From an uncultured Bacteroidales bacterium (GTDB taxonomy: Bacteria > Bacteroidota > Bacteroidia > Bacteroidales > FEN-979): a stretch of 40,922 bases of DNA. The translations under genes were made by a program, and so were the position numbers. Every line of letters starts with the position of its first letter. Within the stretch, counting starts at the first letter, position 1. Below are positions 1 through 40,922 of this stretch, in pieces. Below the pieces are notes generated by a model. That model saw only the letters and a list, made by a program, of their open reading frames with translations. It ran no database searches and was not told where the DNA came from. Location: NCBI GenBank assembly GCA_903875045.1, contig CAIQUS010000147.1, forward strand, positions 1 through 40,922, written 5' to 3'.

Positions 1-77
1 CAAAATACGGTTGATATCGTCTAGATGGCGAATAAAAACAGGACAACAAGCCTGAAAATTGTTAATAACCCTTGGAT

Positions 78-548
78 TTAAAAAACAGGGGGTGAATAGT
101 TACTAAATATGTTATTAAACCAATGAGTGCCGGCAGATGTACCCTGATCGGTAACCGCCGAAATAAGCCCGTGTTCCCCGGTTTCATCAAGCCAGAAGAT
201 ATTTCCGCCGCCGTACAATTCACCCAGATAGTGCGTTGTATTGGAAGCAAGTTTAACCCATTTGGTACCATTGAAATAATAAAACCCGGTACCACAACCA
301 TTCGTTACGGAAGCATTTGTATTATATATCAACAATCCGGCTACCGGAGAGTTAATAGTTATAACATCTGATACGCTTACAAGGCTGATCCGGGGAGGCA
401 ACAGCCCTTTGTTGGTGGCTTTGACATCGAGGATGGCCGATGTTGCCGCAGGACTGCCATCGCTATTGATAGCGACCTGCGAATGAGAATATATGCTCCC
501 CATCAATAAGGATGATAAAACAATAAGCCTGCAAATTGCACTATTCAT
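78..548 (-). CDS. Lcl/DUF1566-type surface protein, C-terminally truncated
   Basis: The 156-residue product begins with a signal peptide (hydrophobic residues about 8-20, then SHSQ). The VAINSDGSPAATSAILDVKA segment that follows is typical of the N-terminus of many secreted Bacteroidota proteins. Residues about 105-146 (GGGNIFWLDETGEHGLISAV, then DQGTSAGTHWFNN) match the start of the Lcl/DUF1566 domain, which is often attached to surface or fibre-like proteins. In that family the domain normally continues for another 100 or so residues with a WYLPS/WSSTE region. Here the frame stops soon after WFNN, and the other two frames read NPRVINNF... or stop early. I infer a 3' truncation, with the break close to the window edge. 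It lies 38 bp downstream of the C25 peptidase and may be the last gene of that operon. No function is assigned. Confidence 0.6.
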   Translation of the reverse strand: MNSAICRLIVLSSLLMGSIYSHSQVAINSDGSPAATSAILDVKATNKGLLPPRISLVSVSDVITINSPVAGLLIYNTNASVTNGCGTGFYYFNGTKWVKLASNTTHYLGELYGGGNIFWLDETGEHGLISAVTDQGTSAGTHWFNNIFSNYSPPVF

Positions 549-586
549 ACGACTTGGATTTTAAAGTAAAAATATAAGCCTGTGGT

Positions 587-2668
587 TTATTGGCCTGCCA
601 TGGTAACCGTTCCGTAAACAATCATTGATTTGCCGGAATTAATGGTAAGATTGCCTCCCGGCAGAATGGTGATGTTATGGCAGAAGGTTGCATTGATGGT
701 ATTGATGACCGGGTGGCTGGGTGTGGCGGGTATTGTGACATCATACAAAGTTGTTGGCACCACCGCCAGATTCCAGTTACCCGGCTTGTTCCAGTCAGAA
801 TCCACATTTCCCGTCCACACGATGTTGGTAAAGGCAGACGGCTCCTCTGTCCGGATTTCCATGGCCGGATCCCCGAACACATTGCAGCAATAATGGCACC
901 AGCGTTGGGCCCCGGGTTCAAACTCTCCGGGAAGCGATATCCATGGAGCCGTTTTAATCTTTGAGATCAGGTGTGCAGCACCCAGATGCTTTTCGGGCAG
1001 GGTATCGGTGTATATGGCACTGGCAAATTCCCTTTCCAGGTGCTGGGAAGGACCATCTGTGGTTCCCTGGTTAAACCAGCCGTATCGTGAATTAAAAATA
1101 CCGGCGGCAAGAAAATTGTCGATGGAGACTGCTTTTGCGGCAATGCATCCACCATAAGCATCAAAGGCGCCATCATAACATCCCTGGGTATAGAGCATTT
1201 GATAATTATGGATGATCCCATTGACCTGTGAAAAATTGGCATTTGTTATGGAACCCATGTTCAGTCGCATCATATAGGTTGTATTTGCATGGCCAAGGTG
1301 ATGAATGAAGGAATTTCCCTGGTTGATCCTGGAGAGAAGCGTCGCAGCATTCCACTGCCATAGGTTTAAAGGCGGAGAAATAAGGGTATCGTAAAGTGTT
1401 CCGATTTGGTTGGTGTTTGAAGGAATGCCATGCGTAAAATATCCATTGTCATTATGATCATCTATAAGCAAATCCATGTAATCGCTGCCGAAGGTAACCG
1501 GATCATTATATAAATATTCACCCACCAGCAATGGCCGTGTAAACTCCCCGGGAACCGGATTTGTTTGATACGAAACCGTTTTATGAATCATGTTGCGCAG
1601 TTCAGCCGTATCATTTACCGTGAAACGGGCAACGGCAATTTCGGGCAACAGGTCGGGATTGTCGGCAATCTCTCCATAAATATGATTCCCGTTTGCATCG
1701 TAATTGCCATCGAGACCCGAATAGTAAAGATCGGCAGGAATATTGGAATCCGTATACGGTGTACCTCCTGATTGCACATAACAATAAAACCCCCGGAATG
1801 GTATCAGCGGTGGATTTCCTGCCAGTAACACGTATTCAATGTTGTGGTTCTGACGCTGATTGATAATAAAATTCCGAATCTTTTCCTGCAGGTCAATGCC
1901 CGGCATGGTTAAGGAAATACTATCGGTGGTAACCACCCGCACCGCCATTCCCATTCCGGCATACATGGTGATCAATGGCTGAAATTCATTTTTGAAGCCA
2001 GCCGGAGAGATAACAAGATAACCGTAGTTTGTGGAAGGGGCTTCTCTTTGGGGGTAACGCTCCATCATCTCAGGATTCATGGCAAACGATTTAACCCTGT
2101 TCAGGATGTTTTCCGACGCAGATAAATGACGAATCGAGGCTTTAGATTCAGTATCGGCGTGGGTTTGAATCCTCAAAGTTATCTTGCTGAAATAGGTAAG
2201 TGTTTTTTTTGCCGGATTGTATTTCACCGGGGTAAAGGTGCATATCGCAAAAGCATAGCCATTCAGGTACTGGGTGAGTAACTTGCCGGTTTGCCTGCCG
2301 GGATAGACCCCTGATTGCTGATAAACTTTATCATTCCTGACAAAATCAACGGGTTTATCAGCAGAAAGCGGCTGGACATGCTGTTTAGGATAAAGAATGA
2401 AGGATCCTGGAATGACCGTTTCATTTTCTCCGACAATCTCAACGGATCCCGCCGCTTCGCCGGGAGGGAGCATCAGAACCAGCTCATGCCAGGGCAACAA
2501 AGGTTCACCGGGGATTCCGGAAAGACTGGTGTTTCCGAAATTCACAATTTGATAAGAACCTTTGGTTTCTATTACATAATTGTTGAAGTAAAATGTTTTC
2601 TCAACAATTTCTGCCGGCAGCATCAGGCCTTGACAAATAAAAAACAGAAAGAAAAGGAGATTTTTCAT
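587..2668 (-). CDS. Gingipain-type C25 cysteine peptidase, secreted
   Basis: A 693-residue secreted protein. The chosen start (MKNLLFFLFFICQG) gives a good signal peptide. A start 28 codons upstream would overlap the 9-haem cytochrome gene. Residues about 18-200 look like the C25 propeptide; residues about 215-605 are the C25 peptidase domain. The presumed catalytic dyad is His460 in HLGHANT and Cys497 in YTQGCYDGAF, and the domain closes with VFGDPAMEIRT as in gingipain relatives. From about 615 there is the start of a WTGNVDSDWNKPGNW ... TIP beta-helix-like module, but the protein ends at VTMAGQ with no visible type IX sorting domain. C25 enzymes in this phylum are either exported proteases or the PorU sortase of the type IX system; this one is shorter than PorU. 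Its place behind cytochromes suggests processing of surface proteins, which is inference. Confidence 0.85.
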   Translation of the reverse strand: MKNLLFFLFFICQGLMLPAEIVEKTFYFNNYVIETKGSYQIVNFGNTSLSGIPGEPLLPWHELVLMLPPGEAAGSVEIVGENETVIPGSFILYPKQHVQPLSADKPVDFVRNDKVYQQSGVYPGRQTGKLLTQYLNGYAFAICTFTPVKYNPAKKTLTYFSKITLRIQTHADTESKASIRHLSASENILNRVKSFAMNPEMMERYPQREAPSTNYGYLVISPAGFKNEFQPLITMYAGMGMAVRVVTTDSISLTMPGIDLQEKIRNFIINQRQNHNIEYVLLAGNPPLIPFRGFYCYVQSGGTPYTDSNIPADLYYSGLDGNYDANGNHIYGEIADNPDLLPEIAVARFTVNDTAELRNMIHKTVSYQTNPVPGEFTRPLLVGEYLYNDPVTFGSDYMDLLIDDHNDNGYFTHGIPSNTNQIGTLYDTLISPPLNLWQWNAATLLSRINQGNSFIHHLGHANTTYMMRLNMGSITNANFSQVNGIIHNYQMLYTQGCYDGAFDAYGGCIAAKAVSIDNFLAAGIFNSRYGWFNQGTTDGPSQHLEREFASAIYTDTLPEKHLGAAHLISKIKTAPWISLPGEFEPGAQRWCHYCCNVFGDPAMEIRTEEPSAFTNIVWTGNVDSDWNKPGNWNLAVVPTTLYDVTIPATPSHPVINTINATFCHNITILPGGNLTINSGKSMIVYGTVTMAGQ

Positions 2669-2721
2669 TTTTGTCGTCTTTGCCTGTAAATATACAAAAA
2701 CTATGGAAAAAAAACACCAGG

Positions 2722-3654
2722 TTATCGGGTATACTTGTATTGCTGGTGACATCCCGGGAAACAGGATCCACCGTTTTCATCCGGAACATAATTTACCGGA
2801 AATTCCCAATCGCCGAAAGGAACTTTGTCGACAATGAGATGTTCTCTCTTCGTTGCATGAACATCATGACAAATTGAACAACTCCTTCCCTTTTTCCCGA
2901 TCAGATGGACATAATGCAGGTTTCTTTCACCATCCCTGAAATTCGTTGCAGTGGTTGTTTTCGCCAGTTCCAGCAAATCACTGTCATGGCACTCCCAGCA
3001 AAAAGCATAATTATCTTTGATCCCCTCCGCATATTGGCCGACCGGATAAGCACTGATCAATAAATTGTTCTCATTTGATGCGTGAGGTTTATGGCAACCT
3101 GTGCATCCCCCATTCAATGCCGGATGTATAACTTTGCTTGTTTTCAGCAATTGTTTGATATTGGTGATTTTCCTGCCAAATATGACCTCGTCCTTATCAT
3201 GGCAGGCAAGGCAAACCTCCTTTTTTCCAGCCTTTAACAATTTTTTTTCATCTGATGAATGCGGAGAGTGACAATTCGCACATTGCTTCTTTATCGAGAC
3301 AGCCTGATGTACAACCCTTGAAGTATCAATATCCTTTTTAGTGTCAACATGACAGGAATAACATAATTCCGGCATTTTATTCCTCAGAAAAAGTCCCTTG
3401 CACGGGTTTTGGGAATGCTCGGTAACATTGATCTGATGGCACTTGTCGCATGGATCGTTGGCAGGATCATGTTTGTTTTGCTTATCGATGAGCGCTGCGT
3501 GGCAATCAGTACATTTGGGATTTTCAGTCAATTTATACAGTTGATGATCCCGATCATCCTTCGGCAATACATTCCCGGCAAACCATTGTTGCTGAAGAAT
3601 GGAAAAGAATGAGATCAATGGCATATAAATGAATAAAATCAGACCTCTTTCCAT
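2722..3654 (-). CDS. Multihaem cytochrome c, nine haem sites (8 CXXCH + 1 CX3CH)
   Basis: 310 residues with an N-terminal hydrophobic segment (residues about 5-20) that should act as a signal peptide. Haem c motifs in order are CTDCH, CDKCH, CYSCH, CANCH, CLACH, CTGCH, CWECH, CSICH and a final CFPGCH. The last has three residues between the cysteines instead of two. Several sites are followed by PH or VH, the usual paired-CXXCH arrangement, and extra histidines can serve as distal ligands. The gene starts one base after the stop of the upstream barrel gene, so the two are almost certainly co-transcribed and translationally coupled. Together with the 5-haem lipoprotein on the other side of the barrel it fits one half of a porin-cytochrome conduit. 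I cannot tell from sequence whether it faces the periplasm or the outside. Confidence 0.88.
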   Translation of the reverse strand: MERGLILFIYMPLISFFSILQQQWFAGNVLPKDDRDHQLYKLTENPKCTDCHAALIDKQNKHDPANDPCDKCHQINVTEHSQNPCKGLFLRNKMPELCYSCHVDTKKDIDTSRVVHQAVSIKKQCANCHSPHSSDEKKLLKAGKKEVCLACHDKDEVIFGRKITNIKQLLKTSKVIHPALNGGCTGCHKPHASNENNLLISAYPVGQYAEGIKDNYAFCWECHDSDLLELAKTTTATNFRDGERNLHYVHLIGKKGRSCSICHDVHATKREHLIVDKVPFGDWEFPVNYVPDENGGSCFPGCHQQYKYTR

Positions 3655-3655
3655 G

Positions 3656-5617
3656 TTAAAACTTTCTTAAAATTTGAATATATGTCCCCTTGAAATTGAT
3701 CTTGTCGCCAATGTAGTTTCGCCTGTACACCTCCACCCCGGCAGTCACATAAAGCTGATAAATAACCGAAGTAAGCTCAAGTCGTGCAGTAAGAAGATCG
3801 AGGTCGATTCCACGGCCCGATTGTTTCCGGTACATCACCTCCAGATTAACCTTTGTTTGTTTGATGATGTTGTATTCTGCTTTGCCCGAAACATCCGTAT
3901 ATCTTTGATTTCTGGCTTCAGGTTCATTCAGCATGGTGTAATTCTGCATGTTGCCGTTGAGGGCAAGCAGCCACTTATTTCGAAAACTTTTTTGAAGATT
4001 GATATAAAAGCGTGCCATGTGATAGGGCAAAATGGTGCTTTTGTAATCCTCATATTCAGCGCCCCCGCTCAGCAACCCAAAGCCTGCCCGAAAACCAATC
4101 ACGTTTTGGGTAAAATAGTTCAGGGTGATGAAATCGGTATTTTCAAGATTCCGGTAGTTTTGCAACGAAAGCCGGTAATAAACCTCAACCCTCCCTTTCA
4201 TCAGGGTAACATTGGCGGCAAAAGCATGATTGTCGGCATCGTATTTATATGAGCTTGGGAGTTTTGCTGTGTAATCCAGGTAAACAATTCCATCATTTGG
4301 AATGAGTCCGCTGGGAATACGACGGATTTCAATATATTTCCCACTTTCAATCAGTATATAATCCAGACCGATCTGGTAAATGATTGTACCGGTCACGTCC
4401 TTGACAACCACCGACGGAAGGTTGATATAGGGTCTTCGTAACAGTACTATTTTACTATCGTTAAGTGTATATTCTTCGTTGACAACATTCAACCGGATTG
4501 AATCGCTGAGGTATTTCTGATGGTATCTGAAATAACCATACGATAAATGTAATTCTCCCCAGGGAATTTTTTTCGTGTAATTGAAATCAAATCCGGTTTT
4601 ACTGTTATATTCGCTGTAAACCGTATGATTGATGCTGCTGTATTCAAAAAAGAACCTGGAGTTAAGGCTCTTGAAAAGCTTATGATTTAATGAATTTAAA
4701 GATGTATTCTGAATGAGTTTGCTTAACGGCTGGTTAATGTTGTAATAACTAAAATTTGTAGAAAACACAAAATTGGCGGGTAATTTTATGAATAGGTTTT
4801 CCATCGCCTGAAACCTGTTAAAATAGGTGCTGCCGTGCTGATAAATATTGGAGACGGTTGTGTTAAAAGTGAAGATTTTTTTTGGTCCCAGACTGATATT
4901 GCTGGTAAAATTCACATCATCAATGGTATTGGTCATGAAAAAATTGTTTTCATTCATGTTGGAATTGATTTTGTGCGAATAGGTCAAAAGTTGTCGGTCA
5001 TTTGCAGTGAACGATTGTTCCGCCCTGCCTTCAAAATGGGTTTGATCAATGTTCAGTACCCGGTGTGTCTGAATCTCTGTCTGAACCAATTTTCTTCTGT
5101 AAAAATCAAGCGTTACCGGAATATACTTATTGCTGTAGACCAAAGATCCGCCCAGATATTTATTTGTTGTTTTGATATCGGTCAGGTTCTCGCGTTTTGC
5201 ATAGCTTTCATCGAAATTGGCTGTCCCTACGACATTGATTTTCTTCCTGTTAAAAAAAGATGCGATCAGGTTTAGTTTCTTTACCGTTCTCACCTCCGAT
5301 TGGTCGGGCGATGCCATGAAATTGTCGCGGTTGGATTCGGGCATATAACCTGCGCCAAGTTCCAATTCGCAAAAATTGGGATGAAGCAGATAGGTGCTGG
5401 CATTTAACATAATCCCACCTGCATAATAATAACTCTGCTGCTTTTCAACGATCCTCTCGCCACTTTGCTCCCGGTTGCGATAAAAACCTTTGAAGCTTAA
5501 TTCCCCTGAATAAGCCCGAATACCAAATAGCCTGAATGAATCCGGAGATTTTTGTGCGAACCCAAAGCCCGGAGCAAATAAATAAATGATGAATAGGATG
5601 AAATGTTTCGCTTTCAA
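3656..5617 (-). CDS. Outer-membrane beta-barrel (porin-like), probable conduit sheath
   Basis: 653 residues with a signal peptide (MKAKHFILFIIYLFAPGFGFAQ), starting at a TTG codon 10 bases after the preceding stop. The rest is a run of short alternating hydrophobic/aromatic strands with polar turns, ending in QILRKF with a terminal Phe, as expected for an outer-membrane barrel. A segment around residues 395-450 (YQIGLDYILIESGKYIEIRR, then GIVYLDYTA) looks like a small globular insertion before the C-terminal strands. No cysteine haem motif is present. The family cannot be named with confidence. The gene order 5-haem lipoprotein, barrel, 9-haem cytochrome, all tightly packed on one strand, resembles the known porin-cytochrome complexes that carry electrons across the outer membrane. 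The conduit role is inferred from context. Confidence 0.75.
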   Translation of the reverse strand: MKAKHFILFIIYLFAPGFGFAQKSPDSFRLFGIRAYSGELSFKGFYRNREQSGERIVEKQQSYYYAGGIMLNASTYLLHPNFCELELGAGYMPESNRDNFMASPDQSEVRTVKKLNLIASFFNRKKINVVGTANFDESYAKRENLTDIKTTNKYLGGSLVYSNKYIPVTLDFYRRKLVQTEIQTHRVLNIDQTHFEGRAEQSFTANDRQLLTYSHKINSNMNENNFFMTNTIDDVNFTSNISLGPKKIFTFNTTVSNIYQHGSTYFNRFQAMENLFIKLPANFVFSTNFSYYNINQPLSKLIQNTSLNSLNHKLFKSLNSRFFFEYSSINHTVYSEYNSKTGFDFNYTKKIPWGELHLSYGYFRYHQKYLSDSIRLNVVNEEYTLNDSKIVLLRRPYINLPSVVVKDVTGTIIYQIGLDYILIESGKYIEIRRIPSGLIPNDGIVYLDYTAKLPSSYKYDADNHAFAANVTLMKGRVEVYYRLSLQNYRNLENTDFITLNYFTQNVIGFRAGFGLLSGGAEYEDYKSTILPYHMARFYINLQKSFRNKWLLALNGNMQNYTMLNEPEARNQRYTDVSGKAEYNIIKQTKVNLEVMYRKQSGRGIDLDLLTARLELTSVIYQLYVTAGVEVYRRNYIGDKINFKGTYIQILRKF

Positions 5618-5627
5618 TATCTGTCAG

Positions 5628-6251
5628 TTATTTTAGCATACTTCTGTCTCGTCCGCCATGCGGATTATGACAATTGGTACAACTTTGATCGGCAATATCT
5701 TTGTGTGCAGCACTCTTTAATATCGGTGAAGGATTGTGACAATAAAAACAAAGATCCTGGGTAACCCTTTTCAGTAATTTTTTGTTAACAGATGAATGTT
5801 GTTCGTGACAGGCCGTGCAATAACCTCCTCCCACAGGACCATGTACCACTTTATATTCTTTACTGTAATCTTCATGACATTGGTAACAAAGCGCGGGTTG
5901 TGGTTTCAAAAACTTCCCCATGGTGTTCTGGTCATGACAAACTCCACATTTCTTGTCTTTAAAAGGTTTGTGGTAATTAACAGCAGGCTTTTCTGATATA
6001 ACCCCGGCAACTTTAACTGAGCTGGTATCTGCTTTAACATTGGAGGTGTTGCCCACAACCGTCTGTGATTGGCCGGGATCAGGAACCCCGTCAAAGAAAA
6101 ACGATAATGTTTTGTGGCTGGGTACCGGCGAACAACCAAATAATACAAGAAGGAGGAAAATTGTTAACCGGTTCAGCAACAAAAATCCCCCGTCCCTGTG
6201 TTTGATTATTCTTCTGATGGCCCTGGCAGTCATTATTTTTAGGTTTATCAT
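5628..6251 (-). CDS. Pentahaem cytochrome c lipoprotein
   Basis: 207 residues. The lipobox is LVLFGC (Cys40), preceded by a hydrophobic stretch after a long basic n-region; a shorter start just before LLNRLTIF would give a more usual signal length, so the true start is uncertain. After the lipid cysteine comes KTLSFFFDGVPDP, a segment I recognise from other cytochrome lipoproteins of this kind. There follow a low-complexity linker and five CXXCH motifs: CGVCH, CYQCH, CTACH, CFYCH and CTNCH, the last in CTNCHNPHGG near the C-terminus. It is probably anchored to the periplasmic face of the outer membrane, although an external position is possible in this phylum. It precedes the barrel gene by 10 bp and would be its electron donor or acceptor. 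Confidence 0.87.
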   Translation of the reverse strand: MINLKIMTARAIRRIIKHRDGGFLLLNRLTIFLLLVLFGCSPVPSHKTLSFFFDGVPDPGQSQTVVGNTSNVKADTSSVKVAGVISEKPAVNYHKPFKDKKCGVCHDQNTMGKFLKPQPALCYQCHEDYSKEYKVVHGPVGGGYCTACHEQHSSVNKKLLKRVTQDLCFYCHNPSPILKSAAHKDIADQSCTNCHNPHGGRDRSMLK

Positions 6252-6282
6252 TTCCTGTGAAGGAAAATAAGGAACAATAATG

Positions 6283-7380
6283 CTATTTTTTCTGTTGTTT
6301 ATTTTCCTTCAATTCAGGGGTCATTGGTTCAACATGGCCGTAGATGTTTAATTTGTCGGGCCCGAATTGATTGGTAACCAGAATCAGATACTTAAGATGA
6401 TAGGAGGGATCAACATATTTTTCAAAATATTGCAGATTGTCATAGTCGATTGTTAGCTTGGCAGGTAACCACATATCCCCCGGACCTTTGTAATTCCCGC
6501 CAAAAAACATCAGTAATTTTCCGTTCTTATCAAAAATCTGGACGTTTTCAAAGCCGGCATCCACAACGTAAAGATTTGATTCCAGGTCAACAGCGATGCC
6601 CTTGGGGCGTGCAAACTGACCCAGTCCTTCGCCATAAGTGCCAACAGTTTTAACAAATTGGCCTTCTTTGGTGTATATTTTTACTTTAAAATCGCCAAAG
6701 TCGGTAACATACACATTGTTATCGGTGACAAAGATATTCGTTGGGGAAAATAAGTATCCGGTACTATCGAGATTTACTTCCGGGAATTTATTTAACAATT
6801 TATACTCCGCATCATTGCTGTAAACATTGATTTGATGCCCGGCCAGATTCGATACCCATATTTTATTATCCCGAATAAAAACATCGGTGGGTTTGAAATT
6901 CTCCTTCTCACCAAAACTGGCAAAATATTCGCCCTTTTCATCAAATACAACTATTTGTTTTCTGTCGCCATCGGCCACATATAAATATTCATTTTTATCT
7001 ACAAAACAATTGATCGGATTTTTCAGTTCCCCTTTTGCAGTGGGGATAAAATCGCGAAAGGTGTTTTTTTTCAGGTCGATGATCTCAAGTCCGTGTTTTA
7101 ACCCGTCACAGATATATATTTTCCCGTTGAAAATATTTACACCGTAAGGCTTTCCAATCGGGATTTCCTCCTCTTTACCAAGAATAAATTTTTTAAACCC
7201 CCTCCTGCCTCCCTCCACATCAACCGAATTGCTGATCGTCATCAGAAATTGAATTCTGGCTGTATCTGGTGGCGACGGGTAAATGACCAGTTTGTTTTGT
7301 CCCCCTGCAGGATGAAGGCTCCGTGAACAGGAAACAAAAAGAGATATGGCAAGGGTAAATAAAATAATTCTGAATTTCAT
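6283..7380 (-). CDS. NHL-repeat beta-propeller lipoprotein
   Basis: 365 residues. A lipoprotein signal (MKFRIILFTLAISLFVSC) ends at Cys18. Residues about 70-300 are a beta-propeller of NHL-type blades. Recognisable blade signatures are NPINCFVDKNEYLYVADGDR, FSPTNIFVTDNNVYVTDFGD and ARPKGIAVDLESNLYVVDAG. NHL propellers are protein-protein or ligand-binding platforms and are often found beside multihaem cytochromes; no enzymatic residues are apparent. The gene heads the conduit operon 6283-7380 to 78-548. I saw no clear promoter between it and the hairpin at 7457-7500, so it may depend on readthrough from the 4-haem gene. It is one of three separate NHL propellers in the window. Confidence 0.85.
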   Translation of the reverse strand: MKFRIILFTLAISLFVSCSRSLHPAGGQNKLVIYPSPPDTARIQFLMTISNSVDVEGGRRGFKKFILGKEEEIPIGKPYGVNIFNGKIYICDGLKHGLEIIDLKKNTFRDFIPTAKGELKNPINCFVDKNEYLYVADGDRKQIVVFDEKGEYFASFGEKENFKPTDVFIRDNKIWVSNLAGHQINVYSNDAEYKLLNKFPEVNLDSTGYLFSPTNIFVTDNNVYVTDFGDFKVKIYTKEGQFVKTVGTYGEGLGQFARPKGIAVDLESNLYVVDAGFENVQIFDKNGKLLMFFGGNYKGPGDMWLPAKLTIDYDNLQYFEKYVDPSYHLKYLILVTNQFGPDKLNIYGHVEPMTPELKENKQQKK

Positions 7381-7456
7381 GGGAATGAATATATTCTGAA
7401 AAAAGCGTTAATCCTGATTGGCATTCATTGTGTATAAAATCACCTTCCACCTTTCA

Positions 7457-7500
7457 TTATATGGAAAAGGGCGAATTTGATTTCGCCCTTTTCCATATAA
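7457..7500 (-). terminator. Perfect 19-bp inverted repeat, probable terminator
   Basis: Arms 7457-7475 (ttatatggaaaagggcgaa) and 7482-7500 are exactly complementary, with a six-base loop. It lies 26 bases beyond the stop of the 4-haem cytochrome gene and before the NHL lipoprotein gene. There is no U-run after the stem in the minus direction, so it may be an attenuator, a 3'-end stabiliser or a partial terminator rather than a classical one. Confidence 0.65.
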
Positions 7501-7526
7501 TTCGCAAGAACGAATTATACAATACT

Positions 7527-8156
7527 TTATTTATTATGGCATGTCAGGCATAATGCACTGGCTGCATTGCTTTTTACCAAAAGACTGGGAGGAGTACCGG
7601 CAGCATTGTTATGCACATCATGACAGGAAGAGCATTGTAATTTTCCTGCGATCAGCAAGTCATTGGTAATTGTACCGCCAAGGCCAGACAGATGTGTGGT
7701 AGGATTAAACAATCCCGGATCTGCTGTTGCCAACGCTGCATCATACGTAAAGGAAACAGGATGGTCATTGTTCAATTCAGTTCCAACCAAATTCGGACCG
7801 GTCATATAGGTAGTCCCACTGGTTACACCACCGAAATTTTGCAGCGCAACAGTACCATCATGACAACTCAGGCATAATTTTGAGCTTCCATCGGGCTGGC
7901 CAACGGTCGCGTTCATCGTGGCTGATGAATACACAAGATACGAAGCAACAGCGGATAACTGGTGATTCCACAAAGGTGCATTCGACACTGAGATGTCTGC
8001 ATTGTGCGGGGTATGGCAAACTTTACAGATTTCACCACTGGTGTTCCAGGTCTGTGTACTAAAATCATGTGCTGACCCAACGATAGTTTGCGCATTGATG
8101 AATGGTGTTAACATCAATATCGCGATTGCTGTGAGGAGTAAATTTAATTTTTTCAT
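7527..8156 (-). CDS. Tetrahaem cytochrome c, periplasmic or secreted
   Basis: 209 residues with a clear signal peptide (MKKLNLLLTAIAILMLTPFINAQ) and four CXXCH motifs: CKVCH (followed by TPH), CLSCH (followed by DGTVA), CSSCH (followed by DVH) and CLTCH at the extreme C-terminus. It has the doubled-CXXCH layout. It lines up along its whole length with the N-terminal module of the 12-haem protein encoded at 11399-13110; shared landmarks are GEICKVCHTPH / TEICLFCHTPH, LWN, YSS, GQPDG and NDHP. The two therefore arose by duplication. The gene has a sigma-54-like promoter 40-57 bp upstream of the ATG and a strong hairpin 26 bp downstream, so it looks like a separately controlled unit. Its small size suggests an electron shuttle between larger cytochromes. 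Confidence 0.88.
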   Translation of the reverse strand: MKKLNLLLTAIAILMLTPFINAQTIVGSAHDFSTQTWNTSGEICKVCHTPHNADISVSNAPLWNHQLSAVASYLVYSSATMNATVGQPDGSSKLCLSCHDGTVALQNFGGVTSGTTYMTGPNLVGTELNNDHPVSFTYDAALATADPGLFNPTTHLSGLGGTITNDLLIAGKLQCSSCHDVHNNAAGTPPSLLVKSNAASALCLTCHNK

Positions 8157-8196
8157 TGCGCTTATACTTTTTTAGTGAATAATGTTTTCCGGACAT

Positions 8197-8213
8197 TACA
8201 ATAAATGTGCCAA
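8197..8213 (-). promoter_or_regulatory. Sigma-54-like promoter of the 4-haem cytochrome gene
   Basis: On the minus strand the sequence reads TTGGCACATTTATTGTA. It matches the -24 box TTGGCAC exactly and the -12 TTG, but has T where the usual GC doublet has C (GG-N10-GT). The predicted start of transcription is near 8187, about 30 bases before the ATG. Confidence 0.55.
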
Positions 8214-8431
8214 ATATATTATAACTCTGTTTTTCAATATATTAAACTATCCATCATCTGTTTTGCTCATGGTTGAACGGGATGATTTTATCAAAAATAG
8301 ACTGAAACAAACCAAATCAGCAACAATATGCACCCGTGCTGATAAAAGAAAAATTGTTCTTTCCCTTATTTATCAAGGATTTGTTGGCATTTCGTACCAA
8401 TATACCGGCCAGGAAATCACCATGTCTCCTG

Positions 8432-8449
8432 GTGGGGCATATAACCCAC
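8432..8449. promoter_or_regulatory. Putative enhancer dyad A, GTGGG-N8-CCCAC
   Basis: The 18-bp sequence GTGGGGCATATAACCCAC has perfect 5-bp arms. It is followed by an equally spaced second copy 24 bp further on. Its centre is about 250 bp upstream of the predicted start for the 4-haem gene, a reasonable distance for an NtrC-type activator. Assignment to the activator encoded at 8481-9896 is inference. Confidence 0.5.
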
Positions 8450-8455
8450 AGTGCA

Positions 8456-8473
8456 GTGGGTGAAATAACCCAC
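8456..8473. promoter_or_regulatory. Putative enhancer dyad B, GTGGG-N8-CCCAC
   Basis: The sequence is GTGGGTGAAATAACCCAC, with the same arms and same N8 spacer as dyad A, and shared TAA before the right arm. The repeat period of 24 bp puts the two dyads roughly two helical turns apart. It ends 7 bp before the stop codon of the response-regulator gene, so it could also affect the 3' end of that transcript. Confidence 0.5.
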
Positions 8474-8480
8474 TCCATTG

Positions 8481-9896
8481 TTACAGCCTGTATTTCTTTA
8501 TTTTATACCTCAGTGTATCCCTTGAAATCCTGAGAAGCTTTGATGCTTTGGTTTGATTATTTTCAGATTTGTCCAACGCCTGTTTGATGACCTGTTTTTC
8601 AAGGCCGAATAATGACAGGCCACCTTCGGGGATCTCGATTTCACCGGGAGGCAGTGTGTTATCACTTGAAAAATAGTTCTTAGGAACTTCAATGGCATCT
8701 ACCTCAAAGCCATGATCAAGATGCATGATTTCTCCCGGAAGGCAATCGGCCTGTAAAACACTCGTGGTTTCAAGGATCACTGCACGTTCAATCACATTCC
8801 GCAGTTCCCTGATGTTTCCCGGCCAATCGTATTTCTTCAACAATTCAATGGCTGATTTGTGAATGCTGCTGATGTTTTTCTTAAACTGGTTGTTGTAGTA
8901 TTTAATAAAATAATCGGTTAAAAGGGGGATATCATCTTTATGCTCGCGCAGGGCTGGCAGGGTGATCTGGAATACTTTCAGCCGGTAATACAAATCCTCC
9001 CGGAATAATTTTTCATCTACTGCTTTCTTTAAATCTTTGTTGGTTGCCGCAATAATCCTGATTTCAACAGGAATGCCTGCCGTACCCCCTAAACGCCTGA
9101 TCACCCGGTTTTCGAGGACATTCAACAGTTTTATCTGGGTCGACATATTTATTTCGCCGATTTCATCTAAAAAAACAGTCCCTCCGTCAGCAATTTCAAA
9201 CAATCCCTTTTTTTGCTGCTTTGCATCTGTAAATGCACCCTTTTCATAACCGAAAAGTTCACTTTCCAGCAGGCTTTCGGGCAATGAAGAGCAATTAATG
9301 GTCACAAAAGGCCTGGTATTTTGTGAACCCTCATAATGGATTGCCCGTGCGAATAAATCCTTTCCGGTACCACTCTCACCAAGCAGTAAAATGGTGGTGG
9401 TTTGGGTTCTGGCGATCTTTTTTGAGAGTTGGATGATCTGCCTCAATGCTGCCGATTCCCCAATGATGTGATCGAATGTAACCGTCTCTTTCTGCTGGCG
9501 TCGCAGCAACTGGACTTCCTTGGTAATGGCGAGTTTTTGCTTTATGTTGCCAAGGATTACCTCAACCTCTTCAAACGAAAACGGTTTGTTGATATACTCC
9601 GATGCCCCGGCTTTCATGGCGCTCACGGCAGTATCGATCGATCCGAAGGCAGTCATAAACACAATGGCGGTTTCTTCATCCATTGATTTAATTTTCCGGA
9701 TCACTTCCAGTCCCTGCATCTGAGGTAACTTGTTATCGGTAAATACGATTTCCGGCTGATGCAGTTCAAATTCCCTGAGGCCCTCTTCTCCCGATTCGGC
9801 AGAGAAAACTTTATAGCCTTTTGAACTTAAATGTTTTTCAAGCGACCAGCGGATTAACTTCTCATCCTCGATGATCAGGATCTTTAATTGCTTCAT
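8481..9896 (-). CDS. NtrC-family sigma-54-dependent response regulator
   Basis: 471 residues, taking the start MKQLKILIIEDE, which follows the kinase gene by 10 bp. A longer frame would run into that gene. Receiver domain about 1-120: acidic pocket E10-D11-E12, phosphorylation site Asp54 in VFTDNKLPQ, and Lys104 in NKP. AAA+ domain about 140-370: Walker A GESGTGKD at 173-180, Walker B VFLDEIGE, and R-fingers in REDLYYRL. The sigma-54 contact loop reads GAFTDA (220-225) instead of the canonical GAFTGA. A Fis-type helix-turn-helix closes the protein (TKASKLLRISRDTLRYKIKK). It should activate sigma-54 promoters from upstream sites when phosphorylated by the neighbouring haem-containing kinase. 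It is the last gene of an operon that begins with a sigma-54-type promoter, so positive autoregulation is likely. Confidence 0.93.
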   Translation of the reverse strand: MKQLKILIIEDEKLIRWSLEKHLSSKGYKVFSAESGEEGLREFELHQPEIVFTDNKLPQMQGLEVIRKIKSMDEETAIVFMTAFGSIDTAVSAMKAGASEYINKPFSFEEVEVILGNIKQKLAITKEVQLLRRQQKETVTFDHIIGESAALRQIIQLSKKIARTQTTTILLLGESGTGKDLFARAIHYEGSQNTRPFVTINCSSLPESLLESELFGYEKGAFTDAKQQKKGLFEIADGGTVFLDEIGEINMSTQIKLLNVLENRVIRRLGGTAGIPVEIRIIAATNKDLKKAVDEKLFREDLYYRLKVFQITLPALREHKDDIPLLTDYFIKYYNNQFKKNISSIHKSAIELLKKYDWPGNIRELRNVIERAVILETTSVLQADCLPGEIMHLDHGFEVDAIEVPKNYFSSDNTLPPGEIEIPEGGLSLFGLEKQVIKQALDKSENNQTKASKLLRISRDTLRYKIKKYRL

Positions 9897-9906
9897 AAAT
9901 ACTATT

Positions 9907-11379
9907 CTAAAAACTTCTATGACCATTTGTTGTTTGAACCGGCAGTGAGATAAAAAAGGTACATCCAACATCTTTGTTGTTCTCAAACCAGATTTCCCCT
10001 TTATGTTTTTCAATGATATCCTTTGAAATGGCCAATCCCAAACCAGTACCTTTGGTATGTGTTGTAAAGAACGGCTTAAAAATATCATCTTCTATCTCTT
10101 TTGGAATGCCCGTGCCATTATCCCTCACAGCAATGATAAGAATTTTTCGGGCCTTGTCATAACTGGTTTTGTAAGAGATAACTGCGTGATCATTGGTGGC
10201 TTTGATGGCGTTGAAACTGAGATTCAGTAAGATGTTTTCCAAAAGTTCATGATCAAATAACAGTATTGGCAAATCCTCCTGAAGATCCATCTCAAAATTG
10301 ATCTGTTTTTCATGGGCCTGATGTCGTAAGAAGAAAACCATCGACCGGATCACTTCATTGATATCCCCTTCATGTAAGCTGATATCCTTGGCCCTTGAAT
10401 ATTTTAACAGATTTGATATCGCATGTTCAACCCGGTTTGCCTGACGTTGAATCTCCTCCAGGATTGGCTTGTTGCGATCATCTTTTGAGTCGGCAATGAT
10501 TATTTCCATGGCCCTGGCAATGCCGGTGATCGGATTTCTGATTTCATGTGCGATCCTGGCTGACATTTCACCGATGGTGGCCAGTTTTTGTGAATTCTGC
10601 AGTTCCTTCTGATGAAACAGGTTGAGTTCACGCTGAGTCCTTTCAAAGGTGTCGAGCATTTCATTGAAACTTTTGCCAAGGCTGCCAAGCTCTTTTACTT
10701 CGGGAATGGCCAGTCTCATTTCGAGATTCCCCTTGTTGATCAGGGTGATGGTTGACCGGAAGTGGCTCAACGAACTCCGGATATACCGATAATGAAGGTA
10801 TGCAACCAGCCCGAAGATACCAAAGAGCAGCAAGATCGTATACAGGAAGCTAAAATTCCAGGTATATGAAATAATTTTCTCTGTGCCATGATTTGAAACA
10901 TCCAGAATAATCAAACCCAATGTTTTTTGAGCAGGACTATGACATGAATAGCAGGACGTTGTGTTTTGCATCCGGATAAATATCCGGTTGAACGGGATGG
11001 GTTCCTGCAGATAAGTTACAATAGATATTTCCTTCTTCTGCGAAAATAATTGTTTGAAAAGCAGGGTGTCCATTTTAAGTGCCCTGTAGTTTTGAGGGTA
11101 AATCACCTGCGATTTGGCATTGACCAGAAAGGTTCTCAGTATATCTTTATTTTGCTCTGTGTTTTTCAACATGGGACGTATAATTGTACCATCCTGCTGT
11201 CGGATTGAAAAATAATACTGATCGCGCAAAAGGTTCAGGTGTTCAATATTCTCTTCGGTATTTAATATCAATTTATTCTTCAGGGAAAAGTTATAGATGG
11301 TAAAAGCGATCATGGAGTAAATCGTAATCCCGATGATGAGTGTGGCAATTATTTTAACCCGGAAAGAAAACCAATTCAT
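9907..11379 (-). CDS. Sensor histidine kinase with periplasmic haem c motif
   Basis: 490 residues. Membrane helix about 8-30; periplasmic sensor about 31-170; second helix about 173-196; HAMP linker about 197-250. The HisKA dimerisation domain carries His278 in ARIAHEIRNP, and the HATPase domain shows DNGTGIP, FKPFFTTHTKGTGLGL. The sensor domain contains CYSCH (Cys143, Cys146, His147), in the context NTTSCYSCHSPAQKTLGLI, directly before the second helix. A CXXCH at this place is the mark of a covalently bound haem c and is known from redox-sensing kinases and chemoreceptors of metal-reducing bacteria. The kinase should sense redox state, or a gas bound to haem, and phosphorylate the response regulator encoded 10 bp downstream. 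It follows the 12-haem cytochrome gene by 19 bp. Confidence 0.92.
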   Translation of the reverse strand: MNWFSFRVKIIATLIIGITIYSMIAFTIYNFSLKNKLILNTEENIEHLNLLRDQYYFSIRQQDGTIIRPMLKNTEQNKDILRTFLVNAKSQVIYPQNYRALKMDTLLFKQLFSQKKEISIVTYLQEPIPFNRIFIRMQNTTSCYSCHSPAQKTLGLIILDVSNHGTEKIISYTWNFSFLYTILLLFGIFGLVAYLHYRYIRSSLSHFRSTITLINKGNLEMRLAIPEVKELGSLGKSFNEMLDTFERTQRELNLFHQKELQNSQKLATIGEMSARIAHEIRNPITGIARAMEIIIADSKDDRNKPILEEIQRQANRVEHAISNLLKYSRAKDISLHEGDINEVIRSMVFFLRHQAHEKQINFEMDLQEDLPILLFDHELLENILLNLSFNAIKATNDHAVISYKTSYDKARKILIIAVRDNGTGIPKEIEDDIFKPFFTTHTKGTGLGLAISKDIIEKHKGEIWFENNKDVGCTFFISLPVQTTNGHRSF

Positions 11380-11398
11380 TTCATCTGCATCTAAAAAG

Positions 11399-13110
11399 TT
11401 AATAACTCAGGGGATTATGATTTTTTCCATGACAAGTAAGATAGCATTGACCATGATGGCCGCCCATATCCACAAATTTCAACTGTCCTGATGAACTTGG
11501 GGTGGTTACCCCGGCTTTAAAATTTATCAGGTTTGTGTTGTTTGACTGGGTTCCCTGCGTAATACTGATCCCATGTGGATCATGACAAGTATTGCATGGA
11601 GCCCTCACCTCCGACTGAAGGTGCTTATTATGTTCTTTAAAGGAAGCATCACTTAAAATAGAAGCACGGCTGTGGCAGCTGTAACAGAGTGCATACGCAG
11701 ATGGTGATTCGGTAGTACCCGTTGCAGTGGTACCGCCATCATTGGTAAGGTTCTGCAACTTTAATATGTGTGGATAAATTGAGCCATGCGGACCGGCAGT
11801 GGACGAAGAGCCATCGCCGGCATGGCAACTGGTACAGTACATAATGCTGGAAGTTGTCCAGGGTGATATCAAACTGGGGACCATGGTATTTTTACCCATC
11901 GCCGACACGGGATGATAGGAAGGGTTTGCCGGGGCAAATTCGAGGAGCGCACTGTTCTGAACTAAAATTCTGGGGGTTGCCGGTGGCGGTGAACCCGAAC
12001 TTCCGGCATGGCACCGGTAGCATATCTCGTATTCATAAGATGCCGGGTTTATCGCGGTGCCGGTTTGTGTGATGCCCTTTACACCGGCTAAAGCGCCACT
12101 TGCATTCGGTGGAGCCGCCTCCATGTTTTTTGCAGCATGCGGATTATGGCAATCAACACATTCAACATGCATGTTGGTATACAACTGGTTGGGTTCATTC
12201 GGAACGTGAATTTTGAGGTAGTTGCCAATATTGTGTTTGTACGACTTATTAAACTCGGCTGCAATATTTTTCGCAGCCACATTTCCGTTATGGCAATCGA
12301 GGCAGTTATTCTCTTCATTCTGATACTTTAACAGCATCACATCTGAACCGGAATTATGCGGATTGTGGCAGCTTTCACAACCATTTTGTGCTACCGTGGT
12401 GTAAGATGGCGGGGTGTAGGGCCATGGATCAGGAGGCGTGTCATTCCAGGTTTTTGTCGAAGTACTGTGACTGCTTGCCGGCCAATATTCCCGTTGATGA
12501 CAGCTATTACACAAATTGGAATTTTCAGTGGTTGTGACCAGAAAAGTGAAATCATGTTTTTATGCGGATTGTGACAGGAGGTACATTGTACTTTGCCTTT
12601 TTCGAGCGACACAGGCGGAATGATCGCGGAAGGCGGTCTTAACTGGCCATCTGCCAAGGCCAGAGATGAGGTATAAAGAAATGAAATGGGGTGGTCGTTT
12701 TTCAGATTTGTATTCAGGTTAGATAATCCGGCCGGCATGGTGGTTACACCTTCCTGGAAAGCCCTGACAGATGACCGGCTGATTACGCTTCCCAAAGCGA
12801 TGGTCCCATCGTGGCATGAAAGACAAAGGATGGAAGTCCCATCGGGCTGCCCGGGCAAAGCCTGCAAGGTTGAACTGGAATATAGTGTGTAAATCACTCC
12901 CTGATCATTTCTGTTCCATAACGGGGTCAACGGTCTGCTGCTGTGTGGTGTATGACAAAACAGACAAATCTCGGTCTCGCTCGATGATTTTAAATCACCT
13001 GGTCCCTGTACGGAAAGATTGTGTTTGGTTGTAACAATTGATTGTGAATATATCATGGCAGGAAGCCACAAAATCATAAGTATTATATATGGCAGTAAAA
13101 TCTTTTTCAT
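11399..13110 (-). pseudogene. Dodecahaem cytochrome c gene interrupted by one frameshift
   Basis: One reading frame (12391-13110) gives a signal peptide (MKKILLPYIILMILWLPAMIYSQ) and CLFCH, CLSCH, CTSCH, then degenerates after CTSCHNPHKN. The next frame (to 11399) continues sensibly with HDFTFLVTTTENSNLCNSCH and carries CNSCH, CESCH, CLDCH, CVDCH, CYRCH, CTSCH, CYSCH, CNTCH and a final CYLTCH (CX3CH). The switch is at the A5 run 12557-12561 (minus strand); one more A would join the frames. The 4-haem paralogue at 7527-8156 is uninterrupted across the equivalent point, so this is one gene, of about 570 residues and 12 haem sites. The break may be a homopolymer read error or a true lesion. The C-terminal half is homologous to the end of the giant cytochrome at 17728-24630. 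Its ATG overlaps the stop of the upstream NHL gene (ATGA). Confidence 0.85.
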
Positions 13111-14141
13111 TTTTTATTCCCATAAACAAGCTGAAACACCTGTATCCTTGAGTTGTAACAATCAGCTATATAGACAAAATCGCTGTCATCGATAAAAATA
13201 CCTGATGGCATCCAGAATTCTCCCTGCTTCTGCCCCTGGTTGCCCAGGTTGTAAAGAAAAACACCTTTCATGTCGAATACCTGTACAACATGAAACAACG
13301 CATCTACAATATAAATATTTCCATGTGAATCCGTTGCTATTCCCTTTGGCCGGGCAAAATACCCTGACGCATCGCCCGGTTCCCCGAAAACAGAAATGAC
13401 CTCCCCCTCAGAACTTAAAATCTGCACCCTGAAATTCATGGCGTCGATGACATAAAGAAGGCCGGCTTTATCGATCCATATATGTGTCGGATAATTAAAT
13501 TCTCCGGCTGCAGTACCCCTGGAACCAATGTGTTTGACAATTTCACCCTTTTCATTCAAAACTGCAATGCGATGTGCATTGGTTTCGACCACATAAATTT
13601 GATTTGTCACGGATGAAAAAGCGATACCTGTTGGCTGATCCAATGGTATTGTGTCGTTCAATATCTGAAGTTGCTTTTTTTCCGGAAGAATTTTATAAAT
13701 TTTCTTTGCGTGGGAGTCAGTAAAGATAAAACCGTCTGGTGGGATCGCACAAATTCCAACCAATGAAGAAAAGTCGAAAGTTGACTTTCTGATAAAGTGG
13801 GGGATTTCACCCACCTCTCGCTGGACATGAAAAATTGATTTGGCACCTTGGTCCAAAATCCAGAAATTTCCCGGATTTAAGGCTAAAACCGAAACAGGTC
13901 TTGATAAAACAGGTGTTTTCTTTCCAAGGAAAATGGCATTGAACCTGGTCTTGAAAGTATGGGTTTTTTGTTTTTTATCCGCTGATGGCCATTGCTTTAC
14001 CCACCGGATCTGAGGTATCTCCAAAGATTTCTGAGGTATTGCAGTGATGGTATCCTGGGAATGCCCGGAAAAACCAAGACCGGCAAACACCAGTAAAGAA
14101 ATTACGGGAGTTTTAAGATGGGTCACAACACTGGCTATCAT
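13107..14141 (-). CDS. NHL-repeat beta-propeller protein, secreted
   Basis: 344 residues from the ATG at 14141; a TTG five codons upstream (14156) is an alternative. A hydrophobic segment (TPVISLLVFAGLGFSGHSQ) acts as signal peptide. NHL blades are visible from about residue 75 to the end, e.g. QPTGIAFSSVTNQIYVVETN, YPTHIWIDKAGLLYVIDAMN, ARPKGIATDSHGNIYIVDAL and MPSGIFIDDSDFVYIADCYN. It is similar in plan to the NHL lipoprotein at 6283-7380 but lacks a lipobox. As first gene of the minus-strand operon it precedes the 12-haem cytochrome with a 4-bp ATGA overlap, which argues that the two products work together, perhaps as scaffold and cytochrome. A putative enhancer dyad lies inside its coding sequence at 13797-13814. 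Confidence 0.87.
   Translation of the reverse strand: MIASVVTHLKTPVISLLVFAGLGFSGHSQDTITAIPQKSLEIPQIRWVKQWPSADKKQKTHTFKTRFNAIFLGKKTPVLSRPVSVLALNPGNFWILDQGAKSIFHVQREVGEIPHFIRKSTFDFSSLVGICAIPPDGFIFTDSHAKKIYKILPEKKQLQILNDTIPLDQPTGIAFSSVTNQIYVVETNAHRIAVLNEKGEIVKHIGSRGTAAGEFNYPTHIWIDKAGLLYVIDAMNFRVQILSSEGEVISVFGEPGDASGYFARPKGIATDSHGNIYIVDALFHVVQVFDMKGVFLYNLGNQGQKQGEFWMPSGIFIDDSDFVYIADCYNSRIQVFQLVYGNKK
13797..13814. promoter_or_regulatory. Putative enhancer dyad C inside NHL gene
   Basis: The sequence GTGGGGGATTTCACCCAC is a third GTGGG-N8-CCCAC dyad. It agrees with dyad B at 14 of 18 positions. It lies about 450 bp upstream of the predicted plus-strand start near 14260, and inside the divergent NHL gene. 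Its coding location means that chance or codon constraint cannot be excluded. Confidence 0.35.
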
Positions 14142-14202
14142 GGAGAATAACGACAAAATGCAAAGGTATCAGGATTTGTAAAAGGGATTAACAATTGGCC
14201 AT

Positions 14203-14219
14203 AGCAAATTCCGTGCTAA
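14203..14219 (-). promoter_or_regulatory. Sigma-54-like promoter of the NHL/12-haem/kinase/regulator operon
   Basis: The minus strand reads TTAGCACGGAATTTGCT. It fits the consensus YTGGCACGRNNNTTGCW at every position except that the first G of the -24 doublet is A. The predicted start of transcription is near 14193, about 50 bases before the ATG at 14141. Confidence 0.5.
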
Positions 14220-14233
14220 AAAATTTACGAAGG

Positions 14234-14252
14234 TTGGCATAATTGTTGCCAA
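14234..14252. promoter_or_regulatory. Palindromic, bidirectional sigma-54-like promoter
   Basis: The sequence TTGGCATAATTGTTGCCAA is an inverted repeat (TTGGCA ... TGCCAA). On the plus strand it reads TTGGCA-N7-TGCC with an exact GG-N10-GC spacing and the -12 TTGC, pointing to 14316 with a start near 14260. On the minus strand the same bases again give GG-N10-GC (-12 ATGC), pointing to 14141. The plus orientation is the better match. Confidence 0.6.
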
Positions 14253-14315
14253 GGCCAATTCCACCACATTAAAAAGTAAAAACAAAAAATGTTTGTAACT
14301 TTATAAGAAAATGTC

Positions 14316-17300
14316 ATGAAGCTGATAAATAACCTTATTGTTTTGCTGGGGATCATGATCGTTTCTATCAGCAGCATTCATGGTCAGGGTTCCCCTGGTG
14401 GTTTTGCATACGCATCCACCATAAGTGATAGTTTGTCATCGCCTGTGCGGATGGCCATTGACAACATGGACAACATTTATGTAACGGATGCTTTTCAGAA
14501 AAAAATCCGAAAATACAATGCTGCCGGTGTATATACCGGTTCAATCGTGACAGCAGGTTCCCCAATATCCATCGCCATCAACGAGGCAAATCAAATTTTT
14601 ATCGGGGATGGGGAAACAGGTAAAATTTTCAAGCTCCTTTCAAATGGAACAGCTGCCGAATTTTACGCAGGTACGGTTTTTCCCACATCCATGGTGTTTT
14701 GTTCCGATGGGTTTCTTTACGTTTCAGACAGTAAACTTCAACGGGTGGTTGTTCTCAACTTATCAGGAAATCTGGTAAGGACCATCGGAGCCGGAACATT
14801 AACTTTTCCAACAGGAATTGCCTTTGATAAAAAAAATAACCGGATACTTGTTGCGGAGCACGGTGGGATCGGTACAGGTTTTAATCCTGTGGTGAAAATC
14901 AGAATTTATGGATTGACAGGTAATCTGATTACCAGTTTCGGTTCCCATGGCTACGGGGACGGGAAATTTTACCGGATTCAGGGTTTGGCTACAGGCCGAT
15001 GTGGTGAGATTTATGTCCCGGAACCTTATCAGGGCAATGTAAGTGTTTTTAACGAAACCACCATTTTTGCAACCAGGTTTGGCCACTACGGGGATAGCAT
15101 TGGTCAGCTGCGTGTTCCATTGGATATCGCCATTAATTCACAGGATAAGATTTTCATTACTGCTGAAAACAATGGGGCGATTGAAGTGTATGATATCAAT
15201 TACCTGTTGCCTACTGCAAATATTACCTGCGGAGATAAAACAATTTGTGCAGGGACAACCACTGATATTCCGGTTCACTTTACAGGTACTGCCCCATGGA
15301 CATTTACCTATACCATCAATGGCACAAACCCTGTAACCATCAGCAATACCATCAGCAATCCATATATCCTGACTGTTTCTGCTCCCGGGAATTATCAGGT
15401 AACAGCCGTTTCAGATTCAAGTCACACAGGGACATGTTTTTCGGGAAATTCGATCATTGCCGTTAATGCTATCATTCCAACCGCTACCCTTGCAAGCGGA
15501 AACTTCGGGTTCTGTCCTGGTCAGACAGCCTCAATTCCTGTTGAATTTACCGGTACATCCCCATGGACATTCACTTTCACCAGGAACGGCACAAACCCTC
15601 AAACTATAAGCAATGTGACCACCAATCCATATTTGCTGAGTGTTTCCGAAGCCGGCACTTACCAACTTACTGCATTGTCGGGTGGTGGATGTGCCGGTTC
15701 TGTTTTTTCAGGAAATGCCATAGTGACCTCCCACATCGCCCCCAACGCATCCATTATTAACGGGAATACCAGCATTTGTGCGGGTGATTCGACAAACCTG
15801 GTTATCGGGTTTACCGGAGCGGCCCCCTGGTCGTTCACCTATACCATTAACAATGCGAATCCTGTAACAATCAACAGTATCACTGATAATCCTTATCTTT
15901 TGCCTGTCTCGCTTGCCGGAAGTTACAAAATCATTGAAGTACAGGATGCTTTCTGTTTAAGCACTCTTTCCGCTAATGGTGTTGACGTCATGGTCAAAGC
16001 ATTGCCAACCTCAGATGTCTCTTCGGGTAATGCTGCTATTTGTCCGGGAAATACAACCAGCATTATTGTTGATTTAACGGGTCTGGCACCATGGAATTTT
16101 ACCTATACCATGAATGGCATCAACCCGGTAACCATCAGCGGGGTGACCTTCACCCCTTATGTTTTACCTGTTTCCCAGGCCGGCAATTATCAGGTAACTG
16201 CCTTATCGGATGCTGGTTGTGCCGGAATAAGTTTTACCGGGGCAGCCCTCATAACCGTAAATCCATTGCCGGCTGTCACGCTTGGCCCACCTGCAGCTAT
16301 ATGTAACGGTGATTCGCTTGTGATCGATGCAGGCGCCGGTTTTCTCCGTTATCTGTGGAGTGATTCCACTACCGGCACCACCATGACCGCACATAGCGCC
16401 GGCATTTACAGCGTAACGGTTACCGATTACAATGGCTGCCAGAATTCTGCTTCAAAAATCATCACCTCATTTACTTTGCCCACTTCGGCCATGACCAGTG
16501 GAAATGCAACCATTTGCACGGGAGAAACAACAGATTTGTCAGTTGCACTTACCGGAACACCGCCCTGGTCGATTACTTATACCGTGAACGGTATGAATCA
16601 GCAAACCGTCAGCAATATCATGGCCAGTCCATACCTGTTGAACGTGTACCAACCCGGCGGTTATCAGATCATTCAAACCACCGATGCACATTGCAGCAAT
16701 CCTGCCTCCTCCCAGGTAGCTGTGGTTACCGTGAATCCATTGCCGACTTATAATTTTTCATCAGGAAATGCGTCGATCTGCTCAGGACAATCGACCAACC
16801 TGGTTATCGATTTTACAGGAACACCGCCATGGAGTTTCACATATACTTTAAACGGCACCAATCCTGTAACATTCAATGGGGTCATGGTCAGCCCAATGGT
16901 CATGCAGATATCGCAGGCTGGCACTTATGAAATCATCGCCTTGTCGGATGCCTTTTGCACAGGGCCGGCCTATAACGGAACCGCTACCATTGTTGAAAAT
17001 TCCTTACCTGCAGTTAACCTTGGCCCCGATGTGACCATTTGCGAAGGCGATACAATTACCCTCGATGCCGGATGTTCGTTTGCAGGATATTTATGGAACA
17101 ACGGGAGTACCGGCCAAACACTGCAAGTGAGTGATGCTGGAAGTTATGCGGTTACGGTAACAGACTACAATGGTTGCGCCAACTCCGACGGTATAATTAC
17201 AGGAATGACCGCACCCCCTGTTTCCCTTTTTACCAGCAGTTCGAATGGGCTCATTCTCAGTCTGTTTAATGCCTCACTCCATGCAACATCTTATCTTTGG

Positions 17301-17714
17301 GCATTTGGCGACAACACAACCAGTACCGAAATCAACCCGATTCACATCTACCAGACGGCGGGAACCTATCTGGTAAGCCTTACGGCATCAAACGGCGTTT
17401 GCCGCGACAGCATCACAAGCCAAAATGTAAATATTGTATTAACCTCTGCCGGCGGGCATAGTCTTGAGAACGTTCTTAAACTATATCCAAATCCTTCGAC
17501 AGGTATCGTGACGATTGAAATCAGCAATCCCGGCAAACAGGATCTGAGGGTTGAAATAAAAGACATTGCCGGGCGACAGATTTATTCTCAAACAATAAGT
17601 ACCATTCATTTTAAGGAGAAGGTAGATCTTGGCAATTTCGCCAATGGTTTTTATATGGTCAAACTCAGCGCCGGGAACATCTCCCGGATATCCAAATTGG
17701 TTTTGATTGATTAA
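14316..17714 (+). CDS. NHL-propeller/Ig-repeat surface protein with type IX sorting domain
   Basis: 1132 residues. A signal peptide (MKLINNLIVLLGIMIVSISS) is followed by an NHL propeller at about 25-298 (e.g. SPVRMAIDNMDNIYVTDAFQ, FPTGIAFDKKNNRILVAEHG). Eight Ig/PKD-like repeats span 299-964, a PKD-type domain (YLWAFGDNTTSTEINPIHIY) covers about 965-1045, and a C-terminal sorting domain of type A lies at 1051-1132 (LKLYPNPSTGIVTIEISN ... NGFYMVKLSAG). The sorting domain marks it as cargo of the type IX secretion system, to be exported and anchored on the cell surface. Six repeats share the core CxG.T..I...FTG.APW.FTYT.NG.NPVT; two are of a second type with YLW and VTVTDYNGC. It heads the plus operon and ends 13 bp before the ATG of the giant cytochrome. 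I infer a surface platform for that cytochrome. Confidence 0.9.
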   Translation: MKLINNLIVLLGIMIVSISSIHGQGSPGGFAYASTISDSLSSPVRMAIDNMDNIYVTDAFQKKIRKYNAAGVYTGSIVTAGSPISIAINEANQIFIGDGETGKIFKLLSNGTAAEFYAGTVFPTSMVFCSDGFLYVSDSKLQRVVVLNLSGNLVRTIGAGTLTFPTGIAFDKKNNRILVAEHGGIGTGFNPVVKIRIYGLTGNLITSFGSHGYGDGKFYRIQGLATGRCGEIYVPEPYQGNVSVFNETTIFATRFGHYGDSIGQLRVPLDIAINSQDKIFITAENNGAIEVYDINYLLPTANITCGDKTICAGTTTDIPVHFTGTAPWTFTYTINGTNPVTISNTISNPYILTVSAPGNYQVTAVSDSSHTGTCFSGNSIIAVNAIIPTATLASGNFGFCPGQTASIPVEFTGTSPWTFTFTRNGTNPQTISNVTTNPYLLSVSEAGTYQLTALSGGGCAGSVFSGNAIVTSHIAPNASIINGNTSICAGDSTNLVIGFTGAAPWSFTYTINNANPVTINSITDNPYLLPVSLAGSYKIIEVQDAFCLSTLSANGVDVMVKALPTSDVSSGNAAICPGNTTSIIVDLTGLAPWNFTYTMNGINPVTISGVTFTPYVLPVSQAGNYQVTALSDAGCAGISFTGAALITVNPLPAVTLGPPAAICNGDSLVIDAGAGFLRYLWSDSTTGTTMTAHSAGIYSVTVTDYNGCQNSASKIITSFTLPTSAMTSGNATICTGETTDLSVALTGTPPWSITYTVNGMNQQTVSNIMASPYLLNVYQPGGYQIIQTTDAHCSNPASSQVAVVTVNPLPTYNFSSGNASICSGQSTNLVIDFTGTPPWSFTYTLNGTNPVTFNGVMVSPMVMQISQAGTYEIIALSDAFCTGPAYNGTATIVENSLPAVNLGPDVTICEGDTITLDAGCSFAGYLWNNGSTGQTLQVSDAGSYAVTVTDYNGCANSDGIITGMTAPPVSLFTSSSNGLILSLFNASLHATSYLWAFGDNTTSTEINPIHIYQTAGTYLVSLTASNGVCRDSITSQNVNIVLTSAGGHSLENVLKLYPNPSTGIVTIEISNPGKQDLRVEIKDIAGRQIYSQTISTIHFKEKVDLGNFANGFYMVKLSAGNISRISKLVLID
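15210..17207 (+). repeat. Eight tandem Ig/PKD-like coding repeats
   Basis: Six units of about 86-90 codons begin PTxxxxSGNxxIC and contain PWxFTYTxNGxNPVT. Units five and eight are shorter and of a different type (GDSLVIDAG / GDTITLDAG, YLW, VTVTDYNGC). The arrangement AAAABAAB suggests duplication of a block. DNA identity among units is moderate, so unequal crossing-over is possible but not extreme. Confidence 0.8.
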
Positions 17715-17727
17715 ACAACCCATTATC

Positions 17728-20700
17728 ATGACAAAAGTATATTATAAATATCCGACTCAGGGGCAACGAATTTTGAACAGAATCGCGGGTAAACACACGT
17801 ATCTGGTTTTGTTGTTCCTGGTGTTAAGTGCGAATGCCAGTGTGTTTTCTCAAACAATCACCAGTGTGGCAAATGGCGGGAACTGGAGTTCACCTGCAAC
17901 CTGGATCGGCAATGTTGTTCCGGGGCCTGCGAACAGTGTAATTATTGCGGGGAGTGGGAATAATGTTACCCTTGATGTAAATGCCACCATTGTGAATCTG
18001 ACCATTGATAACGGGGGATTGGTCGACCGCGCCAGGTTGGCTCACAGTGGCACAAATTCACTTATAGTTACCGGAACGGTGACCATCGTACAATCAACTG
18101 TTGCAAGTGTTTCCAACGCCTGGCGCATTGATGCCGGTTCGGCTACTGTTTCCGGGTTGATCAATTTCCCTGGTACCTCTACGGATGCCAGTCGTACTGC
18201 AACCATCAGGATTTCTTCTGGCACCCTGAATGCAAACGGAGGTATTTCCTTCACCGGTTCAGTGGCTGCTTCAAAAGTGATCAACATGTCACAAACCCCT
18301 GGGACCGGTACCCTAAACCTGAAAGGTGCGCTTACGGTTCCTGCTCTTTCCTCCACGCTGACTGCAGGAACATCCGGCAGCATCTTTAATTATGCAGATG
18401 CAAATCCACAAACCATCAATTTCTTTTCTTCGGGGGCTTATCGGAATTTGAACATCAACAACACCAGTTCGACCGGGGCTATATTAAGTGCGGCAATAAC
18501 ATCTGCAAACGTAACCGGAAATATTGTTGTCGGGAATGTAAATACGGGAAGTTTGTTTGCTACGGGCAATTTCAACATAGGGCTCGCCAATTCAAGATCA
18601 TTGACCATCAATCCCAATTCAACCATGGATGCAGGAACCAGTGTTGCTACATTCGGCACCACACCCGGTTCTGCCATTATCAACGGCATTTTTAAGACTG
18701 CAAATACCAATGGGTTTTCAGGGGCGGCAACGACTGCAATCAATTCAACCAATAACCCGGTCATAACCCTGGGCCCAGCCTCAACAATTGAGTATAATGC
18801 AGCCGGAACACAGAAAGTAACCGATCGCACCTATGCAGGTAATGTTATTTTAACGGGCGGCACGAAAACCATCGGGACGGCGGTTTCCCAGACAGTGACA
18901 ATCGGAAAAAATTTCACGATCAACAGCGGGGCCACCTATGAGGGGTCAACGTTCAACCCGATTTTATTTGTCGGGGGTGATTTTTCAAACAGCGGTATCT
19001 TTACCCAGGGAACCAGTCTGGTAACCTTTAATGGTACGATTGCACAAAATATTTCGGGATCAGTGAACACGATATTTTCCAATAGTGTTACCCTGAGCAA
19101 TGCCACCGGGCTTAACCTCCTCACCTCCCCGACCATCCATGGCACACTGACCTTTGCCAGTGGTAAAATCACCACGGGGGTGAATAAGCTGACCCTTGGT
19201 GTTTCAGCGACCACAGTTGGTGCAGGTGCCGGGAAATATGTTTATGGCAACCTTGAGTTATATATTCCCAATACTGTGGCGCCGTCAGTGACTTTTTTCG
19301 TTGGGGATGCCGCAAATTACACCCCCATTCTCATTGCATTTTCGGGCAACACTGCCGGTTCAGGCTCACTTATTGCATCATCCACCGCCGGTGATCACCC
19401 GGATATTGCCAATTCAGGTATCAACCCTTCCTTAAGTGTCAACCGAAACTGGACAATCGCCCAGGGTTCAGTTCCTGTAGGCGGCTTCACCTCCTACAGC
19501 GGAACCTTTACCTTTATCAACGGGACACCGGTTGACCTTGATCCTGGGGCCAACACGGCCAGTTTTATTGTAAACAAACTGACAGGCAGCACCTGGGGAT
19601 CTACCAATACCGGTACCCGGACAATCACATCTACCCAGGTTACCGGGCTGACAAACTTCGGTACCTTTCAAATCGGTGAATCGGGATCGTTGATCAACGT
19701 GGCTACCCATCCCGTCAACACCACGGTATGCCAGGGTGCCACCACTTCATTTACCAGTACCTCCGTATCGGTGCCAACGCCAACCGTTCAGTGGCAAAGG
19801 GATCCCAATACCGGTATTTTTGCCGATATTACAGCGGCCATGGATGGCGGCATTTATACCAATTTTACCACCACCACCCTGAACATTTCAAATTCAACCG
19901 GATTAAATAATTACCAATACAGGGCAGTATTCACCAACGTAAACGGCACAGCCACCTCAAACAACGCCATCCTTACTGTTACAAGTTTTCCTGCTGCGGC
20001 AGGTGCAATTACCGGTATCGGAACAGTTTGCCAGGGGCAGTCGGGAGTGGCCTATTCGGTGGGTGCCATTGCTGGCGCCACAAACTATAACTGGATTTAT
20101 AGCGTACCAGGTTTCACCCCTTCAGGAAATACAACTACTATAACCGGGAGTTTTTCACCAACCACTACTTCCGGGAACCTGACCGTTACCGGAGTAAATT
20201 CCTGCGGCAGCGGAATAGTTTCCGCAAATTTTCCCATTACGGTCAACATACTGCCGGCGCCTGCAGGAAACATTAGTGGCACTTCCACTGTTTGTCAGGG
20301 CCAGACTGGCGTTGCTTATTCAGTTCTGCCAATAGCGGGGGCAACAACTTACACCTGGACCTATTCCGGAACCGGTTTCACATCAACTGGCACCGGGAAT
20401 TCCATCACAGGTAGTTTTTCAACCAATGCAACTTCCGGTAACCTCACCGTCAGAGGAATCAATGCCTGTGGCAACGGAGTTATTTCAGCCAATTTCCCGA
20501 TTACGGTTAACCCACTGCCCGGCGCAGCAGGAACCATCACCGGCACTTCTTCTGTTTGCCAGGGACAGGCAGGTTTTACCTATTCAGTTCCAGCTGTAAC
20601 AGGGGCTACCAGTTATACCTGGAGTTATACAGGGACAGGATTTACCCCGTCAGGCAACACCGCCTCCATCACCGGAAGTTTTTCGGCCGGGGCCACTTCC

Positions 20701-23700
20701 GGTAATCTGACTGTGAGTGGTACCAATGGCTGTGGTAACGGAACGGTTTCTGCCAGTTTTCCCATTACCGTTCTTACCAGTATTCCTGGAGCAGCCGGCA
20801 CCATCACAGGTACATCTTCCGTTTGCCAGAATCAGACAGGCGTTGCATATTCAGTGGCAGCTATTCCCAATGCAACAAGTTATGCATGGACTTACACGGG
20901 AACCGGATTTACCCCTTCGGGAAATACGGCTTCCATCAACGGTAGTTTTTCAGTAACTGCAACTTCCGGCAACCTGACTGTTGCGGGTATAAACTCCTGC
21001 GGGAATGGAACAGTCTCCGTGTCATTTCCAATTACGGTAAACCCCGTTCCATCACCTTCAGGTGTGATTACAGGGTCACCTGCGGTTTGTCAGGGTCAAA
21101 ATGATGTGCCCTATTCAGTTTCGCCCATTGCAGGGGCAACCAGTTATGCATGGACTTACTCAGTTCCGGGGTTCACACCATCAGGGAATACTGCTTCGAT
21201 CACAGCCAATTTTTCCACTACTGCTACCTCCGGCAGTCTGAAGGTGGCAGGGGTGAATGCGTGTGGCACCGGGATTGCCTCCGCCAACTATGCCATAACG
21301 GTAAATCTCCTGCCAGGCGCAGCCGGAACCATCACCGGTTCTCCTTTGGTATGTCCCGGTCAGACCGGGGTTGCCTATTCTGTTCCGGCCATTACAGGCG
21401 CCACGAGTTATACCTGGGTCTATTCAGGCACAGGGTTCATCCCATCGGGTAACACGGCTTCCATCACAGCTTCCTTTGCAGCGGGCGCAACCTCAGGGAA
21501 CCTGACTGTAAAAGGTGTCAATGCCTGCGGATCCGGCATTTCTTCTGCCAATTACGCTATTACCATCAATTCTGTTCCGGCTGCGGCAGGAACTATAACA
21601 GGATCTCCTTCAGCTTGCCAGGGTCAAACCGGGGTGACCTATTCAGTGGCACCAATACCGGGGGCAACCAGCTATACCTGGGGATATACAGGTTCAGGAT
21701 TTACCCCTTCGGGCAATACCGCCACCATCACGGCAAGTTTTTCCGCAAGTGCAACTGCCGGTAATTTAATGGTCAAGGGGACCAACACATGCGGTAACGG
21801 CGCTTCTTCGCCAAATTATCCGATCACCATCACGGCAGGTATCGGAGCGGCGGGAACAATTACCGGAACATCCGTTGTTTGTACTTCGGGTGCCGGAACC
21901 TATTCGGTTCCTGCCATATCAGGTGCAACCAGTTATCTCTGGAGCTATACCGGTACCGGTTTCACCCCTTCAGGAAACACATCATCCATTACCGGGGCTT
22001 TTTCAGCAGCTGCCACATCCGGAAATCTCACTGTAAGAGGGATAGGTTCATGCGGAACAGGCGCTGTTTCTGCAAATTTTCCGATAGCAGTGAACTTTTG
22101 CCCCCCTCACAGCATGTGCAATGGGTGTCATATCAATCATACCGCGCCGGGGGCTCAGTTAACCCTCGTTGGCGGGAATGCGAATTTATGCATGAGTTGC
22201 CATAACCCTGCCGGGCAGGCCTATAGCAGCCCCATGACAGATATCATGAAAGCTGTTCCCGGCGTAAGTGGTACCTCCCATTCCTGGAATTCATTGGCGG
22301 TAAATGCGTCGTACCAGACCAATTTGCCCACCAATCCGGATATGTTGCTGCGGGTGTTCAGCAACGAAATCGTTTGTTCTACCTGTCACGATCAGCATAC
22401 GAGCACCTATCCTCCGTTTTTACGGACTTCGAATGCCGAGGACGCCTTATGTCTGAATTGCCATACAGCACGCGATGTAAAGACCTATGCCAACAACCCT
22501 GCAAACAAAGGAACACATCCGGTCGGGATTGCTTATACTCCCGGCACCGATCCTCGTTTCCAGGCAACCACCTTCCCGTTAAGTGCCTCCAATAAAGTAG
22601 TTTGCAGTACATGCCATGCCACCCATTATTCCACCTCCACGGATGGCAATATTTTAAGGGCTGCAACCATTGATGCAACCTGTACCAACTGCCACATCGA
22701 CCAGGCTGCCCGGCGTATTACAACCCACGAAGGCATGAGCTGTTCTACCTGTCATTATGCACATGAAACCGGGTCAAACAATATTCTTCTGGTCCGCGAC
22801 AACATCGTTACACCCACTCTGGGAACAAAAACTGTTGTATTCACTGCCAACGCTGGTGCTGCAAATTATGGCGATGGCATTGCGCCGTTTAACGGTGTGT
22901 GTGAAGTTTGCCATACCACTGCTGTTGACCATTATCAATCGGCCAGTGGAGGCACCTCTGATGCGCGACACTTCCCTTCACCACAAAAATGTGTCAACTG
23001 CCATCCGCATGATCAGGGTTTTACTGCGCAAAGTGATTGCTTTGCCTGTCACAACGCTGTAGCAGATAAGCCTGGTGTCGGCCCAGTTGGTGGCAGACGC
23101 CAGATAGTTGACAACAACGGAAACGGCACAGGGACCGGTGGGGATTTTAAAAGAACTTCGCACCATGCACTCGGTGCAATTCCGACGGTGGATGATTGCC
23201 TGCTCTGCCATTACATGGGTGATCATAAGAAAGGCACGGTTAAACTTCTTGACCCAGACCAGGGATACAATGCTATCATCACCTATAACCCGGCAAATAA
23301 AGCAAGCATCGAGGATTTCTGTCTGAATTGCCACGACGCAAACGGTTCTTCGGGTGATATGACCCCTTTCAGTGACAATACAACAGTTCCGGTTGTGGAT
23401 AAAACCATGTGGCTGGCCTCTTCCCATAAAACAAAACCATATACCTGTATGGACTGTCATGATAACGGGCACGGCTCAAACAAAAGCACCATGATCGGCC
23501 CTTATACCTACGCCGGACCGGGAACCGGAACCGATTTGATGAATGAGGAAGAGGGTTTCTGTCTGACCTGCCATGGCGCAGGCGGAGAAGCAACCGTAAA
23601 AGTACACCTGGCTTTTAGTTCCTACACCAATACTGCAACCGGATTTTTCAAACACGACCCAAATGCAACCTATCGCAAGCATGTGAACGGTGAAACCGGC

Positions 23701-24630
23701 GGGGCTGCTTTCGGGGGCACCAACCGCCATGTAGAATGTGCAGATTGCCACAATCCGCATGGTGCCAAAGCAGGAACGGCCACCGCTCCTGCCATGCTCC
23801 CAACGCTGATCGGGGCAAGAGGTGTTGAACCAACTTATGCCGGAATCGGTGCCCCGACAGGATTTACCTGGCAGAATGCAGTTACCCAGGAGTATCAGGT
23901 GTGTTATAAATGCCACTCGAGCTATACCACGCTGCCCACTTATTTACCCGATGGCGTTTCAAATCCGGCAACACCGGTTTTTGTGGCAGACGGTTTAAAG
24001 AAATTAACAACCGGAGGAATCAACCTTCAGATTGCAGATTCACGTGATATGGCAAAAGAGTATAATCCAAGTAATCTTTCTTTTCATCCTGTGATGGCTG
24101 TCGGTAAAAATCTCAACATTAACGTGACTACTTTCCAAACGGGAAACACTTTCGCTACACGCACTTATTGTTCTGATTGCCACAATAATTCCAACTCAGC
24201 CACGGCCGGACATGGCAATGGTCCCCACGGCTCAGCAAACCTGCATTTACTTGACCGGGGTACTGGCGGGACTGCCCAGTATAAAACCGTACACAATGGT
24301 ACTTTAACAAGCGCATTTGATGTTTGCTCAAAATGCCATAAGGCAAATGTTTATATTTCCGGAAATACAGGCTCCCGTTTCGAAGATCATAAAAAACATG
24401 TGAACGATGAACAGGGCGAATGTTACCTTTGCCATAACACACATGGCAGCGAGCAATATCATCTATTCAATTTTAACAGGAATGTTCCAAGTTGTATTAC
24501 TGCTGTAACTCCTGATTCACAAGGAGCTTTCAGGCATGCTGCCGGTATTTTGAAAAATTCGTGTGTCATCACCTGCCATGGTGAAGGGCATAGTACCACC
24601 AGTAAAACGTATAACCCTGCATATAACTGA
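17728..24630 (+). CDS. Giant Ig-repeat multihaem cytochrome c with 20 haem sites
   Basis: 2300 residues from the ATG at 17728; a TTG at 17707 would overlap the upstream gene. Order of parts: signal peptide ending about residue 41 (FLVLSANASVFSQ); a beta-helix-like region from GGNWSSPATWIGNVVPG to about 650; one Ig-like domain about 655-750; eight tandem repeats about 754-1457; a cytochrome head about 1458-2300. The head has 19 CXXCH motifs, from CNGCH at about 1464 to CYLCH, plus a terminal CVITCH (CX3CH). From VECADCHNPHGAK onward the head is homologous to the C-terminal half of the 12-haem protein (shared HPV.A.GKN and GPHGS). No type IX sorting domain ends the protein, unlike its upstream neighbour. 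A secreted or surface electron-transfer protein with a long stalk is the natural reading. The topology and the export route are inference. Confidence 0.9.
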   Translation: MTKVYYKYPTQGQRILNRIAGKHTYLVLLFLVLSANASVFSQTITSVANGGNWSSPATWIGNVVPGPANSVIIAGSGNNVTLDVNATIVNLTIDNGGLVDRARLAHSGTNSLIVTGTVTIVQSTVASVSNAWRIDAGSATVSGLINFPGTSTDASRTATIRISSGTLNANGGISFTGSVAASKVINMSQTPGTGTLNLKGALTVPALSSTLTAGTSGSIFNYADANPQTINFFSSGAYRNLNINNTSSTGAILSAAITSANVTGNIVVGNVNTGSLFATGNFNIGLANSRSLTINPNSTMDAGTSVATFGTTPGSAIINGIFKTANTNGFSGAATTAINSTNNPVITLGPASTIEYNAAGTQKVTDRTYAGNVILTGGTKTIGTAVSQTVTIGKNFTINSGATYEGSTFNPILFVGGDFSNSGIFTQGTSLVTFNGTIAQNISGSVNTIFSNSVTLSNATGLNLLTSPTIHGTLTFASGKITTGVNKLTLGVSATTVGAGAGKYVYGNLELYIPNTVAPSVTFFVGDAANYTPILIAFSGNTAGSGSLIASSTAGDHPDIANSGINPSLSVNRNWTIAQGSVPVGGFTSYSGTFTFINGTPVDLDPGANTASFIVNKLTGSTWGSTNTGTRTITSTQVTGLTNFGTFQIGESGSLINVATHPVNTTVCQGATTSFTSTSVSVPTPTVQWQRDPNTGIFADITAAMDGGIYTNFTTTTLNISNSTGLNNYQYRAVFTNVNGTATSNNAILTVTSFPAAAGAITGIGTVCQGQSGVAYSVGAIAGATNYNWIYSVPGFTPSGNTTTITGSFSPTTTSGNLTVTGVNSCGSGIVSANFPITVNILPAPAGNISGTSTVCQGQTGVAYSVLPIAGATTYTWTYSGTGFTSTGTGNSITGSFSTNATSGNLTVRGINACGNGVISANFPITVNPLPGAAGTITGTSSVCQGQAGFTYSVPAVTGATSYTWSYTGTGFTPSGNTASITGSFSAGATSGNLTVSGTNGCGNGTVSASFPITVLTSIPGAAGTITGTSSVCQNQTGVAYSVAAIPNATSYAWTYTGTGFTPSGNTASINGSFSVTATSGNLTVAGINSCGNGTVSVSFPITVNPVPSPSGVITGSPAVCQGQNDVPYSVSPIAGATSYAWTYSVPGFTPSGNTASITANFSTTATSGSLKVAGVNACGTGIASANYAITVNLLPGAAGTITGSPLVCPGQTGVAYSVPAITGATSYTWVYSGTGFIPSGNTASITASFAAGATSGNLTVKGVNACGSGISSANYAITINSVPAAAGTITGSPSACQGQTGVTYSVAPIPGATSYTWGYTGSGFTPSGNTATITASFSASATAGNLMVKGTNTCGNGASSPNYPITITAGIGAAGTITGTSVVCTSGAGTYSVPAISGATSYLWSYTGTGFTPSGNTSSITGAFSAAATSGNLTVRGIGSCGTGAVSANFPIAVNFCPPHSMCNGCHINHTAPGAQLTLVGGNANLCMSCHNPAGQAYSSPMTDIMKAVPGVSGTSHSWNSLAVNASYQTNLPTNPDMLLRVFSNEIVCSTCHDQHTSTYPPFLRTSNAEDALCLNCHTARDVKTYANNPANKGTHPVGIAYTPGTDPRFQATTFPLSASNKVVCSTCHATHYSTSTDGNILRAATIDATCTNCHIDQAARRITTHEGMSCSTCHYAHETGSNNILLVRDNIVTPTLGTKTVVFTANAGAANYGDGIAPFNGVCEVCHTTAVDHYQSASGGTSDARHFPSPQKCVNCHPHDQGFTAQSDCFACHNAVADKPGVGPVGGRRQIVDNNGNGTGTGGDFKRTSHHALGAIPTVDDCLLCHYMGDHKKGTVKLLDPDQGYNAIITYNPANKASIEDFCLNCHDANGSSGDMTPFSDNTTVPVVDKTMWLASSHKTKPYTCMDCHDNGHGSNKSTMIGPYTYAGPGTGTDLMNEEEGFCLTCHGAGGEATVKVHLAFSSYTNTATGFFKHDPNATYRKHVNGETGGAAFGGTNRHVECADCHNPHGAKAGTATAPAMLPTLIGARGVEPTYAGIGAPTGFTWQNAVTQEYQVCYKCHSSYTTLPTYLPDGVSNPATPVFVADGLKKLTTGGINLQIADSRDMAKEYNPSNLSFHPVMAVGKNLNINVTTFQTGNTFATRTYCSDCHNNSNSATAGHGNGPHGSANLHLLDRGTGGTAQYKTVHNGTLTSAFDVCSKCHKANVYISGNTGSRFEDHKKHVNDEQGECYLCHNTHGSEQYHLFNFNRNVPSCITAVTPDSQGAFRHAAGILKNSCVITCHGEGHSTTSKTYNPAYN
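19987..22098 (+). repeat. Eight tandem stalk repeats in the giant cytochrome
   Basis: Each unit is about 88 codons with the plan AAGTITGTSSVCQGQTGVAY, ATSYTWxY, GFTPSGNTASIT, SFSxxATSGNLTV, xCGxG, PITVNxLP. Each unit carries two cysteines (VCQ and ACG), which could form one disulphide per repeat. Units three, four, six and seven are the most alike. Near-identical DNA blocks make this a likely site for repeat-number change. Confidence 0.88.
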
Positions 24631-24652
24631 TATTCAGTTAAAATAACAACCT

Positions 24653-25735
24653 TTGATTAAGAAATATTTTCTATCCGTATCATTGAGCATCCTGGCGGGT
24701 ACACTTTGTGTTTCTGCCCAGGATCCCGGATATACTCAATTTTACAATGTACCTTTATATTACAATCCGGCCTATACCGGTTTGGTCCCTGGTTTCCGGG
24801 TGAGATTTTCTACACGTAACCAGGGGCCTGAACTTGAAACCAGTTTAAGATCTTATTATTTAAGTGCAGATGTTGCCGACAGGAACCTGCCAGGTGCAGG
24901 GGGTATCGGTTTAATATTTAACACCGACAATGAAGGCATCGGATTTATTAAAAATTACAACCTGGGTGTTTCCATTTCTGCCAGGGTGCCCTTTTCCCGT
25001 TTTATGATCGGGCAGGCGGGAGTGAAAATTGCCTGGTTTCAGAAGCGGATTTCCTGGAATGATTTCCTGCTGACAGAAAAGATAAAAGAAAAATACGGGC
25101 ACATTTATGATTCCGGTTACACCCGGTCGGCTGAAGATGTTTTAAACTTACCCGATTTTGCCATTGGCGGATTGGTTCAATTCATCAACAGGAAAGGTTG
25201 TGTGTCGGGTACCATCGGGATGTCCGTTGATCATCTGTTTGAACCTGACGAATCATTCATTCCAACGGAAAAAGCAAAATTGCCCAGAAGATGGATTGGT
25301 CATGCAGATGTGATCTGGAGTTTAAAATGCCGTTCAGGCATCAATGGTGCCAGCGAGAAAATTTTGAGGCTCAACCCCGGGTTTGTTTTTGAGCATCAGG
25401 GGGAGATGAACTCCCTTCAGGCAGGTGTTAATTCTACTATGTACGGCCTTTACGCTGGAGTATGGTACAAAGGTGAATTTAGTTTACACCAAGGCAATTC
25501 ACTGGCCATGCTGGGAGGTTACCGGTACACGTTTGCTGAAAATATAAGTATAAAATTCACTTATAGTTATGACCTGCCCCTGTCGGGGTATTCAACCATT
25601 TCGGGTGGTGCCCACGAAATAAGTCTCATTCTCGAGTTCTCCAATGTGAGACTGGTCAGGAATTCCAGAGGTTCATCAAATGGTTCCATGACCCCGGATG
25701 GAATCGATGCCCGATTGTTACGGCAGGCATTTTAA
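24653..25735 (+). CDS. PorP/SprF-family type IX secretion outer-membrane protein
   Basis: 360 residues with a signal peptide (MIKKYFLSVSLSILAGTLCVSAQ), starting with TTG 22 bases after the preceding stop; no ATG fits better. The opening DPGYTQFYNVPLYYNPAYTG is the family hallmark, followed by GGIGLIFNTDNEG, GVSISARVPFSRF and a C-terminal series of strands, as in outer-membrane barrels of about this length. PorP/SprF proteins are typically encoded directly downstream of giant type IX cargo and are needed for its export or attachment (for example the SprB-SprF pair in gliding Bacteroidota). Here the gene follows a giant cytochrome instead of an adhesin. It is the last gene of the plus operon; the convergent maturation gene ends only 9 bp away. 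Confidence 0.88.
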   Translation: MIKKYFLSVSLSILAGTLCVSAQDPGYTQFYNVPLYYNPAYTGLVPGFRVRFSTRNQGPELETSLRSYYLSADVADRNLPGAGGIGLIFNTDNEGIGFIKNYNLGVSISARVPFSRFMIGQAGVKIAWFQKRISWNDFLLTEKIKEKYGHIYDSGYTRSAEDVLNLPDFAIGGLVQFINRKGCVSGTIGMSVDHLFEPDESFIPTEKAKLPRRWIGHADVIWSLKCRSGINGASEKILRLNPGFVFEHQGEMNSLQAGVNSTMYGLYAGVWYKGEFSLHQGNSLAMLGGYRYTFAENISIKFTYSYDLPLSGYSTISGGAHEISLILEFSNVRLVRNSRGSSNGSMTPDGIDARLLRQAF

Positions 25736-25744
25736 ATGGGTACG

Positions 25745-28700
25745 TTATCTGACTTCAGCTTCTTCCAGGATCACATCGAAGAAATAGCCTGATCCAAAAT
25801 CACGGTTCAGGGTAACCTTGCTTTCGATGGTTACGATATCCCCAACCGCAAGGGTATCATGGAGGGTAACGGTAAGGTCAAATTTATCACCGAATGAGGA
25901 ACCATCCTGCAGGTGAGCCCAGTTTTTTCCCATGATATCCGGTTTAAACTTTATCACTTGTCCCCTGATTTTCACCACCTTGCCGTTGTATTTCTCTTTG
26001 TTTTTAAACAATTCTGCAATGCTGATGCCACCCGGCGCAGGTTCAATCGCCACATTCAATTTACCCGGTTTCGTTTTTGTGCCATGTTCAGGTAAGCCAG
26101 AGACAGGTTTTGCTGATCCCTGGGGGGTTTTGCTGACACCCTCCATAAAGATGACTTTATCAAAAGTCCGTTTGAGTTCCTTGCTTACAAAATCAGGCAT
26201 GACGAGGCCACCTGAAAAATAACAGGTATCGCCCACATTCATTTTCATGGTTGGAACTGCCAGCCATTGCATACTGGCATCTGTTTTCACGTGTAGGTAG
26301 GTGTAATTGCTTGTTTGCAGCACCTCCCTGACGATGGCCATTTGCATTTTTGGCGTGTTCTTCGGCGTGGTTTGACCAAAAGAAACATGTTGGCTGAAGG
26401 ATAAACTTGTTATCAGGGCAAGCATCAAAACAACTTTTTTATTGATCATTTTTTGCTTCAAACCTGCGAATACAATCAGGGCGATGATTGAAAAAATCAA
26501 TCCCCATGCCCAGAGCGGAAAAACAGGCGTATCGCCTGCACCATAACTGTGCATCCCTTTTGAGAGGTAATAATTTACACCGACAAATGTCATAATCACA
26601 CTGCCAAAGCCCACAATGGAAGCAACATTGAACACGTAGCTGCTGCGCATTTTCGGAATGAACCTGAGATGAAGTACCAGGGTATAAGCGACAACGATCA
26701 CGAGTGCCCAGGTTTCCTTGGCATCCCAACCCCAGTATCTGCCCCACGATTCATTGGCCCAGACACCTCCCAGGAATGTTCCGATGGTGGCCAGTACAAT
26801 CCCGACAATGAGATTCATTTCATTGATGTAGGTCAATTCGGTAATGATCATATCCAGCCTGGCGTTGTTCTTTGGCGTTTTAAACAGATAAATCACCATG
26901 TTCATCAGTCCGAGGATAAACCCGAGGCCAAGAAAACCGTAGCTGATGGTGAGCGTTGCTACATGGATGATGAGCCAATAGGATTTTAACACGGGTTGCA
27001 GATTGGTCAGTTGCGGGTCATAACTGCTGTGACTCGCGGTCATCAGGATAAAAAAGGCAAGCAAAGCGGTAGCAGCAAGGGTTATTTTTGAATAACGCGC
27101 AAAACTGAAACCTGCAAGCAATCCGCCCCAGGCAATCAATAACAAGGATTCATAACCGTTGCTCCATGGGGCATGGCCGGTTAAATACCAGCGCAGGACC
27201 ATGCCGAATGTATGATATAAAAATGCCAGTCCCAACACAACAATTGAAATGTTTAAAGCCAGGGTGATCAATTTACTTTTGGCCGGACGCAGGTTATCAA
27301 TAAAAGCAAGCAACAGCAGGATGACACTTAACAGCGCGTACACATTTCTGAGGACAATAAATATCTGCAACTTATTATAGAGGATCTCAACATTGATTTT
27401 TGTCTCAGAAGCCAGTAACTGGCTGCTGCCCGAATTGCGTTGAATTTCGGTGATGATGCCCATGATCTTATCCGCTTTGGAATAATCGCCAGAGACTGTT
27501 GCTTTTGATACTTCCGTATAATAAGCAGCCATGATGTTGGTATACGTCAGCGGGTTTAGCTGCAGTTCCTGATTGATGACGGTTACAAATCCGGTTAATG
27601 GAACCGCCGCCGCCTGATCATCCCAGCTTACCCACTTATTATTTACGGCACCCTGCTCCGGGAAAAGTTTTAACATGCTTCCCTTGAGGGCCATTTCAAA
27701 AATATTCAGCCGTTCATCAACTTTAATGATCTCTTTATCAAACCTGTTTTGCGTGGATTGCTTTTTCCTGAAGGCTTCTTCTACAAACTTCTGTAGTTTA
27801 TACTGGTTATTCTGGTCAAAAAAATCAACAAGTGATGCGTACTTCCCTTCAATGCCAATGATTTTCTGGACTGATTTTTCCCTGATATAAATGATTTTCT
27901 GCTCTTTCCAGAATTCCGGCACCATCACCATGTCCATGAGCACCTGAATGGCATCCATTTCCCCTTTGCCGGCTATTTCGAATTTGTCTTTCCTGGCAAT
28001 TTTGTGCATGATATCATAAGCCAGTGAATGTATCGGCTGAAACCGGCCATCGTATGTCTGAATCAGCAAGTGGCCGAATTTATCAGCTTCGGCAGATGCA
28101 ACAGGTTGAGAAACATTGGCTTGAGAAAATCCAAATGTACTGATACCCATGAGAAATCCAGTCATCAGCACGGTTGCCTTTCTCCTTGCACGTATTTCTC
28201 CTATTTTACGGCTGAGTTCATGAAACCGTGAATTTTTATTGAACAATGTTAAAATAAATCCCAGGCACAACATAAAATAGCCGATGTAGGTTACGAGCGT
28301 GCCGTAAAAATCGTGGTTAACAGACAGAACGGTTCCTTTTTCATCCTGATCATAGGATGATTGAAAGAACCGGTACATGTTGTAATCCAATACGTTATTC
28401 ATAAATATGCGATGATCTTCCTTTAAATTCTTCCGGTTATCAATCAGCGTAATTTCACTGGCATAAGATGACGGGCTCATCGATCCGGCATACCGGTCGA
28501 GAATAAAATCATTCAACCTGAGGGAGAAGGGTAGTTCGACCGGTTTCTCCCCGTAACCCATTTTCAGGGATACACCATCGAAATTATAGTCCTGCAGATG
28601 CATCAAATAACCGGTACCGCCGAAAACAGTGACTTGATGTTGTTTATTGTTGACTGTAACATTCATGATCAGGGCATCCGTCCCTTTCTCCTCTGAATTG

Positions 28701-29578
28701 CCACTTACATATTCGGTTGCGGCATTAACATAAAACCCGGTACACATGAACGCCATTCCCTGAGTTCTGTAAACGAGGTTTTGCACCAGTTCTGTCCTGG
28801 TTCCGGGGAGAATGGTATCCGATGCCTTTGTTGCCATGTCTGTTCTGATGATTTCAAACGGGGCGGTAAACATCAATCCTCCGCTCGTATCACTGATTAA
28901 AATTGAATTTTCTCCGGCAATGTTGTCAAATGAAAGCGACACCACACCGATTTTTTGTACCTGTCCTTCGGCTAAAAACAAATTTTGCTGTGCCATTTCA
29001 TCTGCCACAATCAGTGATAAAATCTTTTTGCCGCCAGGGACGTTTTCCTTAATTCTCTCAACCGCATTTTCAATGAAGGAGAGATAGTCGATTGAAATTT
29101 TACCATTGTCCTTTAAAGGATATTCCAGATGCAGGGAATTATCAGCAACGCTTCCAATGTTGAAAGGTTCGTTGTAGTCATATACCTTGTCTTTCTGGTC
29201 AATGGTGATCTGCAGATAAGGATTTTGGGTATAAATAAGATTTGTCTCCTCCCCTTCGCGAATGTGCATACTTCCTTCAAACCCAAAATACCTTGTAATA
29301 CCGGCACCGATGATAATGACAATGAATGCGCTGTGAAAGAGCAATCCCGCCCATTTCTTCCGGCTCAGGAGCTTGTATTTTGAGATATGGCCAAAAAGGT
29401 TAACAATCAGCAGTACAAAAATCAGTTCAAACCATAGCGCATGATATACAAAATGTTGTGCTGTTATTGTATCATATTTATCTTCGATAAAGGTAGCAGC
29501 TGCCATGGCAATCATGAGCAACAGCAGTAAAACAATGGTGGTTGCAGAAGAAAATAAAAGGTTTTTTATTCGTTTCAT
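25745..29578 (-). CDS. ccsBA: Cytochrome c maturation protein, ResB-CcsA fusion with extra OB-fold-like tail
   Basis: 1277 residues, system II haem delivery and ligation. Residues about 1-450 are ResB-like: three membrane helices, a large periplasmic loop, and QSSYDQDEKGTVLSVNHDFYG before the last helix. A soluble middle part (about 480-740) is followed by CcsA (about 745-1040) with the haem-binding WWD segment (ANESWGRYWGWDAKETWALV) and conserved histidines in HTFGMVLRWY, HVATLTISYG and KGMHSYG. From residue 1044 (MINKKVVLMLALITSLSFSQ) a signal-peptide-like helix leads into about 230 further residues, including a probable OB-fold (YNGKVVKIRGQVIKFKPDIM, NWAHLQDG, GDIVTIESKVTLNRDFGSGY). Common fusions of this family stop after CcsA. 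It will attach haem to the cytochromes of this cluster. A housekeeping-type promoter lies upstream. Confidence 0.93.
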   Translation of the reverse strand: MKRIKNLLFSSATTIVLLLLLMIAMAAATFIEDKYDTITAQHFVYHALWFELIFVLLIVNLFGHISKYKLLSRKKWAGLLFHSAFIVIIIGAGITRYFGFEGSMHIREGEETNLIYTQNPYLQITIDQKDKVYDYNEPFNIGSVADNSLHLEYPLKDNGKISIDYLSFIENAVERIKENVPGGKKILSLIVADEMAQQNLFLAEGQVQKIGVVSLSFDNIAGENSILISDTSGGLMFTAPFEIIRTDMATKASDTILPGTRTELVQNLVYRTQGMAFMCTGFYVNAATEYVSGNSEEKGTDALIMNVTVNNKQHQVTVFGGTGYLMHLQDYNFDGVSLKMGYGEKPVELPFSLRLNDFILDRYAGSMSPSSYASEITLIDNRKNLKEDHRIFMNNVLDYNMYRFFQSSYDQDEKGTVLSVNHDFYGTLVTYIGYFMLCLGFILTLFNKNSRFHELSRKIGEIRARRKATVLMTGFLMGISTFGFSQANVSQPVASAEADKFGHLLIQTYDGRFQPIHSLAYDIMHKIARKDKFEIAGKGEMDAIQVLMDMVMVPEFWKEQKIIYIREKSVQKIIGIEGKYASLVDFFDQNNQYKLQKFVEEAFRKKQSTQNRFDKEIIKVDERLNIFEMALKGSMLKLFPEQGAVNNKWVSWDDQAAAVPLTGFVTVINQELQLNPLTYTNIMAAYYTEVSKATVSGDYSKADKIMGIITEIQRNSGSSQLLASETKINVEILYNKLQIFIVLRNVYALLSVILLLLAFIDNLRPAKSKLITLALNISIVVLGLAFLYHTFGMVLRWYLTGHAPWSNGYESLLLIAWGGLLAGFSFARYSKITLAATALLAFFILMTASHSSYDPQLTNLQPVLKSYWLIIHVATLTISYGFLGLGFILGLMNMVIYLFKTPKNNARLDMIITELTYINEMNLIVGIVLATIGTFLGGVWANESWGRYWGWDAKETWALVIVVAYTLVLHLRFIPKMRSSYVFNVASIVGFGSVIMTFVGVNYYLSKGMHSYGAGDTPVFPLWAWGLIFSIIALIVFAGLKQKMINKKVVLMLALITSLSFSQHVSFGQTTPKNTPKMQMAIVREVLQTSNYTYLHVKTDASMQWLAVPTMKMNVGDTCYFSGGLVMPDFVSKELKRTFDKVIFMEGVSKTPQGSAKPVSGLPEHGTKTKPGKLNVAIEPAPGGISIAELFKNKEKYNGKVVKIRGQVIKFKPDIMGKNWAHLQDGSSFGDKFDLTVTLHDTLAVGDIVTIESKVTLNRDFGSGYFFDVILEEAEVR

Positions 29579-29633
29579 GGGATACTTTTGGTATGTAAAA
29601 AAGGGAATACATGACTATAATTGTAATCAGGCA

Positions 29634-29665
29634 CAAAAATACGACAATATCCTTAAATGGCCAAA
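29634..29665 (-). promoter_or_regulatory. Bacteroidota housekeeping promoter of ccsBA
   Basis: On the minus strand a -33 box TTTG (29665-29662) is followed after 20 bases by a -7 box TATTTTTG (29641-29634), matching TTTG-N19/21-TAnnTTTG. The start would be about 50 bases upstream of the ATG at 29578. This contrasts with the sigma-54-like promoters of the cytochrome operons. Confidence 0.6.
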
Positions 29666-29705
29666 CTGGAGGCTGGTCCCGACATCGGGGGAGGATAGCG
29701 TCACA

Positions 29706-30881
29706 TTAAACTACTTTGCGGCGTGGAATCAATGAAACGATGACTGTTATCCATACAAGAATACATGGAACAACCTTGACCACATAGGGATCAAATACAC
29801 CATCCCGGATGGAAAGAGGGAACAGGTCGGTGGAAGAAAGAGTGGTAAACAGCACAACCGTTGCCAACAGGACCATATTCAGGATTGATTTTTTTTCGTT
29901 GAAGAACCAAATGAAAACGCCCGATGTTGCAATGATAAAGGTCGGTGATTCGGCTTTATGGTTGAAAATGACCATCCAGATGAGCAGCAAAGATAAAAAG
30001 AGGATCCGGTTGGTATAGTCGCTGAATTTTCTGAAAAAAACCAATGGTATGCACATCACCATGAACCCGATCAAGGCTGTGAGTGTTTTGGGCACTCCGA
30101 TCCCGAACCACGACTTCAGCCATCCCATTACCGATATTCCTAGGGAAACCGACTGATCATTTTTCAACATGTCGGCATACTGTATATAGGCCGTCATCAA
30201 AGGCCTGAAACCGGTAATACAAGCCGGGATGACCCAGAGGAGAGCTATCCAGAAAACAGTGTATGCAATGCTTTTACCTTTCCCTGGATAAAACAGCAAC
30301 AGGATGAGCGCCACAATGCCAAAGATTTTTATGTAGAAGGTTGCCACAATAAAAAGCGTTGCCAGAAAATAATGTCTCTTCTCCAACATCCCAAATCCGA
30401 GGATGATCAATCCCGCAACCAGTACATTGCTCTGGCTGTTCTGAAGAGAGTTCATTACATCGGGCACTGAAAGCAGAAGAATCAGCAATTTCTCTTTCTC
30501 TTTGAGTCCGGGAAGATAGCGGATGGCCATAAAAAAAACCAATACATTCAGCAGGTTCCAGAGGGTTAGCCCAAGCCAATCGGGGAACCATGCAAAACAT
30601 CCGAAAAAGAGTGCAAAGGTGGGGCTGTACTTGTATAAATCCCAGTATTCTTCGGGATAATACTCCTTATAAAGATCTTTTCCATCAAGCAGATGGAAAT
30701 GGCTGTATTTGAAAATCACATAGTTGTTGTACTTTGTAACGGGCGGGGGGACTCCCGGCGGCGTTTTAACCTGAAGAATATATGATTGCGATGAGGCAGC
30801 TATCACAAGAATGGCATACAGGGCAATCAGCAAGTGAAGCGGATTCAGGAATGAGAGGGATTTCTTCAATTTTCCGGGCAT
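29706..30881 (-). CDS. GT87/DUF2029-like polytopic membrane protein
   Basis: 391 residues with about ten hydrophobic helices over the whole length. The first extracytoplasmic loop contains DGKDLYKEYYPEEYWDLYKY and YSPTFALFF, the pattern of the DUF2029 family of GT-C glycosyltransferases related to polyprenyl-phosphate mannosyltransferases; NSLQNSQSNVLVAGLI is also typical. The likely role is transfer of a sugar from a lipid carrier to a periplasmic acceptor. Substrate unknown. A TAnnTTTG-like box lies just upstream (30892-30899, minus strand), but its -33 partner is poor. No link to the cytochrome cluster is apparent other than position. Confidence 0.75.
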   Translation of the reverse strand: MPGKLKKSLSFLNPLHLLIALYAILVIAASSQSYILQVKTPPGVPPPVTKYNNYVIFKYSHFHLLDGKDLYKEYYPEEYWDLYKYSPTFALFFGCFAWFPDWLGLTLWNLLNVLVFFMAIRYLPGLKEKEKLLILLLSVPDVMNSLQNSQSNVLVAGLIILGFGMLEKRHYFLATLFIVATFYIKIFGIVALILLLFYPGKGKSIAYTVFWIALLWVIPACITGFRPLMTAYIQYADMLKNDQSVSLGISVMGWLKSWFGIGVPKTLTALIGFMVMCIPLVFFRKFSDYTNRILFLSLLLIWMVIFNHKAESPTFIIATSGVFIWFFNEKKSILNMVLLATVVLFTTLSSTDLFPLSIRDGVFDPYVVKVVPCILVWITVIVSLIPRRKVV

Positions 30882-30925
30882 TTAGACCTTTCAAAAATAA
30901 GGAAAGAAAATGAAACCAATTTTTT

Positions 30926-32347
30926 TCAATCTGCAATATTTCTGATCATGCCGGTAAAGAGCACTCCATGGAAGGGCAACATGGCAATCCAGTAAAGCCT
31001 GCCCCAGATTCCCATGGGGCGGAAGGTGGCTGTTTGCTGCAGTATATTGTCTTTGTCAATTTTAAATTCAAGCCATGCCTCCCCGGGAAGTTTCATTTCT
31101 GCGAACAGGAGCAATCGTTTTTCTTTTTTATCAGCATAGACCACCCTCCACAGATCGAGTGCATCCCCGGCAGCGATTTCACCCTGGCTGGTCCGGCCCC
31201 TGCGGATACCAACGCCGCCCACCAACCTGTCCATAAATCCCCGGATGTTCCATAACAGATCGGCATAATACCAGCCATTTTCACCGCCGATCGACCAGAT
31301 TTTCTCCATCGATTCCCCGGTATCCCTGACTTTCCGCTTCCTGACATCCTTATAGCAGCCAAAAACCGGAACTTCGATGAAGTGCGACAACCCTATTTCG
31401 AGGTTATGGGAGGTAAGTGCATCCTTCCAGCTGGAGAGAACCTGATGCTGTTCAATTTTATCAAAAGCCAGTTCAATGGATCTGTTATAGCTGATGGGTG
31501 TGATTCCAAGCATCTTTTCAAGTGTGTTTTCGTTGCATACCACTTCAACCTTCATACTGTTAACGAGGTGCGATGCAAGCGAATAGGAAATGGAGGTGAC
31601 GAAATAGAGCCAGTAGCATGATAACCTTGGAGTCATAACAGGCACAATCCCTATCCACCTCCGCAAGCCGCGGATATGGGCGAACCGGAGCAACATTTCT
31701 TTATAGGTAAGAATATCAGGTCCCCCGATGTCAAAACTTTTGTTGAAGGTTTCCTGTTTCATCATCACGCCCGATAAAAATTCCACCACATTGCGGATGG
31801 CGATGGGCTGGCATTTTGTCCCAAGCCATCTGGGCGCAATCATCACAGGCAGTTTCTCCACCAGGTCGCGGATGATTTCAAATGAGGCGCTGCCCGAACC
31901 AACAATGATACCTGCTTTGAGTGTGGTCAGGGCATACACCCGGGATGCCAGAATATCCTCCACATTTTTTCGTGATGAGAGATGTTTGGAAAGTTCTGCT
32001 GTGTTGACAATTCCACTGAGGTAAATAACCTGCCTGACCCTTGTCTGCTCGAGCCGCTTTTTAAAATTCCCTGCTGAAATGGCCTCCATTTCCTCAAAAC
32101 TGCCATACTTTGTGGCCATGGAATGGATCAGATAAAATGCAACATCAATGTCGGCAGGTATCCTGGCCAGTTCGTCTGTATTTAAGAAATCAACTTCAAC
32201 GACACTCAAACGTTCACTGTGAAAACGGGTGACATCAAACCTGTTGGTATCCCTTACACAACATACCACTTCATGACCGTTTGCAAGCAGAACAGGCAGC
32301 AGTCGTTTGGCGATGTACCCCGTGGCACCGGTGAGCAGTATTTTCAT
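30926..32347 (-). CDS. NAD(P)-dependent SDR oxidoreductase with C-terminal DUF2867
   Basis: 473 residues. The N-terminal Rossmann fold begins MKILLTGATGYIAKRLLPVL (GxxGxxA/G dinucleotide motif) and carries atypical-SDR features such as VDFLNTDELARIPADIDVAF and VIYLSGIV. Residues about 320-473 match the DUF2867 domain (WYYADLLWNIRGFMDRLVGG, GEIAAGDALDLWRV, FRPMGIWGRLYW). The fused form of about 470-490 residues is widespread in bacteria, and its substrate is not established. It follows the TfoX-N gene by 11 bp and they probably form an operon. Confidence 0.87.
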   Translation of the reverse strand: MKILLTGATGYIAKRLLPVLLANGHEVVCCVRDTNRFDVTRFHSERLSVVEVDFLNTDELARIPADIDVAFYLIHSMATKYGSFEEMEAISAGNFKKRLEQTRVRQVIYLSGIVNTAELSKHLSSRKNVEDILASRVYALTTLKAGIIVGSGSASFEIIRDLVEKLPVMIAPRWLGTKCQPIAIRNVVEFLSGVMMKQETFNKSFDIGGPDILTYKEMLLRFAHIRGLRRWIGIVPVMTPRLSCYWLYFVTSISYSLASHLVNSMKVEVVCNENTLEKMLGITPISYNRSIELAFDKIEQHQVLSSWKDALTSHNLEIGLSHFIEVPVFGCYKDVRKRKVRDTGESMEKIWSIGGENGWYYADLLWNIRGFMDRLVGGVGIRRGRTSQGEIAAGDALDLWRVVYADKKEKRLLLFAEMKLPGEAWLEFKIDKDNILQQTATFRPMGIWGRLYWIAMLPFHGVLFTGMIRNIAD

Positions 32348-32358
32348 GGATGGCAGCG

Positions 32359-32706
32359 CTACTTTGACTTTTTCTTACTTGATTTTGCTTTGGGATTGTA
32401 CTCCAGTGCAAGCCTGATGAAATATTCCAGATCCTGGTCACGATCAATTCCCTCCGGTTCAACAAAGATAAACCCTTTCATTGGCCGGTGCGTAAAATCC
32501 ATGTCGCGGCAACCAGGTTTCAGAAAAGCCTCTTCGGTTTTTTCAGGATCAATGCGGGCCATCAGTTTCTCTTTGACAATGCCGATACACATTTTATCGT
32601 CAACAAGGTAGCAGATTCCCCCCATCATTTTTTTATCCTCAAAGGGAATATTCAATTCCTTAAACTTATGCCGGATTCGTTCGGCAAGATATGCATCATA
32701 CGCCAT
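32359..32706 (-). CDS. TfoX N-terminal domain protein
   Basis: 115 residues starting MAYDAYLAERIRHKFKE; upstream codons would run into the promoter. The fold signature of TfoX/Sxy N-terminal domains is visible: KKMMGGICYLVDDKMCIGIV (glycines and the aromatic of the beta-hairpin) and FVEPEGID. The C-terminus is basic (KAKSSKKKSK). Stand-alone proteins of this size are common and their role is unknown; there is no reason to link this one to competence. Confidence 0.85.
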   Translation of the reverse strand: MAYDAYLAERIRHKFKELNIPFEDKKMMGGICYLVDDKMCIGIVKEKLMARIDPEKTEEAFLKPGCRDMDFTHRPMKGFIFVEPEGIDRDQDLEYFIRLALEYNPKAKSSKKKSK

Positions 32707-32727
32707 AAAACCTTCGTTAACAGAAAT

Positions 32728-32761
32728 CAAAAATACGAAAACCCTGGCAATTCTTAACAAA
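32728..32761 (-). promoter_or_regulatory. Bacteroidota-type promoter of the TfoX-N gene
   Basis: The minus strand has TTTG (32761-32758), a 22-base spacer and TATTTTTG (32735-32728). The start would be a few bases upstream of 32706, giving a very short leader. Confidence 0.45.
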
Positions 32762-32794
32762 TTCTTAATATCTTCGTATCCCTATTCCAACAAG

Positions 32795-34207
32795 ATGAAA
32801 AAACAAATTTCCCGCCGCCAGGCGCTGAAAACCCTTGGACTTACCCTGGGTGCCGCCGCACTTGGGTTAAAAGGCTTTACCCAGGTCGCCGACAACATAT
32901 TTGAATATGAGCTTAACCTCAACGAGGTGTATAAACCTATTTCAAACCCGCTGAACAGGCCCATTACGGCCATTACCTGCGGCGCCGGAAGCAGGGGAAA
33001 TGTGTATGGCGGTTATGCTGTGAGTTTTCCTGATCAAATTGACATTATAGGGGTGGCCGAGCCTGTTCCGGTCAGGAATGAACGGTATGCGAAAAAACAC
33101 ACCATCCCGGAGGAAAACAGGTTCAACACCTGGGAAGATGTTTTCAAAAGACCGAAATTCGCCGATGTCATCATTATCACCATGCCTGATCATCTTCACT
33201 ATGAACCCTGCATGAAGGCAATGGAGATGGGGTACGATGTGCTGTTGGAGAAACCCATGGCTCAAACCGCGCAGCAATGCCGCGACATTCTTGCCATGAC
33301 TCGTAAAACCGGCCGGATCGTGGCCGTTTGTCATGTTCTCCGGTATTCGCCCTATTTCATCAAAATGAAAAAACTGATCGATGAGGGTGCGATTGGTGAA
33401 CTTATCAGCATGCAACATATTGAACCCATTGAACATATTCACATGTCGCATTCTTATGTCCGCGGAAACTGGCATGATTCAAAAGCTACCACCCCGATCA
33501 TCCTGGCAAAGAGCTGCCATGACCTCGATATCCTGCGGTGGATGACCGGAAAAAAAAGCAAAAGCATCGTGGCCATGGGCGGTTTGAAGTGGTTTCGGAA
33601 AGAAAACGCCCCGGAAGATAGTACCGGCCGGTGCATGGATGGTTGTGCCATTGAGGCAGCATGCCCCTATTCGGCCATGAAGATTTACTATCGGGAGCGA
33701 GGTTGGCTGTATGTTTTTGACCTGCCGGAGGAAAAGGAAAAACAGGGTGATGCCATTCTGGAGTATCTGCGCACAACCAATTATGGCCGTTGCGTTTACA
33801 AAATGGAGAATGACCAGCCCGACCATTATATTACCTCCATCCAGTTCGACGATCAGATCACGGCAAGTTTCTCCATGGAGGCCCATACATCATACAGTGG
33901 CCGCAGGACGCGGATCATGGGATCGATGGGCGACATGGTGGGCGATATGGATGACCTGACCGTGACCGATTTCAGGACCGGCAAAAGCATTACCCTCATT
34001 CCAAAGGCGGAGGATGTTGAAAGCTATAAGAACAGCGGTCACGGGGGTGGCGACTGGTTTCTGATGCGCGATTTTGTAATGGCCGTTGCCAATCAGGATC
34101 CGAAGTATCTGACCTCTACCATCGACCAGTCGATTGAAAGCCATTTGATGGGTTTTGCCGCCGAGGAAAGCCGAAAAAGCAACAGGATCGTTCCAATATC
34201 CATGTAA
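32795..34207 (+). CDS. Gfo/Idh/MocA-family oxidoreductase, Tat-exported
   Basis: 470 residues. A twin-arginine signal (ISRRQALKTLGLTLGAAALG, SRR at 6-8) predicts export as a folded protein with cofactor bound. The Rossmann motif GAGSRGNVYGG begins at residue 63; the family EKP motif is at 152-154 (LLEKPMAQ), and HDLD at 242-245 is near the active site. A three-cysteine segment GRCMDGCAIEAACPYSA (Cys280, 284, 290) is found in one subgroup of these enzymes. The likely reaction is NAD-dependent oxidation or related chemistry on a sugar derivative in the periplasm; the substrate cannot be read from the sequence. Divergent from the TfoX-N gene. Confidence 0.88.
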   Translation: MKKQISRRQALKTLGLTLGAAALGLKGFTQVADNIFEYELNLNEVYKPISNPLNRPITAITCGAGSRGNVYGGYAVSFPDQIDIIGVAEPVPVRNERYAKKHTIPEENRFNTWEDVFKRPKFADVIIITMPDHLHYEPCMKAMEMGYDVLLEKPMAQTAQQCRDILAMTRKTGRIVAVCHVLRYSPYFIKMKKLIDEGAIGELISMQHIEPIEHIHMSHSYVRGNWHDSKATTPIILAKSCHDLDILRWMTGKKSKSIVAMGGLKWFRKENAPEDSTGRCMDGCAIEAACPYSAMKIYYRERGWLYVFDLPEEKEKQGDAILEYLRTTNYGRCVYKMENDQPDHYITSIQFDDQITASFSMEAHTSYSGRRTRIMGSMGDMVGDMDDLTVTDFRTGKSITLIPKAEDVESYKNSGHGGGDWFLMRDFVMAVANQDPKYLTSTIDQSIESHLMGFAAEESRKSNRIVPISM

Positions 34208-34263
34208 AACTTTGCAAAAAAACTTTACGGCCCAGGATTAACATTCTTTAACATATAAAGATG

Positions 34264-34292
34264 TTGATTTCCGAGAAATAGCATTACTTTTG
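34264..34292 (+). promoter_or_regulatory. Bacteroidota-type promoter before FG-GAP gene
   Basis: A TTG at 34264-34266 and TACTTTTG at 34285-34292 fit the -33/-7 pattern with a spacer of 18 bases. The start would be about 70 bases before the ATG at 34367. Confidence 0.45.
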
Positions 34293-34354
34293 TTTGTAAT
34301 CAGTCTAAATAATTATAACGCACGAAGGGAAGTACAAACATTTAGTATTATTTT

Positions 34355-34363
34355 GAGGAGGAG
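34355..34363 (+). promoter_or_regulatory. Strong Shine-Dalgarno sequence
   Basis: GAGGAGGAG precedes the ATG at 34367 with about 5 bases of spacing from the AGGAGG core. Such a full purine-rich site is unusual in Bacteroidota, which mostly lack them, and fixes this start. Confidence 0.7.
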
Positions 34364-34366
34364 TTT

Positions 34367-36382
34367 ATGAAAACAAAGATATTCAGTTTGATAATCATGT
34401 TCGGACTTTATGCTCTTTCTGCCATCAGTCAGCAGAATACAAAATTATTAGTCCCGTTTAACTTCCCTAACAATATTGATTCAAGAACAGCCCACCCTGA
34501 TTCAACCTTCGGCGCTTTTACGGAAATTTCACCAACCGATTCTCTGTTTACAACTCCACCTGCTGAAGATTTTTGGGTCGTCGCAACTTCCTCGGCTGAT
34601 TATGACAACGATGGCGATCTCGATATCGCTGTTCTTGGTTACTATGTTGTTTACAATGTGGGTGCTGAGGATAAACTGATTCTAATGCGCAATGACAGCC
34701 TTGAAGTTCCTGACAAATGGAAGTTCACCTATTTCAGTATACCCCTTGGAACACTTACTGCTGGAGCATCTGATATGGCCTGGGGTGATGCTGATGGCGA
34801 TGGTGATCTGGATCTTGTGGTCGGAACGGATGGGAAGACTGTGATTTACAGAAATGACAGTGGAACTATTGTATTAACCGACACTGATTTGCCTGGGTAT
34901 TGGGAGGACAACAGCCAGGCTTATTTTAATCTACGATCAATCAGCTGGGCAGATTATGACAATGATGGCGACCTGGACCTGTTGATACCTTCCGTTTATA
35001 ATTTCGGCACCTCTGCTTATCAAACTGCCCTGATGCGAAATGACGGACCGAACGGAACCGGAGGATGGATATTTACTGAATTTGATTCAGTTTTCGCACC
35101 CACCATGCACGCTCAAAGTTCCTGGGCTGATTTTGATGATGACGGAGACCTGGACCTGTTGCTTGTGAACATTGCGCCAATTTATGACGCTGGTTTCATA
35201 CATCGCTACAGAAATGATGGCAATGGGGTATTTGCTGAAGAGAATATACTGAGTTCAACATCTATTGAACATGGTGAAGCACAATGGGGCGATTATGACG
35301 GAGATGGTGATATGGACATCCTGGTTGCAGGAAATCTTAAGGAAGTGAATGGCTCTCTGACACCTATGTCACTGCGTATTTACCGCAACGACAGTGTGAA
35401 TTATGTTCCTTTGGAAGTCATTCCAAATCCCTCAGGAGAGGGATGGTTTGACTTCACTGCGGCTACCTGGGCGGACTACGACTCTGATGGTGATATGGAT
35501 ATCCTGCTTGCCGGAAATTACAATTCTGGTATTGAGATTGAAGGGAGGGCGAGAATTTATTCGAATGACAACGGTGTCTTTACCGATTCCGGCAATCAAC
35601 TGCCCGCACCCCATGCAAGTGGCGACCGTGCCGGCACATTTTCATGGCTCGACATTGATATCGATGGCGATCTTGATTATTTCATTGCAGGTGAGTATTT
35701 TGTTCCTGCGGGAAATGGTCTGGTTGAGGCCCGGATGCACCTTTACCGCAACGATGCCTCCGGAGAGAACCTGGCGCCAGCCATTCCGACCGGGTTATCT
35801 GTTACCCAGGTATCAGAGAGTGCAGTTATCCTGTCGTGGATGCCTGGTATCGACGACCACACACCAAGCCATGCACTCACTTACGATTTGAAACTCTTTC
35901 ACAACAATGTCCCGATTTCACTTCCCGGACGCAAACCGGAGCCTGGTAATGTCAGTGCTGTCACTGAATGGCTATTCACCGGGCTTCTAAACGGCTCCCT
36001 TTATTCGTGGACACTCAGCACGGTGGATGCTGCTTACATTGGCAGCCCTGTTACATCCGGCTCATTCACCATGGGCAACGTTTCGATAACGGAGCCCGGC
36101 GAATACCGTGCACACGGTTATTACCTGGGGCAAAACTATCCGAATCCCTGCAATCGGTTAACAACAATCAGATTTTCTACTCCAACGGAAGGTTTAGTAA
36201 ACCTGACAGTTTATAATTTACATGGGGCCGAGGTTTGCAAAGTGGTATGTGAGAAAAAAGAGGCAGGCGACCACACGGTAACCTTTGATGTAACAGGATT
36301 ATCGCATGGAATATATTATTACAGACTTCAGGCAGGTGAATTTTCACAATCAGGGAAAATGGCAATATCTTTAACCGACTAA
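34367..36382 (+). CDS. FG-GAP repeat protein with type IX sorting domain
   Basis: 671 residues with a signal peptide (MKTKIFSLIIMFGLYALSAISQ). Seven FG-GAP/VCBS repeats with calcium-binding acidic loops span about 70-440; examples are SADYDNDGDLDIAV, AWGDADGDGDLDLVV and QWGDYDGDGDMDILVA. A fibronectin type III domain (about 465-570) follows, and the protein ends in a type A C-terminal sorting domain (YLGQNYPNPCNRLTTIRFST ... GIYYYRLQAGEFSQSGKMAI). It should be exported by the type IX system and held at the cell surface. The propeller built by FG-GAP repeats probably binds a ligand, but none can be named. It stands alone, with its own promoter. Confidence 0.92.
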   Translation: MKTKIFSLIIMFGLYALSAISQQNTKLLVPFNFPNNIDSRTAHPDSTFGAFTEISPTDSLFTTPPAEDFWVVATSSADYDNDGDLDIAVLGYYVVYNVGAEDKLILMRNDSLEVPDKWKFTYFSIPLGTLTAGASDMAWGDADGDGDLDLVVGTDGKTVIYRNDSGTIVLTDTDLPGYWEDNSQAYFNLRSISWADYDNDGDLDLLIPSVYNFGTSAYQTALMRNDGPNGTGGWIFTEFDSVFAPTMHAQSSWADFDDDGDLDLLLVNIAPIYDAGFIHRYRNDGNGVFAEENILSSTSIEHGEAQWGDYDGDGDMDILVAGNLKEVNGSLTPMSLRIYRNDSVNYVPLEVIPNPSGEGWFDFTAATWADYDSDGDMDILLAGNYNSGIEIEGRARIYSNDNGVFTDSGNQLPAPHASGDRAGTFSWLDIDIDGDLDYFIAGEYFVPAGNGLVEARMHLYRNDASGENLAPAIPTGLSVTQVSESAVILSWMPGIDDHTPSHALTYDLKLFHNNVPISLPGRKPEPGNVSAVTEWLFTGLLNGSLYSWTLSTVDAAYIGSPVTSGSFTMGNVSITEPGEYRAHGYYLGQNYPNPCNRLTTIRFSTPTEGLVNLTVYNLHGAEVCKVVCEKKEAGDHTVTFDVTGLSHGIYYYRLQAGEFSQSGKMAISLTD

Positions 36383-36502
36383 ATAATCTTCAGGATTCCG
36401 GGCGTATGGAAATAGAAAAGATCCCTTTGAATAGATTTTCAACATTTGAGCATTACATATAAAAAATTGAATGATTTTAGGGTAAAATACTGGCTTTTAA
36501 TT

Positions 36503-36510
36503 TATATTTG
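36503..36510 (+). promoter_or_regulatory. Possible -7 box before DUF2177 gene
   Basis: TATATTTG matches TAnnTTTG. The possible -33 partner (TTTAG near 36477) is weak and slightly too far away. It lies about 130 bases upstream of the ATG at 36643. Confidence 0.3.
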
Positions 36511-36642
36511 CAATCATACTTAAAGCCACATTGAACAAACATACTGAAAAAGGGTAGCCCCGGAGCGGCTTCAATTATTTTGGTTTAATTTGTAAAGTTT
36601 CCGGTTTTTAACGTTAAACTCCTGCGACAAAACCCCAAGGTT

Positions 36643-37050
36643 ATGACATTTCCAAAAATTATTATCAGTTACCTTTTAACCACCCTTGTATTTTTCGCCA
36701 TCGATATGGTCTGGCTAGGCTTTGTAGCGAAGAATCTCTACCGGAAATATCTTGGTGCCCTGCTCAGCGACACGGTTAACTGGAGTGCCGCCATCATTTT
36801 TTACCTGATATTCATCATTGGGATATTCATCTTTGTCATCACGCCGGCAGTTGAGAAGCAATCTCTGGCAAGGGCAATTGTTCTGGGTGCCATCTTTGGG
36901 TTTATCGCCTATGCCACCTATGATCTGACAAATTATGCAACCCTGAAAGGTTTTCCGTTGAGCATTGTGTTCATTGACCTCACGTGGGGAGCATGCCTTA
37001 CAGCAATGGTCAGTATGGCGGGATATTACATTGTCAAATTTATCGGATGA
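36643..37050 (+). CDS. DUF2177 family membrane protein
   Basis: 135 residues with four membrane helices. The opening IISYLLTTLVFFAIDMVWLG followed by AKNLYRKYLG, and the later YATYDLTNYATLKGFP and DLTWGACLTA, are the family marks. The function of DUF2177 proteins is not established. It stands in front of the TPR gene with a 48-bp gap, so they may share a transcript. Confidence 0.88.
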   Translation: MTFPKIIISYLLTTLVFFAIDMVWLGFVAKNLYRKYLGALLSDTVNWSAAIIFYLIFIIGIFIFVITPAVEKQSLARAIVLGAIFGFIAYATYDLTNYATLKGFPLSIVFIDLTWGACLTAMVSMAGYYIVKFIG

Positions 37051-37098
37051 ATCTGACCCGATAAAAGCAAGATATACCCTTTTTTATTCTACCCTGTG

Positions 37099-38985
37099 AT
37101 GCATAAACTCATCTCACTCCTTTTCCCCCAGTGGAGGTTCTTCCTGATCAGCACAGCTTTTTTGACATTAAACCCCGGACTTTATGCCATCAACCTGGAT
37201 AGTCTTGCCCGTTTGCTCCCGGGAAAGAGTGGTATTGAAAAGGCGCAGGTACTCAATGAGCTATCCCAAGGGTATTCTGCGGATTACCCTGCCAAAGCAA
37301 TTGCTTTTGCAACGGAAGCGCTTTCAATCTCCCGTTCGTTGAAGTATCCCCAAGAAGAGGCAATGGCACTATACAACCTTGCAGAAAGTTCACTGAATAT
37401 GGACAACGTTCAGGAAGCCATTCGCTTTTATCAACAATCGGCTGACGTGGAGATGATGGATGCCGGCACAGACTCAAAGAACTATATCGACAGGATGGGG
37501 GATATCGGCTATTGTTATCTGATGCTGAATCAGTATGAAAAAGCATTGAAGTATTTCGAAAAGGGCCGGGACCTGGCCATAAAAATCAATTATACGGAAG
37601 AAGCTGCAAACAATTATTCGAACATTGCGACTATTTATGTGGAATGGGGCGATTATGGCAAGGCTATCACCCATTTTCAAAAAGCCATGGATATTGACCG
37701 GAAAGCCAATCGCAGGGATCAGTTTTCGACCGATCTGAATAATATCGGGAAGGTTTATGAATTATCCGCCAAATACCCGCAGGCGACCCAATATTATCTT
37801 GAAGCGCTTGAGATTGAACGATTGGCAGGGAATAAGGCAAAGATCGCCATCCGTTTGAACAACCTTGGCACGGTTTACAAAGCATGGGAAAAATATCCGG
37901 AAGCGTTGAGGTATTTCCAACAGGCCCTTGAACTTGAAAGGGCTTTGGGGGACAATGAAAAAGTTGGCAAACGGCTTGCATACATTGGCGCAACTTACCT
38001 GGCCATGGCTCAGTTTGATCAGTGCTATTCATACCTTCAGCAGGCGCTGGCAATACTCTCAAAAACAGATCTCACTGATGAACTTGCACGCATTCAAAAC
38101 AGCTTTGGAAAGTATTACCTGGCAAAGAACAACAGAACCTTGGCGGTGGAACATCTCCTGCTTAGTCAGGAACATGCCATAAAAAACAATCTGAAACCTT
38201 TGCAGATCAGCAATCTGAAAACGTTATACGAAATATATGAACAAACAGGGGAATCGGGAAAAGCGTTGGTTGCGTATAAGCAGTACCAGCCATTGAAAGA
38301 TTCTGTTTTTTCGAAGGAAAGTGACAACAAACTGGCTGAATTCCAGGCCCGGTTCGAAAATGAAAAAATGCAAATCGAAAATGAGCTACTCCGGAATGAC
38401 GCAAATTTGAAAAAAAAGATCTACCTGCTCTCAGCAATCCTCTCTGCCAGCCTTGTTTTTATCCTCCTGTCTATCATTTTTATTCTCCGTCTCAGGGCAA
38501 GAAACGCCAGGCAGTCGAAGGAGATTGCAGAAAAAAATGCCGCATTTTTAACAGAAGAGATGGAGGTGAAAAACAGAGAACTCACCTACAATGCACTGGC
38601 AATTATCCGAAACAATGAGGCAACCACAGAGGTTATTGAAACCATTGAACAAGCTTTACGAACCGGCCAATCTGTTGACGTGCTGGAAACGGTTCTTCAA
38701 AACATCAAAACCCTGGAACGGGATAAAAGCTGGAAAGAATTTGAAGTCAGGTTTACACAGGTTCATAAAGACTTCTATGATCGCCTGACCGTTGACTTTC
38801 CCGATCTGACTCCGAATGAAATTAAACTTTGTGCTTTCCTCCGTTTGAATATGACAACCAAAGATATCTCAGCCATTACCCGGCAGAGCATTCACAGCAT
38901 CAATGTCGCAAGGACCCGTTTGAGGAAGAAGATGAACCTTGCCAACAGCGATGAGAACCTGGTCAACTTCCTGATCAAACTGTAG
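37099..38985 (+). CDS. TPR-repeat membrane protein with C-terminal helix-turn-helix
   Basis: 628 residues from the ATG at 37099 (a GTG lies one codon upstream). After a signal-like helix there are about eight tetratricopeptide repeats (e.g. NYSNIATIYVEWGDYGKAIT, RLNNLGTVYKAWEKYPEALR). They are followed by a coiled-coil linker, a membrane helix at about 440-462 (IYLLSAILSASLVFILLSII), a second coiled coil, and a LuxR-like HTH (LTPNEIKLCAFLRLNMTTKD, INVARTRLRKK). This plan, periplasmic TPR sensor plus cytoplasmic HTH, is common in Bacteroidota one-component regulators. Target genes are not evident. Confidence 0.85.
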   Translation: MHKLISLLFPQWRFFLISTAFLTLNPGLYAINLDSLARLLPGKSGIEKAQVLNELSQGYSADYPAKAIAFATEALSISRSLKYPQEEAMALYNLAESSLNMDNVQEAIRFYQQSADVEMMDAGTDSKNYIDRMGDIGYCYLMLNQYEKALKYFEKGRDLAIKINYTEEAANNYSNIATIYVEWGDYGKAITHFQKAMDIDRKANRRDQFSTDLNNIGKVYELSAKYPQATQYYLEALEIERLAGNKAKIAIRLNNLGTVYKAWEKYPEALRYFQQALELERALGDNEKVGKRLAYIGATYLAMAQFDQCYSYLQQALAILSKTDLTDELARIQNSFGKYYLAKNNRTLAVEHLLLSQEHAIKNNLKPLQISNLKTLYEIYEQTGESGKALVAYKQYQPLKDSVFSKESDNKLAEFQARFENEKMQIENELLRNDANLKKKIYLLSAILSASLVFILLSIIFILRLRARNARQSKEIAEKNAAFLTEEMEVKNRELTYNALAIIRNNEATTEVIETIEQALRTGQSVDVLETVLQNIKTLERDKSWKEFEVRFTQVHKDFYDRLTVDFPDLTPNEIKLCAFLRLNMTTKDISAITRQSIHSINVARTRLRKKMNLANSDENLVNFLIKL

Positions 38986-39132
38986 ATACTCGCTGATATT
39001 CAAGTACTTAATGTTTCTGTATCAATAATGTGACCACCATTTCCGGTCATTGTATCACTATTGTATCATACGAATATTTGGTAAAACTCTTTTCCGGCTG
39101 TAATCTTGCCACATCATTTACTTTGATGACCC

Positions 39133-39270
39133 ATGGACGCAAAACAGGAAAAACTTCAGAAAGAAGCAAAAGAATTGGTTAAGATTAAAAAGGATGAGAA
39201 TGTTGCCTTGAGGAAAATTATCATGGCAATGACAAAAAATGCAACTACGGGAGGTAAACCCCGCAAATAG
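39133..39270 (+). CDS. Small hypothetical lysine-rich protein
   Basis: A 45-codon frame starting MDAKQEKLQKEAKELVKIKK and ending GGKPRK. The composition, rich in Lys and Glu with an amphipathic helix pattern, looks more protein-like than random frames of this size. No strong ribosome-binding site or promoter was found, and no family is recognised. It could be chance. Confidence 0.3.
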   Translation: MDAKQEKLQKEAKELVKIKKDENVALRKIIMAMTKNATTGGKPRK

Positions 39271-39468
39271 TCTTCGGGAGTGGTGAACTCCAACCTCAAA
39301 ACAGATAACTTTGAAAAAAAGCAACACATAAGAAACCTGTTTATTCTTGGAAGTCACATTCCTGCAAATAGTTTGGTTCGGGGTACTTCTTGAAATTTCA
39401 ATTGGCTGTTAAGTAATGCTTAAACACCGTATAGGAGATCAATTTCAGAATATAAGTACCCTTATGTA

Positions 39469-39506
39469 TTGCTTTTACTTTTAAGTAAATCAATAAGCAA
39501 AAGCAA
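39469..39506 (+). repeat. Nested inverted repeat in the IS110 leader
   Basis: TTGCTTTT (39469-39476) pairs with AAAAGCAA (39499-39506), and inside it TACTT pairs with AAGTA around TT. A second small hairpin, ATAAG-TACC-CTTAT, lies just upstream (39452-39465). These lie in the non-coding left end, where bridge RNA is expected in this family. Confidence 0.45.
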
Positions 39507-39510
39507 AGTT

Positions 39511-40866
39511 ATGAAAAAAGAAAAAGTAAACAAAGGAGTAATTAAAATGGGAAGTGGGTTGCCTGTGTTTAACCATTTTGCAGCAGGAATTGATATTGGA
39601 GACACTCTCCATTGTATTGCCATCAACGATGGTAATGGTGGGCACGAAGTAAAAACCACTTCGGCATTTACATGCGATTTAAACGAAATCGTGGATTATT
39701 TGAAAAGCAATGGAATTACCACCGCAGCCATGGAAAGTACGGGTGTGTACTGGTTGCCCCTTTACATCATGCTTGAGGAGGCAGGAATAGAACCCTACTT
39801 AGTCAATGCAAAGCACGTAAAAAATGTTACAGGGCGAAAGAAAGATGACACAGATTCTATATGGATTCAAAAGCTTCATACTTGTGGTCTGTTGCAGAAA
39901 AGTTTTCAACCAGACAATGAAATTCGTTTGCTAAGGAATTACACCCGCCAGCGAAAAAATTTAATCATATTGGGCACAGATGCAGTTAGACGAATGCAAA
40001 AAGCACTTGAGCTCATGAATATTAAAATTCACACTGTTATAAGCGATATACTAGGTAAAACAGGGATGGAAATGGTGAAAGCGATTCTCGCAGGGGAAAA
40101 AGATCCTCAAATTTTGGCCACCCTGTGCGACCCAAGAATTAAGGCTTCCCAAGAGGAAATAATCAAGTCATTGCAAGGGATATGGAAAGAGGAATATTTA
40201 TTCATGTTAGAACAGGCTGTTGAAAATTACGAATTTCATCAAAAGCAGATCAAGAATTGTGAAGAAAAAATTAAACAGCAATTATTAAAGCAAGTTGCGA
40301 TAATAAAAGAAGGAGACATTACAAGTCTGGAAGAAATGCTTAAAAAAAAAGCGAAATCCAAAAGAAATCAATTTGATTTTGCAATTTCTCCTTTATTGAA
40401 TGCAATAGCTGGAGTGGATTTGTGTATGGTACCAGGGATAAGTGAGGTAACGGCCTTGGGATTTATTTCAGAAGTAGGCGTAGATATGAGTAAATGGAAT
40501 AGCGGTAAACAATTTGCAGCTTGGCTCAATCTGACTCCAAACACAAAAATCACCGGAGGAAAGATCATCAGCAGTAAAATGATGAAGAAAAACAATAAGG
40601 CAGGACAATATTTAAGACAAGCAGCCTCCTGTTTATCAACCAACAAAACTCCAATTGGCGATTATTATCGCAGAATGCGAGCGAGGCTGGGAGGAAGAGG
40701 CGCAGCTTTAACTACTGCGCATAAACTATCGAGAATCATTTACACCATGTTGGTGAAAAAAACCGCATATAATCCGGGAATGATGATTGACAATCAAGAA
40801 AAATTTAAAGAGGAAAAAATTAAAAAACTTGAAAAACAATTAGCCCGTTTAAGGCAAGTGGCATGA
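39511..40866 (+). CDS. IS110-family transposase (DEDD RuvC-like)
   Basis: 451 residues from the ATG at 39511; MGSGLPVF 12 codons later is another possible start. The N-terminal RuvC-like domain shows the DEDD residues Asp28 (AAGIDIGDTLH), Glu75 (AAMESTGVYW), and Asp112 and Asp115 (GRKKDDTDSIW). A helical linker follows, and the C-terminal transposase_20 domain (MVPGISEVTALGFISEVG, FAAWLNLTPNTKITGGK) contains the family's serine region. It appears full length and intact. The gene is visibly richer in A+T than the neighbouring cytochrome genes, as expected for a mobile element. Members of this family are guided by an RNA from the element's own end. Confidence 0.93.
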   Translation: MKKEKVNKGVIKMGSGLPVFNHFAAGIDIGDTLHCIAINDGNGGHEVKTTSAFTCDLNEIVDYLKSNGITTAAMESTGVYWLPLYIMLEEAGIEPYLVNAKHVKNVTGRKKDDTDSIWIQKLHTCGLLQKSFQPDNEIRLLRNYTRQRKNLIILGTDAVRRMQKALELMNIKIHTVISDILGKTGMEMVKAILAGEKDPQILATLCDPRIKASQEEIIKSLQGIWKEEYLFMLEQAVENYEFHQKQIKNCEEKIKQQLLKQVAIIKEGDITSLEEMLKKKAKSKRNQFDFAISPLLNAIAGVDLCMVPGISEVTALGFISEVGVDMSKWNSGKQFAAWLNLTPNTKITGGKIISSKMMKKNNKAGQYLRQAASCLSTNKTPIGDYYRRMRARLGGRGAALTTAHKLSRIIYTMLVKKTAYNPGMMIDNQEKFKEEKIKKLEKQLARLRQVA

Positions 40867-40922
40867 ATTTTACAAATTAATGGTATTGAAATTCAAATAG
40901 TTAAAAAGTGTTATATAGGAGA

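Follow-up and report, generated by a model that had tools for sequence, protein, structure and literature searches.

A likely heme-sensing two-component sigma-54 circuit within a probable electron-transfer gene cluster of an uncultured Bacteroidales bacterium

How the building of surface electron conduits is controlled is, to our knowledge, poorly understood outside Geobacter and Shewanella. The question is raised by a stretch of 40,922 nucleotides (contig CAIQUS010000147.1; "the window" hereafter means this whole stretch) from an uncultured Bacteroidales bacterium, of a group met here solely as metagenome-assembled genomes (MAGs), in which a histidine kinase and an NtrC-type regulator are encoded among multiheme cytochromes. 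Do these two proteins control the genes around them, and what would they sense? We consider it likely that they form a dedicated, self-activating, heme-sensing two-component sigma-54 circuit controlling the probable electron-transfer module that contains it. The genes concerned are the following:

2722–3654, minus strand: mhcA, octaheme cytochrome (8 CxxCH; Pfam)
3656–5617, minus strand: large outer-membrane beta-barrel, kept with the cluster (AlphaFold model and Foldseek)
5628–6251, minus strand: mhcB, pentaheme cytochrome, judged by eye to be a probable lipoprotein (5 CxxCH; Pfam)
6283–7380, minus strand: NHL1, beta-propeller (NHL) protein (Pfam)
7527–8156, minus strand: tetraH, the 4-heme gene, tetraheme cytochrome (4 CxxCH; Pfam Paired_CXXCH)
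8481–9899, minus strand: NtrC-type response regulator with receiver (D54), AAA+ domain with GAFTDA, and Fis-type HTH (Pfam, NCBIfam, alignment)
9907–11379, minus strand: histidine kinase, in the order hydrophobic segment, periplasmic sensor, hydrophobic segment, HAMP, HisKA, HATPase_c (Pfam, alignments)
11399–13110, minus strand: mhcC, 11-heme cytochrome (ORFs 12391–13110 and 11399–12514)
13107–14156, minus strand: NHL2, beta-propeller protein that opens the kinase operon (Pfam)
14316–17714, plus strand: NHL/PKD-type protein that carries a Por secretion tail and opens the divergent operon (family search)
17707–24630, plus strand: 2307-residue protein with 19 CxxCH (CxxCH count)
24653–25735, plus strand: PorP/SprF-like protein (family search)
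25745–29578: cytochrome c assembly protein, judged by eye to be of the ccsBA type

The mhcC gene is broken by a frame break in the present assembly and is a single open frame in six of seven relatives. The AlphaFold model of the barrel (mean pLDDT 83, pTM 0.64) contains 30 strands of at least 10 residues; its match to MtrB (6r2q_B), seventh by E-value, had a TM score of 0.43, below 0.5 and the highest among the 50 Foldseek matches listed. By model, CxxCH counts, and synteny, a large outer-membrane barrel and multiheme cytochromes lie in one cluster, as expected of a porin-cytochrome conduit. We regard tetraH-NHL1-mhcB-barrel-mhcA as a probable trans-outer-membrane electron conduit and the cluster as a probable extracellular-electron-transfer module, which would export electrons. 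Known conduits (MtrCAB, OmbB-OmaB-OmcB with OrfR/OrfS, and ExtABCD) likewise have a large barrel flanked by multiheme cytochromes, whereas the present barrel matched no Pfam family and is constantly accompanied by NHL propellers. In the omb clusters a regulator gene lies alongside, for the putative factors OrfR/OrfS, OrfS being described as TetR-type in the available text of PMC4589669; the present cluster has a two-component sigma-54 system instead. The link between sigma-54 and such cytochromes is shared with Geobacter sulfurreducens, where available passages of PMC2725144 tie RpoN to extracellular electron transfer cytochromes, with the consensus TTGGCACGGTTTTTGCT. There, omcB is among the genes reported as up with extra RpoN; here, in Bacteroidota, a regulator would serve a single conduit cluster and nothing else.

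The initial annotation had placed an NtrC-type regulator beside the kinase, and we confirmed it at 8481–9899 on the minus strand, with a receiver, a Sigma54_activat domain (227 bits against a cut-off of 20.2), and a Fis-type HTH. These domains are common to sigma-54 activators of the AtoC/NtrC/ZraR type, and AtoC is the closest NCBIfam model, although below its cut-off (445 versus 714 bits). The regulator differs from that type in its sigma-54 loop, GAFTDA for GAFTGA (GAFTDA in seven of seven homologues), in its proposed palindrome, and in having exact sites in its own cluster only. The part of PMC4641369 available lists GAFTDA as a tolerated variant still compatible with activation. We would expect the regulator to activate rather than repress. 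The rpoN gene to be looked for elsewhere was found in the same genome, and also in 18 of the 19 genome handles searched; with duplicates merged, this makes 15 of 16 related genomes. The exception, G517, matched neither of the rpoN domain families despite its kinase, regulator, and sites, which counts against a sigma-54 circuit; it is perhaps an incomplete MAG. The accompanying statement that NtrC-family proteins act only through sigma-54 was too strong, given exceptions such as TyrR and HupR.

The kinase also proved to be as described, with CYSCH in its periplasmic sensor domain (C143-Y-S-C-H147, residues 143–147, between two hydrophobic stretches), HisKA and HATPase_c above the Pfam cut-off, and HAMP slightly below it (24.2 versus 25 bits). 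CxxCH is present in 12 of 12 aligned sensors and in the fragment from G016; the residues invariant over the 12 are F6, N139, and both Cys and the His of the motif, and the alignment shows no conserved distal ligand for the heme. PF11845 (sCache_heme) did not match the sensor at E ≤0.1 nor at ≤10, Pfam searched with the sensor domain alone returned just two viral families, both chance-like, and the single sensor sequence found nothing in the PDB. When a sensor profile was compared with PDB sequences, GSU0935 came first (E 8.5e-4) and GSU0582 next (E 0.039), with the CxxCH motif aligned. The sensor model (pLDDT 72, pTM 0.51) has a Cache-like strand order in which a short helix preceding the last strand carries CxxCH, and Foldseek placed the GSU0935/GSU0582 structures 3b42/3b47 at ranks 2–4, behind one WalK model, with an rmsd of 13–16, perhaps owing to swapped dimers in those structures. 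The kinase CxxCH probably carries a covalent c-type heme. A periplasmic domain flanked by two hydrophobic helices, the CxxCH motif, and, in the model, a Cache-like strand order are common to GSU0582/GSU0935, Tll0287/DUF3365 (the sCache_heme family, PF11845), and DcrA; the present sensor differs in lacking the PF11845 match and in serving a histidine kinase that adjoins an NtrC-type regulator in a cytochrome/barrel cluster. GSU0582 and GSU0935 of G. sulfurreducens are chemotaxis proteins, unlike the present kinase, and the available text of PMC8396549 names eight two-component proteins with CX2-4CH motifs in that species.

Three sigma-54-like promoters had been proposed, and a -24/-12 match was confirmed at each place:

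8212–8197, minus strand: -24/-12 element TGGCACATTTATTGTA before tetraH, head of the conduit operon (pattern, alignment, matrix)
14218–14203, minus strand: -24/-12 element TAGCACGGAATTTGCT before the NHL2-mhcC-kinase-regulator operon (pattern, alignment, matrix)
14235–14250, plus strand: -24/-12 element TGGCATAATTGTTGCC before the divergent operon (pattern, alignment)

They lie 56, 62, and 81 bases, in turn, upstream of the start codons. In the window alone such matches are no commoner than chance: TGGCACN5TTGCW with up to two mismatches occurred 33 times against 27 expected from shuffles, and 16 of 100 shuffles reached as many. With a sigma-54 scoring matrix, 1, 7, and 8 of 300 shuffles of 430-base stretches equaled the three sites. 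The sites are credible because they are conserved across relatives, not from their frequency in the window. Before tetraH, the site is kept in eight of eight aligned genomes, where little else upstream of the gene aligns, although in all eight the -12 half is TTGT or TTGG, not TTGC, which counts against it. Upstream of the kinase operon, T(A/G)GCA(C/T)-N5-TTG is found at 51–84 bases in 8 of 10 kinase-bearing loci, L052 being off by one base and L048 doubtful. The divergent-operon site is kept in five of five examined genomes of the genus and is weak (5.5) in G081. Top sigma-54 scores 40–110 bases before tetraH were 5.9–15.0 in 11 kinase-bearing loci and at most 3.7 in five kinase-less ones (one-sided p 0.0011, kinship ignored; L053, without a tetraH match and with the NHL1 gene as its NHL2 match, was left out). 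Counting against this trend are the low scores before tetraH in L046 (5.9) and L049 (7.0) and a fair site (12.0) before NHL2 in the kinase-less L056.

Our analysis also newly identified a 16-bp palindrome, TGGGKNAWWTNMCCCA, which from its distribution is probably the regulator's enhancer (UAS):

8432–8449: proposed UAS copy 1, GTGGGGCATATAACCCAC (pattern and comparison of loci)
8456–8473: proposed UAS copy 2, GTGGGTGAAATAACCCAC, 24 bp from copy 1 and directly 3' of the regulator stop codon
13797–13814: proposed UAS copy 3, GTGGGGGATTTCACCCAC, within the coding sequence of NHL2 and ∼400 bp away from each of the two divergent -24/-12 sites

These three sites give six matches on the two strands of the window, against 0.76 expected, and none of 100 shuffles had six. 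Exact TGGGKNAWWTNMCCCA occurs three times in the 5.96-Mb genome, always in this cluster (the tandem pair just past the regulator gene and one copy in NHL2). Seven kinase-bearing relatives have 16 of their 18 exact copies within the cluster, whereas 20 kinase-less genomes have 10 scattered copies. The tandem pair is present in 11 of 11 kinase-bearing loci (spacing 20–24 bp, at most two mismatches per copy); six kinase-less stretches, a scan that left out L039 (G279), had no copy with fewer than two mismatches and none near tetraH or NHL2. Over whole genomes the tandem pattern was found in 8 of 11 kinase-bearing and 0 of 18 kinase-less genomes (reversed control, 0 of 29), with a final pattern framed after sites had been seen in the same loci and first drafted from the window, G013, and G015 only. 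Coding constraint fails to account for the NHL2 copy because L048 carries its NHL2-associated copy behind the gene, not inside; five kinase-less NHL2 homologues are without both the peptide and the palindrome.

The sensor is found in 8 of 120 genomes, our own included, and the barrel in the same eight, with a nine-gene core syntenic in the seven relatives. The conservation of the kinase-regulator pair with these promoters, which the initial annotation had proposed to check, was thus borne out in near relatives, where the pair travels with the cluster together with the -24/-12 sites and the enhancer-like palindrome. In a wider sample of 395 genomes of the phylum, the sensor profile matched six and the barrel profile three, our own genome being the sole one common to both, and G279 has the barrel without the sensor; across the phylum, kinase and barrel do not go together. 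The loci are not independent, providing one independent contrast on well supported branches and four on all (both traits were coded alike, and the count of contrasts alone was used). Contigs carrying two handles were counted once in locus comparisons (G015=L041, G016=L042, G013=L043, G002=L044, G104=L048, G022=L049, and G081=L051). L046, initially taken as kinase-less, was classed as kinase-bearing: its contig begins inside the regulator gene and is without NHL2, and the kinase is on another contig of the same genome.

In the circuit that we propose, a single c-type heme would be covalently bound to the periplasmic sensor domain of the kinase, and a change at that heme, most likely in redox or coordination state, would alter kinase activity. 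The kinase would phosphorylate the NtrC-type regulator, which we infer to be its signaling partner, and the regulator would bind TGGGKNAWWTNMCCCA at the tandem pair that follows its own gene, as well as at the single copy in NHL2, driving sigma-54 polymerase at the three -24/-12 promoters. Its outputs would be tetraH-NHL1-mhcB-barrel-mhcA, the divergent NHL/19-heme/PorP-like operon, and NHL2-mhcC-kinase-regulator, the last giving self-activation. A positive loop is suggested because the kinase-regulator pair lies in one of the operons marked by the sites; such a loop would need a basal promoter for the kinase operon. Control of the cluster, its own operon included, had been proposed before and gains support from rpoN, the conserved linkage, the -24/-12 sites, and the palindrome. 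Sequence comparison supplies the linkage in near relatives, the invariant CxxCH, the conserved promoters, the palindromes that accompany the pair, and exact copies confined in this genome to the cluster; enhancer-like sites occur together with -24/-12 promoters, as seen at the sequence level.

Four competing explanations were considered. From the window alone, where matches are no more frequent than in shuffles, it is plausible that the -24/-12 elements are chance and that the operons are transcribed with the usual sigma factor of Bacteroidota, but a conserved island amid diverged intergenic DNA in eight of eight genomes and co-occurrence with the regulator led us to reject this as highly improbable. 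The palindromes might belong to another DNA-binding protein or form RNA hairpins, which are common 3' of operons, where two of the three copies lie, with the regulator acting elsewhere. RNA hairpins are disfavored because the half-sites vary independently, pairing being possible among 33 sites in 15 at positions 5/12, 20 at 6/11, and 17 at 8/9. Neither a terminator at the tandem pair (scan near 8100–8700) nor an Rfam family above its gathering score in the window was found, the third copy is mid-gene, the 20–24 bp spacing approximates two helical turns, and the pair is present in 11 of 11 kinase-bearing loci and 0 of 5 kinase-less loci having tetraH. We give either version a poor chance, and binding of TGGGKNAWWTNMCCCA by the regulator is the reading we adopt.

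The attachment of heme to the kinase is our inference, and PF11845 has no match; the motif could bind a metal or form a disulfide, or the heme could be structural only. However, CxxCH is invariant at sensor identities down to 27% (13% when distant relatives are included), two crystallized heme-c sensors are what both the profile and the fold comparison lead to, and a cytochrome c assembly protein is encoded at 25745–29578, making a non-sensing motif improbable. The same circuit might instead respond to nitric oxide or another diatomic gas, with NO or denitrification intermediates switching the cluster. The lack of a conserved distal ligand could leave a site for gas, a heme-c Cache protein with signaling architecture is reported to have a tight hold on NO but to make no stable complex with oxygen (2026 preprint PMC12889525, available portion), and GSU0582/GSU0935 bind NO and CO (PMC8396549, available text). 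Yet the conserved neighbors are multiheme cytochromes and a barrel, no denitrification gene was seen among the 13 window proteins run through family searches, and for the Geobacter domains the same text of PMC8396549 proposes a redox-linked spin/coordination change, with potentials of -156 and -251 mV. Gas sensing thus seems unlikely to us, and redox is the signal that we favor for the kinase.

A further, tentative possibility is that the kinase heme is electrically coupled to its own conduit, receiving electrons from either the neighboring 11-heme mhcC or the tetraheme protein, so that the circuit would gauge electron back-up and set the number of wires; a single enhancer within a gene would serve both divergent promoters. 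If true, regulation would run in a closed loop, the circuit responding to the redox load on what it itself produces. For one compact module, the predicted sensor, regulator, three promoters, and specific operator can each be named, and the question is therefore testable in vitro without culturing the organism.

Palindrome-like sequences also occur beyond the cluster. With one mismatch allowed, our own genome has 24 further sites (27 in total versus 4 for the reversed pattern), which counts against the proposed assignment. A wider regulon was considered: the 12 of these 24 examined all lie in ORFs, and no CxxCH ORF occurs within ∼1.5 kb of any of them. An FeS/NrfD operon, considered as a general target and then rejected, gave 47 matches in 20 genomes, and among the 30 examined as loci paired sites were present in G104 only. 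One of the 12 examined one-mismatch sites, L060, alone has a sigma-54-like match nearby.

At the level of sequence, the initial annotation's proposal that a heme-sensing kinase and a sigma-54 activator switch on the cytochrome cluster, including their own operon, appears correct in outline and has stronger support than was available to that annotation, though this support does not extend to the signal or the biochemistry. The minus-strand genes run in the order NHL2, mhcC, kinase, regulator, a gap, the tetraheme protein gene, NHL1, mhcB, barrel, and mhcA, and a third operon is divergent from them:

11399-13110, minus strand: mhcC, 11 CxxCH motifs, frame broken in this assembly
9907-11379, minus strand: kinase with CxxCH in its predicted periplasmic sensor domain
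8481-9899, minus strand: NtrC-type regulator
minus strand: mhcB, pentaheme
minus strand: barrel, large
minus strand: mhcA, octaheme
divergent: an NHL/PKD protein, then a 2307-residue protein with 19 CxxCH motifs, then a PorP-like protein

From NHL2 through the regulator, neighbors overlap or sit within about 20 bases, a packing from which these four genes read as a single operon, and a 324-base gap precedes the start of the conduit genes. The mhcC frame break, either a sequencing error or real, falls between about 12,391 and 12,600; the 11-heme frame is undivided in six of seven relatives, the seventh (G016) being itself frame-broken in several genes.

The kinase carries CYSCH at residues 143 to 147, and its position between two hydrophobic stretches would make it face the periplasm, the compartment in which c-type heme attachment takes place. 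The only residues common to all 12 aligned sensors are F6, N139, and the two Cys and the His of CxxCH. The two best PDB sequences for the sensor profile were GSU0935 (E value of 8.5e-4) and GSU0582 (E value of 0.039), with the motif aligned, and a Foldseek search with a moderate model of the sensor (pLDDT of 72, pTM of 0.51) placed the same two proteins at ranks 2 to 4, behind a WalK model. Since the sensor did not match Pfam family PF11845, we keep it out of that family as a member, but these matches point to a mode of action like that of the heme-c Cache sensors and to probable kinship with them. In the regulator, a receiver is joined to a sigma-54 AAA+ domain bearing GAFTDA and to a Fis-type helix-turn-helix. 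Three more genomes of the phylum hold related CxxCH-sensor kinases (loci L034, L035, and L036), which lie beside NtrC-type regulators, recognized by eye, in L034 and L035 and beside multiheme cytochromes in L034 and L036; the barrel profile had no match in these three genomes.

The sensor was found in 8 of 120 genomes, the window's own included, and the barrel in the identical 8. The association weakens at the scale of the phylum, where the sensor profile matched 6 and the barrel profile 3 of 395 genomes, and only the window's own genome matched both. The barrel profile, run against genome contigs, recovered 16 loci, most of which carry titles of Bacteroidales or Bacteroidetes MAGs; two labelled LacPavin are among the nearest, by titles only. 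Kinase and regulator are present in 10 of these loci (L046 is counted as kinase-bearing, the kinase itself being off its contig) and absent from 6 (L047, L050, and L053 to L056), whose genomes gave no match in a sensor search at E values up to 0.01, although one, G519, is only 1.6 Mb. This division provides a natural comparison, and because rpoN was found in all six kinase-less genomes too, the difference between the groups lies in the regulator and its sites. G517 has the kinase and the regulator as well as the promoters and the palindromes, and searches with the two rpoN domain families gave no hit in that genome.

The three -24/-12 sites named by the initial annotation are present at the positions it gave, and judged on the window alone they are unremarkable, since sigma-54-like matches with up to two mismatches number 33 against 27 expected. 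Conservation of the kinase-regulator pair with these promoters, a check that the initial annotation had proposed, was borne out in near relatives, the -24/-12 scores of kinase-bearing loci exceeding those of kinase-less ones except for L056 before NHL2. An alignment from eight genomes of the 250 bases upstream of the tetraheme gene showed little in common beyond TGG(C/T)A(C/T)-N5-TTG, 54 to 101 bases ahead of the start, and the gene start itself. The best sigma-54 scores 40 to 110 bases before this gene were 5.9 to 15.0 in 11 kinase-bearing loci, one of them the window's, and did not exceed 3.7 in five kinase-less loci. Before NHL2, T(A/G)GCA(C/T)-N5-TTG lies at 51 to 84 bases in 8 of 10 kinase-bearing loci (L052 is one base off and L048 is doubtful); scores were 6.9 to 12.8 in these 10, whereas four kinase-less loci fell below zero and one, L056, reached 12.0. 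The L056 site is a fair match, TGGCAATATACATGCA, 76 bases before the NHL2 start. All five examined genomes of the genus retain the divergent site, TGGCATAATT(G/C)TTG; in G081 the match is weak. An added 4-heme cytochrome, c554-like by eye, heads the divergent operon behind the same site in two of the five, at L011 (17559-18137) and L015 (16723-17241).

Paired palindromes, the proposed enhancer, were first noticed in the regulator-tetraheme gap of the window, G013, and G015. The first pattern gave six matches on two strands in the window, that is, three sites (0.76 expected), and the final pattern, TGGGKNAWWTNMCCCA, was framed after the first had been sought in other loci. It has three exact matches in the window's own genome, every one inside the cluster; allowing one mismatch added 24 sites, an excess over the reversed pattern, which gave 4 in all. 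Twelve of the 24 were inspected, and all lie within open reading frames. Across 17 loci, a tandem pair (start-to-start spacing of 20 to 24 bases, at most two mismatches per copy) lies directly 3' of the regulator in all 11 kinase-bearing loci. Of the 10 that have NHL2, 9 carry a further copy at +337 to +343 of this gene and the tenth, L048, carries it behind the gene. The six kinase-less stretches have no palindrome with fewer than two mismatches and none near the tetraheme gene or NHL2, both genes being present in five of them. In whole genomes, a looser tandem pattern had a single match in each of 8 of the 11 kinase-bearing genomes and no match in the 18 kinase-less ones, and its reversed control matched none of the 29; G015, G016, and G104 escaped it because one half departs from the pattern. 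Of the 18 exact single copies in seven kinase-bearing relatives, 16 fell inside the cluster; 20 kinase-less genomes hold 10, scattered. The window's tandem pair lies about 230 to 250 bases upstream of the -24 element of the tetraheme gene and its NHL2 copy about 400 bases from either divergent promoter, a placement by which this single in-gene site may serve both.

On the barrel tree the kinase trait requires four changes, and forcing the kinase-bearing loci into one clade was rejected (AU P = 0.0027). Independent contrasts number one on well supported branches and four on all, and P values comparing kinase-bearing with kinase-less loci ignore kinship. The weight of the argument for the proposed circuit is carried by short islands that stay conserved where the surrounding DNA has diverged, and by the exact palindrome being unique to the cluster across the genome. 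Searches of an open-access collection listed no paper describing control of a Bacteroidota conduit cluster by a heme-c kinase with an NtrC-type partner.

In G104, an extra tandem pair, each copy with one mismatch, precedes an operon for a TAT-signal FeS protein, NrfD, and cytochrome c (L048, about 19657-20000), a possible further target of the regulator. Adjoining the cluster at 25745-29578 is a protein for cytochrome c assembly, which by eye is of the ccsBA type; several other loci also have relatives of it close to the cluster. A transposase-like gene, by eye, lies at 39469-40866. Directly downstream of mhcA, a Peptidase C25 family protein (587-2752) adjoins the cluster, as it does in three relatives.
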